In this document: piece by piece, positions 1 to 64,000 of the stretch
Position numbering within the stretch: position 1 is the first letter of the stretch
How the letters are laid out: each line of letters begins with the position of its first letter
Assembly: GCF_021533195.1 (NCBI RefSeq)
Contig: NZ_JAJNKB010000002.1
Span: 496,001 to 560,000 of the forward strand
Direction of reading: 5' to 3'
Source: Portibacter marinus
GTDB lineage: Bacteria > Bacteroidota > Bacteroidia > Chitinophagales > Saprospiraceae
Length of the DNA: 64,000 nucleotides
The notes under the pieces: generated by a model
Databases searched by the model: none
Told to the model about the DNA's origin: nothing
The model's input: the letters and a program-made list of their open reading frames with translations, nothing else
Made by a program: the position numbers and the translations under genes

Positions 1-758
1 GTTACTCCTGCTTGTGTATTATTGACTGCTGATTCTGCAGATTGAGCACTTACCGTCACTTCATCCAAAATAACCGCACCTTTTTCCATAGTCAATTGCA
101 AGGTACCACTACTTAATACCCGCGTCGTAAGGTTAAGATCTTCATAGCCTACATATGAGATATTCAGAAAATGAACACCAGCCGGAACTTCAACTTCGAA
201 ATTACCATCAATGTCGGTGATGGTTTTGATATCAGTATTTTGCACGATGACTGTGGCACCAATGACTCCTTCTTCATTTTCCGCATCAAGAATGGTTCCG
301 GTAACCGTTGCCATTCCGTCACCCTTTAATTCATCCAAACTGCCGATAACGATGTTTTCTTCCTTTTCTGATGCTTTACTGGCTTCTTCTCTGGCCTCGT
401 AATAATTGACAGACAAAGTTTGATTGATGACTGTTCTCGGGATAATGATGACAGATCCCTCTCCATATTCCAAGAATCCTAATCTGGTGGTTTCTAAAAT
501 ATCTGACAAAATGCTTTCAGCAGTTCTATCGTCGCTTTGTATGCTGACCAATTGATCATCCACATCATCTTTCTTATAGTAAAAGTCAACTTTCAATTGT
601 TGACCTAAATCATCTAAGACCTTACTCAATTGCTCACCGGAATAATTAACATCTACAATTTTTCCAAGGACAGAATCCTGGGAAAAACCTTGAATATAAA
701 AGAGAATGGATAAGCTCAACGTAAGAAAAAGAAGTGGGAGTTTTTGCTTTATTTTCAT
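1..758 (-). CDS. TonB-dependent receptor, N-terminal part (cut by window edge)
   Basis: Reading the minus strand from the ATG at 758-756 gives about 252 residues that run off the left edge without a stop. The start is a clear signal peptide (MKIKQKLPLLFL..., ending near FSQ, about residue 27). It is followed by a secretin/TonB short N-terminal (STN) domain at about residues 33-110, then a carboxypeptidase-regulatory-like beta-sandwich at about 150-240 (motifs GTILDAE, GATVIV, TDIDGNF, SYVGYED). It ends in ILDEVTVSAQ, the usual link to the TonB plug. In Bacteroidota an STN domain on a SusC-like receptor usually implies signalling to a FecR/ECF sigma pair, but no such pair is visible here. The barrel lies outside the window, so the substrate cannot be judged. 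Confidence 0.85.
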   Translation of the reverse strand, partial: MKIKQKLPLLFLTLSLSILFYIQGFSQDSVLGKIVDVNYSGEQLSKVLDDLGQQLKVDFYYKKDDVDDQLVSIQSDDRTAESILSDILETTRLGFLEYGEGSVIIIPRTVINQTLSVNYYEAREEASKASEKEENIVIGSLDELKGDGMATVTGTILDAENEEGVIGATVIVQNTDIKTITDIDGNFEVEVPAGVHFLNISYVGYEDLNLTTRVLSSGTLQLTMEKGAVILDEVTVSAQSAESAVNNTQAGV

Positions 759-1031
759 GTGAGGTGATAGTAAAGTATACGTAGTGAAATGTAAAAAGCC
801 CAAATTTAGGCGTATTCTTGAATTATCAAGAATTAAGGAGGCAAAATTCTTGAGAACACTGAAAAATTTAAGTCCATTAAAACTGATTAATGCAGCTGGC
901 AAGAAGCTTGAAGTTCGTGTATCTAGAGCTTCTTATACCAGTCGTTTGCTTAAAGAACATTGTTCAGTATATTTGCACTGCACAAAAATACTATTCCAAT
1001 TAAATGTGTGACAAAGACTAAAGGCGAAACT

Positions 1032-4000
1032 ATGATCATTTTGAGAATTCTAACTTTGCTATTGTGTATTGCCATAGTCAATGGCTGCACGAGCAGTAAG
1101 TCAATAGAGGAGCGTAAATCAAGCTTTCAAGATGAACCCATTTTTGAATGGGTTTCAGACTCGGTCAGTGGAATCGATTTTGCCAATGAGCTCAATCATG
1201 ACGTTTCCACGAAAGCCAATCTTTTTGACTTTGACTACTTCTATAATGGAGCTGGAGTGGGAGTCGCAGATTTGAATAACGATGGACTGGATGACATCTT
1301 TTTTTGTGGTAATCAAGTAAATAACAGGCTTTATCTTAATAAAGGTGATCTCCAGTTTGAAGACATTTCTGAAAGTGCGAACATCAATGTCGGAAAGTAC
1401 TGGTCTAATGGTGTAACTTTTGCCGATGTCAATGAAGATGGCTGGCTAGATATATATGTGTCGCAAGGTGGTCCGCACAAAGATACAGAGCGACAGAACT
1501 TGCTCTTCATTAACAATCAAGACCTTACGTTTACTGAAGTATCATCAAAGTATGGGCTAAATGACACGGGATTGAGTACCCAGTCGGCATTCTTTGATTA
1601 CGATAATGACGGTGATTTAGATTGCATCGTCATGAATGAATCAGAATTGTATGGTATGGATCCCATCAAGTTTCATCAGATTTTATTGACCAACAAAAAC
1701 TTGCTTCTTAAAAACTCCAGTCATCTCTATGAACAGGTGGACGGTAAGTTCATTGATGTAACTGAAGCAGCAGGATTATTGAGACCATCTTTTGGTTTAG
1801 GATTAGTGGTCAGTGATATAAATGAAGATGGTTGGTTAGACATCTACATCGCGAATGATTATTACATTCCTGATTTCATGCTCATTAATCAGAAAAACAA
1901 ACGCTTTTTAGATGAAATAAAATCAAGAACTACACAGTTGTCCTTTTTCGGAATGGGGGCAGATATTGCTGATATTAATAATGACCAACATCAAGATATA
2001 TTTGTACTGGACATGGCAAGCCAGGATCATGTCAGATCCAAAACGCTCATGGCGTCGATGAATACAGATAATTTTGATCTGCTTACAAAATCTTTGGAAT
2101 TTCCTCATCAGTATATGTTTAATTCTTTACAGCTAAATCTAGGGAACAATCGGTTTAGGAATATTGCCCATCTCATTGATGCTGCTAAAACAGATTGGAG
2201 CTGGTCTGTCCTAATGGAAGATTTTAATGATGATGGACTTAAAGACATTTTTATCACCAATGGTTACCGCCGATACGCACTGGACAATGATTTTAAAAAC
2301 AAAGTGATGAAAACGCAAATGGAATATGATCAAAAAGTTCCATTAAATGTAAAGGCCAGCTTGTATGATGAAATGCCGAGCGAACGATTGTCTAACTTAT
2401 TTTATGTCAATGGCAACAATTACAAATTCAGGGAATCTGCTGGTTTTCATCAATTGGCACAGCCCTCCTTTTCAAATGGAGCAGCAATTTCTGACTTAGA
2501 TGGTGATGGAGATCTGGATGTCGTTGTGAATAATATAGATCAAAAGGCCTTTCTGTATAAAAATCTAAGCCGGGAACAGAATCGAAATCACTATTTAAAG
2601 ATCCGCACTGAAGGCAATCTCTCTGAAGCCTTTCCGAAGATTTTTGTATACCACGCTGAGCAGGAACAAATGTTCGAAAGCAAAAGAGTGAGGGGATACT
2701 TTTCTTCTGTTTCTCAGGATGCTCATTTTGGTTTAGGTGCTTCATCTATGTTAGATTCTGTTATTGTTCAATGGCCTTCAGGAAAAGTAGAAAAGCGATA
2801 TAATGTAAAATCAAATCAAATGCTCACTTTTCATGAATCTCAGGCTGGAATTAATAACTGGGATCGCCAAGAGCAAAAACAATTCCTGGATCAGGTTTCT
2901 ATCGGTACATTAAAGCTATTTTACAAGCATAATGAAAACCCTTATAATGATTTTGAGAAGGAAATTTTGTTGCCTTACAAACAATCTGGTTTGGGCCCTT
3001 TCATTTCCACTTATGTTGATGGAGAAAATGATATGCTTTATGTGGGTGGAGCCAGAGGTCAGGCAGGAAAAGTATTCAAATGGAATGGAGAGAAGTTTGA
3101 AAATATATTATCTGAGGACTTTGAAATCGATATCAATTACGAAGATATGCAGGCTGCTTTTTTAGATATAGATGGAGATGGAGATCAAGACCTTTACATT
3201 GCTAGTGGTGGAAATAGTTTGGAGAGTGAAAATGAGTGGTACGAGGATCGGGTTTACATTTACAATGGTTCTACTTTCGTAAGAGACAGATCTATATTGC
3301 CTAATGCATTAAGAGTCAGTGGGAAGAGTGTCACCACCTTAGATTTTGATCAGGATGGCGATCAGGATGTCATCTTAGGAAACAGAATCATTCCTCAATC
3401 TTATCCATTGGCCGGAGGAAATCAAATTCTTGAAAACAGAGAAGGAATCTTGATAGATGTGACCAATGAGGTAGCGCCTGAATTTCAGACATTTGGAATT
3501 ACAAACAAGGTCATCACATCTGACTTTAATAGTGACGGGCGAATGGATCTCATGGCTGTAGGTGAATGGACCAATATTGGAATGTTTGAGAATAATGGCA
3601 GTGGCTTTCAAAATGTAACTGAACGATATGAATTAGAGGACTTGTATGGTTTGTGGTTTGAAATAGAGGAAGCAGACATCAATGCGGATGGTTATCCTGA
3701 CTACATCTTAGGTAATATTGGTCTCAATACAAAATTTGGCGCAAGCGAGGATAAGCCTTTTAAAATGTTCGCTCATGATTTTGATACCAATGGTACTTTA
3801 GATATTGTACTCAGTAAAAAGTATAAGGATGAGTATGTGCCTGTGCGAGGTAGGGAATGTTCAAGCCAACAAATGCCATTCATTTCTGAGAAATTTGAAA
3901 CATATCAGGCTTTTGCCAATGCGAGTATCTACGATATTTTTGCAGAAGAGTTAGATAGTTCTTTGGAATACAAAGCTGTTACATTTGCTAGTATGGCGCT

Positions 4001-4355
4001 TATCAATGATACCAAAGGGTCGTTTACAAAAATGGATTTGCCAATAGAAGCTCAATTTTTCCCGTTATTGGATTGTGAAGTATCAGATTATAACAATGAT
4101 GGCGCGTTAGAAATTTTTGTTGTTGGCAATATCTATGATACAGAAGTCGAAACACCTCGTTGGGATGGCGGAACTGGAACGCTTGTTTACTCATGTGGTA
4201 GTGAGAAAGAGTTGAAACTATGTGCTAAGACTCTACAGATGAAGGGTAATATTAAAGACTTGGAATTGTTTAAAAGTAAGGGTGGGAGCACTTATATTAT
4301 AGCTGCCAGGAACAGTGATTTAATGTCAGTATATGAATTGAGGAACGATTATTGA
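1032..4355 (+). CDS. FG-GAP/VCBS repeat lipoprotein with ASPIC/UnbV domain
   Basis: This is a 1107-residue surface or periplasmic lipoprotein. The ATG at 1032 is preferred over an upstream in-frame codon because it begins directly with a lipoprotein signal peptide, with lipobox VNGC and Cys19. About thirteen calcium-binding FG-GAP/VCBS loops of the form DxNxDGxxD are spread along it (for example DLNNDGLDD, DVNEDGWLD, DLDGDGDLD, DIDGDGDQD, DINADGYPD), which predicts beta-propeller folds. In the middle, at about residues 520-600, is an ASPIC/UnbV (CRTAC1-type) domain with the signature HFGLG and VQWPSG. Proteins of this build are common near TonB receptors in Bacteroidota and are thought to act in binding or handling substrates at the surface; the exact role is unknown. 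It diverges from the receptor at 1-758 across about 270 bases that hold no convincing gene. Confidence 0.85.
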   Translation: MIILRILTLLLCIAIVNGCTSSKSIEERKSSFQDEPIFEWVSDSVSGIDFANELNHDVSTKANLFDFDYFYNGAGVGVADLNNDGLDDIFFCGNQVNNRLYLNKGDLQFEDISESANINVGKYWSNGVTFADVNEDGWLDIYVSQGGPHKDTERQNLLFINNQDLTFTEVSSKYGLNDTGLSTQSAFFDYDNDGDLDCIVMNESELYGMDPIKFHQILLTNKNLLLKNSSHLYEQVDGKFIDVTEAAGLLRPSFGLGLVVSDINEDGWLDIYIANDYYIPDFMLINQKNKRFLDEIKSRTTQLSFFGMGADIADINNDQHQDIFVLDMASQDHVRSKTLMASMNTDNFDLLTKSLEFPHQYMFNSLQLNLGNNRFRNIAHLIDAAKTDWSWSVLMEDFNDDGLKDIFITNGYRRYALDNDFKNKVMKTQMEYDQKVPLNVKASLYDEMPSERLSNLFYVNGNNYKFRESAGFHQLAQPSFSNGAAISDLDGDGDLDVVVNNIDQKAFLYKNLSREQNRNHYLKIRTEGNLSEAFPKIFVYHAEQEQMFESKRVRGYFSSVSQDAHFGLGASSMLDSVIVQWPSGKVEKRYNVKSNQMLTFHESQAGINNWDRQEQKQFLDQVSIGTLKLFYKHNENPYNDFEKEILLPYKQSGLGPFISTYVDGENDMLYVGGARGQAGKVFKWNGEKFENILSEDFEIDINYEDMQAAFLDIDGDGDQDLYIASGGNSLESENEWYEDRVYIYNGSTFVRDRSILPNALRVSGKSVTTLDFDQDGDQDVILGNRIIPQSYPLAGGNQILENREGILIDVTNEVAPEFQTFGITNKVITSDFNSDGRMDLMAVGEWTNIGMFENNGSGFQNVTERYELEDLYGLWFEIEEADINADGYPDYILGNIGLNTKFGASEDKPFKMFAHDFDTNGTLDIVLSKKYKDEYVPVRGRECSSQQMPFISEKFETYQAFANASIYDIFAEELDSSLEYKAVTFASMALINDTKGSFTKMDLPIEAQFFPLLDCEVSDYNNDGALEIFVVGNIYDTEVETPRWDGGTGTLVYSCGSEKELKLCAKTLQMKGNIKDLELFKSKGGSTYIIAARNSDLMSVYELRNDY

Positions 4356-4404
4356 CCCTGAATAGGTTGGATTTCATCTATTAAAAAACCTAAATCTAGT
4401 AAAC

Positions 4405-5283
4405 ATGCAGGATAACGTTTTGATTGATAAGTATGAAAACCATCTTCGTTATGAAAAACGATATTCGAAGCACACCATCACTGCTTACATTAACGACATT
4501 AATGGTTTTTTAAGTCATTTTGGGAGTGGCGACTTAATGGAGGTAACCCATCAAAGTATTCGTTCCTGGATGGTGCATTTAATTACCGAAAGCTACGAGC
4601 CTAAATCCATTAATCGCAAACTATCTTCGCTCAAATCATTTTTCAAGTTTTTAAAGAAAATAGGACTATTGCAACGTAATCCGGCAGCAAAGATTTCCTC
4701 TATGAAAGTAGGTAAAAAGTTGCCAAAATATTTGGAGGAGAAACAAGCCAGCGCACTTCTGGAACAAGATACATCTGATGCTTACAAAGATCTTCTCGAC
4801 CAACTAATAGTTGAAGTAAGCTACACATGTGGACTTAGAAGATCTGAATGCATTGCTCTTTTATCATCTGATATCTCATCGGACAGTATTAAAGTGACGG
4901 GAAAGGGTAACAAAGAAAGACTGATTCCAATTAGTCAATCGCTATATCAAAAAATGCAGAAATTTGAGTCCTGTAAAGAGGAATATGATGTGATACCTAA
5001 CGGACATTTTTTTCAATTGCCGAGTGGTAAAAAGCTCTATCCGAAATATATTTACAATGTGGTAAAACGCAAAATTGGTCAAGTTAGTAGCCTGGATAAA
5101 AGGAGTCCACATGTTCTGAGGCACAGTTTTGCCACACATCTCGTTAACCATGGCGCAGATTTAAATGCGGTCAAATCCTTGCTGGGTCACTCGAGTCTTG
5201 CAGCTACGCAGGTGTATACTCACACTTCCATAGAGCGACTTAAGGATGTCTATAAGAAGGCGCATCCCAAGGCTGAAAAGTGA
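4405..5283 (+). CDS. xerC: Tyrosine recombinase, XerC/XerD type
   Basis: This 292-residue protein has the length and two-domain form of chromosome-dimer-resolving Xer recombinases. It has an N-terminal core-binding (SAM-like) domain at about residues 5-90 and a catalytic domain at about 105-285. The active-site residues are visible: Arg in CGLRRSE, Lys in GKGNKER, His and Arg in HVLRHSFATHL, the second His in LLGHSS and the tyrosine in QVYTH. It starts 49 bases after the FG-GAP gene and sits 38 bases before hpf, next to the tRNA-tuf cluster. That housekeeping position argues for Xer rather than a phage or integron integrase. XerC and XerD cannot be told apart with certainty from this sequence. 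Confidence 0.88.
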   Translation: MQDNVLIDKYENHLRYEKRYSKHTITAYINDINGFLSHFGSGDLMEVTHQSIRSWMVHLITESYEPKSINRKLSSLKSFFKFLKKIGLLQRNPAAKISSMKVGKKLPKYLEEKQASALLEQDTSDAYKDLLDQLIVEVSYTCGLRRSECIALLSSDISSDSIKVTGKGNKERLIPISQSLYQKMQKFESCKEEYDVIPNGHFFQLPSGKKLYPKYIYNVVKRKIGQVSSLDKRSPHVLRHSFATHLVNHGADLNAVKSLLGHSSLAATQVYTHTSIERLKDVYKKAHPKAEK

Positions 5284-5321
5284 GGTTTTTTATGTAACTT
5301 GGTATTCAAACAAACCAATAT

Positions 5322-5633
5322 ATGAATATCACTTTTCAATCCCTTCATTTTACAGCTGATCAGAAGCTGAAAGACTATATTACCGCAAAAATCGAAAAGC
5401 TTCAAAAGTTCAATGAGCTTATTATGGACGCGAAGGTAACGATGAAACTAGAAAATAGCGGGCAGGTAAAGGATAAGATTGTAGAAATAGTCATCCATAT
5501 ACCTGGAGAGACTTTTATTTGTGTCGAAGAAAGTAAGACCTTTGAATCTTCTGCGGATAAAGCAGTGGATGCTTTAAAGAGACAGATCAAAAGACATAAG
5601 GAAAAAAAGTTGGTTCGAAAAAGATCTCATTGA
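5322..5633 (+). CDS. hpf: Ribosome hibernation-promoting factor, short form
   Basis: This 103-residue protein matches the HPF/RaiA (YfiA) fold. It opens with MNITFQSLHF, has the helix around DYITAKIEKLQKF, and the conserved stretch TFICVEESKTFESSADKAVD, followed by a basic C-terminus (KRQIKRHKEKK). It binds in the 30S decoding channel and silences ribosomes in stationary phase. It lacks the C-terminal dimerisation domain of long HPF, so it is the short form. It lies between xerC and the tRNA-tuf operon, an arrangement seen in many Bacteroidota. Confidence 0.9.
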   Translation: MNITFQSLHFTADQKLKDYITAKIEKLQKFNELIMDAKVTMKLENSGQVKDKIVEIVIHIPGETFICVEESKTFESSADKAVDALKRQIKRHKEKKLVRKRSH

Positions 5634-5754
5634 TTTGAAGGAATTTCAATGTCATTCACTTTCCACTGAGCAAGAATATTAGTGTTTTCAGTAGATGAAC
5701 ACTTTTCGATCGGAATAGGGGAAATATTTAAAATAGACAGAAAAAAATAATATT

Positions 5755-5790
5755 TAATATTTCCTTTTTCTTAAAAATCTTCTATTTTTG
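5755..5790 (+). promoter_or_regulatory. Probable promoter of the tRNA-tuf cluster
   Basis: TATTTTTG at 5783-5790 fits the Bacteroidota sigma-A -7 consensus TAnnTTTG and lies about 48 bases before the first tRNA, in a very AT-rich stretch. A clean -33 TTTG was not seen. Confidence 0.45.
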
Positions 5791-5837
5791 CAGTCGCTTT
5801 CAAGAAAATGTTCCTAAAAAGCATAAAATTTTGATAT

Positions 5838-5911
5838 GCCGATGTAGCTCAGTTGGCCAGAGCAGCTGATTTGTAATCAGCGGGTCGGGGGTTCGAATCC
5901 CTCCATCGGCT
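5838..5911 (+). tRNA. tRNA-Thr (anticodon TGT)
   Basis: This is a 74-nt cloverleaf. The acceptor GCCGATG pairs with CATCGGC, the D-arm is GTAGCTCAGTTGG, the anticodon loop TTTGTAA gives TGT, and the T-arm contains GGTTCGAATCC. The discriminator base is T and CCA is not encoded. It is the first of four clustered tRNAs in front of tuf. Confidence 0.95.
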
Positions 5912-5955
5912 CATTATTTTAGGGGTATCATAGATGCTCAAAGAAGAGAGAAGGA

Positions 5956-6038
5956 GGGGGTGCGCCGGAGTTGGAGAGCCGGGCTGGACTGTAAATCCAG
6001 TGACTACGTCTGAATAGGTTCGATTCCTATCACCCCCA
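5956..6038 (+). tRNA. tRNA-Tyr (anticodon GTA)
   Basis: This is an 83-nt class II tRNA. The acceptor GGGGGTG pairs with CACCCCC, the anticodon stem-loop GGACTGTAAATCC gives GTA, and a long variable arm precedes GGTTCGATTCC. The discriminator is A and CCA is not encoded. Confidence 0.95.
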
Positions 6039-6065
6039 CATTGACAAGAAAGATTAAATATTCAG

Positions 6066-6138
6066 GCGGGAGTAGCTCAGTTGGTAGAGCATCAGCCTTC
6101 CAAGCTGAGGGTCGCGGGTTCGAGTCTCGTCTCCCGCT
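6066..6138 (+). tRNA. tRNA-Gly (anticodon TCC)
   Basis: This is a 73-nt cloverleaf with acceptor GCGGGAG/CTCCCGC, anticodon loop CTTCCAA (TCC) and T-loop GGTTCGAGTC. The discriminator is T and CCA is not encoded. Confidence 0.95.
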
Positions 6139-6153
6139 CTAATTTAATTTTAC

Positions 6154-6161
6154 TATCTTTG
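6154..6161 (+). promoter_or_regulatory. Probable internal promoter before tRNA-Thr(GGT)-tuf
   Basis: TATCTTTG is an exact match to TAnnTTTG. It lies between tRNA-Gly and the next tRNA-Thr, about 47 bases upstream of it, and could give tuf its own transcription start. Confidence 0.45.
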
Positions 6162-6207
6162 CGGACTTTAATGCAAGAGTGTTCTCTCTTTACTTGAAAA
6201 GTGTTTT

Positions 6208-6279
<72 letters not shown>

Positions 6280-6337
6280 CTGAATTTATATATTATTATT
6301 AATTAACTAAAGTACATTTAAAAAAAAACTTTGACCG

Positions 6338-7534
6338 ATGGCTAAAGAAACTTTTGAACGGAATAAACCGCACTTGAATGTGGGTACAATCGGTCACGTA
6401 GACCACGGTAAGACTACATTGACCGCTGCTATCACTTACGTGCTTTCTAAAGATGGTCTTGCTGCAAAGCAGGATTATGATTCTATCGATGCTGCTCCAG
6501 AAGAAAAAGAGAGAGGTATCACGATTAATACTGCACACGTGGAGTATGAAACAGCTAACAGACACTATGCACATGTTGACTGTCCAGGTCACGCCGACTA
6601 CGTGAAAAACATGGTTACGGGTGCTGCTCAGATGGATGGTGCAATTCTTGTAGTTGCTGCTACTGATGGTCCTATGCCACAAACCAGAGAACACATCCTA
6701 CTTGCAAGACAGGTTGGTGTACCTCAGATCGTTGTTTTTATGAACAAGGTTGACCTTGTAGACGATGAGGAAATGTTAGAACTGGTAGAAATGGAAGTTA
6801 GAGAGCTACTAGACCAGTATGAATTTGATGGTGACGGCATTTCTGTTATCCAGGGTTCAGCTCTTAAAGCTTTAGAAGATGATGAAGCAGGTACGGAAGC
6901 AATTAAGAAATTAATGGCTGCTGTTGACGCCGACATTCCTGAGCCAGAAAGATTGGTTGATCAGCCTTTCCTTATGCCAGTAGAAGACGTATTCTCTATT
7001 ACAGGTAGAGGAACTGTTGCAACAGGTAGAATCGAAAGAGGAGTAATCAATACTGGAGATCAGGTTCAGATCATCGGTATGATGAAAGAAGGTGAAAAGC
7101 CACTTACATCTACGGTGACAGGAGTTGAGATGTTTAGAAAAATACTTACCAGAGGAGAAGCAGGTGATAATGCCGGACTTCTTTTAAGAGGTATTGAAAA
7201 GAACGATATTAAGAGAGGACAGGTAATCTGTGCTCCGGGTTCTGTAAATCCACACAAGAAATTTAAGTGTGAGGTTTATGTACTTGGAAAAGATGAAGGT
7301 GGAAGACACACTCCTTTCTTTAATGGATATAGACCTCAGTTTTACTTCAGAACCACTGACGTAACTGGAGATTGTAAATTACCTGATGGTGTTGAAATGG
7401 TGATGCCTGGTGATAACGTTACACTAGAAGTTGAGTTGATCAACACTATTGCGATGGAGAAAGGGTTGAGATTTGCAATCAGAGAAGGTGGAAGAACAGT
7501 TGGTGCTGGTCAGGTGACTGAGATTATAGAATAG
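6338..7534 (+). CDS. tuf: Elongation factor Tu
   Basis: This 398-residue GTPase delivers aminoacyl-tRNA to the ribosomal A site. The GTP motifs are complete: [10 protein letters not shown] (P-loop), RGITI (switch I), DCPGHADYV (switch II), NKVDLVD and a following GSALKAL. Domains 2 and 3 follow, with [13 protein letters not shown] and the C-terminal [18 protein letters not shown]. Length and sequence are those of a normal bacterial EF-Tu. It follows the four-tRNA cluster, and a terminator sits about 30 bases after its stop. Confidence 0.98.
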
Positions 7535-7565
7535 TAATATTCTGAAAAATACATTTTATTGCGAT

Positions 7566-7596
7566 AATTAAGCATCCATTTGGGTGCTTAATTTTT
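7566..7596 (+). terminator. Rho-independent terminator of tuf
   Basis: A 12-bp stem (AATTAAGCATCC with GGGTGCTTAATT, one G-T pair) closes a 4-nt loop and runs into five T residues. It separates tuf from tRNA-Trp and the secE operon. Confidence 0.85.
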
Positions 7597-7666
7597 CGCA
7601 TTTGAAAAGTAGGTATGTCACTGGGTTGGTTATAAAATTAAACTTTATGGCTACAAATGACAGAAT

Positions 7667-7739
<73 letters not shown>

Positions 7740-7897
7740 CAATTTGGGAGGAAAAACTCTCACCATTTAGAAGGACTGGAAGTCAGTTCTCAATATTAGA
7801 AATTAAAAAATGATTTCTAATTTAATTTTAATAGATGTTCAATTTTATAACAAGAAAAGTCTTGTTTACGAGATTGAAGACCTGAAAATGAAAAAAA

Positions 7898-8095
7898 ATG
7901 AATGGTTTAGTATTATATGTAAAAGAAAGTTACAATGAACTTGTACATAAAGTGACCTGGCCTTCATGGCCAAGTTTGTTAAGCAGTACTCGACTGGTCC
8001 TCGTAGCTTCAGTTATCATTGCACTAATCATTTTTGTTATGGATCTAATATTCAATGGGGTGCTTCTTCAGAATCTTTACAAAGTTAAGTTTTAA
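7898..8095 (+). CDS. secE: Preprotein translocase subunit SecE
   Basis: This 65-residue single-span protein has the SecE signature: a short amphipathic N-terminus with YNELVHKVTWPSW, then one membrane helix (about residues 30-52). It is a structural part of the SecYEG channel. It lies between tRNA-Trp and nusG, 9 bases before the latter. Upstream, at 7849-7866, a 7-bp hairpin (AACAAGA/TCTTGTT) lies about 30 bases before the start; its role is unknown. Confidence 0.95.
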   Translation: MNGLVLYVKESYNELVHKVTWPSWPSLLSSTRLVLVASVIIALIIFVMDLIFNGVLLQNLYKVKF

Positions 8096-8104
8096 CCGTA
8101 ACCC

Positions 8105-8653
8105 ATGGATGATAACAGAAAATGGTACTCTCTCCGAGTAATTAGTGGAAAAGAGCGCAAGATAAAAGAGAGAATTGAATTAGAAATACAAAGAAATAAG
8201 TGGTCAGACTTTGTTACTCAGGTTTTGGTGCCCTCTGAAAAGGTGTACAAGATTAGAAATGGTAAGAAAGTCATTCTGGAAAGAAATATACTTCCGGGTT
8301 ACATATTACTGGAAGCCGATCCAAAAAAATTATCGGGAGAAATCATTACCACCATTGCTAATATGCCGAATGTGATTCACTTCCTGGGGAAGAACAGTCC
8401 CATTCCTATGCAGCCTTCCGAAGCTAATCGAATGCTGGGTCGAGTGGATGATTCACAGGATCTGGGAGAGGCAATGATTGAACCTTATTTGGAAGGAGAG
8501 ACCATTAAGATTATAGATGGGCCTTTCAAGGATTTCGTTGGAGACATCAAAGAAGTAAATGAAGAGAAGAAGAAGCTTACTGTAATTGTAAAAATCTTCG
8601 GAAGAGGAACAGAAGTGGAACTGAACTTCATGCAAGTAGAAAAACAATCATAA
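8105..8653 (+). CDS. nusG: Transcription termination/antitermination factor NusG
   Basis: This 182-residue protein has the NGN domain at about residues 1-110 (KWYSLRVISGKERKIKERIE, then LPGYILLE) and a KOW domain at about 125-180 (IIDGPFKDFVGDIKEVNEEK). NusG binds RNA polymerase and couples it to Rho or the ribosome. It follows secE by 9 bases and precedes rplK, the standard order. Confidence 0.97.
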   Translation: MDDNRKWYSLRVISGKERKIKERIELEIQRNKWSDFVTQVLVPSEKVYKIRNGKKVILERNILPGYILLEADPKKLSGEIITTIANMPNVIHFLGKNSPIPMQPSEANRMLGRVDDSQDLGEAMIEPYLEGETIKIIDGPFKDFVGDIKEVNEEKKKLTVIVKIFGRGTEVELNFMQVEKQS

Positions 8654-8709
8654 TGAATGTTGATCTGATGATCAGCCGAATTATAAAAGAGTAAAATAAT
8701 AGTTCAAAA

Positions 8710-9153
8710 ATGGCTAAAGAGATTGAAGGCTTTATAAAACTCCAGGTTAAAGGAGGGGCAGCGAACCCTTCACCACCAGTTGGACCTGCATTAGGTGCTA
8801 AGGGTGTTAACATTATGGAGTTTTGTAAACGATTTAATGCTAAGACGCAGGATCAAGCCGGTAAATTACTACCAGTTGTCATTACTGTATTCAAGGACAA
8901 ATCTTTCGATTTTGTTGTTAAAACACCACCTGCAGCAGTGCAGTTGATGGAAGCAGCAAAGATTAAGAAAGGCTCTCCTGAGTCAAATAGACAGAAAGTT
9001 GGTAGTGTTACCTGGGCCCAAGTTCAGGCGATAGCAGAAGACAAAATGGAGGATCTTAATGCTCACGCAGTGGAATCAGCTATGAAAATGGTTGCAGGTA
9101 CAGCGAGAAGCATGGGATTAAGAGTCAAAGGAACACCTCCGTGGGAAAATTAA
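8710..9153 (+). CDS. rplK: 50S ribosomal protein L11
   Basis: This 147-residue protein has the L11 hallmarks: a proline-rich N-terminal segment [15 protein letters not shown], then [15 protein letters not shown], and a C-terminal RNA-binding domain ending in RSMGLRVKG. It sits in the GTPase-associated centre of the 50S subunit. It is the first of the rplKAJL genes; a possible L1-binding hairpin lies in the gap before rplA. Confidence 0.97.
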
Positions 9154-9171
9154 TTAATTAACTTTTTAAAA

Positions 9172-9203
9172 CAAGGGAGTGCATACTTTGTTATGTACGT
9201 TTG
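9172..9203 (+). promoter_or_regulatory. Possible L1-binding autoregulatory hairpin between rplK and rplA
   Basis: The 66-base gap before rplA holds a 7-bp stem (GTGCATA with TATGTAC, one G-T pair) around a 6-nt loop. Below it is an asymmetric internal loop (GGGA opposite GT) and a short outer helix (CAA with TTG). Known L1 mRNA sites have a helix with an asymmetric internal loop and often GGGAGTG-like sequence, so this is a candidate. It ends about 16 bases before the rplA start. Confidence 0.3.
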
Positions 9204-9219
9204 GACCTTAGATTAAATT

Positions 9220-9912
9220 ATGGCAAAACAAACTAAGAAGTGGAAAGTTGCGGCAGCTAAAGTAGACAACGATAAGTTGTATCCTTTAGAGGAAGCAATG
9301 GCCCTGGTCAAAGATGTGAACATCACAAAATTTGACGCTTCCGTAGATGTACACGTCAGACTTGGCGTGGATCCTCGTAAAGCCGACCAGGCGATCAGAG
9401 GAACGGTATCATTGCCTAATGGTACTGGTAAAACTAAATCCGTATTGGTCTTATGTACACCTGATAAAGAAGCTGAGGCTTTAGAAGCTGGAGCGGACTA
9501 CGCAGGCTTAGATGAATACGTTCAGAAAATCCAGGGTGGATGGACTGATGTGGATGTTGTGATAGCAATGCCAACCGTGATGGCCCAGGTAGGCCGTATT
9601 GGTAGGATATTAGGTCCAAGAGGTCTAATGCCTAATCCAAAATCGGGAACGGTAACTATGGATGTCGCATCTGCAGTCAATGATGTTAAAGGTGGTAAAA
9701 TTGCTTTCCGTGTGGATAAATATGGAATCGTACATTCTTCCATCGGGCGAGTATCATTCTCAGCAGAGAAATTGACACAGAATGCTCAGGAACTGTTAGG
9801 CTTATTGATTAAAATGAAGCCGGCAACTGCGAAAGGAAACTATATGAAGTCCGTAAGCGTTGCAAGTTCGATGAGTCCTGGAATAAGTATTGATCCGAAA
9901 TCTATTAAGTAA
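9220..9912 (+). CDS. rplA: 50S ribosomal protein L1
   Basis: This 230-residue protein is a full-length L1. It has the motif [20 protein letters not shown], the [10 protein letters not shown] segment ([19 protein letters not shown]), and [21 protein letters not shown]1 forms the mobile stalk of the 50S subunit and in many bacteria represses its own operon by binding the mRNA. It is followed by rplJ after 17 bases. Confidence 0.97.
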
Positions 9913-9929
9913 AGTTATAACTAATTAAA

Positions 9930-10466
9930 ATGAATAGAACTGAAAAAACTGCTGCAATAGAGGAGTTGAAAGAAAAGTTCAGTAATAGTGATTTCTTTTA
10001 CTTGACTGATTCTTCAAAACTTACAGTAGAACAAGTGAATCGACTTCGAGGCTTATGCTACGCGAAAGGCATAGAAATGAAAGTCGTTAAAAATACATTA
10101 GCTAAAAAAGCACTAGAGTCATTTGATGAAGGTAAAGGATACCAACCTTTAATGGACATCTTGAAAGGACCTACTGCTTTTATGTTTACAGATGTAGCGA
10201 ATGACCCGGCTAAAGTCATTAAAGAATTTAGAGGAAAAAAAGGTGAGCGACCAGTCTTAAAGGCGGCTTATATTGATCAGGATGTCTTTATAGGAGACGA
10301 TCAGATTGATGCATTGGCAAGCTTGAAGTCTAAGGAAGATCTCATCGGAGAAATCGTTACGTTATTACAATCACCGATCAAAAATGTAATCGGATCACTA
10401 CAGTCCGGAGGCAATACAATCGCTGGTTTAGTAAAAGCATTGCAGGAAAGAAGCGATGCTTCATAA
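9930..10466 (+). CDS. rplJ: 50S ribosomal protein L10
   Basis: This 178-residue protein anchors the L7/L12 dimers to the ribosome stalk. It opens with NRTEKTAAIEELKEKF, has the conserved GLCYAKGIEMKVVKNTLAKKAL and GPTAFMF segments, and a C-terminal helix that binds L12. It starts 17 bases after rplA. Confidence 0.96.
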   Translation: MNRTEKTAAIEELKEKFSNSDFFYLTDSSKLTVEQVNRLRGLCYAKGIEMKVVKNTLAKKALESFDEGKGYQPLMDILKGPTAFMFTDVANDPAKVIKEFRGKKGERPVLKAAYIDQDVFIGDDQIDALASLKSKEDLIGEIVTLLQSPIKNVIGSLQSGGNTIAGLVKALQERSDAS

Positions 10467-10529
10467 TATAGGCTTCCAAGCATTTATTATACGCAACTAT
10501 TGTTAAAAAATTTAAAACCATAATTAAAA

Positions 10530-10907
10530 ATGGCTGATTTAAAAGCAATTGCAGAACAGTTAGTAAATCTTACAGTTAAAGATGTAAGTGAACTGGCTGA
10601 CATTTTAAAAGACGAGTACGGTATTGAACCCGCTGCTGCAGCTGTTGCTGTTGCTGCTGGCCCTGCTGCTGGTGGCGATGACGCTGCTGAAGAAAAAACC
10701 GATTTTAACATTGAGTTAACTTCTGCTGGAAGTGCAAAACTTGCTGTTGTAAAAGCGGTAAAAAATCTTCTTGGAGTAGGATTGAAAGATGCTAAAGACT
10801 TAGTAGATGGAGCACCTGCTGTTATTAAGGAAGGAGTTCCTAAAGCAGAAGCTGAATCTATTAAATCTGAACTCGAGGCTGCTGGTGCTCAAGTTGAGTT
10901 GAAGTAG
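10530..10907 (+). CDS. rplL: 50S ribosomal protein L7/L12
   Basis: This 125-residue protein has an N-terminal dimerisation helix ([17 protein letters not shown]), an Ala/Gly-rich hinge at about residues 34-53 and the conserved C-terminal domain ([23 protein letters not shown]). It recruits translation GTPases. It is followed by a large hairpin before rpoB. Confidence 0.97.
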
Positions 10908-10940
10908 TTGAATGATCGAATACAGATCCAATACATATTA

Positions 10941-10993
10941 AATGGCGATATGGCTTAAATTGAGCGTGACCTCGATCTAAGCCTATCGTCATT
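10941..10993 (+). promoter_or_regulatory. Long hairpin between rplL and rpoB (attenuator or processing site)
   Basis: The 155-base gap folds into one long imperfect stem. Outer: AATGGCGATA (10941-10950) with TATCGTCATT (10984-10993), all ten paired with one G-T. Middle: GGCTTA (10952-10957) with TAAGCC (10978-10983) beyond a single bulged T. Inner: ATTGAG with CTCGAT around a 6-nt loop. There is no U-run. In E. coli the same gap holds an attenuator and an RNase III site that lower rpoBC expression relative to rplJL; a similar role is inferred here. Confidence 0.55.
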
Positions 10994-11062
10994 TACTAGT
11001 ATATCATTTTTTGTTTAGAAGCAATTTCCGGGAAAGTCCGGTTAATAATAAATATCTCAAAT

Positions 11063-14000
11063 ATGTCATCCAACACAACCGCACTGCTTGCTGAAGAAGC
11101 AAGAGTAAATTTTGGAAAAATTAAACTTCCATCAGAAACTCCTAACCTATTGGACATACAATTGGATTCCTTTATGGAATTCTTCCAGTTAGGAACCACA
11201 CCTGAAAATAGAAATAGCGAGGGGTTGTATAGAGTGTTTCAGGAAAACTTTCCTATTACGGATGCTAGAAATATCTTCGTTCTGGAATTTTTGGATTACT
11301 TCGTAGATCCACCAAGATATAGCATAGCCGAATGTATGCAGAGAGGACTAACTTATAGTGTTCCCCTTAAAGCAAAGCTTAGGTTATCCTGTAACGATGA
11401 AGAGCATGTTGATTTCCAGACCATTGTACAGGATGTTTTCTTAGGAAACATTCCTTACATGACTCCTAAAGGGACATTTGTCATAAATGGTGCTGAAAGA
11501 ATCATCGTTTCCCAACTACACAGATCACCGGGAGTATTTTTCAGTCAGTCTTTCCACCCGAATGGTACAAAGATTTACTCTGCAAGAGTTATTCCGTTCA
11601 AAGGCGCGTGGATGGAGTTTGCGACTGATATCAATACAGTGATGTATGCTTACATTGACAGGAAAAAGAAGTTTCCTGTAACGACCTTATTGAGAGCGAT
11701 AGGATTTGATTCAGACAAGGAAATACTTGATATTTTTGGATTAGCGGAAGAAATCAAGGTTACTCAGAAGGAAATTAAAAAGGCTATAGGCAGAAAACTT
11801 GCTGCAAGAGTCTTGAGAAAATGGTCCGAGGATTTTGTGGATGAAGATACGGGCGAGGTGGTAACCATAGAAAGAAATGAGATTATTCTTGAAAGAGATG
11901 TTATTCTGGATGAGGAGAATACCAAACTCATCATGGATGCAGATATCGATAGCATCATTCTACAGAAAGATGACATCGCTGAAGATTTCTCCATCATATA
12001 TAATACCTTACAAAAGGACCCCTCTAGTTCTGAAATTGAAGCAGTTCAATATATATACAGACAGTTAAGAGGAACTGATCCACCAGACGAGGAAACAGCA
12101 CGAGGAATTATCGACAAGTTGTTTTTCTCTGATAAGAGATATAATCTCGGAGAAGTGGGTCGATATAAGATCAATAGAAAGTTAAAGCTGGACACCGATA
12201 AGGAAACATTGGTTTTAACGAAGGATGACATCATCCAAATCATTCAATATTTGGTGAGTTTAATCAACCAGAAAGCTGAATTGGATGATATCGATCACCT
12301 TTCTAACCGTAGAGTACGAACAGTAGGTGAGCAATTATATGCCCAGTTCGGTGTGGGACTTGCAAGGATGGCCAGAACCATTCGCGAAAGAATGAATGTT
12401 AGAGATAATGAAGTTTTCACCCCGGTTGATTTGATCAATGCGCGGACGTTATCTTCTGTGATCAACTCCTTTTTCGGAACGTCACAATTGTCTCAGTTCC
12501 TGGATCAAACCAACCCGCTGTCTGAAATAACTCACAAAAGAAGAATTTCAGCACTGGGACCTGGCGGACTTTCCAGAGAAAGAGCAGGATTCGAAGTAAG
12601 GGATGTTCACTATTCTCACTATGGAAGGTTATGTACCATTGAAACGCCGGAGGGACCAAATATTGGATTGATTTCGACGCTCTGTGTACACGCTAAAGTG
12701 AATAAAATGGGCTTCCTGGAGACACCATACAGACCTGTTAGTGATGGGGTGGTGGATCTTTCCGGAAATGGGCAATACTTGTCAGCAGAAGGAGAAGATT
12801 TCAAGAAAGTAGCGCAGGCGAACTCCATATTGAACGAGAAAGGAGCATTCGTATCTGATAGAATTAAGTGTAGAGAGCATGGGGATTTCCCGGTTCTTAC
12901 ACCGGAAGAGGTAGAATTCATGGATGTAGCTCCTAACCAGATTGTGGGGGTTTCTGCTTCACTCATTCCTTTCCTTGAAAATGATGATGCGAACAGGGCC
13001 TTGATGGGATCTAACATGCAGCGTCAGGCAGTACCTTTAATCAAGCCTCAGTCGCCAATCGTCGGAACTGGCTTAGAAGGAAAAGTGGCCAGAGACTCAA
13101 GAATGTTAATCAATGCAGAGGGAGAAGGTGTTGTGGAGTATGTAGACGCGAATGAAATCGTTATTAAATATGATATGGATGAAGATGAGCAATTGGTTTC
13201 TTTCGAAAGCAATGTGAAGTCTTATCCATTGACGAAGTTTAGAAGAACCAACCAAGGTACTTGTATTAACCTTCAACCTATTGTGGCGAAGGGAGACAGA
13301 GTTGTAAAAGGTAGTATTCTTTGTGACGGATATGCAACAGAGAAAGGTGAATTGGCTTTGGGCCAAAACCTGATGGTTTCCTTCATGCCTTGGAAAGGTT
13401 ACAACTTTGAGGATGCGATTGTGCTTTCTGAAAGAGTGGTAAGAGAAGACATTTTTACCTCTCTTCACATTGAAAACTTTGATCTTGACATCAGAGATAC
13501 CAAACTTGGAGAAGAGGAGTTGACGAATGACATTCCGAATGTTTCAGAAGAGGCAACTAAAGATCTCGATGAAAATGGAATCATAAGAGTTGGTGCCTGG
13601 GTTAAAGAAGGCGATATTCTCATCGGCAAAATCACTCCTAAAGGTGAGTCTGATCCTACACCGGAAGAAAAGCTATTAAGAGCGATTTTCGGAGACAAAG
13701 CAGGAGATGTAAAAGATGCTTCATTGAAAGCACCTCCATCAACGAAAGGTATTATCATTGACAAGCAACTTTTTGCCAGAGCCAAGAAAGATAAATTCCA
13801 AAAGGTACAGGAGAAAGATTTGCTTTCAAAACTTGAGGATAAACACGCTGTAGCGTTGAACGAGTTGCAAACGACATTGATTGATAAATTGATGAAGCTG
13901 ACAGGAGGTAAATCTTCTGAGGGTGTTCGTAGTATTTACAATGAAGAATTGATTTCTAAAGGAACCAAGTTCTCACCTAAAGTCTTAAAAGAGATCAACT

Positions 14001-14884
14001 ATAATGAAGTCGATTACTCTAATTGGACCAAGGATGAAAAGATCAATAGCTTGATCGCCAGGACGCTACATAATTATAGCATCAAGGTCAATGAGGAAGT
14101 TGGAAAGTATAAGAGAGAGAAGTTCAATATCAGTATAGGAGATGAGCTTCCAGCTGGTGTACTCAAACTTGCTAAAGTTTATATGGCTAAAAAGCGTAAA
14201 CTTAAAGTAGGTGATAAGTTGGCAGGAAGACACGGTAATAAAGGTATTGTCTCCAGAATTGTAAGACAGGAGGATATGCCTTTCTTAGAAGATGGAACTC
14301 CTGTGGATATTGTATTGAACCCACTAGGTGTACCTTCAAGGATGAATTTGGGACAAATTTTTGAAACCGTTCTCGGCTGGGCTGGTAAGAAGATGGACCT
14401 TAAATTTGCAACCCCGATATTCGATGGTGCTTCTACAGAAGAAATCGAGGAACAAATACAAGCTGCAAAGCTTCCATCACTAGGACAAACGTACTTATAT
14501 GATGGAGAGACAGGAGACAGGTTCCACCAGCAGGCAACTGTAGGTGTGATCTACATGCTTAAGCTATCTCACATGGTAGATGATAAGATGCATGCAAGAT
14601 CAATCGGACCTTATTCATTGATTACACAGCAACCACTTGGTGGTAAAGCTCAATTTGGTGGACAAAGATTTGGTGAGATGGAAGTTTGGGCGCTAGAGGC
14701 ATTTGGTGCTTCTAACATTCTGAGAGAGTTGTTGACCATTAAGTCAGATGATATTATTGGAAGAGCCAAAGCATATGAGGCCATCGTTAAAGGAGATAAT
14801 TTACCAGAACCAAATGTTCCGGAATCTTTTAACGTACTGGTTCATGAGCTTAAAGGGCTCGCATTGGATATCAAATTTGACTAA
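11063..14884 (+). CDS. rpoB: DNA-directed RNA polymerase subunit beta
   Basis: This 1273-residue protein is a full beta subunit. The rifampicin-binding region is intact ([35 protein letters not shown]). Asp481, His491 and Ser496 match the sensitive-type residues at the three classic resistance positions. Further conserved blocks are [20 protein letters not shown] and [23 protein letters not shown] near the C-terminus. It is followed by rpoC after 29 bases, with which it forms the polymerase core. Confidence 0.98.
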
Positions 14885-14913
14885 TTCATTCACCATTATT
14901 AAATAAAAGCATT

Positions 14914-17900
14914 ATGCCGTTTAGAAAAAATAATACGCAGACACGCGCTCCATTCGAGTCGATCACAATTAGCTTGTGCTCTCCGGATGATATACTAGAA
15001 AGATCCTATGGTGAAGTATTGAAGCCGGAAACGATTAATTATCGGTCTTATAAGCCAGAAAGAGATGGACTTTTCTGCGAGCGAATATTCGGGCCTGTTA
15101 AAGATTACGAATGTTACTGTGGAAAGTATAAAAGAATTAGATATAAAGGAATCGTATGTGACAGATGTGGTGTAGAAGTAACCGAAAAGAAGGTAAGAAG
15201 AGAGCGAATGGGACACATTAAACTGGTCGTTCCTGTTGTTCATATTTGGTTTTTCAAATCTCTTCCTAACAAAATTGGTTACCTCCTGGGATTGTCTTCT
15301 AAGAAATTAGAGTCGATTATCTATTATGAGAGATACGTCGTTATTCAGGCCGGTATCAAGGAAGAAGATGGAATTGCAAAGCAAGATTTGCTTACTGAGG
15401 AGGAGTACTTTGAGATATTAGATGGTCTTCCGAAGGAAAACCAGATGCTAGATGACAATGACCCTCAAAAATTCATCGCCCACATGGGTGCTGAAGCAGT
15501 CAAAATGTTGTTGGAAAGATTACAACTTGATGAACTTTCAGCTGCACTGAGATATCAGGCTGCTAATGAAACATCTCAGCAAAGAAAGTCCGAGGCTCTA
15601 AAGAGATTGAGGGTAGTAGAAGCTTTCAGAGATGGACAGACACGTATTGAAAATAAGCCGGAATGGGCGATCATTCAATATCTGCCTATTATTCCACCGG
15701 AACTAAGACCGTTGGTACCATTAGATGGAGGTAGATTTGCTTCTTCAGACTTGAATGACTTGTATCGTAGAGTAATCATCAGAAACAACAGACTTAAGAG
15801 ACTTTTAGAAATTAAAGCACCAGAAGTAATTCTTAGAAATGAGAAAAGAATGCTTCAGGAGGCAGTTGACTCATTGTTTGACAATTCCAGAAAATCTAAT
15901 GCCGTGAAAGCAGAAGGTGGACGGGCGTTAAAGTCTTTGAGTGATATTTTGAAAGGAAAACAAGGTCGATTCAGACAAAACTTATTGGGTAAAAGGGTGG
16001 ATTATTCCGGACGTTCAGTGATCGTCGTAGGTCCTACCTTAAAACTGCATGAGTGTGGAATTCCTAAAGGAATGGCTTCTGAGCTGTTCAAGCCTTTCGT
16101 AATTAGAAAATTGATCGAAAGGGGAATCGTAAAGACTGTAAAGTCAGCTAAGAAGTTAGTGGATCGTAAAGATCCAGTGATTTGGGAAATACTTGAGAAT
16201 ATATTAAAAGGTCATCCTGTTCTATTGAATAGGGCTCCTACTCTCCACAGGTTGTCTATCCAGGCATTCCAGCCTAAATTGGTAGAAGGAAAGGCTATTC
16301 AGTTGCACCCATTGGTATGCGGAGCATTTAATGCGGATTTTGATGGTGACCAGATGGCCGTGCACGTGCCACTTGGACATGCAGCGATATTAGAAGCTCA
16401 GGTACTAATGTTGGCTTCCCATAACATGTTGAATCCTCAGAACGGTTCTCCTATCACCCTTCCTTCACAGGATATGGTCTTGGGACTTTACTATCTGACC
16501 AAACTGAGGAAGTCGAAGAAGAAAGGTGATGTGAAAGGCGAGGGCATGACATTCTATAGTCCTGAAGAGGTTTTAATTGCATACAATGAAGGCAAGATTG
16601 ATCTTCATGCTGTAATTAAAGTTAGGGTCAATGTTGAAAATGAATTGGGACAGTTGGTTCCAGAGGTGATAGAAACAAGCGTAGGAAGAGTGATCTTTAA
16701 TGAGGCAGTTCCTGCCAATGTTCCCTTCATTAATGAACTACTTACTAAGAAAAACCTAAAGAAGGAAATTAGTAAGATCATTGATAGAACGAGTTTCAAA
16801 ATCACAGCTGAATTCCTCGATAAGATTAAGGAATTAGGATTTTTATGGTCATTTAAAGGTGGATTATCATTCAACCTTGGAGATTTAATTAATCCTACAG
16901 CTAAAGAAAGTACGCTTTTAGATGCGAATCAAGAAGTTGATGAAGTTTGGGAAAACTACAACATGGGTCTGATTACCAATAATGAGCGTTACAACCAAAT
17001 TATCGATAAGTGGACGTTTGCAGATAATAAGATTACTGAAAATCTGATGACAGAGTTGGCTGAGCATAAAGATGGATTCAACTCTGTATACATGATGCTT
17101 CATTCTGGAGCGAGAGGTTCTCAACAGCAGATTAAGCAGTTGTGTGGATTAAGAGGTTTGATGGCCAAGCCAAGGAAATCAGGAGATACAGGTGGAGCGA
17201 TTATTGAAAACCCAATTCTTTCTAACTTCCTGGATGGACTTTCTGTATTAGAATATTTTATTTCCACACACGGTGCGAGAAAAGGTCTGGCGGATACTGC
17301 ATTAAAGACTGCAGATGCCGGTTACCTGACCAGAAGATTGGTTGATGTATCTCAGGATGTCATCATTACGGAAGAAGATTGTGATACTCTTAGAGGTATT
17401 GATACCTATGCACTGAAGGAGAACGAAAAGGTAATAGAAACTTTATCAGCAAGAATTATCGGAAGATATACACTTTACGATGTCGAAGATCCGGTTACTG
17501 ATGAAGTACTTCTAAAAGCGGGCGAATATATTAGTCCACCTGTTGCCGATAAAATCGAAGATGCTGGTATAGAGATGGTGACGATTAGATCCGTTTTAAC
17601 TTGTGAAACGAAATCTGGAGTTTGTGTGAAGTGCTACGGTAAAAACCTTGCTTCTGGAAGAATCGCTGAAGAGGGTGATGCAGTAGGAATTATCGCAGCC
17701 CAAAGTATTGGGGAACCTGGAACGCAGTTGACACTTCGTACCTTCCACGTGGGTGGTATCGCTTCAGTGACCAAGCAAGAGTCTGAATTGATATCTAAGT
17801 TCAATGGTAAATTGGAATTTGATAACATTAAGACCGTAGAATCGGAGGAGAATGGAAAGAAAGTAAATGTCGTGCTATCGAGATCTGGTGAAGTGAGAAT

Positions 17901-19206
17901 CATGGATCCAGAAACGGGTAAAGTTTATGTGACTTTATATATTCCTTATGGAGCGACACTTTTCGTAAAAGACGGACAGAAGGTTAATAAAGGAGACGTG
18001 ATTTGTAATTGGGATCCGTTTAACAATATGATCATTACTGAATTCAAGGGTATTGCTCAATTTGAAGCTATCGAAGAAGGCCAGACTTACAGAATAGAAA
18101 GAGATGATCAGACTGGATTTGCTGAAAAGGTTGTGGTTGAATCTAAAAACAAAAAGAAGATTCCAACCATCAAAATCTTATCGACTTCTGGTGAGGAATT
18201 GAAGAGTTATAACTTACCTGTAGGTGCCTATATCTCTATAGAAGATGGCGCAGAAGTGAAGGCTGGTGATAAAATTGTAAAGATTCCTCGTAAACTGGGA
18301 GGCGTACAGGATATTACCGGTGGTCTTCCAAGGGTAACTGAATTGTTCGAAGCCAGGAATCCTTCTAATCCTGCTACAACTGCAGAGATCGATGGAATAG
18401 TTTCTTTCGGAAAGATCAAAAGAGGAAACAGGGAAGTCTTTGTAGAAGATGAGAAAACGAATCAGAGGAAGAAATATCTGATTGGGCTTTCTAAGCACAT
18501 ATTGGTTCAGGAAGGTGATTTTGTTAGAGCAGGAATGCCATTGTCAGATGGTTCTATTTCTCCAGCAGACATTCTTAAAATCAAGGGTCCATTTGCAGTT
18601 CAGTACTATTTGGTGAATGAAATTCAAGAGGTTTATAGATCTCAAGGTATCGATATCAATGATAAGCATATCGAGGTGATCGTCAGACAGATGATGAAGA
18701 GACTACAAATCGAAGATGCAGGTGACACTGTTTTCTTAGAAGGCGAAGCTGTAGAACGACATGAATTCTTAGAGCAGAATGATTGGATTTATGACAAGAA
18801 GTTCATTACTGATCCGGGCGAGTCTACCAATTTGAAAGCTGGTCAATTGGTCACTCTTAGACAGTTAAGAGAAGAGAACTCTTTACTTAAAAGAAATGAC
18901 ATGAAGACAGTAGAATGGAGAGATGCCATTCCTGCAACTTCTAAGCCAGTGCTTCAAGGTATTACTAAGTCGTCACTGGGTGTGTCCAGCTGGATTTCAG
19001 CTGCATCATTCCAGGAGACTACCAAAGTTTTAAGTACCGCTGCAATTGGTGCCAAGAGAGATGGATTAGATGGACTTAAAGAGAATGTAATTGTAGGTAA
19101 GAAGATACCTGCAGGTACTGGATTGAAAAAGTACAGAAATCTATACGTTGAACCAAGGAAGGACAATGGTGAAGAAGAGCTTGAAGAGGTAAGTTTGTTG
19201 GACTAG
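14914..19206 (+). CDS. rpoC: DNA-directed RNA polymerase subunit beta-prime
   Basis: This 1430-residue protein carries the catalytic Mg-binding motif NADFDGD (in [16 protein letters not shown]). It has the N-terminal zinc site CYCGKYK...CDRCG, the second zinc site [13 protein letters not shown], and the trigger-loop region ([16 protein letters not shown]). It ends the secE-rpoC cluster, and a strong terminator lies 26 bases after its stop codon. Confidence 0.98.
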
Positions 19207-19232
19207 GTTCCAATCTTCAAGTGATATAATTT

Positions 19233-19271
19233 AAAAGCTGTTCAGTAGTATTACTGAGCAGCTTTTTTTTT
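19233..19271 (+). terminator. Rho-independent terminator of the rpoBC operon
   Basis: AAAAGCTG and TCAGTA pair with TACTGA and CAGCTTTT around a 4-nt loop, with one internal T/G opposition, followed by a run of T. It is the strongest terminator on the plus strand in the window. Confidence 0.92.
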
Positions 19272-19700
19272 GGCAGCCTAATTCTTAATGAGCTACTTTC
19301 TTTTCATTATGAATAGATTGTGCTCTAATATGATCTGTAGTTTGCCGGGAATCAAAAGTTATGGGAAGTGTTCACTTTGCAATATCGTTGATATAAAGGA
19401 AGGGTTGTAATTTAACCAACTATTATATGATAAATGTCTGGTCAACTTCTTTGCAATGAGCCAAATATCCAAGATATTATTGGAATTGATCAGCATTGCG
19501 CCTGAAAGCTTGGGAGCTATTATCGATAAGATATCTATAAATTGCAAGGTTATGATCGCACTTCTTAAATATGATCCTCCCTATAAAGTCTATTATTAAA
19601 AGCGATTATGGTGGTCATCTCGATGTCATCTCTGAAAGCCTTTATATCTATTTAATGCTTAAACGCTCTTCTTAAGATTTATTGATAAATGACTCGCTAT
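19272..19700. other. Intergenic stretch with no recognisable gene
   Basis: About 430 AT-rich bases lie between two terminators, at the junction of the plus-strand rpoC operon and the minus-strand genes. A 62-codon frame on the minus strand has no recognisable sequence or start context. Nothing functional was seen. Confidence 0.5.
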
Positions 19701-19738
19701 AAAAAAAAGGCCATCTCATGAAGAGACAGCCTTTTTTT
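19701..19738 (-). terminator. Bidirectional terminator after the T9SS protein gene
   Basis: A run of eight A and GGC pairs with GCC and seven T. An inner TCTC/GAGA stem is separated by a small CA/CA internal loop. It lies 25 bases after the stop of the minus-strand gene at 19763 and would work on both strands. Confidence 0.8.
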
Positions 19739-19762
19739 ACTTACTCAAAGTATCTTTATAAT

Positions 19763-21136
19763 CTAAAAAATAGATAGTTTCTTTATTACTCTTTCCTGAT
19801 TTTCAACATTAAATTCCATGTAGTAGATACCGGCATCAATACCCAGTAATTGTGTATTGATATCAGCTTGATGTGCTTCTATATTTTGAACATGAACAAC
19901 TTGTCCACTAACATTAAGAATTCTAACAGATTGTATTTTAAACTCTGATTTAAAGTTAACAACGTCTTTCACAGGATTAGGAAAAACTGTTACACCTTTA
20001 TCCTTTATTTGCTTGTTCGCAACTTTTATGGACCTGGAATAAGTGTCATCACCGTTAAATGAGATCATCTTGAATCTGTAATAGGTGATTTCAGAATCAA
20101 CATTTTTGTCTAGAAACTTAAATTCACCAATTTGAGGATTCTTGGTTTTCATAATATCCGACCATGCAACACCATTCGATGAACTTTGTAGAATTAAATA
20201 TTCTTCACCAACTACGGCATCAATAGACCAGGTGATCAAATTGTTGCTGCTGATTGCTCTTCCAGTAACAGAACCGAAGTCGATCGGAAGAAGTCCTACA
20301 CCATCAAGAAGAACAACCACATAGGTCTGATCACAGTATACTTGGGGAGCAATGGTAAAATTTCCTGGTACTGCGTCGGGATTAGAGAAATCTATACATT
20401 GAAGTTTGTCATTTTTTGATGCAACACAACCTTTAATAGGTGTGAACACACCAAAGTCTACTCCAAAGATATCTTCTGAACAGGATGTATGAACCTGCGC
20501 CGTACTGAAAACATTTGCCGCCGAAATTGTATTATTGGTGTAAAATGTAAAAAGCCATTCAGTTTGATTTTTTCCAAGATCAGTACCATCTACAAAAAAG
20601 ATATCGCCAGTTGATAATCCGTATATGGTATCGAATGGATTTGAATTCGGACCTTCTTTTCCCTTTACAACTGCGGCTACGTTATCTTCTTCGCCGGTGT
20701 ATTGAATTTGCATTGTCCAAATTTTTCCTCCACCTTCACAATAATTCATTGGGTAATCACATAAAGCTTCATAGCAATAATTATAAGTGAAACTATCTCT
20801 GATTTCGTAATTAGGGTCAGTCACAGTGTAACGAACATAACATTCCCCGTTCTCTGTGATTTTTTCTACAGTACCATACTGCGCATCGTTGTTTACAGAA
20901 ATACCACACGGATCGACAATGATATTGTCGTTTAATGTTACAAAAATGTCCACGTAGTCATCCGGGCCTATATTAGCATAATCTATACATAGATCCAATG
21001 TACTCAGGCACTCCGTATCTTCAACTGATTGAGGATCTTCACAATCTGCGTAGCTCTGACCAAAAGTATTAAAAGAAACAAATAAGATAAAGCATAATAC
21101 TATATGCTTAAGTTTTAAAGTGTTTAGGTAGTCCAT
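19763..21136 (-). CDS. Secreted T9SS type A cargo protein of unknown function
   Basis: This 457-residue protein has a Sec signal peptide (about 1-26, ending NTFGQ) and a type A T9SS sorting domain at about 375-457 (FPNPVKDVVNF, then GIYYMEF...KKLSIF). The mature N-terminal half is rich in cysteine (for example in CEDPQSVEDTECLSTLDLC and CYEALCDYPMNYC), suggesting disulfide-bonded beta-rich folds. I do not recognise a catalytic domain. A segment at about 280-370 (SSNGVAWSDIMK, YYRFKMISF) looks like the fibronectin-type linker often placed before sorting domains. It is a single gene with its own leader, predicted promoter and terminator. Confidence 0.75.
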   Translation of the reverse strand: MDYLNTLKLKHIVLCFILFVSFNTFGQSYADCEDPQSVEDTECLSTLDLCIDYANIGPDDYVDIFVTLNDNIIVDPCGISVNNDAQYGTVEKITENGECYVRYTVTDPNYEIRDSFTYNYCYEALCDYPMNYCEGGGKIWTMQIQYTGEEDNVAAVVKGKEGPNSNPFDTIYGLSTGDIFFVDGTDLGKNQTEWLFTFYTNNTISAANVFSTAQVHTSCSEDIFGVDFGVFTPIKGCVASKNDKLQCIDFSNPDAVPGNFTIAPQVYCDQTYVVVLLDGVGLLPIDFGSVTGRAISSNNLITWSIDAVVGEEYLILQSSSNGVAWSDIMKTKNPQIGEFKFLDKNVDSEITYYRFKMISFNGDDTYSRSIKVANKQIKDKGVTVFPNPVKDVVNFKSEFKIQSVRILNVSGQVVHVQNIEAHQADINTQLLGIDAGIYYMEFNVENQERVIKKLSIF

Positions 21137-21195
21137 TATTAAAATGATTTAATAATTAAACTAAACCGTGATCTATTAAACTTATGAAAGTAAGT

Positions 21196-21245
21196 TAGGT
21201 GTTAATTAGGTTTTATTAGATTTAGGTTTAAGTGTAATTAGGTTT
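21196..21245 (-). repeat. Three 10-mers at exact 16-base spacing in a 5' leader
   Basis: On the plus strand AATTAGGTTT at 21204, ATTTAGGTTT at 21220 and AATTAGGTTT at 21236 start exactly 16 bases apart; a weaker AGTTAGGTGT lies at 21193. On the transcribed strand this gives AAACCTAAT-like units in the leader of the 457-residue T9SS gene, between its predicted promoter and ATG. The regular spacing suggests a protein or small-RNA binding array. Confidence 0.5.
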
Positions 21246-21266
21246 AAAAAAAGGTATTAGTTACCG

Positions 21267-21296
21267 CAAATATAAAATGTTTTGCGCGACAATTTA
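21267..21296 (-). promoter_or_regulatory. Probable promoter of the T9SS protein gene
   Basis: On the minus strand TATATTTG (21274-21267) is an exact TAnnTTTG -7 element, and an ATTG lies upstream near the expected -33 position. It predicts a leader of about 125 bases, which contains the 16-base-spaced repeats. Confidence 0.45.
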
Positions 21297-21340
21297 CATA
21301 TTTATCATAAAAAGCTTTATTTGTAAGATATACGGCAATA

Positions 21341-21934
21341 TTAACGCTTTTGGTTTTCTATAAACCTTAAAAAATATTTACCAAGTATATCAAATTCCAA
21401 ATTGATTTTATCACCTACTCTAATTTGAGAAAAGGTTGTATGTTCATAAGTATAAGGAATAATGGCCACTGAAAATTTTCCATCACCAACATTAACGAGA
21501 GTTAGACTTACACCATTAATACAAATGCTGCCTTTTTCAACCATGTAATTGTTAAAGGACTTATCTACTGTAAATGAAAATACCCAACTTCCACCTTCTT
21601 CTTTGATAAATGTGCATTTTCCTGTTGCGTCTACATGCCCTTGAACAATATGTCCATCTAGTCTTTGATTAAGTGTGAGTGATCTTTCCAAATTAACATG
21701 GCTACCTTCTACAATTTCGCCCAGGTTTGACTTTTGCAGCGTCTCATTAATAATGGTTACCTGATATAGGTGGTTTTGTATGGCTACCACGGTAAGACAA
21801 ACACCATTGTGTGATACACTTTGGTCTACTTTAAGCTCAGAGGTGATATTGGACTCTACCCAAAAACTTTTATTAGTGCCATTTTTTGTGATCGACGTGA
21901 CCTTCCCAACGCTTTCAATAATACCTGTGAACAT
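21341..21934 (-). CDS. ribE: Riboflavin synthase (alpha subunit)
   Basis: This 197-residue enzyme converts two 6,7-dimethyl-8-ribityllumazine molecules to riboflavin plus a pyrimidinedione. It begins with the diagnostic MFTGIIESVGKV and consists of two lumazine-binding repeats: VSHNGVCLTVV, then LNQRLDGHIVQGHVDATG and GSICINGVSLTLV. Length is normal. It is on the same strand as the flanking T9SS genes but has its own spacing (about 200 and 65 bases), so an operon is not certain. Confidence 0.96.
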   Translation of the reverse strand: MFTGIIESVGKVTSITKNGTNKSFWVESNITSELKVDQSVSHNGVCLTVVAIQNHLYQVTIINETLQKSNLGEIVEGSHVNLERSLTLNQRLDGHIVQGHVDATGKCTFIKEEGGSWVFSFTVDKSFNNYMVEKGSICINGVSLTLVNVGDGKFSVAIIPYTYEHTTFSQIRVGDKINLEFDILGKYFLRFIENQKR

Positions 21935-21999
21935 GCTTAATAATTCTGATACGATATAAATCTAATAAAATGATAAGAAGAATCTGGCAGTCCTCCAGA

Positions 22000-24753
22000 T
22001 TATCTTGACCTAATGATGGTGACTGAACCAGCAAGTTGGCCTATAGTTGTTCCACTACTGCGTCCAATTTCACTTTCTAAAACTCTACACTTATAATAGT
22101 AAACTCCTTCGGCCAGTTCAGACCCGGAAATATCTGTACCGTCCCAGTTGATTTGCGGATCGTTAGTCTCGAAAACCAGCCCTCCCCACCTGTTATAAAT
22201 TTTGAGATCTATACTCGAAATGAATCGATTAGCTCTTGGGACAAAAAAATCATTGGCATTGTCACCATTTGGTGTGAATACATTAGGCAACTCGTATAAT
22301 GGGCAATTAGCAGAGCAAATGACCTCACTGAATTCACTTTCATTTCCTGAGCTGTCGATGGAGGTAATGGCATAACATCCAGACACTGAATTGTCTAGGA
22401 AGTCATCATATTCAAAATCCTGAGTGGCATCTATGTTAGCTATGAGTTCGAAGTCAATGCTGTCCTCAGAGAAATAAAGGTTAAAGGAAGATAGATCGGA
22501 GTCTGAAAGACATCCTAATTCCTTTTCGGACCATATTAATCTATTAATAAACTCTCCCTCACTACCCACAATGGTTTCATCGTCACAAAGATTGATAACG
22601 GTCAGGTCTGGAATACAGGGAGCCAGCGAGTCCTTGGGCACCTCACATCGTATTTGACTGAAATTGAATAATGGATCTTCGACACCGCTTATGCCATAAG
22701 TGCCTTCACTTCTGACTACATAGCAATATTCAAAGCCATTTTCCAAACCAGAAATTCTGAATCCTGAAGTTGTAGTCGAACCGATTGAATCCAGTTGACC
22801 AGATGTTGGATCTACCTCAAATATCGTATAGGAATAGTTTTCCCAAGGTACGCTTTCGGTCCATAAGAGATCCACCAATCTGTCATTTGAAGTAATTCCT
22901 AAAAATACGGAGGACGCCACGGAAGATGAACCGTAGAATGTATTGGTATTGCCAGTGAAAAAATCAATTCGATACCTAAAAGGAGTTTCAAGGGTATTTA
23001 AGCTTTGATCAATAAAAATCGAATCAATTTCTTCAGCAAAAAATTTGCTATTGATCTCAGTCCCAGGAACTTCCACAAATTCTGCTCCTGTAAACCCTTC
23101 TGCTCTCAGTAATTTGTAAGTGTAGGGGCCTGGAAATAATAAAGTATCCAGATCCGGAATTTTTGGTTTCACCCATTTGATTAGGATTTCTCCATCTACA
23201 CTTGAGGTTTCCTCTACAGTGACTCTTGTGATAATAGGAATATCTCTAACCAGAATACCACAAGATTCATTGGAAGGCAAACTGGCGACCGGATTAAAAG
23301 GAAAACCTTGCGACGAAATCTGTGCAAACTCTCCTAAAACTCTGTAGCAATAGGTGTTTCCTTTCAAAACATCCTCATCAAAATAGACGTATTTATCTTC
23401 TTCCTTTTCACGTGTAATAAAGACAATTTTTTCATAGCCTTTGCCTTCAAGTCCAGTTTCACATGTATCAAGAGGAAATTGAGTGCTTTTCAATTTTCGC
23501 CACACGGAAAAACCTTGAAAATAATTATTGGCAGCATCTTCGCATAAATAAGGATTATCCCAGGAAAGTTTTATTCTATCGGGAAAAGTCTCAGCGACTA
23601 AATTTTCCGGAGGTGGCCCTACCACTTTAATTCTAATGGTCTTTAAGGCTGCTAAACCACTTTCCTGGAGAGTAAAAACATCGTCAACAGCTTTTACAAC
23701 TACTTGATAATAAGTATCTGAAATGTGCTCACAAGTAGTTTGCCAAGCCAAATTAAGATTAACTTCAGGATCCACATATCCTTCATCATTGTCAAGTACA
23801 GCTGGCGATATATTGACCTCAAATGGCCCCCCTGTTACTGAGACACGCACTTGTTGACCTTCATCCGGATCATTGATCAGCAGAGGAATATTAACTTCTT
23901 CTCCGGCGATGACACAAATTTCCTCAATACTTTCGATAGTGGGAGGCCTATTTTCACAATCACTTACGAAAATCTGCATATCTCTTACTACGCTGCCGAT
24001 GAGAACACCTCCCCTATATTCATTGATCTTAATAGCAATATTGTATTCACCTACGACTTGTGGACTGTCCCAGACGAAATTGCCGGTTTCAGGATCTAAG
24101 GAAATTTGGTTAAAAGGACCACTCACAATTTCGTCGGGATACTTGTACTTAGGAACATCCATATCAGTTCCCTCACGGGGAATAACCAACTCGTAACTGA
24201 TGCTATCGCCATCTACATCATAAGCGTTGGGATTGTGTACAAATCTTTGACCTACGCAACCAAAATCAATAGGTTCCGAAAGCAATTGAACAGAACTATT
24301 AGAGCCCTGAAATTGTGCATTAAGAAAAGTAAAGGTGGTTTCTACATAAAACGGAATCTCAATAGAATTAGGAGCATTGACATTTAAAATATTAGCTACT
24401 CTATTCGGATCAGTAAAACTCATGGTATATGTTCCTCTTCCGGGATAAGTATGTTCTGCAGTGTAGAAATTCAATTTTATATCACCTTGTAATTCCTCAC
24501 CATTCCCATTGCCATTGCTTCTAAACACCGCTTCCATGGTTCCATCACCCCAATCCATCATCAGACTATCTCTGTCGGCATCAAAGCTGCTGGTCTTGGT
24601 ATAAGTAATGATGGTTGCCCTTATGGTCAGCTCACCTATTTGAGTATAGATAATTTCACCTGCCCGGTTATGTGTCGCGTTTAGACCCTCGTTCACAACC
24701 AGGAGTAAGGTGATGATTCCTGAAATTTTGAAAATGTTTCTGATCCCTTTAAT
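22000..24753 (-). CDS. Large secreted protein with CHU_C (T9SS type B) sorting domain
   Basis: This is a secreted protein of about 917 residues. It shows repeated beta-sandwich (fibronectin/cadherin-like) segments, including PPTIESIEEICVIAGEEVNI and several NVSSLVVN-type FN3-like blocks. It ends with the gliding-motility-associated C-terminal domain (LPNVFTPNGDNANDFF, then IYNRWGGLVFET, GVYYYKC), which marks T9SS type B export. The nearest GTG start (24696) would omit the signal peptide. In frame upstream, with no ATG, GTG or TTG, lie codons for a perfect signal sequence (IKGIRNIFKISGIITLLLVV) that directly follows a TAA at 24759-24757. I therefore extend the gene to the ATT at 24753-24751, an unusual start; a sequencing error is the alternative. 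It follows rfbD on the same strand. Confidence 0.78.
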   Translation of the reverse strand: MKGIRNIFKISGIITLLLVVNEGLNATHNRAGEIIYTQIGELTIRATIITYTKTSSFDADRDSLMMDWGDGTMEAVFRSNGNGNGEELQGDIKLNFYTAEHTYPGRGTYTMSFTDPNRVANILNVNAPNSIEIPFYVETTFTFLNAQFQGSNSSVQLLSEPIDFGCVGQRFVHNPNAYDVDGDSISYELVIPREGTDMDVPKYKYPDEIVSGPFNQISLDPETGNFVWDSPQVVGEYNIAIKINEYRGGVLIGSVVRDMQIFVSDCENRPPTIESIEEICVIAGEEVNIPLLINDPDEGQQVRVSVTGGPFEVNISPAVLDNDEGYVDPEVNLNLAWQTTCEHISDTYYQVVVKAVDDVFTLQESGLAALKTIRIKVVGPPPENLVAETFPDRIKLSWDNPYLCEDAANNYFQGFSVWRKLKSTQFPLDTCETGLEGKGYEKIVFITREKEEDKYVYFDEDVLKGNTYCYRVLGEFAQISSQGFPFNPVASLPSNESCGILVRDIPIITRVTVEETSSVDGEILIKWVKPKIPDLDTLLFPGPYTYKLLRAEGFTGAEFVEVPGTEINSKFFAEEIDSIFIDQSLNTLETPFRYRIDFFTGNTNTFYGSSSVASSVFLGITSNDRLVDLLWTESVPWENYSYTIFEVDPTSGQLDSIGSTTTSGFRISGLENGFEYCYVVRSEGTYGISGVEDPLFNFSQIRCEVPKDSLAPCIPDLTVINLCDDETIVGSEGEFINRLIWSEKELGCLSDSDLSSFNLYFSEDSIDFELIANIDATQDFEYDDFLDNSVSGCYAITSIDSSGNESEFSEVICSANCPLYELPNVFTPNGDNANDFFVPRANRFISSIDLKIYNRWGGLVFETNDPQINWDGTDISGSELAEGVYYYKCRVLESEIGRSSGTTIGQLAGSVTIIRSR

Positions 24754-24798
24754 GGTTTACTACTTCGAAATTAAAGAATAAACGTTTTTTATAACCAT

Positions 24799-25650
24799 TC
24801 AGTTGTTTATTTCTTTAAGACATTTCTGGAGACTTTTATGCCAATGGTTCAATTCTAGATTAAATTCATCGGCAATCTTGGATTTAATGAGTCTGGAATT
24901 ATTCGGTCTGGGAGCCGGGGTAGGGTACGCTGTACTTGGAATTCTGTTGATTTGTATATGCATCCCTGAAAGTTGAAAAATTGCTTCGGCAAAGTCTGCC
25001 CAGGAGATAAAACCCAGATTACTGTAGTTATAAATCCCCTGACCTTTGTCCTGCTTAATGATCTCAGTGATGACTTTTGCAAGATCTGCAGCGTTAGTTG
25101 GACTGCCGATTTGATCGTCAACAATATTGAGTTTGGTTCTTTCTGCTCCCAGTCGAAGCATGGTTTTGACAAAGTTATTTCCGAATGTTGAATACAGCCA
25201 TGACACTCTCAGTACAATGGCATTCTCGAAAACATCAAAAATGGCTTTCTCACCCGCTCTCTTGCTAAGTGCGTAAACTCCTTTCGGATGGCAGGGATCA
25301 CTCTCATGTAAGGGCACATTATGATCAGGATGATAAACATAGTCTGAGGATAGGTGGATTAATTTGCAATTTTGCTTCTTGGCCAACAGCGCTAGATTTC
25401 TGACAGCTTTGACATTGACATTAAAGCATTTGTCTTTTTCTTTTTCCGCAAGATCCACTGCAGTGTAAGCTGCGCAGTTAACAATGACATTGAAAGATTG
25501 GTCTTTAAAGTACTGCTCCATGCTTTTGATACTGCACAAATCAAGCTCTTTCTTATCTGCAAATGTATATCCATCGAGTCCAAGTTTTCTTAGTTCAGAA
25601 CCCAGCTGCCCATTGGCCCCAGTTACCAGTACCTTTTTCACACTATTCAT
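24799..25650 (-). CDS. rfbD: dTDP-4-dehydrorhamnose reductase
   Basis: This 283-residue SDR-family enzyme makes the last step of dTDP-L-rhamnose synthesis, using NADPH. It has the N-terminal GANGQLGSEL nucleotide loop, INCAAYTAVDLAE, the active-site YALSKRAGE (YxxxK), and the substrate-side block VLRVSWLYSTFGNNFV. It overlaps the end of rfbC by 8 bases, so the two are translationally coupled. dTDP-rhamnose feeds cell-surface polysaccharide synthesis, the opposite direction to the rhamnose catabolic genes near 50 kb. Confidence 0.93.
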   Translation of the reverse strand: MNSVKKVLVTGANGQLGSELRKLGLDGYTFADKKELDLCSIKSMEQYFKDQSFNVIVNCAAYTAVDLAEKEKDKCFNVNVKAVRNLALLAKKQNCKLIHLSSDYVYHPDHNVPLHESDPCHPKGVYALSKRAGEKAIFDVFENAIVLRVSWLYSTFGNNFVKTMLRLGAERTKLNIVDDQIGSPTNAADLAKVITEIIKQDKGQGIYNYSNLGFISWADFAEAIFQLSGMHIQINRIPSTAYPTPAPRPNNSRLIKSKIADEFNLELNHWHKSLQKCLKEINN

Positions 25651-26191
25651 AAGCTACATGCGACCCCAAAGGTGGAGCTACTTTGTCCTTTTGCGAAACA
25701 ATGAATTTAGAAGGCGGTTGAGGCCATTCTATATTCAGTGAGGGATCCAGGTAGGAAATTCCTTTTTCAGATTCGAAGTGATAGGGTGCATCGACTTTGT
25801 AAGAAAAGATGGTGTGATCTTCCAGGCAAAGGTAACCGTGTGCAAAGCCTTTAGGCACCAAAAGCTGAAGCTTATTTTCTGAGGATAATTCAATGGCATA
25901 AGTTTCGCCGTAAGTGCTGGATCCAGGCCGTATATCGATCACGACGTCAAATACAGCTCCATGCACTACACGCACCAGTTTTGTTTGACCAAAAGGTGGA
26001 AGCTGATAGTGAAATCCCCTAAAAATCTTCTGGTGTGACATCGCTTCGTTATCCTGAATAAAATCAATTTGCAATTCCGATTCTTCGAGCAATGATTTAT
26101 TGTAACTTTCGAAAAAGTACCCGCGATGATCTCCATGTATGATGGGTTTTAAAACCTTCAGTCCCGCGATGCCCGTTTCAATGATCTCCAT
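25643..26191 (-). CDS. rfbC: dTDP-4-dehydrorhamnose 3,5-epimerase
   Basis: This 182-residue cupin-fold enzyme epimerises dTDP-4-keto-6-deoxyglucose. Signature segments are HGDHRGYFFESYN, DNEAMSHQKIFRGFHYQ (with catalytic His), QTKLVRVVHGAVFDVVIDIR, and VPKGFAHGYLCLED. Length is normal. It starts 3 bases after the der stop region and its end overlaps rfbD. rfbA and rfbB are not in the window. Confidence 0.95.
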   Translation of the reverse strand: MEIIETGIAGLKVLKPIIHGDHRGYFFESYNKSLLEESELQIDFIQDNEAMSHQKIFRGFHYQLPPFGQTKLVRVVHGAVFDVVIDIRPGSSTYGETYAIELSSENKLQLLVPKGFAHGYLCLEDHTIFSYKVDAPYHFESEKGISYLDPSLNIEWPQPPSKFIVSQKDKVAPPLGSHVAYE

Positions 26192-26194
26192 TAC

Positions 26195-27505
26195 TTATTT
26201 TTCTTTAAAAACAATACTAATAGGTGTGCCAGTAAAATCAAAATGTTTTCTTAGCAGGTTTTCGAGAAATCCTTTATAGTTGGCTTTGATATGTTTAGGA
26301 TGATTGCAAAAAAATGCGAACGCGGGGTGCTTCAGTGGCAATTGCGTAACGTATTTGATCTTGATGATTCGACCTCTATTTGCAGGGGGTGGATTTCGTT
26401 CGATTTGCTCTAAAAGCAAATTATTCAATTCTGATGTCCGTATTTTCTGCTGTCGATTTTCGTAGACTTTTAGTGCAGCTTCGATGACCTGAAATATTCT
26501 TTGTTTCTCTAAGACAGAGACGAATAGAATGGGTATATCCTTAAATGGCGCAATCTTTCGCTTGATTTTTTCTGTAAATTCTTTAGCAGTATTGGTTTCC
26601 TTATCTTTGATCAGATCCCATTTATTGACCACTATAACCAATCCTTTTCTCCGCTTATGCACCAGTCCTAGTAAATTCATGTCCTGTGATTCAACTCCCG
26701 TCTGTGCGTCAATCATCAAAATACAAATATCTGACTCCTCGATCGCTCGGACTGCTCTCATGACAGAGTAAAACTCCAGGTCTTCGTGAACTTTACTTTT
26801 CTTTCTGATTCCCGCTGTGTCGATTAACATGAATTCCTTGCCAAACTTGTTATAGTAGGAATGAATAGAATCTCTGGTAGTACCTGCAATATCAGTGACA
26901 ATGTTCCGGTCCTCGCCCAGAAGGGCATTGGTCAATGAAGACTTTCCAACGTTCGGTTGGCCTATTATCGCCAATCGAGGCAATTCATCTTCATCCTCCT
27001 CTTCCTCATTCTCCGGCAGTTTTTCGGCTACAGCATCTAAAAGTTCCCCGGTACCTGAACCGGTGATCGAGCTAAGGAAAAAAGTCTCATCAAACCCTAG
27101 CGACCAGAATTCATTGGCAGATATTTCGCGTGTGCTATTATCCACTTTGTTAACGCCCAGAACCACGGGCTTATCGGCCCTTCTCAAAAAGTTCGCAACC
27201 TCTTCATCCAGATCAGTGATACCTGTAGTTACATCCGTAAGAAAGATGATTACTGCAGCTTCTTCAATGGCTATTTCGACTTGCACCCTTATGGCGGCTT
27301 CGAAGAGATCATCAGAATTCTTAACAAAACCTCCTGTATCTACTACTGTGAAGCTTTTGCCATTCCACTCACAGGTGCCGTAAATCCGGTCCCGGGTAAC
27401 CCCGCTGACATTATCGATGATGGCCTGCCGCTCTCCGACTAAACGGTTGTATAAAGTTGATTTTCCCACATTGGGACGCCCGACAATTGCTACTATTTTC
27501 GACAT
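26195..27505 (-). CDS. der: Ribosome biogenesis GTPase Der (EngA)
   Basis: This 436-residue protein has the unique tandem GTPase layout of Der: G domain 1 with GRPNVGKSTLYN, DTGGF and NKVDN, and G domain 2 from about residue 175 with GQPNVGKSSLTN, DTAGIRKK and NKWDLI. A C-terminal KH-like domain follows (about 355-436, KIKYVTQLPLKHPAFAFF). It acts in 50S assembly. An acidic linker (EEEEDEDE) joins the G domains. It is just upstream of rfbC on the same strand (3 bases). Confidence 0.96.
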   Translation of the reverse strand: MSKIVAIVGRPNVGKSTLYNRLVGERQAIIDNVSGVTRDRIYGTCEWNGKSFTVVDTGGFVKNSDDLFEAAIRVQVEIAIEEAAVIIFLTDVTTGITDLDEEVANFLRRADKPVVLGVNKVDNSTREISANEFWSLGFDETFFLSSITGSGTGELLDAVAEKLPENEEEEDEDELPRLAIIGQPNVGKSSLTNALLGEDRNIVTDIAGTTRDSIHSYYNKFGKEFMLIDTAGIRKKSKVHEDLEFYSVMRAVRAIEESDICILMIDAQTGVESQDMNLLGLVHKRRKGLVIVVNKWDLIKDKETNTAKEFTEKIKRKIAPFKDIPILFVSVLEKQRIFQVIEAALKVYENRQQKIRTSELNNLLLEQIERNPPPANRGRIIKIKYVTQLPLKHPAFAFFCNHPKHIKANYKGFLENLLRKHFDFTGTPISIVFKEK

Positions 27506-27561
27506 AAATTTTTATCTACCCGGCAAAGTTAACAAAGTTTACATGATCGCTTTAATCTGGA

Positions 27562-28446
27562 TTATTCCAACTGTTCTTTCCTGTATTTTCTCGGTGAAAC
27601 ACCCATCTGGCTTTTGAATAGCCTTGAGAAGTAAAGCGGGTCCTGAAAACCAAGTTTAAAGCTGATCTCCTTTATACTTAAATCTGTATAATTCAAGTAT
27701 TCACATGCCTTCTGCACTTTTTTCATGTTGAAAAATTTAAATAATGGGTATCCGGTACTTTTCTTAAAAGTGGAAAGAATGTGGGATGTGGAATAATGAA
27801 ATTTTTGAGCGAGATCCTCTGCTCTTAAGGACTTATCAATATGCTCTCTTAAGTAAGCTATAATGTCTTGAGTCAGGGTGTTTTTCTTGAAATTATTGCT
27901 GTTCCGATCTTCATTATTGAAGATGAAGGAGCTAATGAAATGGAGTGCCAGCAGACAAGCATATTCCAGATTTTTAGCCCGATAGTGATCACTCAGGACT
28001 TCAAATATTTGATCAAATACCTCAATTCTCTCATTCATATAAGGTACTTCGGTATCTTTTATGTTTAATTCAGCGTATCGTTGATAAAGAGCCTCTGACA
28101 GATGTCCGGAAAAGTGGATCCAGAATATGGTCCACGGATGTTCTTCTGAGGCTCCATAGCTATGAGGAGCATCTTTTTCTATAATGATGAATTGATTGGG
28201 CGATACAATGGTCTTTAGGTCCCTTTCTATAACCCATCCTTCTCCCCCGGTGCAATAAATAAAGATGTACTGTTTGGCACCATGTTGCCTTTCACGCATA
28301 TGATGCTCGGCATTAGGGTATTGTCCTATATCGGTAATATAAAACGGTGCAGTCATAGCATTGTTCTTCAACTCTTTTCTGGTTTTTTTAGGTATGACCA
28401 ATATCTTCTGACCAAGGAATCCTTGTTGAATTGCCAGACTATCCAT
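27562..28446 (-). CDS. AraC family transcriptional regulator
   Basis: This 294-residue protein has an N-terminal cupin sugar-sensing domain (about 30-165; YCTGGEGWVIERD, IIIEKDAPHSYGA, FWIHFSG) and a C-terminal double helix-turn-helix (about 195-290; SLRAEDLAQKFHYSTSHILSTFKKSTGYPLFKF, then EISFKLGFQDPLYFSRLFKSQMGVSPRKYR). It diverges from the sulfatase/transporter cluster across only 70 bases that contain the palindrome GGAAATTTCC (28475-28484). By analogy with RhaS/AraC-type activators it probably senses a sugar and controls that cluster; this is inference. Confidence 0.9.
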   Translation of the reverse strand: MDSLAIQQGFLGQKILVIPKKTRKELKNNAMTAPFYITDIGQYPNAEHHMRERQHGAKQYIFIYCTGGEGWVIERDLKTIVSPNQFIIIEKDAPHSYGASEEHPWTIFWIHFSGHLSEALYQRYAELNIKDTEVPYMNERIEVFDQIFEVLSDHYRAKNLEYACLLALHFISSFIFNNEDRNSNNFKKNTLTQDIIAYLREHIDKSLRAEDLAQKFHYSTSHILSTFKKSTGYPLFKFFNMKKVQKACEYLNYTDLSIKEISFKLGFQDPLYFSRLFKSQMGVSPRKYRKEQLE

Positions 28447-28516
28447 TCAGTTATTTTTTTAGTTATATTGCGAAGGAAATTTCCACCACAAAACATCCTT
28501 CAAATTAAGTTTTTAA

Positions 28517-29905
28517 ATGTCAATGTTTAAAGTTTTATGGCTTCATTTTTTTGCGATTGGATCAATGGTTTCCTGGGCTCAAACTGACGACAGACCTAAT
28601 ATCTTGTTGATAATTGCCGATGATCTGGGCTATGCTGATCTGGGTGTAACCGGAAGCAAGCAGATCAAAACGCCTAATATTGATCTATTGGCTAGGGAAG
28701 GAGTCTTCTGCAGTCAGGGCTATGTTTCCTCAGCAGTTTGTAGTCCATCTCGAGCTGGATTGATCACAGGCATAAATCAAGTCACTTTTGGTTATGATAA
28801 TAACATTGGAGGAAACCAACCAGGATTTGATCCCGATTATTTAGGCTTGCCCACAGTGATTAAAACCATTCCTGATTTTCTGGATAGTCTTGGCTATGTC
28901 AATGGTCTTGTAGGTAAATGGCATCTTGGAATGGAAGAGCACTTTCATCCACTAAAGCGCGGATTCCATGAATTTTGGGGTTATCGCGGAGGTGGACATG
29001 ACTATTTTCGAGCTACAGATACTGATCGAGGATATTTAGCTGCGCTGGAGTCCAATTATAAAAAACCTCAAGAAATCACATACCTCACTGATGATAAAGG
29101 AAACGAATGTGTAGATTTCATAAAACGGCATGGCAAAAAACCTTTTTTTCTTTACGCTTCTTTTAATGCCCCTCATACACCGATGCAGGCTACAGAAGAA
29201 GACCTTAAAAGATATGAATTTATTAAGGACGAAAAGCGAAGAACTTATGCAGCGATGGTACACCGCCTGGATGTTAATGTTGGTAAAATGATGAATGCTT
29301 TGAAAGAAGAGGGAGTCTATGACAATACCCTGATTGTTTTTATAAGTGACAATGGTGGGCCACAAGACAGCAATGCATCTAATAATGCACCATTTCGCGG
29401 TCAGAAGGGGACACTCCTAGAGGGAGGTATTCGAGTACCATTCATCATGACCTGGAAGAATGGTCTTCCATCCGGGAAGATCTATCACTCATTTGTCTCT
29501 TCATTAGATCTGGGCGCTACATTTCTATCTCTTGGAGGAGATGATCAAGTTGGGACCAAAGGGTTAGATGGCGTTAACCTTATTCCTTATTTAATTGGTG
29601 AATATGACGAGGCGCCCCATGAAGAGATGAAATGGCGTTTTACCATTAGTGCTTCTATTCGAAAAGGAAACTGGAAGTTAATCAGGCTTCCGGATCGATT
29701 ACCCATGCTATATAATCTCGAACAAGATGTATTTGAAAGTACTGATCTAAGAGAGCACTATCCTGAAAAGGCAAAAGGTCTTCTTAAAAGTCTGGGACAA
29801 TGGGATGTTGCCTTGCCTTACCCCGTATTTTTAGAAGGGGCTCAATGGAAAGCTAGACAGCTAGAGCTTTATGATAAGAATTATTCAAAGACTCCTCCAG
29901 AATAA
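28517..29905 (+). CDS. Secreted formylglycine-dependent sulfatase
   Basis: This 462-residue protein has a signal peptide (1-21, ending SWA-QTDD) and a complete sulfatase fold. The metal-binding start is NILLIIADDLGYADLG, and the sulfatase signature is CSPSR with Cys75 as the residue converted to formylglycine, followed by GLITG. Further motifs are VGKWHLGM, FISDNGGPQ and GGIRVPFI. It hydrolyses sulfate esters, probably on sugars, in the periplasm. It belongs to the S1 family; the position specificity cannot be read from the sequence. No maturating enzyme gene is in the window. It heads a cluster with another sulfatase, a sugar porter and an SGNH hydrolase. Confidence 0.94.
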   Translation: MSMFKVLWLHFFAIGSMVSWAQTDDRPNILLIIADDLGYADLGVTGSKQIKTPNIDLLAREGVFCSQGYVSSAVCSPSRAGLITGINQVTFGYDNNIGGNQPGFDPDYLGLPTVIKTIPDFLDSLGYVNGLVGKWHLGMEEHFHPLKRGFHEFWGYRGGGHDYFRATDTDRGYLAALESNYKKPQEITYLTDDKGNECVDFIKRHGKKPFFLYASFNAPHTPMQATEEDLKRYEFIKDEKRRTYAAMVHRLDVNVGKMMNALKEEGVYDNTLIVFISDNGGPQDSNASNNAPFRGQKGTLLEGGIRVPFIMTWKNGLPSGKIYHSFVSSLDLGATFLSLGGDDQVGTKGLDGVNLIPYLIGEYDEAPHEEMKWRFTISASIRKGNWKLIRLPDRLPMLYNLEQDVFESTDLREHYPEKAKGLLKSLGQWDVALPYPVFLEGAQWKARQLELYDKNYSKTPPE

Positions 29906-29973
29906 GCCATCATCAAATTGTCTATTCTGTAGGAATATGATTGTTGCAAACTTTACTTATAGACAAATTAATT

Positions 29974-29999
29974 TTTGCATATTAAAGGTTTAGTCTTTG
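29974..29999 (+). promoter_or_regulatory. Possible promoter before the second sulfatase
   Basis: TTTG at 29974-29977 and TAGTCTTTG at 29991-29999 resemble the -33 and -7 elements, but the spacing (about 14) is shorter than the usual 19 and the -7 has one extra base. Confidence 0.2.
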
Positions 30000-30063
30000 T
30001 AACATCATTAAAGAATATTTATCGCAGGTCGATTAATGTGGTCTGACAAAAGATTTTAAGTTT

Positions 30064-31653
30064 ATGAAGAAAGTTTGCAAAATAATTGTGGTGATCATTT
30101 CAGTGATACTGATATGGTGTTGCAAGTCAACAGGAGAGGATACAGATCCCCTGCTAAGCTCAAAACCCAACATTGTTTTTATCCTTGCAGATGACTTTGG
30201 TCTGTATGACTTAAGTTTCATGGGAAGTGATTTTTATGAAACGCCTAACATAGATAAAATTGCAAAGAATGCCGTAATCTTTGAGAATGGCTATTCGGCA
30301 AGCCGGGTTTGTAGTCCCTCAAGAGCGAGTATTATGACAGGCCAATTCACTGCAAGGCATCAGATCACTGATTGGATTGGTGCTCGAAGTGGAGAAGAAT
30401 GGAGAAAGGCGAATAGAAACGATATTTTGCTTCCCGCAGATTACAACCATGTACTTCCGGCTGACTTGATCACGATGCCAGAAGCATTGCAAGCAGCTGG
30501 TTACGAAACCTTTTTCACAGGGAAATGGCATATAGGAGATGTTGGCTCACACCCTGAAGATCACGGATTTCAGATCAACAAAGGTGGCTGGGAAGTAGGA
30601 AGTCCTAGAGGTGGATACTTTTCTCCATGGGAGAATCCGTCACTACCTAATGAAGAAGATGGGGAAAACCTCTCGATGAGATTAGCAAAAGAAACCGTCA
30701 AATTTATTCGTAAAGAAAGAGAAACTCCATTCCTGGCATACTTGTCTTTCTACGCTGTACACGGCCCTATTCAGACCACTGAAGAAAAATGGAGGAAATA
30801 TAGAGATAAGGCTGAAGCTAATGGTATTGCAGATCACGGATTTGAAATGGAGAGGGTACTTCCCATCCGAGTCACTCAGGATAACCCCGTTTATGCAGGA
30901 TTGGTGGAACAAATGGATGATGCGGTTGGACTTGTGCTTGATGAATTAGAATCGAGAGGATTGATGGATCAGACCATCATTGTTTTCACTTCTGATAATG
31001 GTGGTGTGGCTTCCGGAGATGCTTACTCGACCAGCAATCAACCGCTTCGTGGTGGCAAGGGTTATCAATGGGAAGGTGGAATCAGAGAACCTTTTTTCAT
31101 CCAAATTCCCGGAGTGGAACATCAAAATGTCGAATATCCTGCAAGTGGGATTGATTTTTATCCTACACTTCTTGACTATGCCGGAATAGATCTTCCTGAA
31201 GACCAAATCATTGACGGAGTCAGTCTGAAGCCTGTTATTGAAGGCAAATCACTTGGTGAGAGGCCATTATATTGGCATTACCCTCATTATGGAAACCAGG
31301 GCGGCGAGCCATCATCGATTATTCGTGAGGGGAAATGGAAGCTGATACACTATTATGAGAATGATCACATAGAATTATATGATCTGGAAGCTGATTTGTC
31401 TGAAGAAAATGATTTGTCGAAAAGCAATCCATCTAAAGCCAAAGCGTTAAAGAATCAATTATCTGAATGGCTTAAAGCAGTAAGTGCTAACATGCCTCGG
31501 AAGGACGAGCAACATGATCCAGCTTTGGCAAAGAAAATGTATCAGGAAAAAATCAATGTGCTGATGCCCAGGCTTGAAGCGCAACGTATTGAATTTTTGA
31601 GTAAGGATTTTGATCCACAGAACCATTGGTGGGGGAGTCAAACCAAAGATTAA
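30064..31653 (+). CDS. Sulfatase lipoprotein
   Basis: This 529-residue protein starts with a lipoprotein signal (ILIWCCKSTG, lipid-modified Cys at 19 or 20), placing it on a membrane surface. The sulfatase core has NIVFILADDFGLYDLS, CSPSR with Cys83 as the formylglycine precursor, MTGQFTARHQ, TGKWHIGD, FTSDNGG and GGIREPFF. It differs clearly from the neighbouring sulfatase (for example the long insert with LLPADYNHVLP), so the two probably cleave different sulfate positions. The downstream sugar porter gene begins within or just after its end. Confidence 0.94.
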   Translation: MKKVCKIIVVIISVILIWCCKSTGEDTDPLLSSKPNIVFILADDFGLYDLSFMGSDFYETPNIDKIAKNAVIFENGYSASRVCSPSRASIMTGQFTARHQITDWIGARSGEEWRKANRNDILLPADYNHVLPADLITMPEALQAAGYETFFTGKWHIGDVGSHPEDHGFQINKGGWEVGSPRGGYFSPWENPSLPNEEDGENLSMRLAKETVKFIRKERETPFLAYLSFYAVHGPIQTTEEKWRKYRDKAEANGIADHGFEMERVLPIRVTQDNPVYAGLVEQMDDAVGLVLDELESRGLMDQTIIVFTSDNGGVASGDAYSTSNQPLRGGKGYQWEGGIREPFFIQIPGVEHQNVEYPASGIDFYPTLLDYAGIDLPEDQIIDGVSLKPVIEGKSLGERPLYWHYPHYGNQGGEPSSIIREGKWKLIHYYENDHIELYDLEADLSEENDLSKSNPSKAKALKNQLSEWLKAVSANMPRKDEQHDPALAKKMYQEKINVLMPRLEAQRIEFLSKDFDPQNHWWGSQTKD

Positions 31654-31658
31654 ATACA

Positions 31659-33053
31659 TTGAATCAGTATAGGTTTAACAATCTTTATGTATTATTTTTA
31701 GCCTCTGTTTCAGCTCTTGGAGGCTTTTTATTCGGCTATGATTGGGTGATCATTGGAGGTGCTAAGCCGTTTTATGAATTGTATTTTGGAATCGAAAGTC
31801 AGGCAGCACTTCAAGGCTGGGCTATCAGTAGCGCGCTCATTGGCTGTATCATAGGTGCCATGGTTTCAGGCTTTGTCGCAGATCGAATAGGACGAAAGAT
31901 ACCCTTGATCATAGCTGCAATGCTTTTCATCATTTCTGCATATGGAACGGGAGCTTGTGACCACTTTAATCCATTTATTGTTTTCAGAATCCTTGGCGGA
32001 GTAGCTATCGGACTGGCGTCAACTTTGTCTCCACTTTATATAGCAGAGGTGGCTCCGTCCAAACAAAGAGGTAGATATGTATCCATTAACCAACTGACCA
32101 TTGTAGTTGGTATTTTAGCTGCACAAATCGTTAACTATTTGATTGCTGAACCTATGGGTGAGATTGGAGTAGAAGAAATGAGAACCTCCTGGAACGGAAC
32201 GATGGGATGGCGATGGATGTTTTGGGCAGAAATGATTCCGGCCTTTATATTTTTCGTACTTATGTTTGTGGTTCCAAAGAGTCCAAGATTTCTAGCAACT
32301 CAAAGGAAGGACGAGAGAGCTTTTGAGATATTGGCAAAAATAGGAGGTCAGGCACATGCTGAAAGAGAACTGAAAGCCATTAAAGATACAGTGGCAAAAA
32401 ACGTTGGTCGTAAAGTAAGCATATCACATCTGTTACAACCCAGAATCTTGCCAATACTCATTATCGGAATTGTCCTCGCTGTTTTTCAGCAATGGTGCGG
32501 CGTCAATATCATATTTAATTATGCTCAGGAAATTTTTACAGCAGCGGGGTATAGTGTGGGAGACATTTTATTTAATATCGTCATTACAGGTAGCGTCAAT
32601 CTCGTTTTTACATTTGTTGCCATGAGGTTTGTCGATTCCTGGGGACGCAGAAAATTGATGATTTTTGGGGCGTCAGGCCTAAGCATAGTCTATTTCTTGA
32701 TGGGTGGTGCCTATTACTTCCAGTTTCAAGGATTGCCTGTTCTTATTCTGGTCATTGTGGCAATAGGAATTTACTCCATGTCCCTGGCTCCCATTACCTG
32801 GGTAGTACTGTCTGAAATATTCCCCAATAGAATCAGAGGTTTAGCCATGTCCATTGCTACGCTAATGCTATGGATTGCATCTTTTATTTTGACTTTCACT
32901 TTTCCGCTACTCAATAAGTCACTTGGAGCATATGGCACCTTTTGGGTTTATGGTTTAATTTGTCTTATTGGTTTTATCTTTATAAAAGCAAAGCTTCCAG
33001 AAACTAAAGGCAAGAGTCTTGAAGAAATAGAAACGGAATTTGAAAACATATGA
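31659..33053 (+). CDS. MFS sugar porter
   Basis: This protein of about 464 residues has twelve predicted membrane spans and the sugar-porter motifs ADRIGRK, the PKSPRFL variant of PESPR, DSWGRRK, and the C-terminal PETKGKSLEEIE. It imports a monosaccharide with protons. No ATG exists before the first span. I prefer the TTG at 31659, six bases after the sulfatase stop, giving MNQYRFNNLYVLFLA; TTG 31626 and GTG 31629 are alternatives that would overlap the sulfatase. Its stop overlaps the SGNH gene by 4 bases (ATGA), indicating one operon. Confidence 0.9.
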   Translation: MNQYRFNNLYVLFLASVSALGGFLFGYDWVIIGGAKPFYELYFGIESQAALQGWAISSALIGCIIGAMVSGFVADRIGRKIPLIIAAMLFIISAYGTGACDHFNPFIVFRILGGVAIGLASTLSPLYIAEVAPSKQRGRYVSINQLTIVVGILAAQIVNYLIAEPMGEIGVEEMRTSWNGTMGWRWMFWAEMIPAFIFFVLMFVVPKSPRFLATQRKDERAFEILAKIGGQAHAERELKAIKDTVAKNVGRKVSISHLLQPRILPILIIGIVLAVFQQWCGVNIIFNYAQEIFTAAGYSVGDILFNIVITGSVNLVFTFVAMRFVDSWGRRKLMIFGASGLSIVYFLMGGAYYFQFQGLPVLILVIVAIGIYSMSLAPITWVVLSEIFPNRIRGLAMSIATLMLWIASFILTFTFPLLNKSLGAYGTFWVYGLICLIGFIFIKAKLPETKGKSLEEIETEFENI

Positions 33054-33775
33054 AAATGATAAGCAATAGAATATTGATCAGTTTTATAGTCCTTGCTTTC
33101 TTGTGTAGTGGTTTTTATGTCAATGGTCAGGCTGAAAGGAACGATTACTTGGATTCCATAAGAGCTCAGTTACAAGTCCATTGGCCTAAAAACAGGACCA
33201 TCAAACTGGTCTTTCATGGTCATTCCGTCCCTGCTGGATATTTCAAAAGTGGAAATGTGAAATCATTGGACTCCTATCCCTACTTAAGTCTGAAGAAACT
33301 CAATGAAATTTACCCATATGCTGTCATTAGCCCAATGGTTACCGCTATTGGTGGTGAACAATCTGAGCAGGGAGCTGAACGGTTTCAAAGAGATGTTCTG
33401 AAAATGCATCCTGACGTCATCTTCATTGATTATAGCTTAAATGATAGAAGTATTGGCCTGGAAAGTGCTGAGAAGTCCTGGAAGTTCATGATAGAAAGTG
33501 CATTGGCCAATGATATAAAGGTGATTTTGCTTACTCCGACGCCGGATCTAAGAGAAGATATCAGTGACCCAGAAACTCCATTGGCGAAACACGCCCGGCA
33601 AGTGAGGAATCTTGCTGAGCAATACCAAATCGGCATAGTGGACAGTTACGCGATTTTTCAACAACTCTCTGAGAAGGAGAATCTAAGCAACTACATGTCT
33701 CAAAACAACCATCTTAATGGCCTTGGCCATGATTTGGTGGCCAACAACATCATTAAGTATTTTCTAGAAGAGTGA
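33050..33775 (+). CDS. SGNH/GDSL-type hydrolase, secreted
   Basis: This 241-residue protein has an N-terminal signal segment (about 1-26, ending VNGQA). The SGNH fold is recognised by the block I nucleophile region FHGHSVPAGY (GHS in place of GDS), the block III segment FIDYSLNDRS, and the C-terminal NNHLNGLGHDLVA with the catalytic-type His. The usual Asp three residues before that His is absent (QNNH), which seems characteristic of this subfamily. It may be a carbohydrate esterase acting on the substrate of the adjacent sulfatases and transporter. It is translationally coupled to the sugar porter. Confidence 0.82.
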   Translation: MKMISNRILISFIVLAFLCSGFYVNGQAERNDYLDSIRAQLQVHWPKNRTIKLVFHGHSVPAGYFKSGNVKSLDSYPYLSLKKLNEIYPYAVISPMVTAIGGEQSEQGAERFQRDVLKMHPDVIFIDYSLNDRSIGLESAEKSWKFMIESALANDIKVILLTPTPDLREDISDPETPLAKHARQVRNLAEQYQIGIVDSYAIFQQLSEKENLSNYMSQNNHLNGLGHDLVANNIIKYFLEE

Positions 33776-33782
33776 TAAAGCG

Positions 33783-33845
33783 ATTGCAAGTAGCTTATTT
33801 TGCCAACTTTGGTACCAAATTTAAGATGGAGGCATGGCTTGCAAT
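33783..33845. other. Nested inverted repeats at a convergent gene end
   Basis: ATTGCAAG (33783-33790) and CTTGCAAT (33838-33845) are perfect inverted copies that enclose a perfect 12-base palindrome TTTGGTACCAAA (33808-33819). It lies between the convergent SGNH and era genes and may act as a structured 3' end, although no T-run follows. Confidence 0.35.
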
Positions 33846-33849
33846 TAAA

Positions 33850-34752
33850 TTAGCTATAGCCAAAGTGTTTTAACTGCCTTTCATCATCACGCCAGTCCTT
33901 TTTGACTTTTACGAAGAGTTCCAGATGCACTTGCTTTTCCAGAAATTTCTCAATTGATTTTCTGGATTCCATTCCCAGTTTTTTGATCAATGCACCTCGA
34001 CGTCCGAGAATGATGGGTTTCTGACTCTCACGAGAAACAAATATTTCTGCTCTGATTCTCACGATTACACCACCATCGCTTTTCTTTCCATCTTTAAATT
34101 CAGTGACGACGACTTCCGTTGAGTAGGGAATTTCCTGTTTATAAATCTCCAGAATTTTCTCTCTGATGATCTCACTAACGAAAAACCTTTCAGATTTGTC
34201 TGACAATTGATCTTTTGGAAAATAGGCCGGACCTTCCGGTAAACGTTTTCGGAGTTCTTGAAATAGAAGGTCTACATTTTTCTTTTCTAAGGCTGAAATC
34301 ACGAAAAACTCATCGAACGGTACAAGCTCAGACCATTTTTGAATACGTAGTTCTACCTCATCCTCAGAATGCAAATCGATTTTATTTACTATTAAAAACT
34401 TGGGCACTTCCACTGCCTTAAGAAAACTGACAATCGACTCCTCTGCATCATTTTTTTCCGAAGGAGTAGTAACATACATCATAATATCCGCATCCTCTCG
34501 CGTTGAAAAGGCGTAATTATTCATGATTTCCTGCATCTTGTAATTGGTATCATAGATGATGCCTGGAGTATCAGAGAAAACCATCTGGAAATCTTCTCCT
34601 GATAGAATTCCCATGATTCGATGACGGGTGGTCTGCGGCTTATGTGTGATGATGGACATCCTTTCTCCTACAAGCGCATTCATTAATGTAGATTTACCCA
34701 CATTGGGTTTTCCGATAATATTGATGAATCCTGAATGGTGTGTTTCGGACAT
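33850..34752 (-). CDS. era: GTPase Era
   Basis: This protein of about 300 residues has the G domain (GKPNVGKSTLMN, DTPGI, NKIDL) and a C-terminal KH domain (about 225-300; ILGRRGALIKKLGMESRKSIEKFLEKQVHL). Era binds the 3' end of 16S rRNA in 30S assembly. The ATG at 34752 (MSETHHSGFIN) is chosen over one 33 bases upstream because it gives the usual length and avoids overlap with the upstream gene, leaving a 10-base gap. Confidence 0.95.
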   Translation of the reverse strand: MSETHHSGFINIIGKPNVGKSTLMNALVGERMSIITHKPQTTRHRIMGILSGEDFQMVFSDTPGIIYDTNYKMQEIMNNYAFSTREDADIMMYVTTPSEKNDAEESIVSFLKAVEVPKFLIVNKIDLHSEDEVELRIQKWSELVPFDEFFVISALEKKNVDLLFQELRKRLPEGPAYFPKDQLSDKSERFFVSEIIREKILEIYKQEIPYSTEVVVTEFKDGKKSDGGVIVRIRAEIFVSRESQKPIILGRRGALIKKLGMESRKSIEKFLEKQVHLELFVKVKKDWRDDERQLKHFGYS

Positions 34753-34762
34753 ACTTAAGATT

Positions 34763-35356
34763 CTAGTAGGATAGGCTTTTCGCACCTGCGTGCATAAGAC
34801 CTTCGATTAACATTTGCACTGTTTCCGGTTTTTTTCCTTGCCATTGAATATCGCTAAAAACTCCACCAAAGTTGACATAGTATTGTAATTCTGTAGCCTC
34901 CATTTCTCGTTCTACGTGATCTTGTGTGTTAAGCAAACATATCCAACCTTGATCTTCAGCGATGTCATCCAGCCATTCTTCGTAATAGCTATTGTCAGAA
35001 CCATGAAAATTTAACACATTATCACAGAATAATGTAAACTTCCTGATACCATTGGCATACAAATGATCCGCAATCTCACGCTTTATAAACATGATGTCAT
35101 TATTCAGACAGTCGTTCCATTCTCCTATCAACTCTATATGACAATACCCTCGTGCATAGTCCACGTACAATATCTTCATGTAAATGGTAGCAGATCCAAA
35201 TTCATCCCACTGTGGATGAATAAAGTAATTGTAGATTTTATTGGAAAAGGTGAACTCACTGTACTCTCTTCCATAAAACGGGGAGTTTTCATCTTCAGAA
35301 GCGATGTACTGGTCCCTCCATTTGTAGTATGGCTCTATATCATGCATAATCTCCAA
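34763..35356 (-). CDS. Conserved-looking hypothetical protein upstream of era
   Basis: This 197-residue soluble protein has no signal peptide and is rich in aromatic and acidic residues (many Tyr, Trp and Asp/Glu; for example FSNKIYNYFIHPQWDEFGSATIYMK, DDIAEDQGWICLL). It shows an alternating beta/alpha pattern. I do not recognise the family. A start at MHDIEPYY, three codons in, is equally possible. It is 10 bases upstream of era, so it is probably co-transcribed with it, and diverges from the NadR-like gene across 76 bases that contain the palindrome GTAATTC-n4-GAATTAC. Confidence 0.7.
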   Translation of the reverse strand: MEIMHDIEPYYKWRDQYIASEDENSPFYGREYSEFTFSNKIYNYFIHPQWDEFGSATIYMKILYVDYARGYCHIELIGEWNDCLNNDIMFIKREIADHLYANGIRKFTLFCDNVLNFHGSDNSYYEEWLDDIAEDQGWICLLNTQDHVEREMEATELQYYVNFGGVFSDIQWQGKKPETVQMLIEGLMHAGAKSLSY

Positions 35357-35432
35357 TGTAAAAGTAATTCAATGGAATTACAAACATAGTTAATATCTAA
35401 TTTATTATATTGACGCAGCAATTCGAAACCAA

Positions 35433-35939
35433 TTGAAAAAAATCATCATTACAGGTCCTGAGTCATCGGGAAAAACGACCTTAGCTAAAGATCTGGCAAG
35501 GCATTATCAGGTGGACTTTGTTAAAGAGTATGCGAGAAAATATCTCAAAGAAAAATGGACAAATTATGATTTTGAAGATGTTATCAATATTGCTGAGGGG
35601 CAAAATAAAAGGGAAAGAAAAGCCACAAAAAATGCAGAAAAGCTTGTCATCTGTGACACAGATCTATTGACCATAAAAATTTGGCTGGAATATAAATATG
35701 GAAGATCTGATGAATGGGTAGACTCTATTATTTCAACCTACAGAAATAGAATTTATCTCTTGTGTACCCCGGATATGGAATGGACTGAAGATGATCTCCG
35801 AGAAAACCCAGGAGATCGGGACGAAATCTTTGAGATTTATAAAGAAAACCTCGAATACTACAATTTAGAGTACCACATTTTAGAAGGCCCTAAAAAATTA
35901 AGGTTGCGTGAAGCGATTTCTATTATAGAAAGCAGCTAA
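35433..35939 (+). CDS. NadR-type AAA ATPase (nicotinamide riboside kinase-like)
   Basis: This 168-residue protein has a P-loop near the start (ITGPESSGKTTL) and the following KEYARKYL, VICDTDLLTIKIW (Walker-B-like) and LLCTPDMEWTEDDLRENPGDR segments of the NadR C-terminal/AAA_28 family. Full NadR also has an adenylyltransferase domain; here only the kinase-like domain exists. It is likely a ribosylnicotinamide kinase or related small-molecule kinase, but this is family inference. The start is a TTG at 35433. It lies just before the thiamin-regulated receptor. Confidence 0.8.
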   Translation: MKKIIITGPESSGKTTLAKDLARHYQVDFVKEYARKYLKEKWTNYDFEDVINIAEGQNKRERKATKNAEKLVICDTDLLTIKIWLEYKYGRSDEWVDSIISTYRNRIYLLCTPDMEWTEDDLRENPGDRDEIFEIYKENLEYYNLEYHILEGPKKLRLREAISIIESS

Positions 35940-35966
35940 TGTATTTCCTTATCGTTTATATTTTGT

Positions 35967-35974
35967 TAATTTTG
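35967..35974 (+). promoter_or_regulatory. Probable promoter of the riboswitch-controlled receptor
   Basis: TAATTTTG is an exact TAnnTTTG element about 36 bases before the riboswitch, so transcription from here would include the whole aptamer. Confidence 0.45.
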
Positions 35975-36010
35975 CGACAATTTTAGAAACCCGGAATAAT
36001 TTCCGGAAAT

Positions 36011-36084
36011 ACATTTGGGGTGCCCGTCCTGGCTGAGATTATACCCACGGAACCTGACCAGGTAATGCTGGTAAGGGAAATGCA
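36011..36084 (+). promoter_or_regulatory. TPP (thiamin pyrophosphate) riboswitch
   Basis: The conserved TPP aptamer elements appear in order: GGGGTGCCC, then GGCTGAGATTATACCC, then GGAACCTGACCAGGTAATGC and TGGTAAGGGAAATGCA. CTGAGA and the ACCTGA/GGTAATGC core are the diagnostic parts. It sits about 40 bases before the ATG of a TonB-dependent receptor. A hairpin GCAAG-AG-CTTGC follows directly and may be part of the expression platform, perhaps by masking translation start, as no T-run terminator is seen. Confidence 0.95.
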
Positions 36085-36122
36085 AGAGCTTGCTCAGGAT
36101 ACCCTTTTATAAGTATAGTAGA

Positions 36123-38591
36123 ATGAATAGATTAATCGTTTTTATTTTATCGATGATCGTGGCTACGGCAGGTCAAAGTCAATTTTCTATATCCGGAAAT
36201 GTAAGCAATGAGGATGGGGAACACCTGGTTTCAGCTGCAGTCTTTCTGGAAGGTACAGAATATGGAACACTGACCAATGCCAAAGGAGATTATATGCTTG
36301 AAAATATTCCCGAAGATGAATATATACTAAAAGTGACCTATTTGGGATATGAACCTCAATCCGAATTGATAGAAGTCATTGCAGATACAGAAATTTCTTT
36401 TGTGCTGGGTGGATCTATTTTCGGATTAGATGAGATTGAGATCAATGGAACATTCGTACAAAAGAACATGCCATTTACCTATAAGAATGTCAGCCAAGAC
36501 AACGTGGAAAGGTTAAATATGGGCCAGGATGTGCCATATTTACTAAAGTATACACCATCTATGGTCGTCACTTCAGATGCAGGTGCAGGTGTAGGATACA
36601 CGGGTATGCGTATCAGAGGGTCAGATCCGTCACGGATTAATGTAACCATTAATGGCGTGCCATTAAATGATTCGGAATCCCAATTGGTTTTTTGGGTTGA
36701 TTTGCCGGATTTCGCTTCATCCACAGAAGACATTCAAATTCAAAGAGGAGTAGGGCCATCCACGAATGGAACATCAGCATTCGGAGCCTCGATAAATATG
36801 AATACCAATAAGATTAGATTGACCCCCTATTTAAACCTGGCCACTTCCTATGGTTCCTTTAATACAGGCAAGCTGTCAGTAATGGCTGGCACTGGATTGT
36901 TGAATAATAAATTTGGGTTTGACATAAGGTATTCAAGGATTCAGTCTGACGGTTATGTTGATCGTGCTTCTTCTAATCTCAGTTCTTTTGCAGGTACTTT
37001 TAATTATGTTACGGAATCATCCTCTTTAAATTTCAACATTTTCACTGGTTCTGAAGTGACTTATCAGGCATGGAACGGACTTCCTGTTCAATTTCTTGAG
37101 ACCAATCGAACTTTCAATTCTGCCGGAACTGAAAAACCGGGAGAACCTTACAAAGATGAAATAGATGATTATAATCAAAATCACCTGCAACTCCATTACA
37201 ATAAAGCGCTGAGCGATAACCTTAATGTCAATCTGACCGGCCATTATACCAGGGGATTGGGTTTTTTCGAAAACTACAAAGCAAATGAAGATCCTGCTGA
37301 TTTTCAATTACCAGGCTCCATTACTGAACCACAAGATCTGGTTATTCGCAGATGGCTGGACAACCATTTCTACGGTGCTATATTCGAGGGAAATTATGAG
37401 GATCTATCCGAGAATCATAATGTCATTTTAGGGGCTTCTGCGAATCAATACCTGGGAGGGCATTTTGGGAAAGTTCGTTGGTATGAAGCACAGGATGTTC
37501 CAGTCGAACATCTGGATACTGCCTTGGTGAAAGATGCCATTGAATATTATAATAATGATGGTAACAAGATCGATTTCAATACCTATGCAAAGTGGTCATT
37601 TCGATTTCTGAATCGTTTCATAAGCTACATTGACCTTCAATACCGTATGGTAAATTACAAGTTTCAGGGATTTAATGAAAATGGTGATTTGGTAGACCAG
37701 ACGGATAATCTCCAATTCTTCAATCCTAAATTCGGACTTTCATACTTACTCAATAATGACTCGAAAATCTATGTCTCCTACGGAATTGCTAATCGCGAGC
37801 CTAATAGAAATGATTATACAGAGAGTTCGGTCAAGACAAGACCAATGCATGAAACCCTTTACGACCTGGAATTGGGATACACCTTACAATCGGATATCTT
37901 TAGTGCCGGAGTGAACCTGTATAATATGCAATATGATAACCAGCTTGTTCTGACGGGTCAAATCAATGATGTGGGTGAATACACGAGAACAAATGTGAAG
38001 AATAGCTACCGTAGAGGGGTAGAGTTTGATGGTGGAATTAATGGAATCTTAGGCTTTCACTTTCTCATGAATGCTACGCTTTCCGAAAACAGGATATTAA
38101 ACTTTACGGAGTTTATTGATAGCTGGGATACCGGAGAGCAAATTCAGAAGACCTATGATATAACAGATTTGGCTTTTTCTCCTTCAATCATTATAGCTAA
38201 TGATTTTGGATATGAATTTTTCCGAAATCAGCCCGAGCAGCGCCTGTCAGTCTCCTTACTTTCCAAGTATGTAGGCAAACAATATATTGATAATACTACT
38301 GCTGAGGCATCCAAACTTGATCCCTATTTTTACAATGATTTGTTGATTTCCTATTCCTATAAACGTGTGAAATTTGTAAAGGATATCACCTTTTATTTAA
38401 ACGTTTATAATCTCTTTAATCAGAAATACGTAAGTAATGCCTGGATTTACAGATTTAGTTCAGAATCTTATGACCCCACGGGAGACGATCCATATGCAAG
38501 GGCAGAAACTGATGAAGGAATTTACAACTTAACAGGTCTTTATCCTCAAGCGGGAAGACATTTTATGGCTGGATTGACTTTCAAGTTTTAG
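36123..38591 (+). CDS. TonB-dependent outer membrane receptor, probably for thiamin
   Basis: This protein of about 822 residues has a signal peptide (MNRLIVFILSMIVATAGQSQ) and a carboxypeptidase-regulatory-like domain (about 20-100; GNVSNEDGEHLVSAAVFLEG). A TonB plug follows (about 120-230; GYTGMRIRGSDPSRINVTINGVPLND, IQIQRGVGPSTNGTSAFG), then a 22-strand-type barrel ending GRHFMAGLTFKF. It is not of the SusC class, which is longer. The TPP riboswitch directly upstream implies uptake of thiamin or a precursor; such receptors have been predicted in Bacteroidota on the same basis. The ATG at 36123 is chosen over an upstream TTG because it starts the signal peptide. Confidence 0.9.
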   Translation: MNRLIVFILSMIVATAGQSQFSISGNVSNEDGEHLVSAAVFLEGTEYGTLTNAKGDYMLENIPEDEYILKVTYLGYEPQSELIEVIADTEISFVLGGSIFGLDEIEINGTFVQKNMPFTYKNVSQDNVERLNMGQDVPYLLKYTPSMVVTSDAGAGVGYTGMRIRGSDPSRINVTINGVPLNDSESQLVFWVDLPDFASSTEDIQIQRGVGPSTNGTSAFGASINMNTNKIRLTPYLNLATSYGSFNTGKLSVMAGTGLLNNKFGFDIRYSRIQSDGYVDRASSNLSSFAGTFNYVTESSSLNFNIFTGSEVTYQAWNGLPVQFLETNRTFNSAGTEKPGEPYKDEIDDYNQNHLQLHYNKALSDNLNVNLTGHYTRGLGFFENYKANEDPADFQLPGSITEPQDLVIRRWLDNHFYGAIFEGNYEDLSENHNVILGASANQYLGGHFGKVRWYEAQDVPVEHLDTALVKDAIEYYNNDGNKIDFNTYAKWSFRFLNRFISYIDLQYRMVNYKFQGFNENGDLVDQTDNLQFFNPKFGLSYLLNNDSKIYVSYGIANREPNRNDYTESSVKTRPMHETLYDLELGYTLQSDIFSAGVNLYNMQYDNQLVLTGQINDVGEYTRTNVKNSYRRGVEFDGGINGILGFHFLMNATLSENRILNFTEFIDSWDTGEQIQKTYDITDLAFSPSIIIANDFGYEFFRNQPEQRLSVSLLSKYVGKQYIDNTTAEASKLDPYFYNDLLISYSYKRVKFVKDITFYLNVYNLFNQKYVSNAWIYRFSSESYDPTGDDPYARAETDEGIYNLTGLYPQAGRHFMAGLTFKF

Positions 38592-38631
38592 CCTTTGCGC
38601 CATTGCCAGGAATTTTGAATAAAATAGCAAC

Positions 38632-39270
38632 TTAAAAATTATAGGTAATGCCAATTCGATAAACTATGGGAATGGTGCCTCTTACCTCACCAAGATTCTC
38701 TGTGACATCGTAAAGCAGCGTTGCTTCGTAGCCCCATGCAGTATAAGTAGGGGAGGAGTATCCACCACCGACCAGAAATACCGGGAAGTTGGTTCTTGGC
38801 TGAAGCGTACTGATATTGTCTAAGCTGGTAATATTGTATTCGAGATGTGCATAAAAAGCCCGGAAGAATTTCGCGCGACCAAATACTCCAGCAGCGAGAT
38901 CGAAGTAGTTTTCATTAGGACCATTGGGATTCCAAAGCAACAGATAACTGACATCCGTAATGACGCCAGCGGAAAAAATATTATTAAACCGATAGGCTGC
39001 CATTGGACCCAAACCTATTCTCATCCCTAAATTTGAAATTAAAGGGCTTCCTATATTGACTCCAAACCAAAATCTCTCTAATGCGACTGGAGTTCCTCTT
39101 TCTGTTCTGACTTCTATTTGCTCTGTTTGATCTCCGCGACGATCATCATCGTCATCACTTGTTCTTCTCTTTTTCTTTTTGCCATATTGAGCAGAAACAT
39201 CCACTGAACTCATTATGATGGCAAATAAGATCAATACTACAATTCCAATTGTCCTTTTCATTTCCTTCAA
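38632..39270 (-). CDS. Putative outer-membrane beta-barrel protein
   Basis: This 212-residue protein has a signal peptide (ending DVSAQ) followed by a highly charged linker (GKKKKRRTSDDDDDRRGD). Alternating beta-strands follow (FWFGVNIGSPLISNLGMRIGLGPMAAYRF, FDLAAGVFGRAKFF, AWGYEATLLYDV) with a terminal aromatic residue (YRIGITYNF), as in small outer-membrane barrels. The function is unknown. It converges with the thiamin receptor gene across 40 bases. Confidence 0.7.
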   Translation of the reverse strand: MKEMKRTIGIVVLILFAIIMSSVDVSAQYGKKKKRRTSDDDDDRRGDQTEQIEVRTERGTPVALERFWFGVNIGSPLISNLGMRIGLGPMAAYRFNNIFSAGVITDVSYLLLWNPNGPNENYFDLAAGVFGRAKFFRAFYAHLEYNITSLDNISTLQPRTNFPVFLVGGGYSSPTYTAWGYEATLLYDVTENLGEVRGTIPIVYRIGITYNF

Positions 39271-39673
39271 ATGTTTAAATCTCTTCTAAATGTAAATATA
39301 CGCATTCAAAAGCATTAACGGATGAACGGCTCAAAGGGTGACAAAGTTCGAAAGTTTAATTAATCTTTAACTAAGAAGCTTCATCATAGTTCTCATTTGT
39401 TCGTGGTTTAATAGGGTAAGAGGGTAAGTACTCATGACCATGGTATTTTTCGCCAATTCATTCATTTCTTTTGAAAAGGAGATTACATATATATCACAAA
39501 TTATATTTGGCACTTAGGGTTCATGGTAAATTAGTGTGTCGTTTTTTGGTAATATGGTAAATAAATGTTTATATTAGGGATTATTGTTATAGATCAGACA
39601 AAAGGGTTTGGTCGGTAAAACATTCCCATTATTTTCTCGTTTAATGGATATGAAAAGTTAAAATGTTTCACAG
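39271..39673. other. Intergenic stretch with possible weak promoter
   Basis: About 400 AT-rich bases lie between divergently transcribed genes. TATATTTG at 39502-39509 matches a -7 element on the plus strand and could serve the small gene at 39674, but the nearest TTTG upstream is too far away. No gene or RNA was recognised. Confidence 0.35.
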
Positions 39674-40003
39674 ATGAATGAAGATGGATTAGAAAAATTA
39701 AAGCCTACAATTGTGAATTTATTGGTAGCGCTTTACAAAGAGACAGAAAATTTTAAAGACGAGATGGCCTCGAAGATTGCTCAAAGAATCAGGAGAAATG
39801 CACTTCGCCTCTCTAACGCTATTAATTCCGTACAAGATATGCGTCGCGAGTTGATTGAAAAAATCATTAAGAGACGCACATCCTTTATTGAAAAGGATTT
39901 GAAAAAAGCTACAGAACTTGGATTTTTTGATAGCGATAAATTAGCATTTGTTTTAGTCATTCTGGCTGAAATCAGAATGAAGCTTTTTGGGCAATTGGCG
40001 TAA
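39674..40003 (+). CDS. Small helical protein, divergent four-helix-bundle (S23-like) type
   Basis: This 109-residue, all-helical, charged protein has no signal peptide. Its layout follows the four-helix-bundle family first seen as 23S rRNA intervening-sequence proteins. An early YKETENFKDE resembles the family Y-K-x-T-x-x-F block, and RIRRNALRLSNAIN resembles Q-I-R-R-A-A-x-S-x-x-x-N-I. FIEKDLKKATELGFF and ILAEIRMKLFGQL match the family's last two helices. The match is by eye and the family is short, so this is tentative. The gene stands alone between long intergenic stretches. Confidence 0.45.
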   Translation: MNEDGLEKLKPTIVNLLVALYKETENFKDEMASKIAQRIRRNALRLSNAINSVQDMRRELIEKIIKRRTSFIEKDLKKATELGFFDSDKLAFVLVILAEIRMKLFGQLA

Positions 40004-40115
40004 GAGCTAAGCCTGATCTTCAGATCTTGACTTACAGTATGTGGTTGATTTGAAGCCCTATATTAATAAAGTGACAACCACTTAGATAGAGTGCAACTTG
40101 GATCGGAAGAGATTA

Positions 40116-40670
40116 TTACAGAGAAAGATAATTGAGATCAAGTGTTTTTTGTTGACGACCTAACAATAACCCATAAGAAATCTCCAAGCGCAATTCATAG
40201 GCCTGGTTTATATTTCCAAAATCTAAGTATCCAGGTGTAATATTATACCCAATAGCTGTATCTAATTGAAAAAACGACCTCTTCTTACTTTGGTATCTAA
40301 CAGCGTGTCCTGTCTTCAAGCCCAAAGCGTAAAGTGAACGAGGACGAAAAAGTACCACACCATGTATCATTTCACCACCAATTCTAAAAGACCAGTTTTC
40401 TTTGACTGCAGCATAAAGTCGCTGGTAACCAGATGTGAAAGCCACTTGATTACCCCAATTCACCGTCCGCATTTCTACACCGGCACTCCAAAAATCTACG
40501 TCATTTAAACCCTTACTATAACGAAGCTGTAATCCAGGGCCATTCCTAAACCACTCTGAACCGATGTTCGTACCGAATCCTTGACCTTGAAAAAGGGAGA
40601 TCGACATTTCCTGAGAAATGCCTAAAAATGGCAAAATGCATATTGTTATAAAGAACAACTTTCCTTTCAT
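40116..40670 (-). CDS. Putative secreted beta-barrel protein
   Basis: This protein of about 184 residues has a signal peptide (KGKLFFITICILPFLGISQ) and alternating beta-strand segments (MSISLFQGQGFGTNIG, SAGVEMRTVNWGNQVAF, WSFRIGGEMIHGVVLF, YELRLEISYGLLLG). It probably forms a small outer-membrane barrel. The ATG at 40670 overlaps the stop of the upstream hydrolase gene (TAATG), so the two are translationally coupled. No function is recognised. Confidence 0.65.
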   Translation of the reverse strand: MKGKLFFITICILPFLGISQEMSISLFQGQGFGTNIGSEWFRNGPGLQLRYSKGLNDVDFWSAGVEMRTVNWGNQVAFTSGYQRLYAAVKENWSFRIGGEMIHGVVLFRPRSLYALGLKTGHAVRYQSKKRSFFQLDTAIGYNITPGYLDFGNINQAYELRLEISYGLLLGRQQKTLDLNYLSL

Positions 40671-41425
40671 TACCAACCATTGACCTTAAAAAACTCCAAC
40701 ATAAAATCTCGTAAAAGCTCATGTTGCATTTCCATACTGATTGTCGCCTCGCCATCACCATGCTGAAACCCATAATCTCCGTATTGACTGTGATTTCCTC
40801 CCGAAATTTCAACCCAAATTGTTTTTCCTGCCGTCGGTTCCTCCAGATCCTCTGTCAAATCTACACGTTCTATTTGAGGAAAAAACGCCTTCGCCTCCTC
40901 TAACTTCAATCGGTTTATTATCTCATCATGACTAGCATCGAACACCAGTAATGTCCCTTGATCCCAGTCTGCGAGGGAGGCATTTTCAGTAGGGTAGCCA
41001 GCCATAATGACAAGACCATCGAAAATCTGCTTGTCCCGTGCTGCCGCAATACATGAAACGGCCGCTCCTAAGGAATGCCCACCCAGTACGTAATGGTTGA
41101 ATTCAGTGAACTCTTCCACAATCTTTCGCGCCTTACCCACATTCGCAATCGCAAGATTTCCAGTCACTTTTATTATTAAAACAGGATAACCTGATTTGAC
41201 TACTCCATTTAACATTGAAATATATGCATGTGGATCTACTAAACCTCCGGGATAATATAAAAATAGAGTCTCGGAGGAAGTATTTTCTGCTGATTTAAGA
41301 AAAATGTAATCAGCTGTTTCAGTGATCATTACATCAGGTATGGGTTCATGTGGATCCGGCAGATAACTACAAGCACTGACGAACAGCAAAAGACTTATAG
41401 TTCCAATTATTAAGTTTTTGTTCAT
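40670..41425 (-). CDS. Alpha/beta hydrolase lipoprotein
   Basis: This protein of about 251 residues starts MNKNLIIGTISLLLFVSAC, a lipoprotein signal with Cys19. An alpha/beta hydrolase domain follows, with the oxyanion-side FLYYPGG, the nucleophile elbow GGHSLGAA, an Asp in VFDASHDEI and a catalytic-type His in SGGNHSQYGDYG. The substrate is unknown; the build resembles the dienelactone-hydrolase-like (Abhydrolase_5) group. An ATG nine codons upstream is possible but would bury the signal peptide. It is coupled to the beta-barrel gene downstream. Confidence 0.8.
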   Translation of the reverse strand: MNKNLIIGTISLLLFVSACSYLPDPHEPIPDVMITETADYIFLKSAENTSSETLFLYYPGGLVDPHAYISMLNGVVKSGYPVLIIKVTGNLAIANVGKARKIVEEFTEFNHYVLGGHSLGAAVSCIAAARDKQIFDGLVIMAGYPTENASLADWDQGTLLVFDASHDEIINRLKLEEAKAFFPQIERVDLTEDLEEPTAGKTIWVEISGGNHSQYGDYGFQHGDGEATISMEMQHELLRDFMLEFFKVNGW

Positions 41426-41794
41426 AAAATCACTTTCAAAAATAATATTCATTCATAAAATGCTTCGAAAAGGTTTCTACAAGCAAAATATATCTTTTGC
41501 TCTTCTTTAATGTTGAGTAATCTATATAGGCCCAGTCATATTTGATAAACTGCAAGTCTACTACTCAAGTTCTTGTGCTTTAATGGGAGGTTCCCACAGC
41601 ATATCGAACCTTCTCTCACTAAAATTCTGAAGACTTTTCATGAATAGCTTTTATTACAAAATTTAAGAGCAATATTATAACTTAACTGGTAAGTCAACAT
41701 CTTGTTTGCAAAATTTTACATTTCGTTTAATACAGAAAACATTGACAAAAATGATTCTTAATTTAAACTTTCTATTTTTAGGTCATTGTTGCCA
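41426..41794. other. Intergenic stretch with no gene found
   Basis: About 370 AT-rich bases lie between the hydrolase gene and the plus-strand GH113-like gene. TATTTTTA at 41773-41780 is a near match to a -7 element some 15 bases before the lipoprotein ATG at 41795. Nothing else is recognised. Confidence 0.35.
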
Positions 41795-41871
41795 ATGAGA
41801 ATACAACTACTATTATTCCTCTCAGTCTATCTTATCTCCTGTTCCAGCAGGGTTCAACCCTATGAGTTCAA
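41795..41871 (+). pseudogene. Out-of-frame lipoprotein leader of the GH113-like gene
   Basis: From ATG 41795 the sequence reads MRIQLLLFLSVYLISCSSRV, a textbook lipoprotein signal with Cys17. That frame continues only to a TGA at about 41945. The glycosidase domain is in another frame, with a TGA at 41863-41865. A one-base change somewhere in about 41866-41940 would join the two, giving a normal lipoprotein glycosidase. Confidence 0.6.
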
Positions 41872-42876
41872 TTGGATATGGATGCTGAAAATCATTCTGG
41901 TATTTTCCAGAATCTGTTCCAGGAAGATGGAAAGCATCGGGGAATGACTGTGTTTCACTGGAACATCAATAGAGATACTTCACTTAATCAACTCATCAAA
42001 AACAACATAGAGTGGGTTGCAGTCGTACCTTTTCTATACCAGGAAACAGATACGACAGAAGTGATGTACACCCCTGATACCATGGGAGTATGGGGAAAAA
42101 GAGATTCTGTCTTTATAGACGTAATCAATTCTATTTACGAACGAGATATGTACGTCATGCTGAAGCCTCATTTGTGGATGCGAAAAGGATGGAGGTCTGA
42201 TATTAAGCATAATTCTGAACAGGGATGGGAGGATTGGTTCGAGTCTTATAGATGTAATTTAATTCACTATGCTATAATGGCAGAACATACTGGAGTAGAT
42301 ATGTTATGTATCGGCACAGAACTTCGTTCTTCTATTCTTAAGCAGCCTAAGATGTGGTCTTCACTGATTGATGAAATCAGAGAAATATATAGCGGAAAGC
42401 TTACGTATGCAGCTAATTGGGATGCAGAATATGCAGATATCCCCTTCTGGTCAGAAATGGATTTTATAGGGATTCAAGCGTACTACCCACTTACCTCACA
42501 ACCATATCCTGAGCTGCATGAAATTCAAGCAGGATGGAAGAAACATCTTCGCATGCCGGAATCTTTTTCGAAGAAATATCAAAAACCTGTACTATTTACA
42601 GAAATCGGATATAGAAGTGATCACATTGCGACGATAGAACCATGGCTTTGGAACTCACAGTTGGATTCTACGAGTATACAGTGCACAAAGACTCAAAACC
42701 TAGCCTACGAAGCTTTATTTCGGGAATTATGGCACAAGGAATGGTTTGCAGGAATGTTTTTCTGGCAATGGCACAATACTTCCAGTGACCGTCATCATCA
42801 TGAAAATAGGGACTTTACACCGCGATTCAAGCCTGCGGAAAATACCATAGCAAGATGGTATGGGAAAAGTGATTAA
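41872..42876 (+). CDS. GH113-like TIM-barrel glycoside hydrolase (frameshifted N-terminus)
   Basis: This domain of about 334 residues resembles GH113 (beta-mannanase-type) proteins of Bacteroidota: RGMTVFHWNINRD, WVAVVPF, YVMLKPHLWMRKGW, then CIGTELRS with the presumed acid/base Glu150, LTYAANWDAEY, FIGIQAYYPLT and LFTEIGYRS with the presumed nucleophile Glu244. The first in-frame codon is a TTG at 41872 without an export signal, while a lipoprotein signal lies just upstream in another frame. The gene is therefore either broken by a frameshift or affected by a sequence error. Substrate is unproven. It converges with the coiled-coil gene, their stop codons overlapping by 4 bases. Confidence 0.75.
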   Translation: MDMDAENHSGIFQNLFQEDGKHRGMTVFHWNINRDTSLNQLIKNNIEWVAVVPFLYQETDTTEVMYTPDTMGVWGKRDSVFIDVINSIYERDMYVMLKPHLWMRKGWRSDIKHNSEQGWEDWFESYRCNLIHYAIMAEHTGVDMLCIGTELRSSILKQPKMWSSLIDEIREIYSGKLTYAANWDAEYADIPFWSEMDFIGIQAYYPLTSQPYPELHEIQAGWKKHLRMPESFSKKYQKPVLFTEIGYRSDHIATIEPWLWNSQLDSTSIQCTKTQNLAYEALFRELWHKEWFAGMFFWQWHNTSSDRHHHENRDFTPRFKPAENTIARWYGKSD

Positions 42877-43592
42877 TTTTTCTTCATTACATTAATTCGA
42901 TCTAGTATCGCATCGTATGTTTTCTGGCTGTTACGAACCTTCATGCGGGCTTCTCTAAGTCTGCGTTGATTCTCCTTAAGACTGTTTGCAAGTTCCTCAT
43001 TCGTATTCATCATCTCTTCGATTTCTGCTCTGTTCTCGCGAATTTCTTCCTTATTTTCTGCTATTTCTTGTTCGATTTCCTCGATCTCCTCCGCCAAGTC
43101 GCCATAAATTTCTTTACGATCCTCTACTTTTTCTGTATAATATTCAGGAAGATAATCGACTATAAATTCATAGACGATGTCTTTCAAAGCTTCGTGCTCC
43201 TCGGGATGAGTAGAGCGAGTGATCCAATTATCATATCCAAATGAAGCAAAAACATGAAGAACACTGGAGGTCTCAATGCTTTGGTCCACTTGTACACGGA
43301 GATCAATTTTTCTATCACTTACTTCAGGAATAATCACTTCTTTAGCAATCATCACATCTCTGTCAAAAAACAAAAACTTCTTGTCACGGAGATTTACATC
43401 ATAGTTATCTCGCATCCACTCTTCAAATCTATCCTCTACTTTTTCAACTTGTGGTTCCAAATATATATTAATGGTCTCAACAGTTTGGTCTTCAAATTCG
43501 ATGTTACCATCTGTGTATTGGATTTTTTGGGAATGGAGTGCAGTAAAAAGAAATATAAAACTACACGTAAGAAGGAGAGTAAAATTTTTCAT
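42873..43592 (-). CDS. Secreted coiled-coil protein of unknown function
   Basis: This 239-residue protein has a signal peptide (ending TALHSQ), a middle part rich in beta-strands and acidic residues (about 25-150), and a C-terminal coiled coil (about 160-235) of regular E-I-E-E/E-I-A-E-N-K-E-E heptads. It looks like a periplasmic protein that forms multimers. I do not recognise a family. Confidence 0.7.
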   Translation of the reverse strand: MKNFTLLLTCSFIFLFTALHSQKIQYTDGNIEFEDQTVETINIYLEPQVEKVEDRFEEWMRDNYDVNLRDKKFLFFDRDVMIAKEVIIPEVSDRKIDLRVQVDQSIETSSVLHVFASFGYDNWITRSTHPEEHEALKDIVYEFIVDYLPEYYTEKVEDRKEIYGDLAEEIEEIEQEIAENKEEIRENRAEIEEMMNTNEELANSLKENQRRLREARMKVRNSQKTYDAILDRINVMKKN

Positions 43593-43721
43593 AAAATTAA
43601 TTTAGGTCTCAAAAACATTTAAGAGATACCAATTTTAGTTATAAAAGTGGATAAATGTTCGGATTGACGAGCTTAGGAGACAGGCTAGAAATATGATAAT
43701 TAAGTTATGATGTCGTACTTT

Positions 43722-46706
43722 TTAGTCTATGACCACAATTTTTCTTGTAAAGGACTGACCGTTAATCTTTAAATGAAGGAAGTAGTAACCACTTGATATA
43801 TTCTGATTTAAAATCAGAGTATTTGTACTGGTTTGAGCGGGTACGAACCTGGGTTCAAACACCTGAAGGGTATCCCCATCTGCGGAAAGAATGTAGGCAT
43901 TCACTTCAGAATTGGTTTGCAGTTCGAGCGAAAAGGAGAGTTCTTTTCTAACTGGATTAGGCCAGATCGTTATGTTACCCTGACCAGGAATGACCTCTTT
44001 CACAGGAGAAACGATCCCAGTCCATTCCAGAGCAATCTTAAGTTCATCGAAATTTTTCTCCAAAGGTGCTTGATTTCCCCCTGCTCCTTCAGTACGAATC
44101 CTAACGACATCAGCTCTATTTGCTAAAACTCTGGATGACAATGTCACATCTGCTTCAGATTCTTGTGGTTCCTCAGTCGTCAAAGGATCTACCCACATGT
44201 AGAATTGATCCTCGTCCTCTTCAGGTGAAGTGACAATTTTACAAACTATCCAATGTGTTCCAATATCAAATTTGTTGACATCCTTTCTTTGTCCATCTGC
44301 TGGTGTCGATAGACCAATTCTGCGGTTTCCATAGAGTCTGCCTATCGAAAGCAGCATGGCTTTTTCGCCGGTCTCACTGCTATTGACCAGTGTAACGTTA
44401 GAGACATTATTTGGTGCATTATCTGAGCCAACATCACTAATGTATGAGATCCAATAGGTGGAACCATTGCTTGTGATGGGACCCTTTAACTTTCTATCTA
44501 GTCTTATTCTTGTATTGTTATTTTTGTAATAGACATGGTATTTATTACCTGAGGTAATTAAGTCATTGTCGATCTCAATACTCTCTTTTTCAATGATTGA
44601 TTGATTTCCGCCCAAAGTACCTTGCATTATCCATGGGCCAGACCAGTTCCCATCATTTTTACCTGCACCCTGAAGTAGGCTGCCCGGTTCGTAATTAAAG
44701 GTTTCTGTCACCATTGCAAAAGCAGGTGGCGTATAGTCATCAAAAATATCAGCTAGCGACTGCCCACCTTTCAAAATTGATAATTCAGCTTTACCAGTGA
44801 GATTGAATTTTATGGATTCCGCAAAGGTGTCTTTGATATCACTTGCGATCACAAGTGGGTCCTGTAGACTATTGAAGTTCTCCGTCCAAAGTTTAATCGA
44901 ATCCGGTTCATCATTAGAAAGCACCAATTGGATAAGAAATTCACTTCCACTTTGGATGTTCCACATTCTTTGATCAGCGCCTAGCGAAAGACTTAAATTA
45001 TCATGGTGGATGCCTAGAGCTATGATGGGTTGCGCTTCAATATTGTCTAGTGACCAGCGCAGCGTATCATCAAAATTCTTTGTGTCTACGAAAAACCAGT
45101 ATGATCTATCACCTCGCAAGTCATAGGGGGCATCTAACCTTCTGGAATAGGAGACTTCCCCTTCTGCAGATTTAATGTAGTTCTGTTCTGCACCTACCAC
45201 AATCCTTGCCGATCCATTAGCGCTCAGTTTATTCCAGCCACTAAAAAATCCTTGGCCGCCACTGTAAAACTCTAATGGTTGATCATCTGCCACGTTCTCG
45301 CTCTTAAAATCTTCTTCAAAAGGCTTAGCGACAGGGAAATAATCTGCATTATTTTCTACTGAACTCGCGCCAACCTTTTCCAACCATAGATCTAGCTCCT
45401 CTGACAGCTCTTGTCTTATCTCTGGTTCCAGATGACTTCGATTAAATCGCTCGCCCTCTTGAAATTTGTATAATTCTTCAAAATCTCCTTCATAATGCCT
45501 TATAAATTTATACTCGCCTTTTATAATGGTCGACGCAGGTCTGCCATGTTGAGGACTATAGTGTGGAAAATGCCAGTGTAGTGCTCTTGGATTTTCAGAA
45601 TTGAAAGTGGACAAGGTGGTCAGGTCTGCTCCATCTACTGTTCGCTGTTCAGAATTAATTAATTCAGCAAAGACATTAAACAAATCAGCGGAAGCAATGG
45701 GAGGGTTATTCATTCCTTCCAGGATATTGTGATTCATGATCCAGGGTACTCTTATTCCCCCCTCATATAAGTAACCCTTTCCAGCCCTTAATTCTCCATT
45801 GTCAGTCGGAGGCGTATGTTGGGCAAAATCTGGAACTTCTTCTACATGCAAACCTCCGTGGTCTGAGGTGAATACAACCAATGTGTTTTCCATTTGACCT
45901 AATGAGGTGAGTCGATCCATGATTTTACCAACATTGATATCAATGGATTCCACCATGGCTGCATAATGTGGGTTTGGGAACTTTTCGGAGGGATTTAATG
46001 CTCGCAATGAGTCATATTTAGCGAGCAATTCCGGCTTTGCCATGATGGGAACATGCGGAGAGTAAAAGTTAAGATGTAAAAAGTAAGGATCTTCTTGATT
46101 TTCATTTATATATTGAACAGCTTCATCTCCTAAAACATCAGTAAGGTAATCTCCTTCATCTGCGTCTGCAACAAGTTCTGGAAAAACATTATTATTCCAG
46201 AATGGATAAAAGTAGCTCGGTGGCAAACCAGGCCATGAACTAGCATAGGTGTAATCATAACCATATTGATCCGGATTTTGATCTCCTCCTCCAAGGTGCC
46301 ATTTACCTACGATCGCTGTCTTGTAATTTTCGTTCTTGAACATTTTGGCAATTGTGGGGAGCTCTTTGGCAACACCTGATACATTAGCAGGAGGAATCAG
46401 ACGTTGGGATGGCAATACTGGAGGCTCGCCCCTGAGATGTTCTGTCATTCCTATTCTGGCAGGCGCTAATCCGGTTAGTATCGAAGCTCTGGTAGGACTA
46501 CAAATAGGTCCGGAAGCATAGGCGTTTTCAACTTTAGCGCCTAAGCGAGCCAGGCTGTCGAGATGAGGTGTGTCAATAAATGTATTTCCGTAACAAGCCA
46601 GATCTCGCGCTCCGAGGTCGTCAGCAACGATTAATATGATTCGTTCGTATTGCTGGCTGTTAGCGACTGTAGTATACAAAAAGAAAAGTAACAATAATTT
46701 TTTCAT
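43722..46706 (-). CDS. Multidomain sulfatase with repeat module and T9SS sorting domain
   Basis: This 994-residue secreted protein has a signal peptide (1-18) and a sulfatase catalytic domain (about 19-450): IILIVADDLGARDLA, CSPTR with Cys69 as formylglycine precursor, VGKWHLGG, FTSDHGGLH and GGIRVPWI. Two beta-rich modules follow. The second (about 665-905, starting TETFNYEPGSLL) is homologous to the repeats of the 1567-residue protein at 58.6 kb, sharing the FNY/G-S-L, YWISY, MLLSIGR and WVDP landmarks; the first (about 470-655) looks like a diverged copy. A type A sorting domain ends it (IWPNPVRKELSF...KIVVID). It is the last gene of the rhamnose operon, overlapping the dehydrogenase by 4 bases, which implies it removes sulfate from a rhamnose-containing glycan. 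Confidence 0.93.
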   Translation of the reverse strand: MKKLLLLFFLYTTVANSQQYERIILIVADDLGARDLACYGNTFIDTPHLDSLARLGAKVENAYASGPICSPTRASILTGLAPARIGMTEHLRGEPPVLPSQRLIPPANVSGVAKELPTIAKMFKNENYKTAIVGKWHLGGGDQNPDQYGYDYTYASSWPGLPPSYFYPFWNNNVFPELVADADEGDYLTDVLGDEAVQYINENQEDPYFLHLNFYSPHVPIMAKPELLAKYDSLRALNPSEKFPNPHYAAMVESIDINVGKIMDRLTSLGQMENTLVVFTSDHGGLHVEEVPDFAQHTPPTDNGELRAGKGYLYEGGIRVPWIMNHNILEGMNNPPIASADLFNVFAELINSEQRTVDGADLTTLSTFNSENPRALHWHFPHYSPQHGRPASTIIKGEYKFIRHYEGDFEELYKFQEGERFNRSHLEPEIRQELSEELDLWLEKVGASSVENNADYFPVAKPFEEDFKSENVADDQPLEFYSGGQGFFSGWNKLSANGSARIVVGAEQNYIKSAEGEVSYSRRLDAPYDLRGDRSYWFFVDTKNFDDTLRWSLDNIEAQPIIALGIHHDNLSLSLGADQRMWNIQSGSEFLIQLVLSNDEPDSIKLWTENFNSLQDPLVIASDIKDTFAESIKFNLTGKAELSILKGGQSLADIFDDYTPPAFAMVTETFNYEPGSLLQGAGKNDGNWSGPWIMQGTLGGNQSIIEKESIEIDNDLITSGNKYHVYYKNNNTRIRLDRKLKGPITSNGSTYWISYISDVGSDNAPNNVSNVTLVNSSETGEKAMLLSIGRLYGNRRIGLSTPADGQRKDVNKFDIGTHWIVCKIVTSPEEDEDQFYMWVDPLTTEEPQESEADVTLSSRVLANRADVVRIRTEGAGGNQAPLEKNFDELKIALEWTGIVSPVKEVIPGQGNITIWPNPVRKELSFSLELQTNSEVNAYILSADGDTLQVFEPRFVPAQTSTNTLILNQNISSGYYFLHLKINGQSFTRKIVVID

Positions 46707-47857
46707 TCAATCAAATGATTTGATAAACTTCCTATATTTTCACAACCCAGTTGTTCCATAATTTGTTGGAGTTCAGTTTTTAATATACTGATGACCTGAT
46801 CACCTCCTTCCTTTCCCAAAGCAGCTACACCGTACATAAAGGCTCTACCTAAAAATGTACACTCAGCACCTTTGGCAAGGGCACTAGCAATATCTGGCCC
46901 ACATCTTATTCCACTATCCATCATGATTTTAATCTTGCCTTTGCCCTCGGCACAAATTTCATCCATTGTAGAAATGGTGGAAGGACCATGATCAAGTTGT
47001 CTGCCTCCGTGATTCGAAGCAATTATTCCGTCTAAGCCAAATGCTATGGCTTTTTCTGTATCCTCAGCACTGGCCACTCCCTTTAAGACCAGGTTACCTT
47101 TCCATGAATCCCTCAATTGTTTCAGTCGATCATCATTGAGCCTTCCTGAAAAGGTGCGGTTCATGAATAATCCAAGATGTCTCAAACTAAGCCCCTTAGG
47201 AATATAGGGTTTTACCGTTTTAAATTCAGGCTGTCCGGCGAAAAGTGTGGACAGCGCCCACCTCGGATGAGTGGTTATTTGAACCATGTTTCTCCAGGTC
47301 ATTTTGGGAGGTATACTCAGCCCGTTTCTTATCTCTTTGGGGCGATATCCAAAAGTGGGTACGTCACTTAAGATGACCAATGTCTTGATGCCTGCCTCTT
47401 CGCACCTTCGCAGCAGTTTATCTCTCAGCTCTTCTTCTGCCGGATGATAAAGTTGAAACCATGACCTTCCGTTTGTTATTTCCGCAACCGTTTCGATGTC
47501 TGCTGTAGCTACTGTACTTAAGATAAAAGGAATATTATGCTCATGAGCAGCTTTAGCTAAAATTTCAGTAGCTCCTGGCCAAATTAACCCCTGGAGTCCC
47601 ACAGGTGCCACGCCAAATGGAGCATCATAAACTTCTCCAAATAATTCAGTGGATAAATTCAGCTTTTTAAACCCTCTTAAATAATAAGGCATTAATTGGA
47701 TTTCCCTCAGATCGGTTGTGTTCCTGGCTAAATTAATCTCATTGTTGCAACCTCCATCGACGTAATCGAAGGCAAAGCCGGGAATCCGCTTTCTGGCTTT
47801 TTCCCTTAGCATATCAACAGATGGGTATAATGGATTGATCTTAATTTCTTTAGCCAT
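46703..47857 (-). CDS. lldD: FMN-dependent L-lactate dehydrogenase-like enzyme
   Basis: This 384-residue member of the FMN-dependent alpha-hydroxy-acid oxidising family shows FAFDYVDGGCNNE (N-terminal), the active-site SNHGGRQLDHGPS, MDSGIRCGPDIASALAKGA and LGRAFMYG. The start MAKEIKINP at 47857 overlaps the rhaB stop by 8 bases; a longer frame upstream would bury rhaB codons. RhaW makes L-lactate from L-lactaldehyde, so this enzyme most likely oxidises that L-lactate to pyruvate. It is coupled to the downstream sulfatase by a 4-base overlap. Confidence 0.9.
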   Translation of the reverse strand: MAKEIKINPLYPSVDMLREKARKRIPGFAFDYVDGGCNNEINLARNTTDLREIQLMPYYLRGFKKLNLSTELFGEVYDAPFGVAPVGLQGLIWPGATEILAKAAHEHNIPFILSTVATADIETVAEITNGRSWFQLYHPAEEELRDKLLRRCEEAGIKTLVILSDVPTFGYRPKEIRNGLSIPPKMTWRNMVQITTHPRWALSTLFAGQPEFKTVKPYIPKGLSLRHLGLFMNRTFSGRLNDDRLKQLRDSWKGNLVLKGVASAEDTEKAIAFGLDGIIASNHGGRQLDHGPSTISTMDEICAEGKGKIKIMMDSGIRCGPDIASALAKGAECTFLGRAFMYGVAALGKEGGDQVISILKTELQQIMEQLGCENIGSLSNHLIE

Positions 47858-49238
47858 CTTCAAAATTACTAAGTATAAGTGGTTTATGTTTTTTAACGCC
47901 GTATTTCTTTTTGAGGAATTTTTTCCCGATTTCCTGGTCAGAAATGACCATAGCAGCACCTAAAGAACTGCCGAGGGCGGATTTGCTTGTCAAAATCTTT
48001 CGACGCGGAAATCGCTGACCCAAAACTTCGACAAATAATTCATTATCCACAAATCCTCCATCTACGAAAATTCTTTGATCTGTGTCTCCTTCGATGTACT
48101 TCAAATGTTGCACTTGCGTATCCACCAGCTCAATCATCAATCTATGATATGCTGCTTCAAAAGTGTCAAATTGATTCAAATCAGTATTTTCAGGTTGATC
48201 TCGCTCTGTCTCTATCACGTCAAATGAAAAGCTATTTTCATTATTAAGCTTTTGTTGTTCGTAAACTTCAGCATTGAATTTTACATCCTTATGAAAATCA
48301 GCGGGTTTATCAAAATGATTAGATAATTTTTGATTTTGGATTTGATACTCCTGACCCAAAAATAATCGACTTGCGCGAACCATGCTACCATCAATAGTCA
48401 TATAATTGAGGCAATCTGACTTTAATTCTGAAACACTCAGGTGATGTTTTGAATAAGGATTAAGCGCAATGCTCCACGTACCTGTAGAAATAAGGGTAAA
48501 AGGCTTTTTACTGCCTTTTAAATACGGAATCAATGCTGCAGAACTGTCATGTATGCCTACGCCGACTCTAATTTTTCTGTCATCGTAATTCATATTTATA
48601 CTGACATCGGTATCGACCAGTGGTCCCAATTTTGCAGCAATTCCTTCTTCATAGACCCAGTCATGATAATCACCACTTTCGAAATCCCACATCATGGTAT
48701 GGCATCCCAGACTGGTGTATTCACTGACAGGTATCCCTGTAAAAATATAACTCATGTATTGAGGCAGGTGAAGAGAATACTTAACCTGTTCGAAGATAGC
48801 AGGTTGGGTTTTTTTCAGCCAATAGAGCTGCAAACCACTTGAAAGCATTCCAGATGATGGTGAAGCAGTTTGAACACTAAGTTCATCTTCTCCACCATAT
48901 ATCTCAAACAAATCCTGGTAAATGGATTTTTCAATAGGTTTTGTATAATTGTAAAGTGGTGTAAGTGGCTTCCCATAAAGGTCTAAATGAACCAGAGTAG
49001 CTCCATAGGTGGAAAAGTTGATGGCTTTCACATCGTACTTTTCTGTTTTCATAATTCTATCAAAAAGCGCTTTCGCCCATATTTGTATAGCTTGAAGTTG
49101 GTCAGTTTCATAACCATCTTCATCCTTGATGGTTTCAAATTTTCTGTACTCTCTAAAGACTTCTTTGAAGTTTTCATCGAAAAGAAAGAATTTCTTATTG
49201 GTTTTTCCAATATCGAATATCGCGGTTACTTTCTGCAT
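47850..49238 (-). CDS. rhaB: L-rhamnulokinase (FGGY family)
   Basis: This 462-residue sugar kinase opens with the phosphate loop IFDIGKTNKK. It has the FGGY-family segments NFSTYGATLVHLD, GIHDSSAAL, LISTGTWSIALNP and IFVDGGFVDN...LGSSLGAAM. The gene context (isomerase upstream, aldolase fusion two genes upstream) identifies the substrate as L-rhamnulose, phosphorylated at C1. It belongs to the divergent kinase branch of Bacteroidota rhamnose loci, so specificity rests on context. It overlaps rhaI by 1 base (TAATG). Confidence 0.88.
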   Translation of the reverse strand: MQKVTAIFDIGKTNKKFFLFDENFKEVFREYRKFETIKDEDGYETDQLQAIQIWAKALFDRIMKTEKYDVKAINFSTYGATLVHLDLYGKPLTPLYNYTKPIEKSIYQDLFEIYGGEDELSVQTASPSSGMLSSGLQLYWLKKTQPAIFEQVKYSLHLPQYMSYIFTGIPVSEYTSLGCHTMMWDFESGDYHDWVYEEGIAAKLGPLVDTDVSINMNYDDRKIRVGVGIHDSSAALIPYLKGSKKPFTLISTGTWSIALNPYSKHHLSVSELKSDCLNYMTIDGSMVRASRLFLGQEYQIQNQKLSNHFDKPADFHKDVKFNAEVYEQQKLNNENSFSFDVIETERDQPENTDLNQFDTFEAAYHRLMIELVDTQVQHLKYIEGDTDQRIFVDGGFVDNELFVEVLGQRFPRRKILTSKSALGSSLGAAMVISDQEIGKKFLKKKYGVKKHKPLILSNFEDG

Positions 49239-50509
49239 TATAGTCCACTTGCCGATGAATCCATACCACGTTTTGCAATTAGATTATTGCGTATCTCCAG
49301 TGACCTGTAAGCATGTATAGGATCTAAGGCTGCCCCCACCTTTATTCTACTTTCTGCAACGAGAGGTCGCACATCCGTCCGATAAGCATCTTGCAATATT
49401 TGCTGACATTCGACCACATCTTGATTGAGCTGAGCGACTTTTAATTTTTCCTGATCAATGAGCAAAGCTTTAGCTCTGGCCACTAAAATTGCGTCCAGAC
49501 TTTGCATTAAATCTTCAATAGGATCTTTGAGATTGTGACTGGCATCAATCATCCATGCTAAGGCCGGATTGTCCGCCACATTATTATTCATTCCATAGAT
49601 CAGTTCATTGAAAATGAGGAAAAGTTGATATGGCTTAATGCTTCCAACTGTCAGATCATCATCACCATACTTACTATCATTAAAATGAAAACCTCCAAGT
49701 TTACCTTGGTAGATGAGGGTGGATACAATATTTTCAATGTTGGTATTGGGAAGATGATGTCCTAGATCCACTAAAGTATATGCTCTATCTCCAGTTTCAT
49801 TTGCCAGTAAAAAGGAGGTACCCCAGTCTTGAATTACCGTATGATAAAAATTGGGTTCATAAGGTTTGTATTCGATGAACATGGACCAATCGTCCGGCAT
49901 TCGTTGATAAATCTGAGCTAAACTATCGGCAGTATGGCCAAGTGTTCTTCTAAAATTGGCCTGTCCAGGAAAAGAAGATCCATCTGCCAGCCATACGGTA
50001 ATGGCTTTCGACCCCAGTGCATTGCCTATATCGATGACTTCGGAGTTATGCTCGATCGCCTGGTCACGAACACTTTTGTTTTCATTACAGAGAGAGCCAA
50101 ATTTATAGCTATGTGCCTGATTGGGTTGATCCTGAAAAGTATTTGAATTTACGGCGTCGAACTTCAAGCCAAGGGATTCCGCTTGTTGTTTTGTGGCTGA
50201 AGGATCATCCGGAATGTCCCACGGAATATGAAGAGAAATCGCATCTGCTGTTCCTGTTAAATCATTAATGATGCCCACATCATGAATCTTTTCTTCTAGA
50301 TTAGACGGCTCACCACCGATTCTGAACCTTCCAAATCTGGTACCGCCAGCACCAAGGGCCCAAGATGGTACTGCGACCTGAAAATCACTCAGATCTTTAA
50401 TGATTCTGTCTACGTTAACTCCTTTTACTTCCAATTCCTCACCTAGATGTGAAAGTTGATGTACATGCCTTTCATTGCGGGCATTCAGTTCCTGAATTTT
50501 CTCTTTCAA
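49238..50509 (-). CDS. rhaI: L-rhamnose isomerase, RhaI type
   Basis: This 423-residue TIM-barrel isomerase converts L-rhamnose to L-rhamnulose. The sequence (VPSWALGAGGTRFGRF near the start, IPWDIPD, the metal-site blocks FIEYKPYEP, LVDLGHHLPN and GFHFNDSKYGDDDL) fits the Pseudomonas-type RhaI rather than the E. coli RhaA. It begins 10 bases after rhaEW and is coupled to rhaB. Confidence 0.92.
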   Translation of the reverse strand: MKEKIQELNARNERHVHQLSHLGEELEVKGVNVDRIIKDLSDFQVAVPSWALGAGGTRFGRFRIGGEPSNLEEKIHDVGIINDLTGTADAISLHIPWDIPDDPSATKQQAESLGLKFDAVNSNTFQDQPNQAHSYKFGSLCNENKSVRDQAIEHNSEVIDIGNALGSKAITVWLADGSSFPGQANFRRTLGHTADSLAQIYQRMPDDWSMFIEYKPYEPNFYHTVIQDWGTSFLLANETGDRAYTLVDLGHHLPNTNIENIVSTLIYQGKLGGFHFNDSKYGDDDLTVGSIKPYQLFLIFNELIYGMNNNVADNPALAWMIDASHNLKDPIEDLMQSLDAILVARAKALLIDQEKLKVAQLNQDVVECQQILQDAYRTDVRPLVAESRIKVGAALDPIHAYRSLEIRNNLIAKRGMDSSASGL

Positions 50510-50519
50510 TTTAATTTTA

Positions 50520-52622
50520 TTATCTCACAAACGCAGAGGCCATTCCTCCGTCGACATTTAAAATATTGCCTGTACTCTTCTTTGCCACCGCAAGGAAGGC
50601 AAAAACACCGTCAGCAATATCTGCAGGAAGAATGATTTCATTCAATAGATTTCTTTTAGCATAGTGTGCCGGCAATTCGTCTACATTGATTCCATATGCC
50701 TTGGCCCGGCCTTCAGCCCATTCTCCTTCCCATATCTTTGAACCTACTATGACACCATCAGGATTGACTGTGTTTACTCTGATTCCCTCGCTACCCAATT
50801 CCGCTGCCAATAATCTGCTCATGTGTTGTTGAGCGGCTTTAGCCGTACCATAGCCAACATTGTTAGGTCCCGAAACCAATCCATTTTTCGAAGCGATACT
50901 GATGATATTTCCACCCGTTCCCTGCTTCCTCATGATTTGTACTCCTTTCTGTGCCAATAAAAATTGCCCTTTGACCAGGACATTTTGAAGCAGTTCCCAA
51001 TCTTTACTTTCTGTTTCAGCAAGTGGCTTAGATATGGCTAGTCCGGCACTATGGACAATGATGTCTACCCCGCCAAATGCTAAAATGGCGGCTTCGTACA
51101 TGGCTTCAATAGAAGATTCTTTAGAAACATCAGCTACAGCATAGGCAGAGACATCCCTTCCCAGTTCAGCATCTATTTCTTTGAGATTTTCTTCGGTTAA
51201 ATCACTTAACAACACATTTGCACCTTCCAATGCCAATTTCTCAGCTATAGCTCTTCCGATACCACCTGCCGCACCCGTTACGACAGCTATTTTTCTTGAA
51301 AGTGGTTTTTCAGGAGGCTGCCTTTTGAGTTTGTCCTCTTCTAACAACCAATACTCTATATCAAATGCCTCTTGTCGAGGAAGTGAGGTATATTCTGAAA
51401 TGGCTTCCGCACCTCTCATCACATTGATAGCATTGGTATAAAATTCAGCAGCCACTCTCGCTGTTTGCTTGTTTTTAGCGAAAGTAAACATACCTACACC
51501 TGGATAAAGGATGACCACGGGATTAGGATCTCTCATGGGTGGTGAATTCGGATGCTTACAATTATCGTAGTATACTGCGTAATCAGCTCTATATTGAGTA
51601 AAAGCTGGTGCTAATTTAGCCTTGATGGATTCGTGATCAGTCAGATCTTCATTAGGACTTAAATCAAGCACAAGTGGTTTGATTTTGGTTCTCAAAAAAT
51701 GATCAGGACAGGATGTGCCCAGAGGAGCCAATTTTTCAAGGTCATGACTGTTTACAAACTGCAAGACTCTTGAGTCATCGGTGTAATGGCCAATCATGTC
51801 TTTATGAGAAGAGCAAAATCCCCTCAAGATCGGAGCCAGTAAGGTAGCTTGCGTCCTTCTTTTATCCTCTGGCAGACTTTTTACTTTTTCTCCGCCAAAA
51901 ACGGGACGATCTTTTCCTTCCCTTTCAGCAATATATTCTGAAGCCATTTCGATCACTTCCAAGCTATTGAGGTAACAGTCATAGGAGGTTTCACCCCAGG
52001 TAAAAAGGCCGTGACTACCCAAAACAATACCTCTAATTTCCGGATTATCATTCAGACATTTTTCGAGTTGAAGACCTAGATCAAAGCCAGGTCTTTGCCA
52101 GGGAACCCAACCCATTTTGTCGCCCCAAATTTCTTTGGTGATTTCTTTACCATTTTTCGCGGCAGCGATTGCAATAAGGGCATCAGGATGGAGGTGGTCA
52201 ATGTGTTTAAAGGGTAGTAATCCGTGCAAAGCGGTATCAATAGATGGAGCCCTGCTATCCAAATCGTATAAACAATGGTAGAACAAAGCGACCATTTCAT
52301 CTTCATGCTCTATTCCGCGATATACATTTTTCAAAGATCTTATTCGATCTGTATAAAGTCCAGCAATTCCAGACCTCGTAAGTGTGCCAATATCTCCACC
52401 TGATCCCTTTACCCACATCACTTCTACATCTTCCTTGGTTAAAGGATGTTTTTCAATTGTTTTGCAGCTGGTATTTCCACCACCATAATTGGTAATTCTT
52501 AAATCTGCTCCCAGGATATTTGATCGGTACAAAAATAAGGCGACTTGATCATCACCAAGAGAAGAAGCATGTTCTTCATCCCATAAAAAATTCACATGAT
52601 TAAATGTCTGTACCTCTTGCAT
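50520..52622 (-). CDS. rhaEW: L-rhamnulose-1-phosphate aldolase / L-lactaldehyde dehydrogenase fusion
   Basis: This 700-residue two-domain enzyme has an N-terminal class II aldolase-type domain (about 1-430), with the zinc-binding HIDHLHPDALIA region, GSHGLFTWG and ENPNYGGGNTS-like TNYGGGNTSCK. A C-terminal short-chain dehydrogenase domain (about 445-700) has VTGAAGGIGRAIAEKLALEG, the catalytic YGTAKAA and the ILNVDGGMASAFVR end. In characterised homologues the aldolase splits rhamnulose-1-P to DHAP and L-lactaldehyde, and the dehydrogenase oxidises the aldehyde to L-lactate. It heads the minus-strand rhamnose operon, opposite the GntR-type regulator. Confidence 0.93.
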   Translation of the reverse strand: MQEVQTFNHVNFLWDEEHASSLGDDQVALFLYRSNILGADLRITNYGGGNTSCKTIEKHPLTKEDVEVMWVKGSGGDIGTLTRSGIAGLYTDRIRSLKNVYRGIEHEDEMVALFYHCLYDLDSRAPSIDTALHGLLPFKHIDHLHPDALIAIAAAKNGKEITKEIWGDKMGWVPWQRPGFDLGLQLEKCLNDNPEIRGIVLGSHGLFTWGETSYDCYLNSLEVIEMASEYIAEREGKDRPVFGGEKVKSLPEDKRRTQATLLAPILRGFCSSHKDMIGHYTDDSRVLQFVNSHDLEKLAPLGTSCPDHFLRTKIKPLVLDLSPNEDLTDHESIKAKLAPAFTQYRADYAVYYDNCKHPNSPPMRDPNPVVILYPGVGMFTFAKNKQTARVAAEFYTNAINVMRGAEAISEYTSLPRQEAFDIEYWLLEEDKLKRQPPEKPLSRKIAVVTGAAGGIGRAIAEKLALEGANVLLSDLTEENLKEIDAELGRDVSAYAVADVSKESSIEAMYEAAILAFGGVDIIVHSAGLAISKPLAETESKDWELLQNVLVKGQFLLAQKGVQIMRKQGTGGNIISIASKNGLVSGPNNVGYGTAKAAQQHMSRLLAAELGSEGIRVNTVNPDGVIVGSKIWEGEWAEGRAKAYGINVDELPAHYAKRNLLNEIILPADIADGVFAFLAVAKKSTGNILNVDGGMASAFVR

Positions 52623-52650
52623 GACTCTTTATATTATTTAACGATAGAGG

Positions 52651-52659
52651 CAAAATATA
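52651..52659 (-). promoter_or_regulatory. Possible -7 element of the rhamnose operon
   Basis: TATATTTTG on the minus strand resembles TAnnTTTG with one extra T and lies about 30 bases before the rhaEW start. Confidence 0.3.
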
Positions 52660-52689
52660 AGAACTGGTCATTACCTCCATTCCGTTCTA

Positions 52690-52713
52690 TTCTGTATACA
52701 ATATGATATAGAA
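52690..52713. promoter_or_regulatory. Candidate operator for the GntR-type regulator
   Basis: TTCTGTAT and ATATAGAA are inverted copies with one mismatch, separated by 8 bases, in the middle of the divergent promoter region. The size and placement (overlapping the upstream part of the rhaEW promoter) suit a dimeric regulator such as the adjacent GntR/LacI-type protein. Confidence 0.45.
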
Positions 52714-52788
52714 AACTATGTATCTTTCCTAATTTACAATATTATATGTTTTATTATTCTAAAATATAATTTTATTTATATTTCCACC

Positions 52789-53823
52789 ATGGTAGAAACA
52801 AAGTCAAAATGGCATATTGAAATTGATCAGCTTTCAAAGAAACCAAAGTATTTACAAATTGTAGAATCTGTGATGAATGGAATTCAGGATGGTAAATTTC
52901 AAGCTGAATCCAGATTACCTTCTGTAAATACTTTGTTGAGAAGGCATGATATTTCCAGAGATACCATTGTTAAGGCATATAACAAACTCAAGAGAATGAA
53001 TGTCATTGAGTCTGTTCCAGGAAAAGGATATTATGTCAAAGGAACCGCAACTAAATCTACTAAGAAAATTCTATTGATTTTTAATAAATTAAGTCAACAT
53101 AAAAAGATTATTTACGATTCATTTGTCCATCATCTTGGGACAAATGCGCAGGTGGACTTCTATATTTACAACAATGATTATCGTTTATTTGAATCCCTAT
53201 TGGAGCCCAGATTAGAAGAGAACTATCATTACTTTGTCATCATTGGCCATTTTTTAGAGGGTGGTTTAAATGCCATTGACATACTCAACGAAATTCCCAA
53301 AAACAAGCTCCTTATTCTTGATAAAAACATCAAGGGCATAAGAGGTAGTTATGCCTCCGTATATCAGGATTTTGAATCCGACATTTTTAGGGTGCTCAAC
53401 GAAGCAACGACCAGACTACAGAAGTATCAGCGTCTAAAATTGATCTTTCCATATTACACTTATCAACCTAAGGAAATTGTATCTGGCTTCATTAGGTATT
53501 GCTCCGAACTCAACGTAGACTTTGAAGTGATTAAAGAGTTAAATTCCTATCAAATAGAAAAAGGAACTGCATATGTGGTCACTATGGAAGATGATTTGGT
53601 CACTTTAATAAAGAAGCAGAAGTCTGCTCATCTGGAAGCTGGAAAGGACATTGGCATTATATCGTATAATGAGACGCCATTAAAAGAAATACTTTTGGAT
53701 GGCATTACAACCATTTCTACAGATTTTGCACAATTGGGGAAAACAGCGGCAGAGTTGGTGACGAGTGGAGATAAGCTAAACGTGAAAAATCCTTTCCATA
53801 TTAAGTTCCGCAATTCCTTATAG
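52789..53823 (+). CDS. GntR-type regulator with periplasmic-binding-like effector domain
   Basis: This 344-residue protein has an N-terminal winged HTH of the GntR family (about 15-85; RLPSVNTLLRRHDISRDTIVKAYNKLKRMNVIESVPGKGYYV). The C-terminal effector domain (about 90-344) has the LacI/periplasmic-binding fold (YFVIIGHFLEGG, DIGIISYNETPLKEILLDGITTI). Regulators of this mixed type control rhamnose and other sugar loci in Bacteroidota. It is divergent from the rhamnose operon and precedes susC, so it probably regulates one or both; the effector is presumably L-rhamnose or L-rhamnulose. A TATATTTC at 52774-52781, only 8 bases before the ATG, hints at a very short or absent leader. Confidence 0.88.
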   Translation: MVETKSKWHIEIDQLSKKPKYLQIVESVMNGIQDGKFQAESRLPSVNTLLRRHDISRDTIVKAYNKLKRMNVIESVPGKGYYVKGTATKSTKKILLIFNKLSQHKKIIYDSFVHHLGTNAQVDFYIYNNDYRLFESLLEPRLEENYHYFVIIGHFLEGGLNAIDILNEIPKNKLLILDKNIKGIRGSYASVYQDFESDIFRVLNEATTRLQKYQRLKLIFPYYTYQPKEIVSGFIRYCSELNVDFEVIKELNSYQIEKGTAYVVTMEDDLVTLIKKQKSAHLEAGKDIGIISYNETPLKEILLDGITTISTDFAQLGKTAAELVTSGDKLNVKNPFHIKFRNSL

Positions 53824-53861
53824 TTCTTAGAGATTCTAAACATAACAGAGCAGAACGGGAG

Positions 53862-53889
53862 AATTTAAGAGTCTTCTTAATTTGTTTTC
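53862..53889 (+). terminator. Possible terminator after the regulator gene
   Basis: A TTAAGA/TCTTAA stem with a GTCT loop, flanked by AAT/TTT, is followed by TTTGTTTTC, 39 bases after the stop. It is short but would separate the regulator from susC. Confidence 0.45.
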
Positions 53890-53952
53890 AGAATATTATT
53901 TCATAGTTTAATGATTGAAGGGCTGTGAAGTATAAAGATTGAATATTACTGT

Positions 53953-56900
53953 ATGAAAAAACTGACCCATTACTTAAGCGTCATGATCATGGCGTGCATT
54001 TCTATTTCTATTTCTGCTCAAACCGTTACAGGTAAGATAACGGATGAAGATGGCAACCCTTTGATAGGGGTCAATATTGTATTAGCAGATGGCGATGGAT
54101 TAGGTACAACCAGTGATATCGATGGAAATTACAGCCTGAATGTTGCAGGAGCTGATGGCCCCATTCTTTTCAGTTATGTAGGTTTTGAGGTTCAAACCGT
54201 ACCCATCAATGGAAGATCAACCATCAATATTGTCCTAAGTGAGAATGAAGAGATGCTTGATGAAGTGGTCATCATCGGATATGGCGAAGTTAAGAAGCGA
54301 GACCTGATAGGTTCCGTGGGAACGATTAGTACTAAGCAAATCGAACAGCAACCCATCACTACTTATAATCAGGCCCTCGCCGGACAGATTGCAGGTGTAC
54401 AAGTAAGGCAGGGAACCGGAGTTCCTGGAGGTGGTCCCGAGTTCTTAATCAGAGGAATCAATTCAATTTCACCTCAGAGCGCTCCCCTGATTGTGATCGA
54501 TGACATTCCTATAGGAAATTACAATGCCGAGCGTGATAACTTTCTAACCTTAATCAATCCTGATGACATCGAATCGATCAGTGTGATCAAGGATGCTTCG
54601 GGTAAGGCCATTTATGGCAGTAGGGCAGCCAATGGCTTGGTGATCATTAAAACCAAAAGGGGACAACCAAGTGAACCTACCATAAAGTATAATTCCTCTT
54701 ATGGATTGCAAACCATTCCTTCCTGGGAGGTTCCTAACATCATGAATGCGACAGAATTGGCCACATTTCACAGAGAGCGATTTAGGGATGAATTCTTTTT
54801 GAAGAATGGCGTTTTCCCTACAGAAGATGAAATTCCTGAGCATGTTAGAAACCCTAGCCAGTATGGAGAGGGAACGGATTGGTTCGGAGCATTGACGCAG
54901 AATGGTTTCATGCAAAATCACAATCTGAATTTGTCCGGAGGGACCAAGAATTTGAGATATAGCTTAAGTGCTGGTTTTCTGGATCAGGAAGGGGTAGTCA
55001 TTGAATCTGGTCTGAAACGTTATACCATGCGATTAAATATGGATGCTAAGGTTAAACCGTGGTTGGACCTAAATATTGGTCTGGCTCCTAGTTGGACAGA
55101 CAATCGCACTGGGAATACTGATCCCGGCTCGGGCCAATTCTCGGTCTATAGCGTATTAAATGTAGCCAGATGGGCGGATCCAACTGGGCAGATTTATGAT
55201 GAAAATGGCAACTTGACCAGAGATACCAGAGGTGTATTAACCCAGTTTTATCAGGTCAATCCCGTCAGGTATCTAATGGAACAGCAAAACAGTAAGCAAA
55301 ACAGAAGCATCCAGGCCAATATCGGAGCTACAGTTAGACTTGGAAAAGGCTTTGCATTCAGAACGACAGCCAGTAGCTTTTATTTTAATAATAGAGGGAG
55401 GGGCTTTGTGCCTGCAAGCATATCCGCTAGTGGCTTAGAGCCTGCATTTACGAATACACAGGCTTTCGTAAATGTGGGTCGTTATGAAAACTTGCGATTA
55501 CTCTCTGAGAACAAATTGACTTATAACAAGACTTTCAACAAAGCGCACAACATTGATGGATTACTGGCTTATACTGCAGAATGGACTCAAGAAACGACCT
55601 TGGGTGGTTCAGCAAGCAGAGTCATCAATGAAGATTTTATTCTTTTGAATAGTGGTAACAATGTTCCAAGGGTAAACGATGTAGGAGAACCCGCATTTTA
55701 TTACGGCGTGAATGAGGGTATCAGCGAACAAACATTGTTGAGTTACACCAGCCGAATAAAATACAACTACAGGGAAAAATATTACTTAGGTGTTTCAGTT
55801 CGTGCTGACGGAAGCAGTCGATTCGGTCCTGGTAACAGGTATGGCGTTTTTTCAGCATATGAATTAGGCTATCGACTTTCAGATGAACCATGGTTCCCTA
55901 AATCTGATCTATTGTCCAATGTTAAATTGGAAGCAATCTACGGTACTACAGGCGCTAATCGTATTGGCAACTATGCCTGGAGAGGTAGTGTAGGTAGATC
56001 AGATTACATCATCGGAGGAGAAGAGGTTAACGGTAGTGCGGTTAATGCTCTGCCTAATCCAAGCCTTAAATGGGAAGAAACCAAGCAATTCGATTTGGGT
56101 TTGGATATAGGCCTTTTTACGAATAAATTAAATCTCGAGGTCGATTATTACATCGCCAATACAGAAAATCTATTATTTGGAGTGCCTACTCCTGCTGTTA
56201 CAGGATTTGGTAGCAGAATAGATAATTTAGGAGCTATCCAGAACAAAGGTGTAGAAGTAGCCATTAATGCTACTCCTTATCTAAAGAAAGATTTTGCGTG
56301 GACGATTAATGCCAACTTTACCGTGAATCGTAACAAAGTTTTGAAGATCGGAGCGGAAGATAGGCCCATATTTACTATCCCAGCTGGAAATGGAACAAGA
56401 GCTGGTATAGTTCAGGTAGGGTCGCCAATAGGTTTATTCAGAGGTCTAAAATTACTAGGATTATACACCGAAGAGATGCTTGAGGATCCTGATGTGCCCA
56501 AATATCCGGGTGCAGTCGTAGGTGCGCCTTTCTATGAAGATTTTGATGGAAGTGGAACCTTGGATCGAAACGAAGATATTCAGATTCTTGCCAGTCCGTG
56601 GGAGACATTTTCATTTGGATTTACAAATAATGTGACTTGGAAAGACTGGAATTTGAGGGTGGTTACTTATGGTAATTACGGAAGTAAAATTTTAGATCTT
56701 TCAAGAGAGTTTATGCAAAATACTGATTTAGGAAATGGAGATTTTCTGGGTGTTTTTAATCTCGATCGGGAAGTGCAGGGTAGATGGCGACCCGGTGATA
56801 CGGACTTTAACACCATAAGAGTACCTTCTACAGCCACTGCTTCCAGTAGCCAGCGATGGAGGTGGCCTAACTCGAGTGGCATAAAGGATGGTTCTTACGT

Positions 56901-57132
56901 GAAAATAGCCAATATCACGTTGACTTATAGACTGACCAGTCTGGCCAAACAATGGGCTTTTCTACAAAATGCGTCAGCATATTTTTCAGCACAAAATGTA
57001 GGTTATATTTCACCCTACGACGGTAACCCAGAAATACGTAGAGCTACAGGTGGAATACTGGAACGAAATGTTAATTACAGTAGTTATCCGGTGCCTAGAA
57101 TATTCACATTTGGACTAAATATTGAATTGTAG
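53953..57132 (+). CDS. SusC/RagA-type TonB-dependent receptor
   Basis: This 1059-residue outer-membrane receptor has a signal peptide (ending ISISAQ) and a carboxypeptidase-regulatory-like domain (about 23-105; GKITDEDGNPLIGVNIV). A TonB-box-like LDEVVIIGYGEVKKRDLIGSV, a plug (about 115-225; PLIVIDDIPIGNYN, SRAANGLVIIKTKRG) and a long barrel ending FTFGLNIEL follow. With the SusD partner directly downstream it forms a pair that imports oligosaccharides through the outer membrane. Context suggests sulfated rhamnose-rich oligosaccharides. Confidence 0.96.
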   Translation: MKKLTHYLSVMIMACISISISAQTVTGKITDEDGNPLIGVNIVLADGDGLGTTSDIDGNYSLNVAGADGPILFSYVGFEVQTVPINGRSTINIVLSENEEMLDEVVIIGYGEVKKRDLIGSVGTISTKQIEQQPITTYNQALAGQIAGVQVRQGTGVPGGGPEFLIRGINSISPQSAPLIVIDDIPIGNYNAERDNFLTLINPDDIESISVIKDASGKAIYGSRAANGLVIIKTKRGQPSEPTIKYNSSYGLQTIPSWEVPNIMNATELATFHRERFRDEFFLKNGVFPTEDEIPEHVRNPSQYGEGTDWFGALTQNGFMQNHNLNLSGGTKNLRYSLSAGFLDQEGVVIESGLKRYTMRLNMDAKVKPWLDLNIGLAPSWTDNRTGNTDPGSGQFSVYSVLNVARWADPTGQIYDENGNLTRDTRGVLTQFYQVNPVRYLMEQQNSKQNRSIQANIGATVRLGKGFAFRTTASSFYFNNRGRGFVPASISASGLEPAFTNTQAFVNVGRYENLRLLSENKLTYNKTFNKAHNIDGLLAYTAEWTQETTLGGSASRVINEDFILLNSGNNVPRVNDVGEPAFYYGVNEGISEQTLLSYTSRIKYNYREKYYLGVSVRADGSSRFGPGNRYGVFSAYELGYRLSDEPWFPKSDLLSNVKLEAIYGTTGANRIGNYAWRGSVGRSDYIIGGEEVNGSAVNALPNPSLKWEETKQFDLGLDIGLFTNKLNLEVDYYIANTENLLFGVPTPAVTGFGSRIDNLGAIQNKGVEVAINATPYLKKDFAWTINANFTVNRNKVLKIGAEDRPIFTIPAGNGTRAGIVQVGSPIGLFRGLKLLGLYTEEMLEDPDVPKYPGAVVGAPFYEDFDGSGTLDRNEDIQILASPWETFSFGFTNNVTWKDWNLRVVTYGNYGSKILDLSREFMQNTDLGNGDFLGVFNLDREVQGRWRPGDTDFNTIRVPSTATASSSQRWRWPNSSGIKDGSYVKIANITLTYRLTSLAKQWAFLQNASAYFSAQNVGYISPYDGNPEIRRATGGILERNVNYSSYPVPRIFTFGLNIEL

Positions 57133-57136
57133 AACA

Positions 57137-58636
57137 ATGAGAAATCTAACATATATTTTGGCCATCTTTTTGGTCTTAGGTTGTGGGGAAGAGTTTTTAG
57201 ATCGATCGCCTTACAGCTATTACACTCCTGAAGAATTTTATTCGAATGAGACGCAAGTAACTGAAGCTGTTAATGCACTTTATCCCGTTATTCGTGGGTT
57301 TTACACCGGAGCCAATTGGATATTGGGAGAGTTCCGAACAGACAATACTACATTTCAATATAATCCAGCAGATCGTGGGGCACAAGCTTTTGAAAGTCAT
57401 GACTATTTTCTGAGCGACGCTTCTAATGGCACTTTTTCATCACTATGGGATAATGCCTACCGCGGTATCGCAAGGGCTAATTTCTTGCTTGAAAACATAG
57501 ATGACGTTGTTTTTGACGATGAATCTGTGAAACAAGCCAGGATTGGAGAGACCAGATTTGCCAGAGCTTTTTATTATTATTTTCTGGTCAATTATTTTGG
57601 AGATGTGCCCTTTGTCGATCAGGTTTTACTAGATACAGATGCAGCAGGTAATTTACGGAGAGAAGATTTTAACCGAATCATTGATGAGATTATATTACCT
57701 GATTTAGAGATAGCAATTGACAACTTACCTATGAGATGGAGCCGTGCTAATGAAGGCAGGGCAAGTCAGGCTGCAGCTTTAATGCTAAAAGCGAGAATTC
57801 ACTTTTTTCGCGAAGAATATGAGCAAGCATTACCAGCTCTCCAAATGGTATGTGATAGTGATGAATATGCCTTGAACAGTAACTATGAAGATGCATTTAA
57901 CCCACAGAACAGATATGATAATGATGAAATTATTTTTGCCGCTCAATTTTTAAGCGTTGCCAATCAAGGAGCAGGTTTTTTTCTACAATGGCTACCCAAT
58001 TCAAGTGGCCAGGATTTAACAGGTGAAAATGGGATCAATATCGGAAGCCTAAATGGAAAGAATATTCCTACCAGAGACATGGTTCGGGCATTTGCAGACA
58101 ACGATAAGAGAAAAGATGCGAGCATTGCATTTTATGTTTATGAACAGGATATGGATACAGTCCCCTATATCAAGAAATACTTTTATCCACCAGTAGTGGC
58201 AGGAGGAAGTGACATTAATTTACCGATATTCAGATATGCGGAGACATTGTTAATGAAATGTGAGGCTATGACCATATTGGAAGGCTTATCTGATGAAGCC
58301 ATTTTTATACTAAATGATATTAGATCCAGAGCAGGCTTATCTCCGGTTTTTCCCGGAAATCCCAATGACGATCTTAACGTAGATACACCGGAAAAGCTAT
58401 TGGAACTCATTAGGAAGGAGCGGCGTCTAGAACTCGCCTTCGAGGGCTTACGGTACTCTGACTTAATCAGATACGGTACATTTAGAGAGGTCATGTTGGC
58501 CCATGGAGAAGAACAAAAGGAATATCAGGATTTCTTGGAAGAATTTCCTGATGCATACACTAACATTCAAGAGAAAATAGCCATACCATTCAACGAGATC
58601 TTAGTCTACGGATATAGACAAAATGAAGGTTGGTAG
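57137..58636 (+). CDS. SusD/RagB-type glycan-binding lipoprotein
   Basis: This 499-residue lipoprotein begins MRNLTYILAIFLVLGC (Cys16), then the typical EEFLDRSPYSYYTPEEFYSNE. It contains the helical TPR-like SusD fold (ARIGETRFARAFYYYFLVNYFG) and the C-terminal LLELIRKERRLELAFEGLRYSDLIR motif. It binds glycans at the surface and closes the SusC channel. The ATG at 57137 is used; an earlier codon would overlap susC. It starts 4 bases after the susC stop. Confidence 0.96.
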   Translation: MRNLTYILAIFLVLGCGEEFLDRSPYSYYTPEEFYSNETQVTEAVNALYPVIRGFYTGANWILGEFRTDNTTFQYNPADRGAQAFESHDYFLSDASNGTFSSLWDNAYRGIARANFLLENIDDVVFDDESVKQARIGETRFARAFYYYFLVNYFGDVPFVDQVLLDTDAAGNLRREDFNRIIDEIILPDLEIAIDNLPMRWSRANEGRASQAAALMLKARIHFFREEYEQALPALQMVCDSDEYALNSNYEDAFNPQNRYDNDEIIFAAQFLSVANQGAGFFLQWLPNSSGQDLTGENGINIGSLNGKNIPTRDMVRAFADNDKRKDASIAFYVYEQDMDTVPYIKKYFYPPVVAGGSDINLPIFRYAETLLMKCEAMTILEGLSDEAIFILNDIRSRAGLSPVFPGNPNDDLNVDTPEKLLELIRKERRLELAFEGLRYSDLIRYGTFREVMLAHGEEQKEYQDFLEEFPDAYTNIQEKIAIPFNEILVYGYRQNEGW

Positions 58637-58653
58637 ACTTTAATTAAAAGAAT

Positions 58654-61600
58654 ATGAATATGAAAAGATTTTACTTATTGATGTTGATTACAGCTTGTGC
58701 GGCATGGAGTTTTGCACAAAGTGTGGAGACATTTGACTATGTAACAGGAGAAACACTGATCGGAAAAGATGGAGGAACAGGCTTTTCTACGGCTTGGGAA
58801 GACGCGAAAAGTACCGAACAGGCGGTGATAGGAGAGGGAGGAATAGAAGTTCCAGCAATTGCAGGGGCTACCACTAATAATCACCTATACATTGCTCACG
58901 ATGGGGAAGGAGGCCCTAGATTGGTAAGGTTATTAGCGGAGCCTGTCACTGACGATGGAAACACTTATTACATGTCATGGATCATGGATGCGGACTATGA
59001 CGATCCCGCAGCTAACGGAAGCGTGTTTCAGACTATGCTGATCATAGCAGGAGGCTTAGGACCTTCAGGGCCTGGTGGTCAAACTGTTCGTATGGGTAAA
59101 ATTTTCAATACTGAACGATTCGGAGTTGACGGACAGCGGGTATCAGGTGGTGCCAAATTTATCGAAGGTACAGATACAAGAGATGCCTATTGGGCAGTTG
59201 CTATAATCCAAATGTCAGGCGATGAAATGGAGGAAACCATATCTATTTTTATCAACCCGGACACGAGTGAAGGCCTGGATCCGGTCAACGCAGATTTACA
59301 ATTCACCGCAGAACTAAATACAGGTTTTGATGCCATCGGTGCCAAACTAGAAGGTGGTGCAAATCTGGAAGGTCGGTTGGATGAACTGCGATTCGGTTCT
59401 TCATTAGAAGAAGTGACACCTATGGATTTAATTGCCATCGATCCTATACCAGTAGCTGCTTCAGAACCTTTTAACTACGATGTAGCTGACAGTTTAAACG
59501 CCAAGGATGGTGGAGATGGATTTGCTTCAGCGTGGGAGTTTAAAAAAGGAAATGATCAGGCAGTCATAGGCGAAGGTGGATTGGAAGTTGAAGCTATCAA
59601 TGCCATCACATCTAACAATCACTTGCTGGTGTCTCATGTTGCTGGTGAATCAGGTGCCCGATTTATTAGAAATTTAGAGGTCCCTGTTAAGGATGATGGA
59701 GAAACCTATTGGATGTCATGGATCATGGATAACGACTATGAAAACCCGGAAGAAAATGGCAGTGTATTTCAAACAATGATTTTACTTTCAGCAGGCTTTG
59801 GAGCAAGTGGACCAGGTGGACAGACTGTCAGAATGGGAAAAATATTTAATACAATAAATTTTGGTGTAGATGGTCAGCGAGTTGCAGGAGGATCCAAATT
59901 TATTGATGAAACAGATACAAGAGAAGCATATTGGGCCGTAGCCAGAATTGATATGTCCGGTGACGAAAACAATGAAACGATTTCTATTTATATTAATCAG
60001 GATGCTTCTAATGGATTAGATACTATGAACGCAGACCTGATATTTGAAGCGCAATTAAATGAAGGTTTTGATGCAATAGGAGCTAAGCTGGAAGGGCCTG
60101 CATCTTTGACTGGATTTTTAGATGATTTGCGATTTGGTCCTAGATTAATAGATGTAATACCGGATGATTTGGGAGTATTAAATACAGGAGTGGTCTTATC
60201 ATCAGAGCCATTTGACTATGAAGTTGGCGATACACTAAATCTTTTAAGTGGTGGTAGAGGATGGTTAGACTCCTGGGATACGAAGAAAGGTAATATCCAA
60301 ACTTCTATTAAAGAAGGTGGTCTTGGAGTTGAATCTTTAAATGTCTTAACATCTAATAATCACTTACAAATAGATCATCTTGCAGGAGATGAAGGTGTCA
60401 GAGGTATCCGTAAATTGGAAGTTCCAGTCACTGATGATGGAGATGTATATTGGATGTCATGGTTTATGGATGTAGATTTTGAAGATGTTGAATCAAATGG
60501 AAGCGTATTTCAGGCCATGTTATTGAAAAGCGCTGGTTTTGGTGCTGCAGGTCCCGGAGGACAAGTGGTACGAATGGGGAAAATCTTTAATACTGAAAAT
60601 GTTGGTGTTGATGGTCAGAGAGTGACAGGAGGAGTGAAACTTCTTCCGGGTACAGATACCAGAAACGCATATTGGGCCGTAGCCAGAATCGAGATGTCAG
60701 GTGATGACGCAGATGAAACGATTGCATTGTATATAAATCAAAATGCAACCAATGGATTGGACACAAATAGCGCTAACCTCATATTTAATGCTCAGTTAAA
60801 TGATGGTTTTGATGCGGTGGGCTTCAAATTGGAAGGTGGGGCACCACTTGTTGGATTTATGGATGATTTGCGTTTTGGACCTAGTCTAGAATCTGTTGTA
60901 CCCGAAGATCTTGAAGTTCTCAATGTAGGTGTGGTACCAGCTTTTGAAAAATTTGACTATGCTGAAGGTGAATCGCTCGAAGGAAAAGCAGGTGGTATAG
61001 GGTTCTCTACCAACTGGCAATTGAAAAAAGGTGATGCACAGACTATCATTGAGAGTGGCGGAATTGATATACTAAGTATGGGAGTAGCCACCTCAGGCAA
61101 TTCTTTGGCGATAATCCATAATGAGGGAGACGAAGGAGTAAGATTTGTAAGAGACTTGACCTCTCCGGTACCAGACGATGGAGAAACATATTATTTATCA
61201 TGGGTAATGGACTCCGATTATAGTCTGCCTGAAGAAAATGGAAGTGTTTTACAGGCGATGATCATCAAGTCAGCTGGATTTGGAGCAGGAGGTCCAGGAG
61301 GTCAGATGGTGAGAATGGGAAAGATCGCTAATTCATCAAACTTTGGTGTGGACGGACAAAGAGTTACAGGTGGAGGTGGTGCTGTAGAGGGCACCAGTAC
61401 TATGGAGGCATATTGGGCAATAGCAGAGATCAAAATGTCTGGCGATGATACTGATGAAACCATCCATATATATATCAATCCAGATGTCTCTGATGGCTTG
61501 GATGCATTAACCCCAGATGCGGTTGTTACTGCCCAGCTGAACGACGGTTTTGAAGGTATTGGTGCAAAACTAGAAGGACCTTCTGCACTCAATGGTAAAA

Positions 61601-63357
61601 TGGACGAACTCAGATTCGGTCCTGAACTTGAGGATGTCATTCCAGACGACTTAGAGGCTCTTGTTCCAGGTTCTGCCTATGATGGTTTTGACTATGAGGT
61701 TGGATCATCAGTCGAAGGTTTAAATGGTGGCGAAGGTTGGTCAGGACCATGGAGTACTGCTGAAGGTGCGGTTGATGCAGGAACGATAGCTGAAGGGTCT
61801 ATTTCGAGTGATCGTACTGATGGCATAGCCAATAAATATGCTATTCAACAAGACAACAATGTGGTTTCCGCTCAAAGAAGTTTCAGATTAGCCTACGGAT
61901 TGAATCCAGGGGAAGTCTGGTCAAGCACATTAATTGATGTAGAGAGTAAAGGAATCGGTAATCAGTTGACGTTTGGTTATGTTAATCAAAATGATGAGAT
62001 GATCGCCGGCTTTGGAGGTGCACAAGGTTTAGCACAGTTTGTATTTTTCGATGGTGAATTCAATGCCACCACAAGTGAAATTGATCTCACTGGACCTAAA
62101 TGGGTGGTATCTAAATTTGTATTCAATGATGACTCAGATGATCAGCTTTTCATGTGGATCAATCCTACAGCAGATGCTATACCTGCCGAAAACAATGCCG
62201 ATTACACCTTGTCAGGCAGTTTCGAGAACGGTGTGAATTCCTTTAAGGTCGTGGCCTCAGGAGTTCAAGCCACTACAGCTAATATAGATGAATTGCGAAT
62301 GGGCATTTCCTTCAGAGAAGTTTCTCCTAAATTTGGAAGTGACGATCCTAATTTGATTGCTTACGAGCCTTTTAACTACGATGCAGGTGATGAAATTGTG
62401 GGTTCTGGAGGAATCAATGCTTTTTGGGATGGCACCTGGCAAAACTTTAATCCTCTTGAGGAAAATGTACAATTGATAGCTGAAAGCAGCCTTCAATATC
62501 AAGATGTCGAAGAAAGTATCGGAAATAAAGCAAGAATTGAATTTGTAACTGAAGGGACAGAAGTTCATATCGACCGTCCCTTAGCTTTTCCACTGGTGGA
62601 TGATGGACGAACTTATTGGTTGACTTTCTTAATGAATTCTGAAGAAACACCAGCTAGAAATAACGTAGGTAACATAACGTTGAGAAATACCAATGAGGGA
62701 AACAAGCAAGGTCAGATGATTGCATTTGGTCGAATTTATGGAACAGGAAATCTTGGTGCAATAACACCTCAAAACAACAATCCTACAGCAATCGAAGACA
62801 AGCCGGACGTTGGTTTAAACTGGATAGTGGTCAAAATGGTAATGAATGGTACTGAAGAGCCTGACTCTGTGTTCATGTGGGTCAATCCAGACCCTTATAC
62901 GGAGCCGGATACCGCTAATGCGGATCATTTTAGAAGAACGCCATATTTAAACAACGGCATTGATGTGATTAGGATGAAAGTGGCAGGAGCTGGAGCAGAT
63001 CAGGTTCCATATAATCTGGAATTTGATGAAATTAGATTGGCCACAGAGTGGCAATCAGCAACTTTCCCATCAAATACGATTGAGCTGGATCCACAGGATG
63101 TATTTGAACTTCTAGCTTATCCTAATCCTGCACAATCAGAGATTAACATAGAATTTGAGATTAAGAAGCGAGGTTCAGTATCCATGGATCTTTATGACAA
63201 CCAGGGAAGACTGGTCCGCAACCTGGTCACGAGAAAGCTTGCAAAGGGAAAGCATTTTGTCACCGAGAATATTAGTAATCTGCAAAATGGGTTCTATTAC
63301 CTACGATTAAAGCAGGATAATCAGTCTACCTTAAGGAAAATTATCATCTTTAAGTAA
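58654..63357 (+). CDS. Giant secreted protein of six tandem repeat modules with T9SS sorting domain
   Basis: This 1567-residue protein has a signal peptide (ending WSFAQ) and then six tandem modules of about 245 residues. Each begins with an F-(D/N)-Y motif at residues 27, 273, 520, 767, 1012 and 1240. Modules 1-4 are close copies, sharing SNNHL, DDG-TYWMSW, NGSVFQ, GPGGQ-VRMGKIFNT, GVDGQRV-GG, YWAVA-I-MSGD, INP/INQ and DELRFG or DDLRFG. Modules 5 and 6 are more divergent. A type A sorting domain ends it (YPNPAQSEINIEF...KIIIFK). Module 6 is most like the module in the sulfatase at 43.7 kb (LRNTNEG, AFGRIYG, WVNPDPYTEP). No enzyme motif is seen; by position after susCD it may be a surface glycan-binding protein. 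I do not recognise a named family; a LamG-like jelly roll is possible. Confidence 0.85.
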   Translation: MNMKRFYLLMLITACAAWSFAQSVETFDYVTGETLIGKDGGTGFSTAWEDAKSTEQAVIGEGGIEVPAIAGATTNNHLYIAHDGEGGPRLVRLLAEPVTDDGNTYYMSWIMDADYDDPAANGSVFQTMLIIAGGLGPSGPGGQTVRMGKIFNTERFGVDGQRVSGGAKFIEGTDTRDAYWAVAIIQMSGDEMEETISIFINPDTSEGLDPVNADLQFTAELNTGFDAIGAKLEGGANLEGRLDELRFGSSLEEVTPMDLIAIDPIPVAASEPFNYDVADSLNAKDGGDGFASAWEFKKGNDQAVIGEGGLEVEAINAITSNNHLLVSHVAGESGARFIRNLEVPVKDDGETYWMSWIMDNDYENPEENGSVFQTMILLSAGFGASGPGGQTVRMGKIFNTINFGVDGQRVAGGSKFIDETDTREAYWAVARIDMSGDENNETISIYINQDASNGLDTMNADLIFEAQLNEGFDAIGAKLEGPASLTGFLDDLRFGPRLIDVIPDDLGVLNTGVVLSSEPFDYEVGDTLNLLSGGRGWLDSWDTKKGNIQTSIKEGGLGVESLNVLTSNNHLQIDHLAGDEGVRGIRKLEVPVTDDGDVYWMSWFMDVDFEDVESNGSVFQAMLLKSAGFGAAGPGGQVVRMGKIFNTENVGVDGQRVTGGVKLLPGTDTRNAYWAVARIEMSGDDADETIALYINQNATNGLDTNSANLIFNAQLNDGFDAVGFKLEGGAPLVGFMDDLRFGPSLESVVPEDLEVLNVGVVPAFEKFDYAEGESLEGKAGGIGFSTNWQLKKGDAQTIIESGGIDILSMGVATSGNSLAIIHNEGDEGVRFVRDLTSPVPDDGETYYLSWVMDSDYSLPEENGSVLQAMIIKSAGFGAGGPGGQMVRMGKIANSSNFGVDGQRVTGGGGAVEGTSTMEAYWAIAEIKMSGDDTDETIHIYINPDVSDGLDALTPDAVVTAQLNDGFEGIGAKLEGPSALNGKMDELRFGPELEDVIPDDLEALVPGSAYDGFDYEVGSSVEGLNGGEGWSGPWSTAEGAVDAGTIAEGSISSDRTDGIANKYAIQQDNNVVSAQRSFRLAYGLNPGEVWSSTLIDVESKGIGNQLTFGYVNQNDEMIAGFGGAQGLAQFVFFDGEFNATTSEIDLTGPKWVVSKFVFNDDSDDQLFMWINPTADAIPAENNADYTLSGSFENGVNSFKVVASGVQATTANIDELRMGISFREVSPKFGSDDPNLIAYEPFNYDAGDEIVGSGGINAFWDGTWQNFNPLEENVQLIAESSLQYQDVEESIGNKARIEFVTEGTEVHIDRPLAFPLVDDGRTYWLTFLMNSEETPARNNVGNITLRNTNEGNKQGQMIAFGRIYGTGNLGAITPQNNNPTAIEDKPDVGLNWIVVKMVMNGTEEPDSVFMWVNPDPYTEPDTANADHFRRTPYLNNGIDVIRMKVAGAGADQVPYNLEFDEIRLATEWQSATFPSNTIELDPQDVFELLAYPNPAQSEINIEFEIKKRGSVSMDLYDNQGRLVRNLVTRKLAKGKHFVTENISNLQNGFYYLRLKQDNQSTLRKIIIFK
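58732..63068 (+). repeat. Six in-gene tandem repeats of about 740 bases
   Basis: Coding repeats begin at 58732, 59470, 60211, 60952, 61687 and 62371. The spacings are 738, 741, 741, 735 and 684 bases, all multiples of three. The first four are close in protein sequence but clearly different at the DNA level, indicating old duplication followed by selection, not recent expansion. Confidence 0.85.
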
Positions 63358-63427
63358 TCTGTCTGGCTAATATTCTAAAATAATCAGGGCATTTTCTTAG
63401 CGTAAGTTAATGCACGGAGCAAAAATG

Positions 63428-63460
63428 AAATACCTGCAGTGTCAAACATTGCAGGTATTT
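63428..63460 (+). other. Strong intergenic hairpin before the rhamnosidase-like gene
   Basis: AAATACCTGCAGTGT (63428-63442) pairs with ACATTGCAGGTATTT (63446-63460) over 15 positions, one of them a G-T pair, around a CAA loop. It ends only 14 bases before the ATG at 63475. There is no T-run, so it may protect the upstream mRNA end, be a processing site or limit translation of the next gene. Confidence 0.6.
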
Positions 63461-63474
63461 CAATATAATTTGAA

Positions 63475-64000
63475 ATGAAAAGAATAATACTGCTGTCATA
63501 CTTGATGTTTTTCCACTGGACCTTGTCCAATGCTACAGATGAAATTGAGGGAAATTGGATTACATTAGCGAATCTGGACACCACAACGAAGGCTAATTTG
63601 TGGCTAGGATTCACCAAAGAAATTGATTGGGATCGGAGCGAACCATCTGCACATATCCGTATTGCCGGAGATACTAAATTTTGGTTATGGGTGAATGAAA
63701 AGCTGATTTTGAGAGAGGGTGGACTCAAATGGGGCCCTTCTAGAGATTCCTACTACATAGATACCATTAGCCTCGATAATTATCTCTCAGAAGGGAAAAA
63801 TAAGATAAGCATTGCATTGTGGCATTTTGGGAAGGACGGTTTTGCACATAAGAATAGTGGTATAGCAGCCCTTAAGATCGATAGCGATCATTTTGATTTC
63901 GTAACCAACGAATCTTGGGAAGTAGGTAAAATAGAATGTTTCACCGATCAACATGAAGGTCCTAAGCCGAATTGGCGATTGGCGGAATCAAATATTGTAT
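63475..64000 (+). CDS. Secreted rhamnosidase-like protein, N-terminal part (cut by window edge)
   Basis: The first 175 residues are open to the window end. A signal peptide (KRIILLSYLMFFHWTLSNA) is followed by a beta-sandwich that resembles the N-terminal carbohydrate-binding-type domain of GH78 alpha-L-rhamnosidases and related sugar hydrolases: FTKEIDWDRSEPSAHIRIAGDTKFWLWVNEKL, LDNYLSEGKNKISIALWHFG. The catalytic part lies outside. The context of rhamnose catabolism supports a rhamnosidase, but a beta-galactosidase-type jelly roll cannot be excluded. Confidence 0.6.
   Translation, partial: MKRIILLSYLMFFHWTLSNATDEIEGNWITLANLDTTTKANLWLGFTKEIDWDRSEPSAHIRIAGDTKFWLWVNEKLILREGGLKWGPSRDSYYIDTISLDNYLSEGKNKISIALWHFGKDGFAHKNSGIAALKIDSDHFDFVTNESWEVGKIECFTDQHEGPKPNWRLAESNIV

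Follow-up and report, generated by a model that had tools for sequence, protein, structure and literature searches.

Canonical surface glycan-binding proteins (SGBPs) are lipoproteins. The SGBP-B (SusE-SusF-type) proteins, which include CHU_1279 of Cytophaga hutchinsonii, are non-SusD, multi-module binders encoded beside SusCD, as described in the accessible portion of the source (PMC12016534). In the 64,000-nucleotide stretch of Portibacter marinus DNA analyzed here (the window), an open reading frame at 58654-63357 (+) encodes a protein of 1,567 amino acids directly downstream of a SusC and a SusD gene. The original prediction saw in it six repeated modules and a possible cell-surface binder or scaffold. 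The protein is a real, lineage-conserved PUL component. The reading that we favor, with a probability of roughly 0.6, is that of a multivalent, SGBP-B-like glycan binder of a PUL for a sulfated, rhamnose-containing polysaccharide. We infer binding from the T9SS tail, the six homologous modules, the structural model of module 2, the fixed linkage to SusCD, and the GH78, sulfatase and rhamnose-catabolism neighbors.

The predicted repeat proved to be real. Modules 1 to 4 (M1-M4) share 55-66% pairwise identity, and M5 and M6 share 22-27% with the remaining modules. A profile made of M1-M4 only matched both M5 (E 5.1e-12) and M6 (E 1.6e-19), with the database size set to 1000; therefore, all six are true copies and not chance similarities. 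The proposed sequence landmarks were conserved in part. While the F-(D/N)-Y start is common to all six modules, NGSV, VRMGK, MSGD and LRFG are restricted to M1-M4, DDG-TYW is missing from M5, and the module ends read DELRMG in M5 and DEIRLA in M6. The expected C-terminal T9SS domain was recognized by both Pfam and NCBIfam models (Table 1), and the tail is present in all nine complete tandem proteins. The protein combines a signal peptide, identified by eye, with a type A sorting domain, and its genome has SprA_N (E 1.4e-125) and C25 peptidase genes, as expected of T9SS type A cargo. Its N-terminus includes a lipobox-like ITAC. Inspection by eye of the N-termini of four relatives (L025, L024, G750 and G839) showed no lipobox, which favors signal peptidase I. 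The net charge, -9.1 per 100 residues, is the lowest among 11 proteins compared (-6.9 for SusD). Elsewhere in the window, an 898-amino acid T9SS (CHU_C) protein (22000-24696, -), which at E 0.001 matches nothing else in Pfam, has a net charge nearly as low, and a 457-amino acid protein (19763-21136, -) has a T9SS tail as its sole Pfam match.

Table 1. Features of the locus and single-module relatives. Positions are those of the window unless preceded by a locus label.
Feature	Position	Strand	Evidence or remark
Sulfatase with T9SS tail and, at residue 69, a CSPTR motif	43722..46706	-	PF00884 E 1.2e-47; PF18962 E 9e-7
Type F module of the sulfatase, residues 664-899	44010..44717	-	33% identity to module 6, E 6e-48
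Possibly degenerate type E module of the sulfatase, residues 461-663	44718..45326	-	weak, E 0.06
FMN-dependent dehydrogenase, probably L-lactate	46703..47959	-	PF01070; best NCBIfam L-lactate dehydrogenase, below cut-off
FGGY kinase, probably rhamnulokinase	47850..49238	-	PF00370; best NCBIfam TIGR02627, far below cut-off
L-rhamnose isomerase-like protein	49238..50509	-	TIGR02629 497 bits, cut-off 647
Bifunctional rhamnulose-1-phosphate aldolase/short-chain dehydrogenase	50520..52622	-	TIGR02632 957 bits, cut-off 568
GntR-type regulator with periplasmic-binding-like domain	52789..53823	+	PF00392, PF13377
SusC/RagA TonB-linked outer membrane transporter	53953..57132	+	TIGR04056 782 bits, cut-off 368; Pfam Plug, CarbopepD_reg_2
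SusD-like surface protein	57122..58636	+	PF07980 E 3e-26; PF14322 E 5e-24
Six-module protein: signal peptide, residues 1-21	58654..58716	+	translation read by eye
Module 1, type A, residues 22-267	58717..59454	+	profile; type from tree
Module 2, type A, residues 268-514	59455..60195	+	profile; ConA-like beta-sandwich model
Module 3, type A, residues 515-761	60196..60936	+	profile; type from tree
Module 4, type A, residues 762-1006	60937..61671	+	profile; type from tree
Module 5, type E, residues 1007-1234	61672..62355	+	profile; type from tree
Module 6, type F, residues 1235-1474	62356..63075	+	profile; type from tree
T9SS type A sorting domain (Por_Secre_tail), residues 1489-1565	63118..63348	+	PF18962 E 1e-14; TIGR04183 E 2.6e-12
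GH78-like alpha-L-rhamnosidase, 725 aa	63475..64000, on past the window (L005:1476-3653)	+	PF17389 E 1.4e-29
Single-module proteins, 347-448 aa	L066:2343-3386, L118:4186-5244, L119:16073-17119, L120:2523-3671, L121:18230-19369, L123:7654-9000		each beside a sulfatase gene

The aldolase/dehydrogenase, isomerase-like, kinase-like, FMN dehydrogenase and sulfatase genes are divergent from the SusCD side. Downstream, past the window, the GH78-like rhamnosidase is followed by a sulfatase and then by a sulfate permease on the opposite strand. Judged by established pathways, these genes together would take up and degrade a sulfated polysaccharide that contains rhamnose. The ligands proposed originally, algal polysaccharides in general, were narrowed by this gene context, and the substrate of the PUL is probably a sulfated, rhamnose-containing polymer. 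Two observations here count against the favored reading: the NCBIfam scores of the kinase and the isomerase fall short of the cut-offs, and one of the related genomes, G903, has no GH78 in the stretch examined. A GH113-type glycosidase (41872-42876, +; PF22612, E 1e-49) is located past the sulfatase end of the locus; apart from it, no endo-acting enzyme was recognized among the neighbors scanned. A second sulfated-glycan cluster (28517-33775, +) consists of consecutive genes for a pair of sulfatases, a sugar transporter (PF00083) and a GDSL esterase; both of these sulfatases are only remotely related to the PUL sulfatases.

Tandem proteins were found in ten genomes: that of the window, G753, G981, G750, G839, G855, G937, G1048, G903 and G1046. 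G753 (a Lewinellaceae MAG) and G981 (a Phaeodactylibacter MAG) were counted once each, L025 and L024, respectively, being taken as their contigs from matching contig number and length, and the G981 protein, which ends at a contig edge, was excluded from the counts of complete proteins (n=9). A homologous SusCD pair immediately precedes the tandem gene in 10/10 genomes; the position after susD, pointed out in the original prediction as the place of SGBPs, is thus kept throughout. A GH78 homologue was present within the fetched stretch in eight of the ten (directly downstream in six, Pfam-confirmed in three), and the G753 cluster includes rhamnose isomerase-, kinase- and aldolase-like genes, several sulfatases, GH2, GH43 and GH78. 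When 388 genomes were searched with the SusD of the window, matches at E <= 1e-120 were found in the same ten (the query and nine others at 44-54% identity). One weaker homologue outside the ten, in G893 (38%, E 1e-76), is in a stretch where no open reading frame of at least 150 amino acids has the module, and two sulfatase-like genes come next. This locus (L146, G893:C89), which has the nearest SusD outside the ten, is sulfatase-rich and includes two SusCD pairs, with no module protein found. The module was detected at E <= 1e-12 in 22 of 398 genomes of the family of the window genome. The 398- and 388-genome samples were drawn from one larger family and are possibly not identical sets; since the best few candidates were scored per genome (seven and three, respectively), absences rest on a first-pass look. 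Module matches per sample, with the window genome included in each, were 3/60 for relatives, 7/295 for the class and 22/150 for the family; the order sample had the module in 11/298 genomes at E <= 1e-10, and the phylum sample, searched with a narrower query, in 2/395. A query of a genome-contig collection with M1-M4 returned two loci, and no close relatives were found in viral contigs. We take similar modules to occur in Verrucomicrobiota and Planctomycetota as well.

A tree of 66 modules, which left out those of GH20, GEVED, kelch and other proteins, distinguished six types (A to F) and one further type, s, for single-module proteins. The architecture is AAAAEF in the window, ABCDEF in G753, CDCDEF in five genomes (G750, G839, G855, G937 and G1048), ACDEF in G903, CDEF in G1046, and AB followed by the contig end in G981. 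The fourfold A array was seen in the window lineage only. The SusCD tree yielded the same groups as the architectures (the window on its own, the pairs G753/G981 and G903/G1046, and the five genomes with CDCDEF), which suggests that the CD duplication probably had a single origin. Between the CDCDEF genomes, pairs of orthologous modules had dN values of 0.12-0.29, and dN/dS was at most 0.19 in the 10 of 18 pairs in which dS could be estimated (NG86, near saturation); for the A modules of the window, the two estimable pairs of six gave 0.16 and 0.18.

In all nine complete proteins, type E is penultimate and type F is last, followed by the tail, and the E-F junction, FGSxDPxL..YEPFNY, is conserved. 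Seven of the nine have six modules and 1,521-1,567 amino acids in spite of their three builds (AAAAEF, ABCDEF and CDCDEF). This constancy, together with a type F module that also ends the sulfatase of the window, would suit a spacer or scaffold, in which the modules mainly set the distance from the SusCD complex or organize it, with E-F as a docking site for enzymes and glycan contact in second place. There is a precedent in DUF1735, for which a role as a PUL spacer has been proposed in the part of the source available (PMC11216935). However, the other two complete proteins have five or four modules, so six is not a rule; besides, the modelled fold is shared with lectins and glucanases, and related modules follow enzymes, as binding modules do. 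We consider the spacer or scaffold role unlikely, if worth keeping in mind.

Modules are also found outside the tandem proteins. A Pfam scan of seven further module proteins, taken from weaker-match loci that left out, for example, L073, L076 and L129-L134, identified GH20 in three, a kelch/galactose-oxidase-like domain in one, GEVED in two and no match in one; two additional module proteins were assigned to GH20 from a similarity of 73-74%. GH20 proteins some 2,000 amino acids long with three to five C-terminal module matches are encoded at L068:5311-11226, L071:7991-14536 and L128:4113-10358; of the five matches in L071, two may belong to a single module that is split, and L128 was assigned to GH20 solely from similarity. 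The idea of a new glycan-associated domain stands insofar as the module is unnamed and occurs on carbohydrate-active enzymes, but its fold is known, and it is restricted neither to this protein nor to glycan contexts, as it is also present in the two GEVED proteins, which have no enzyme domain. These two of the seven, and the one with no Pfam match, count against the SGBP reading. A general adhesin, by which the cell would attach to the surfaces of algae or detritus and which would share only co-expression with the PUL, would agree with the GEVED association as well as with the large size, the repeats, the T9SS tail and the acidity of the protein. The tie of all ten tandem proteins to one SusCD lineage, and of eight to GH78, would nonetheless be odd for such an adhesin, which we regard as improbable.

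The type F module of the sulfatase of the window precedes the enzyme's own T9SS tail. The end modules of this sulfatase and of its G753 counterpart group with type F in the tree, and at the position of residues 461-663 of the former, a clear module is present in the G753 sulfatase and groups with type E on a long branch. Furthermore, single-module proteins, probably secreted, adjoin a sulfatase in six genomes (Table 1) and form a module type of their own; in G903 the single-module protein is distant from the tandem gene. Their T9SS tail is uncertain: among three scanned, the match passed the Pfam cut-off in one and fell slightly short of it in another, and the third had none. The adjoining sulfatases fall into one subfamily with the catalytic domains that are fused to modules in the window and in G753 (43-49% for the pairs listed), but they are not the closest relatives of these domains, which also counts against the favored reading. 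An arrangement fused in some genomes and adjacent in others would be a strong sign of partnership, but this argument was weakened: the sulfatase tree has no firm branching order, and the fused domain of the window scores best with a different G750 sulfatase, one that no module gene adjoins in like manner. Therefore, a functional link between sulfatase and module is suggested.

In keeping with the original view that the module belongs to no named family, no Pfam or NCBIfam model, Laminin_G_3 included, matched the modules above its cut-off, and membership in a named family of these libraries was ruled out. With the whole protein compared to Pfam up to E 10, the modules were touched by RNase_T (0.011) and DUF3085 (0.06), both below cut-off; with 20 single modules from four genomes, the sole match up to E 0.1 was DUF4989 (0.065). 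Sequence comparison to solved structures returned unconvincing matches (best E 0.42 for the A1 profile, none up to 10 for the A5 profile), and kinship at this level was rejected. No title or abstract opening describing the module was found in the literature surveyed, from which subscription papers are mostly absent. The model of module 2 is a concanavalin A (ConA)-like beta-sandwich (pLDDT 93.8, pTM 0.91), the fold of lectins and glucanases, and this prediction bears out the jelly-roll expected earlier; types E and F are probably ConA-like too by homology to the modelled module. The solved structures closest to the model include GH16 endo-glucanases; calreticulin, ERGIC-53/Emp47 and domain 415-613 of BT_1020 have this fold too. 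A shared fold is by itself no proof of function. The strict GH16-like catalytic motif ExDx(x)E, with hydrophobic x, was absent from all 66 modules; GH16-type catalysis was rejected on this ground, in agreement with the lack of a catalytic signature noted before. In an alignment of 61 modules (the 66 of the tree minus L025d1, L025d2, L025S1, G981d1 and G981d2), W27, R72, G128, G214 and D223 (module 2 numbering) are the only invariant residues. That some modules are unrecognized ConA-like hydrolases or lyases making endo cuts in the backbone is therefore very improbable, even with GH16 enzymes among the nearest structures, no endo-acting enzyme other than the GH113-type glycosidase recognized among the neighbors scanned and a loose E.D(1-2)E pattern in one of the 66 modules (module 2), given the missing strict motif, the few invariant residues and the location of related modules C-terminal to complete enzymes.

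According to the preferred reading, that of an SGBP-B-like binder, the six-module protein would cross the outer membrane by the T9SS and remain at the cell surface, where modules 1 to 4 would grip the polymer. As these are four copies of one type, they probably hold one ligand with avidity, and their similarity suggests that this ligand is a single repeating one. The conserved E-F tail may place the six-module protein and the sulfatase together, since a type F module also ends the latter. Sulfatases and the rhamnosidase would trim the chain, SusCD would import the fragments, and rhamnose would be catabolized through the neighboring genes. The strong negative charge weighs against a simple electrostatic hold on a sulfated polymer, for which calcium bridges or a face free of sulfate would be required. 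A bolder and rather doubtful extension is a self-assembling surface complex, in which the E-F-tail docks the sulfatase and the glycan-binding array at one SusCD, and the first four modules are exchangeable, shuffled, re-amplified by lineage and selected for a total of about six, as a ruler of length or valency; the module would then found a new CBM family.

Within one bacterial family, the unnamed module family is carried by PUL proteins, sulfatases and GH20 enzymes, and there are weaker signs of it outside that family; with so many hosts, one binding assay could annotate many proteins. The locus suggests that a PUL can have T9SS cargo in the place of its SGBP. The natural series AAAAEF, ABCDEF, CDCDEF, ACDEF and CDEF provides a system to study the effects of valency and module choice on substrate capture. 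The probable substrate class seems little covered in the literature: none of the papers listed by rhamnan-directed searches dealt with it.

Compared with known systems, the six-module protein resembles the SGBP-B/SusE-SusF type, as far as the accessible description goes, in being a non-SusD surface protein of a PUL with multiple beta-sandwich domains in variable number. It has no SusD match and is encoded with SusCD in every genome of the set, along with GH78 in most and sulfatases. In contrast to that type, which is lipid-anchored, it carries a T9SS type A tail, a point against the favored reading, and it differs in its six ConA-like modules with no sequence relation to a named family. With GH16 enzymes, calreticulin, ERGIC-53/Emp47 and the BT_1020 domain the module shares the fold at 6-13% sequence identity, without the GH16 motif or a Pfam assignment. 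The accessory modules located C-terminally in GH20 enzymes and sulfatases from the same bacterial family are homologous to it by profile; they occur as one to five matches behind an enzyme, whereas the six-module protein is a free-standing array. The module is best read as a family unnamed in the libraries searched, with a known fold, a known role and an unusual build.
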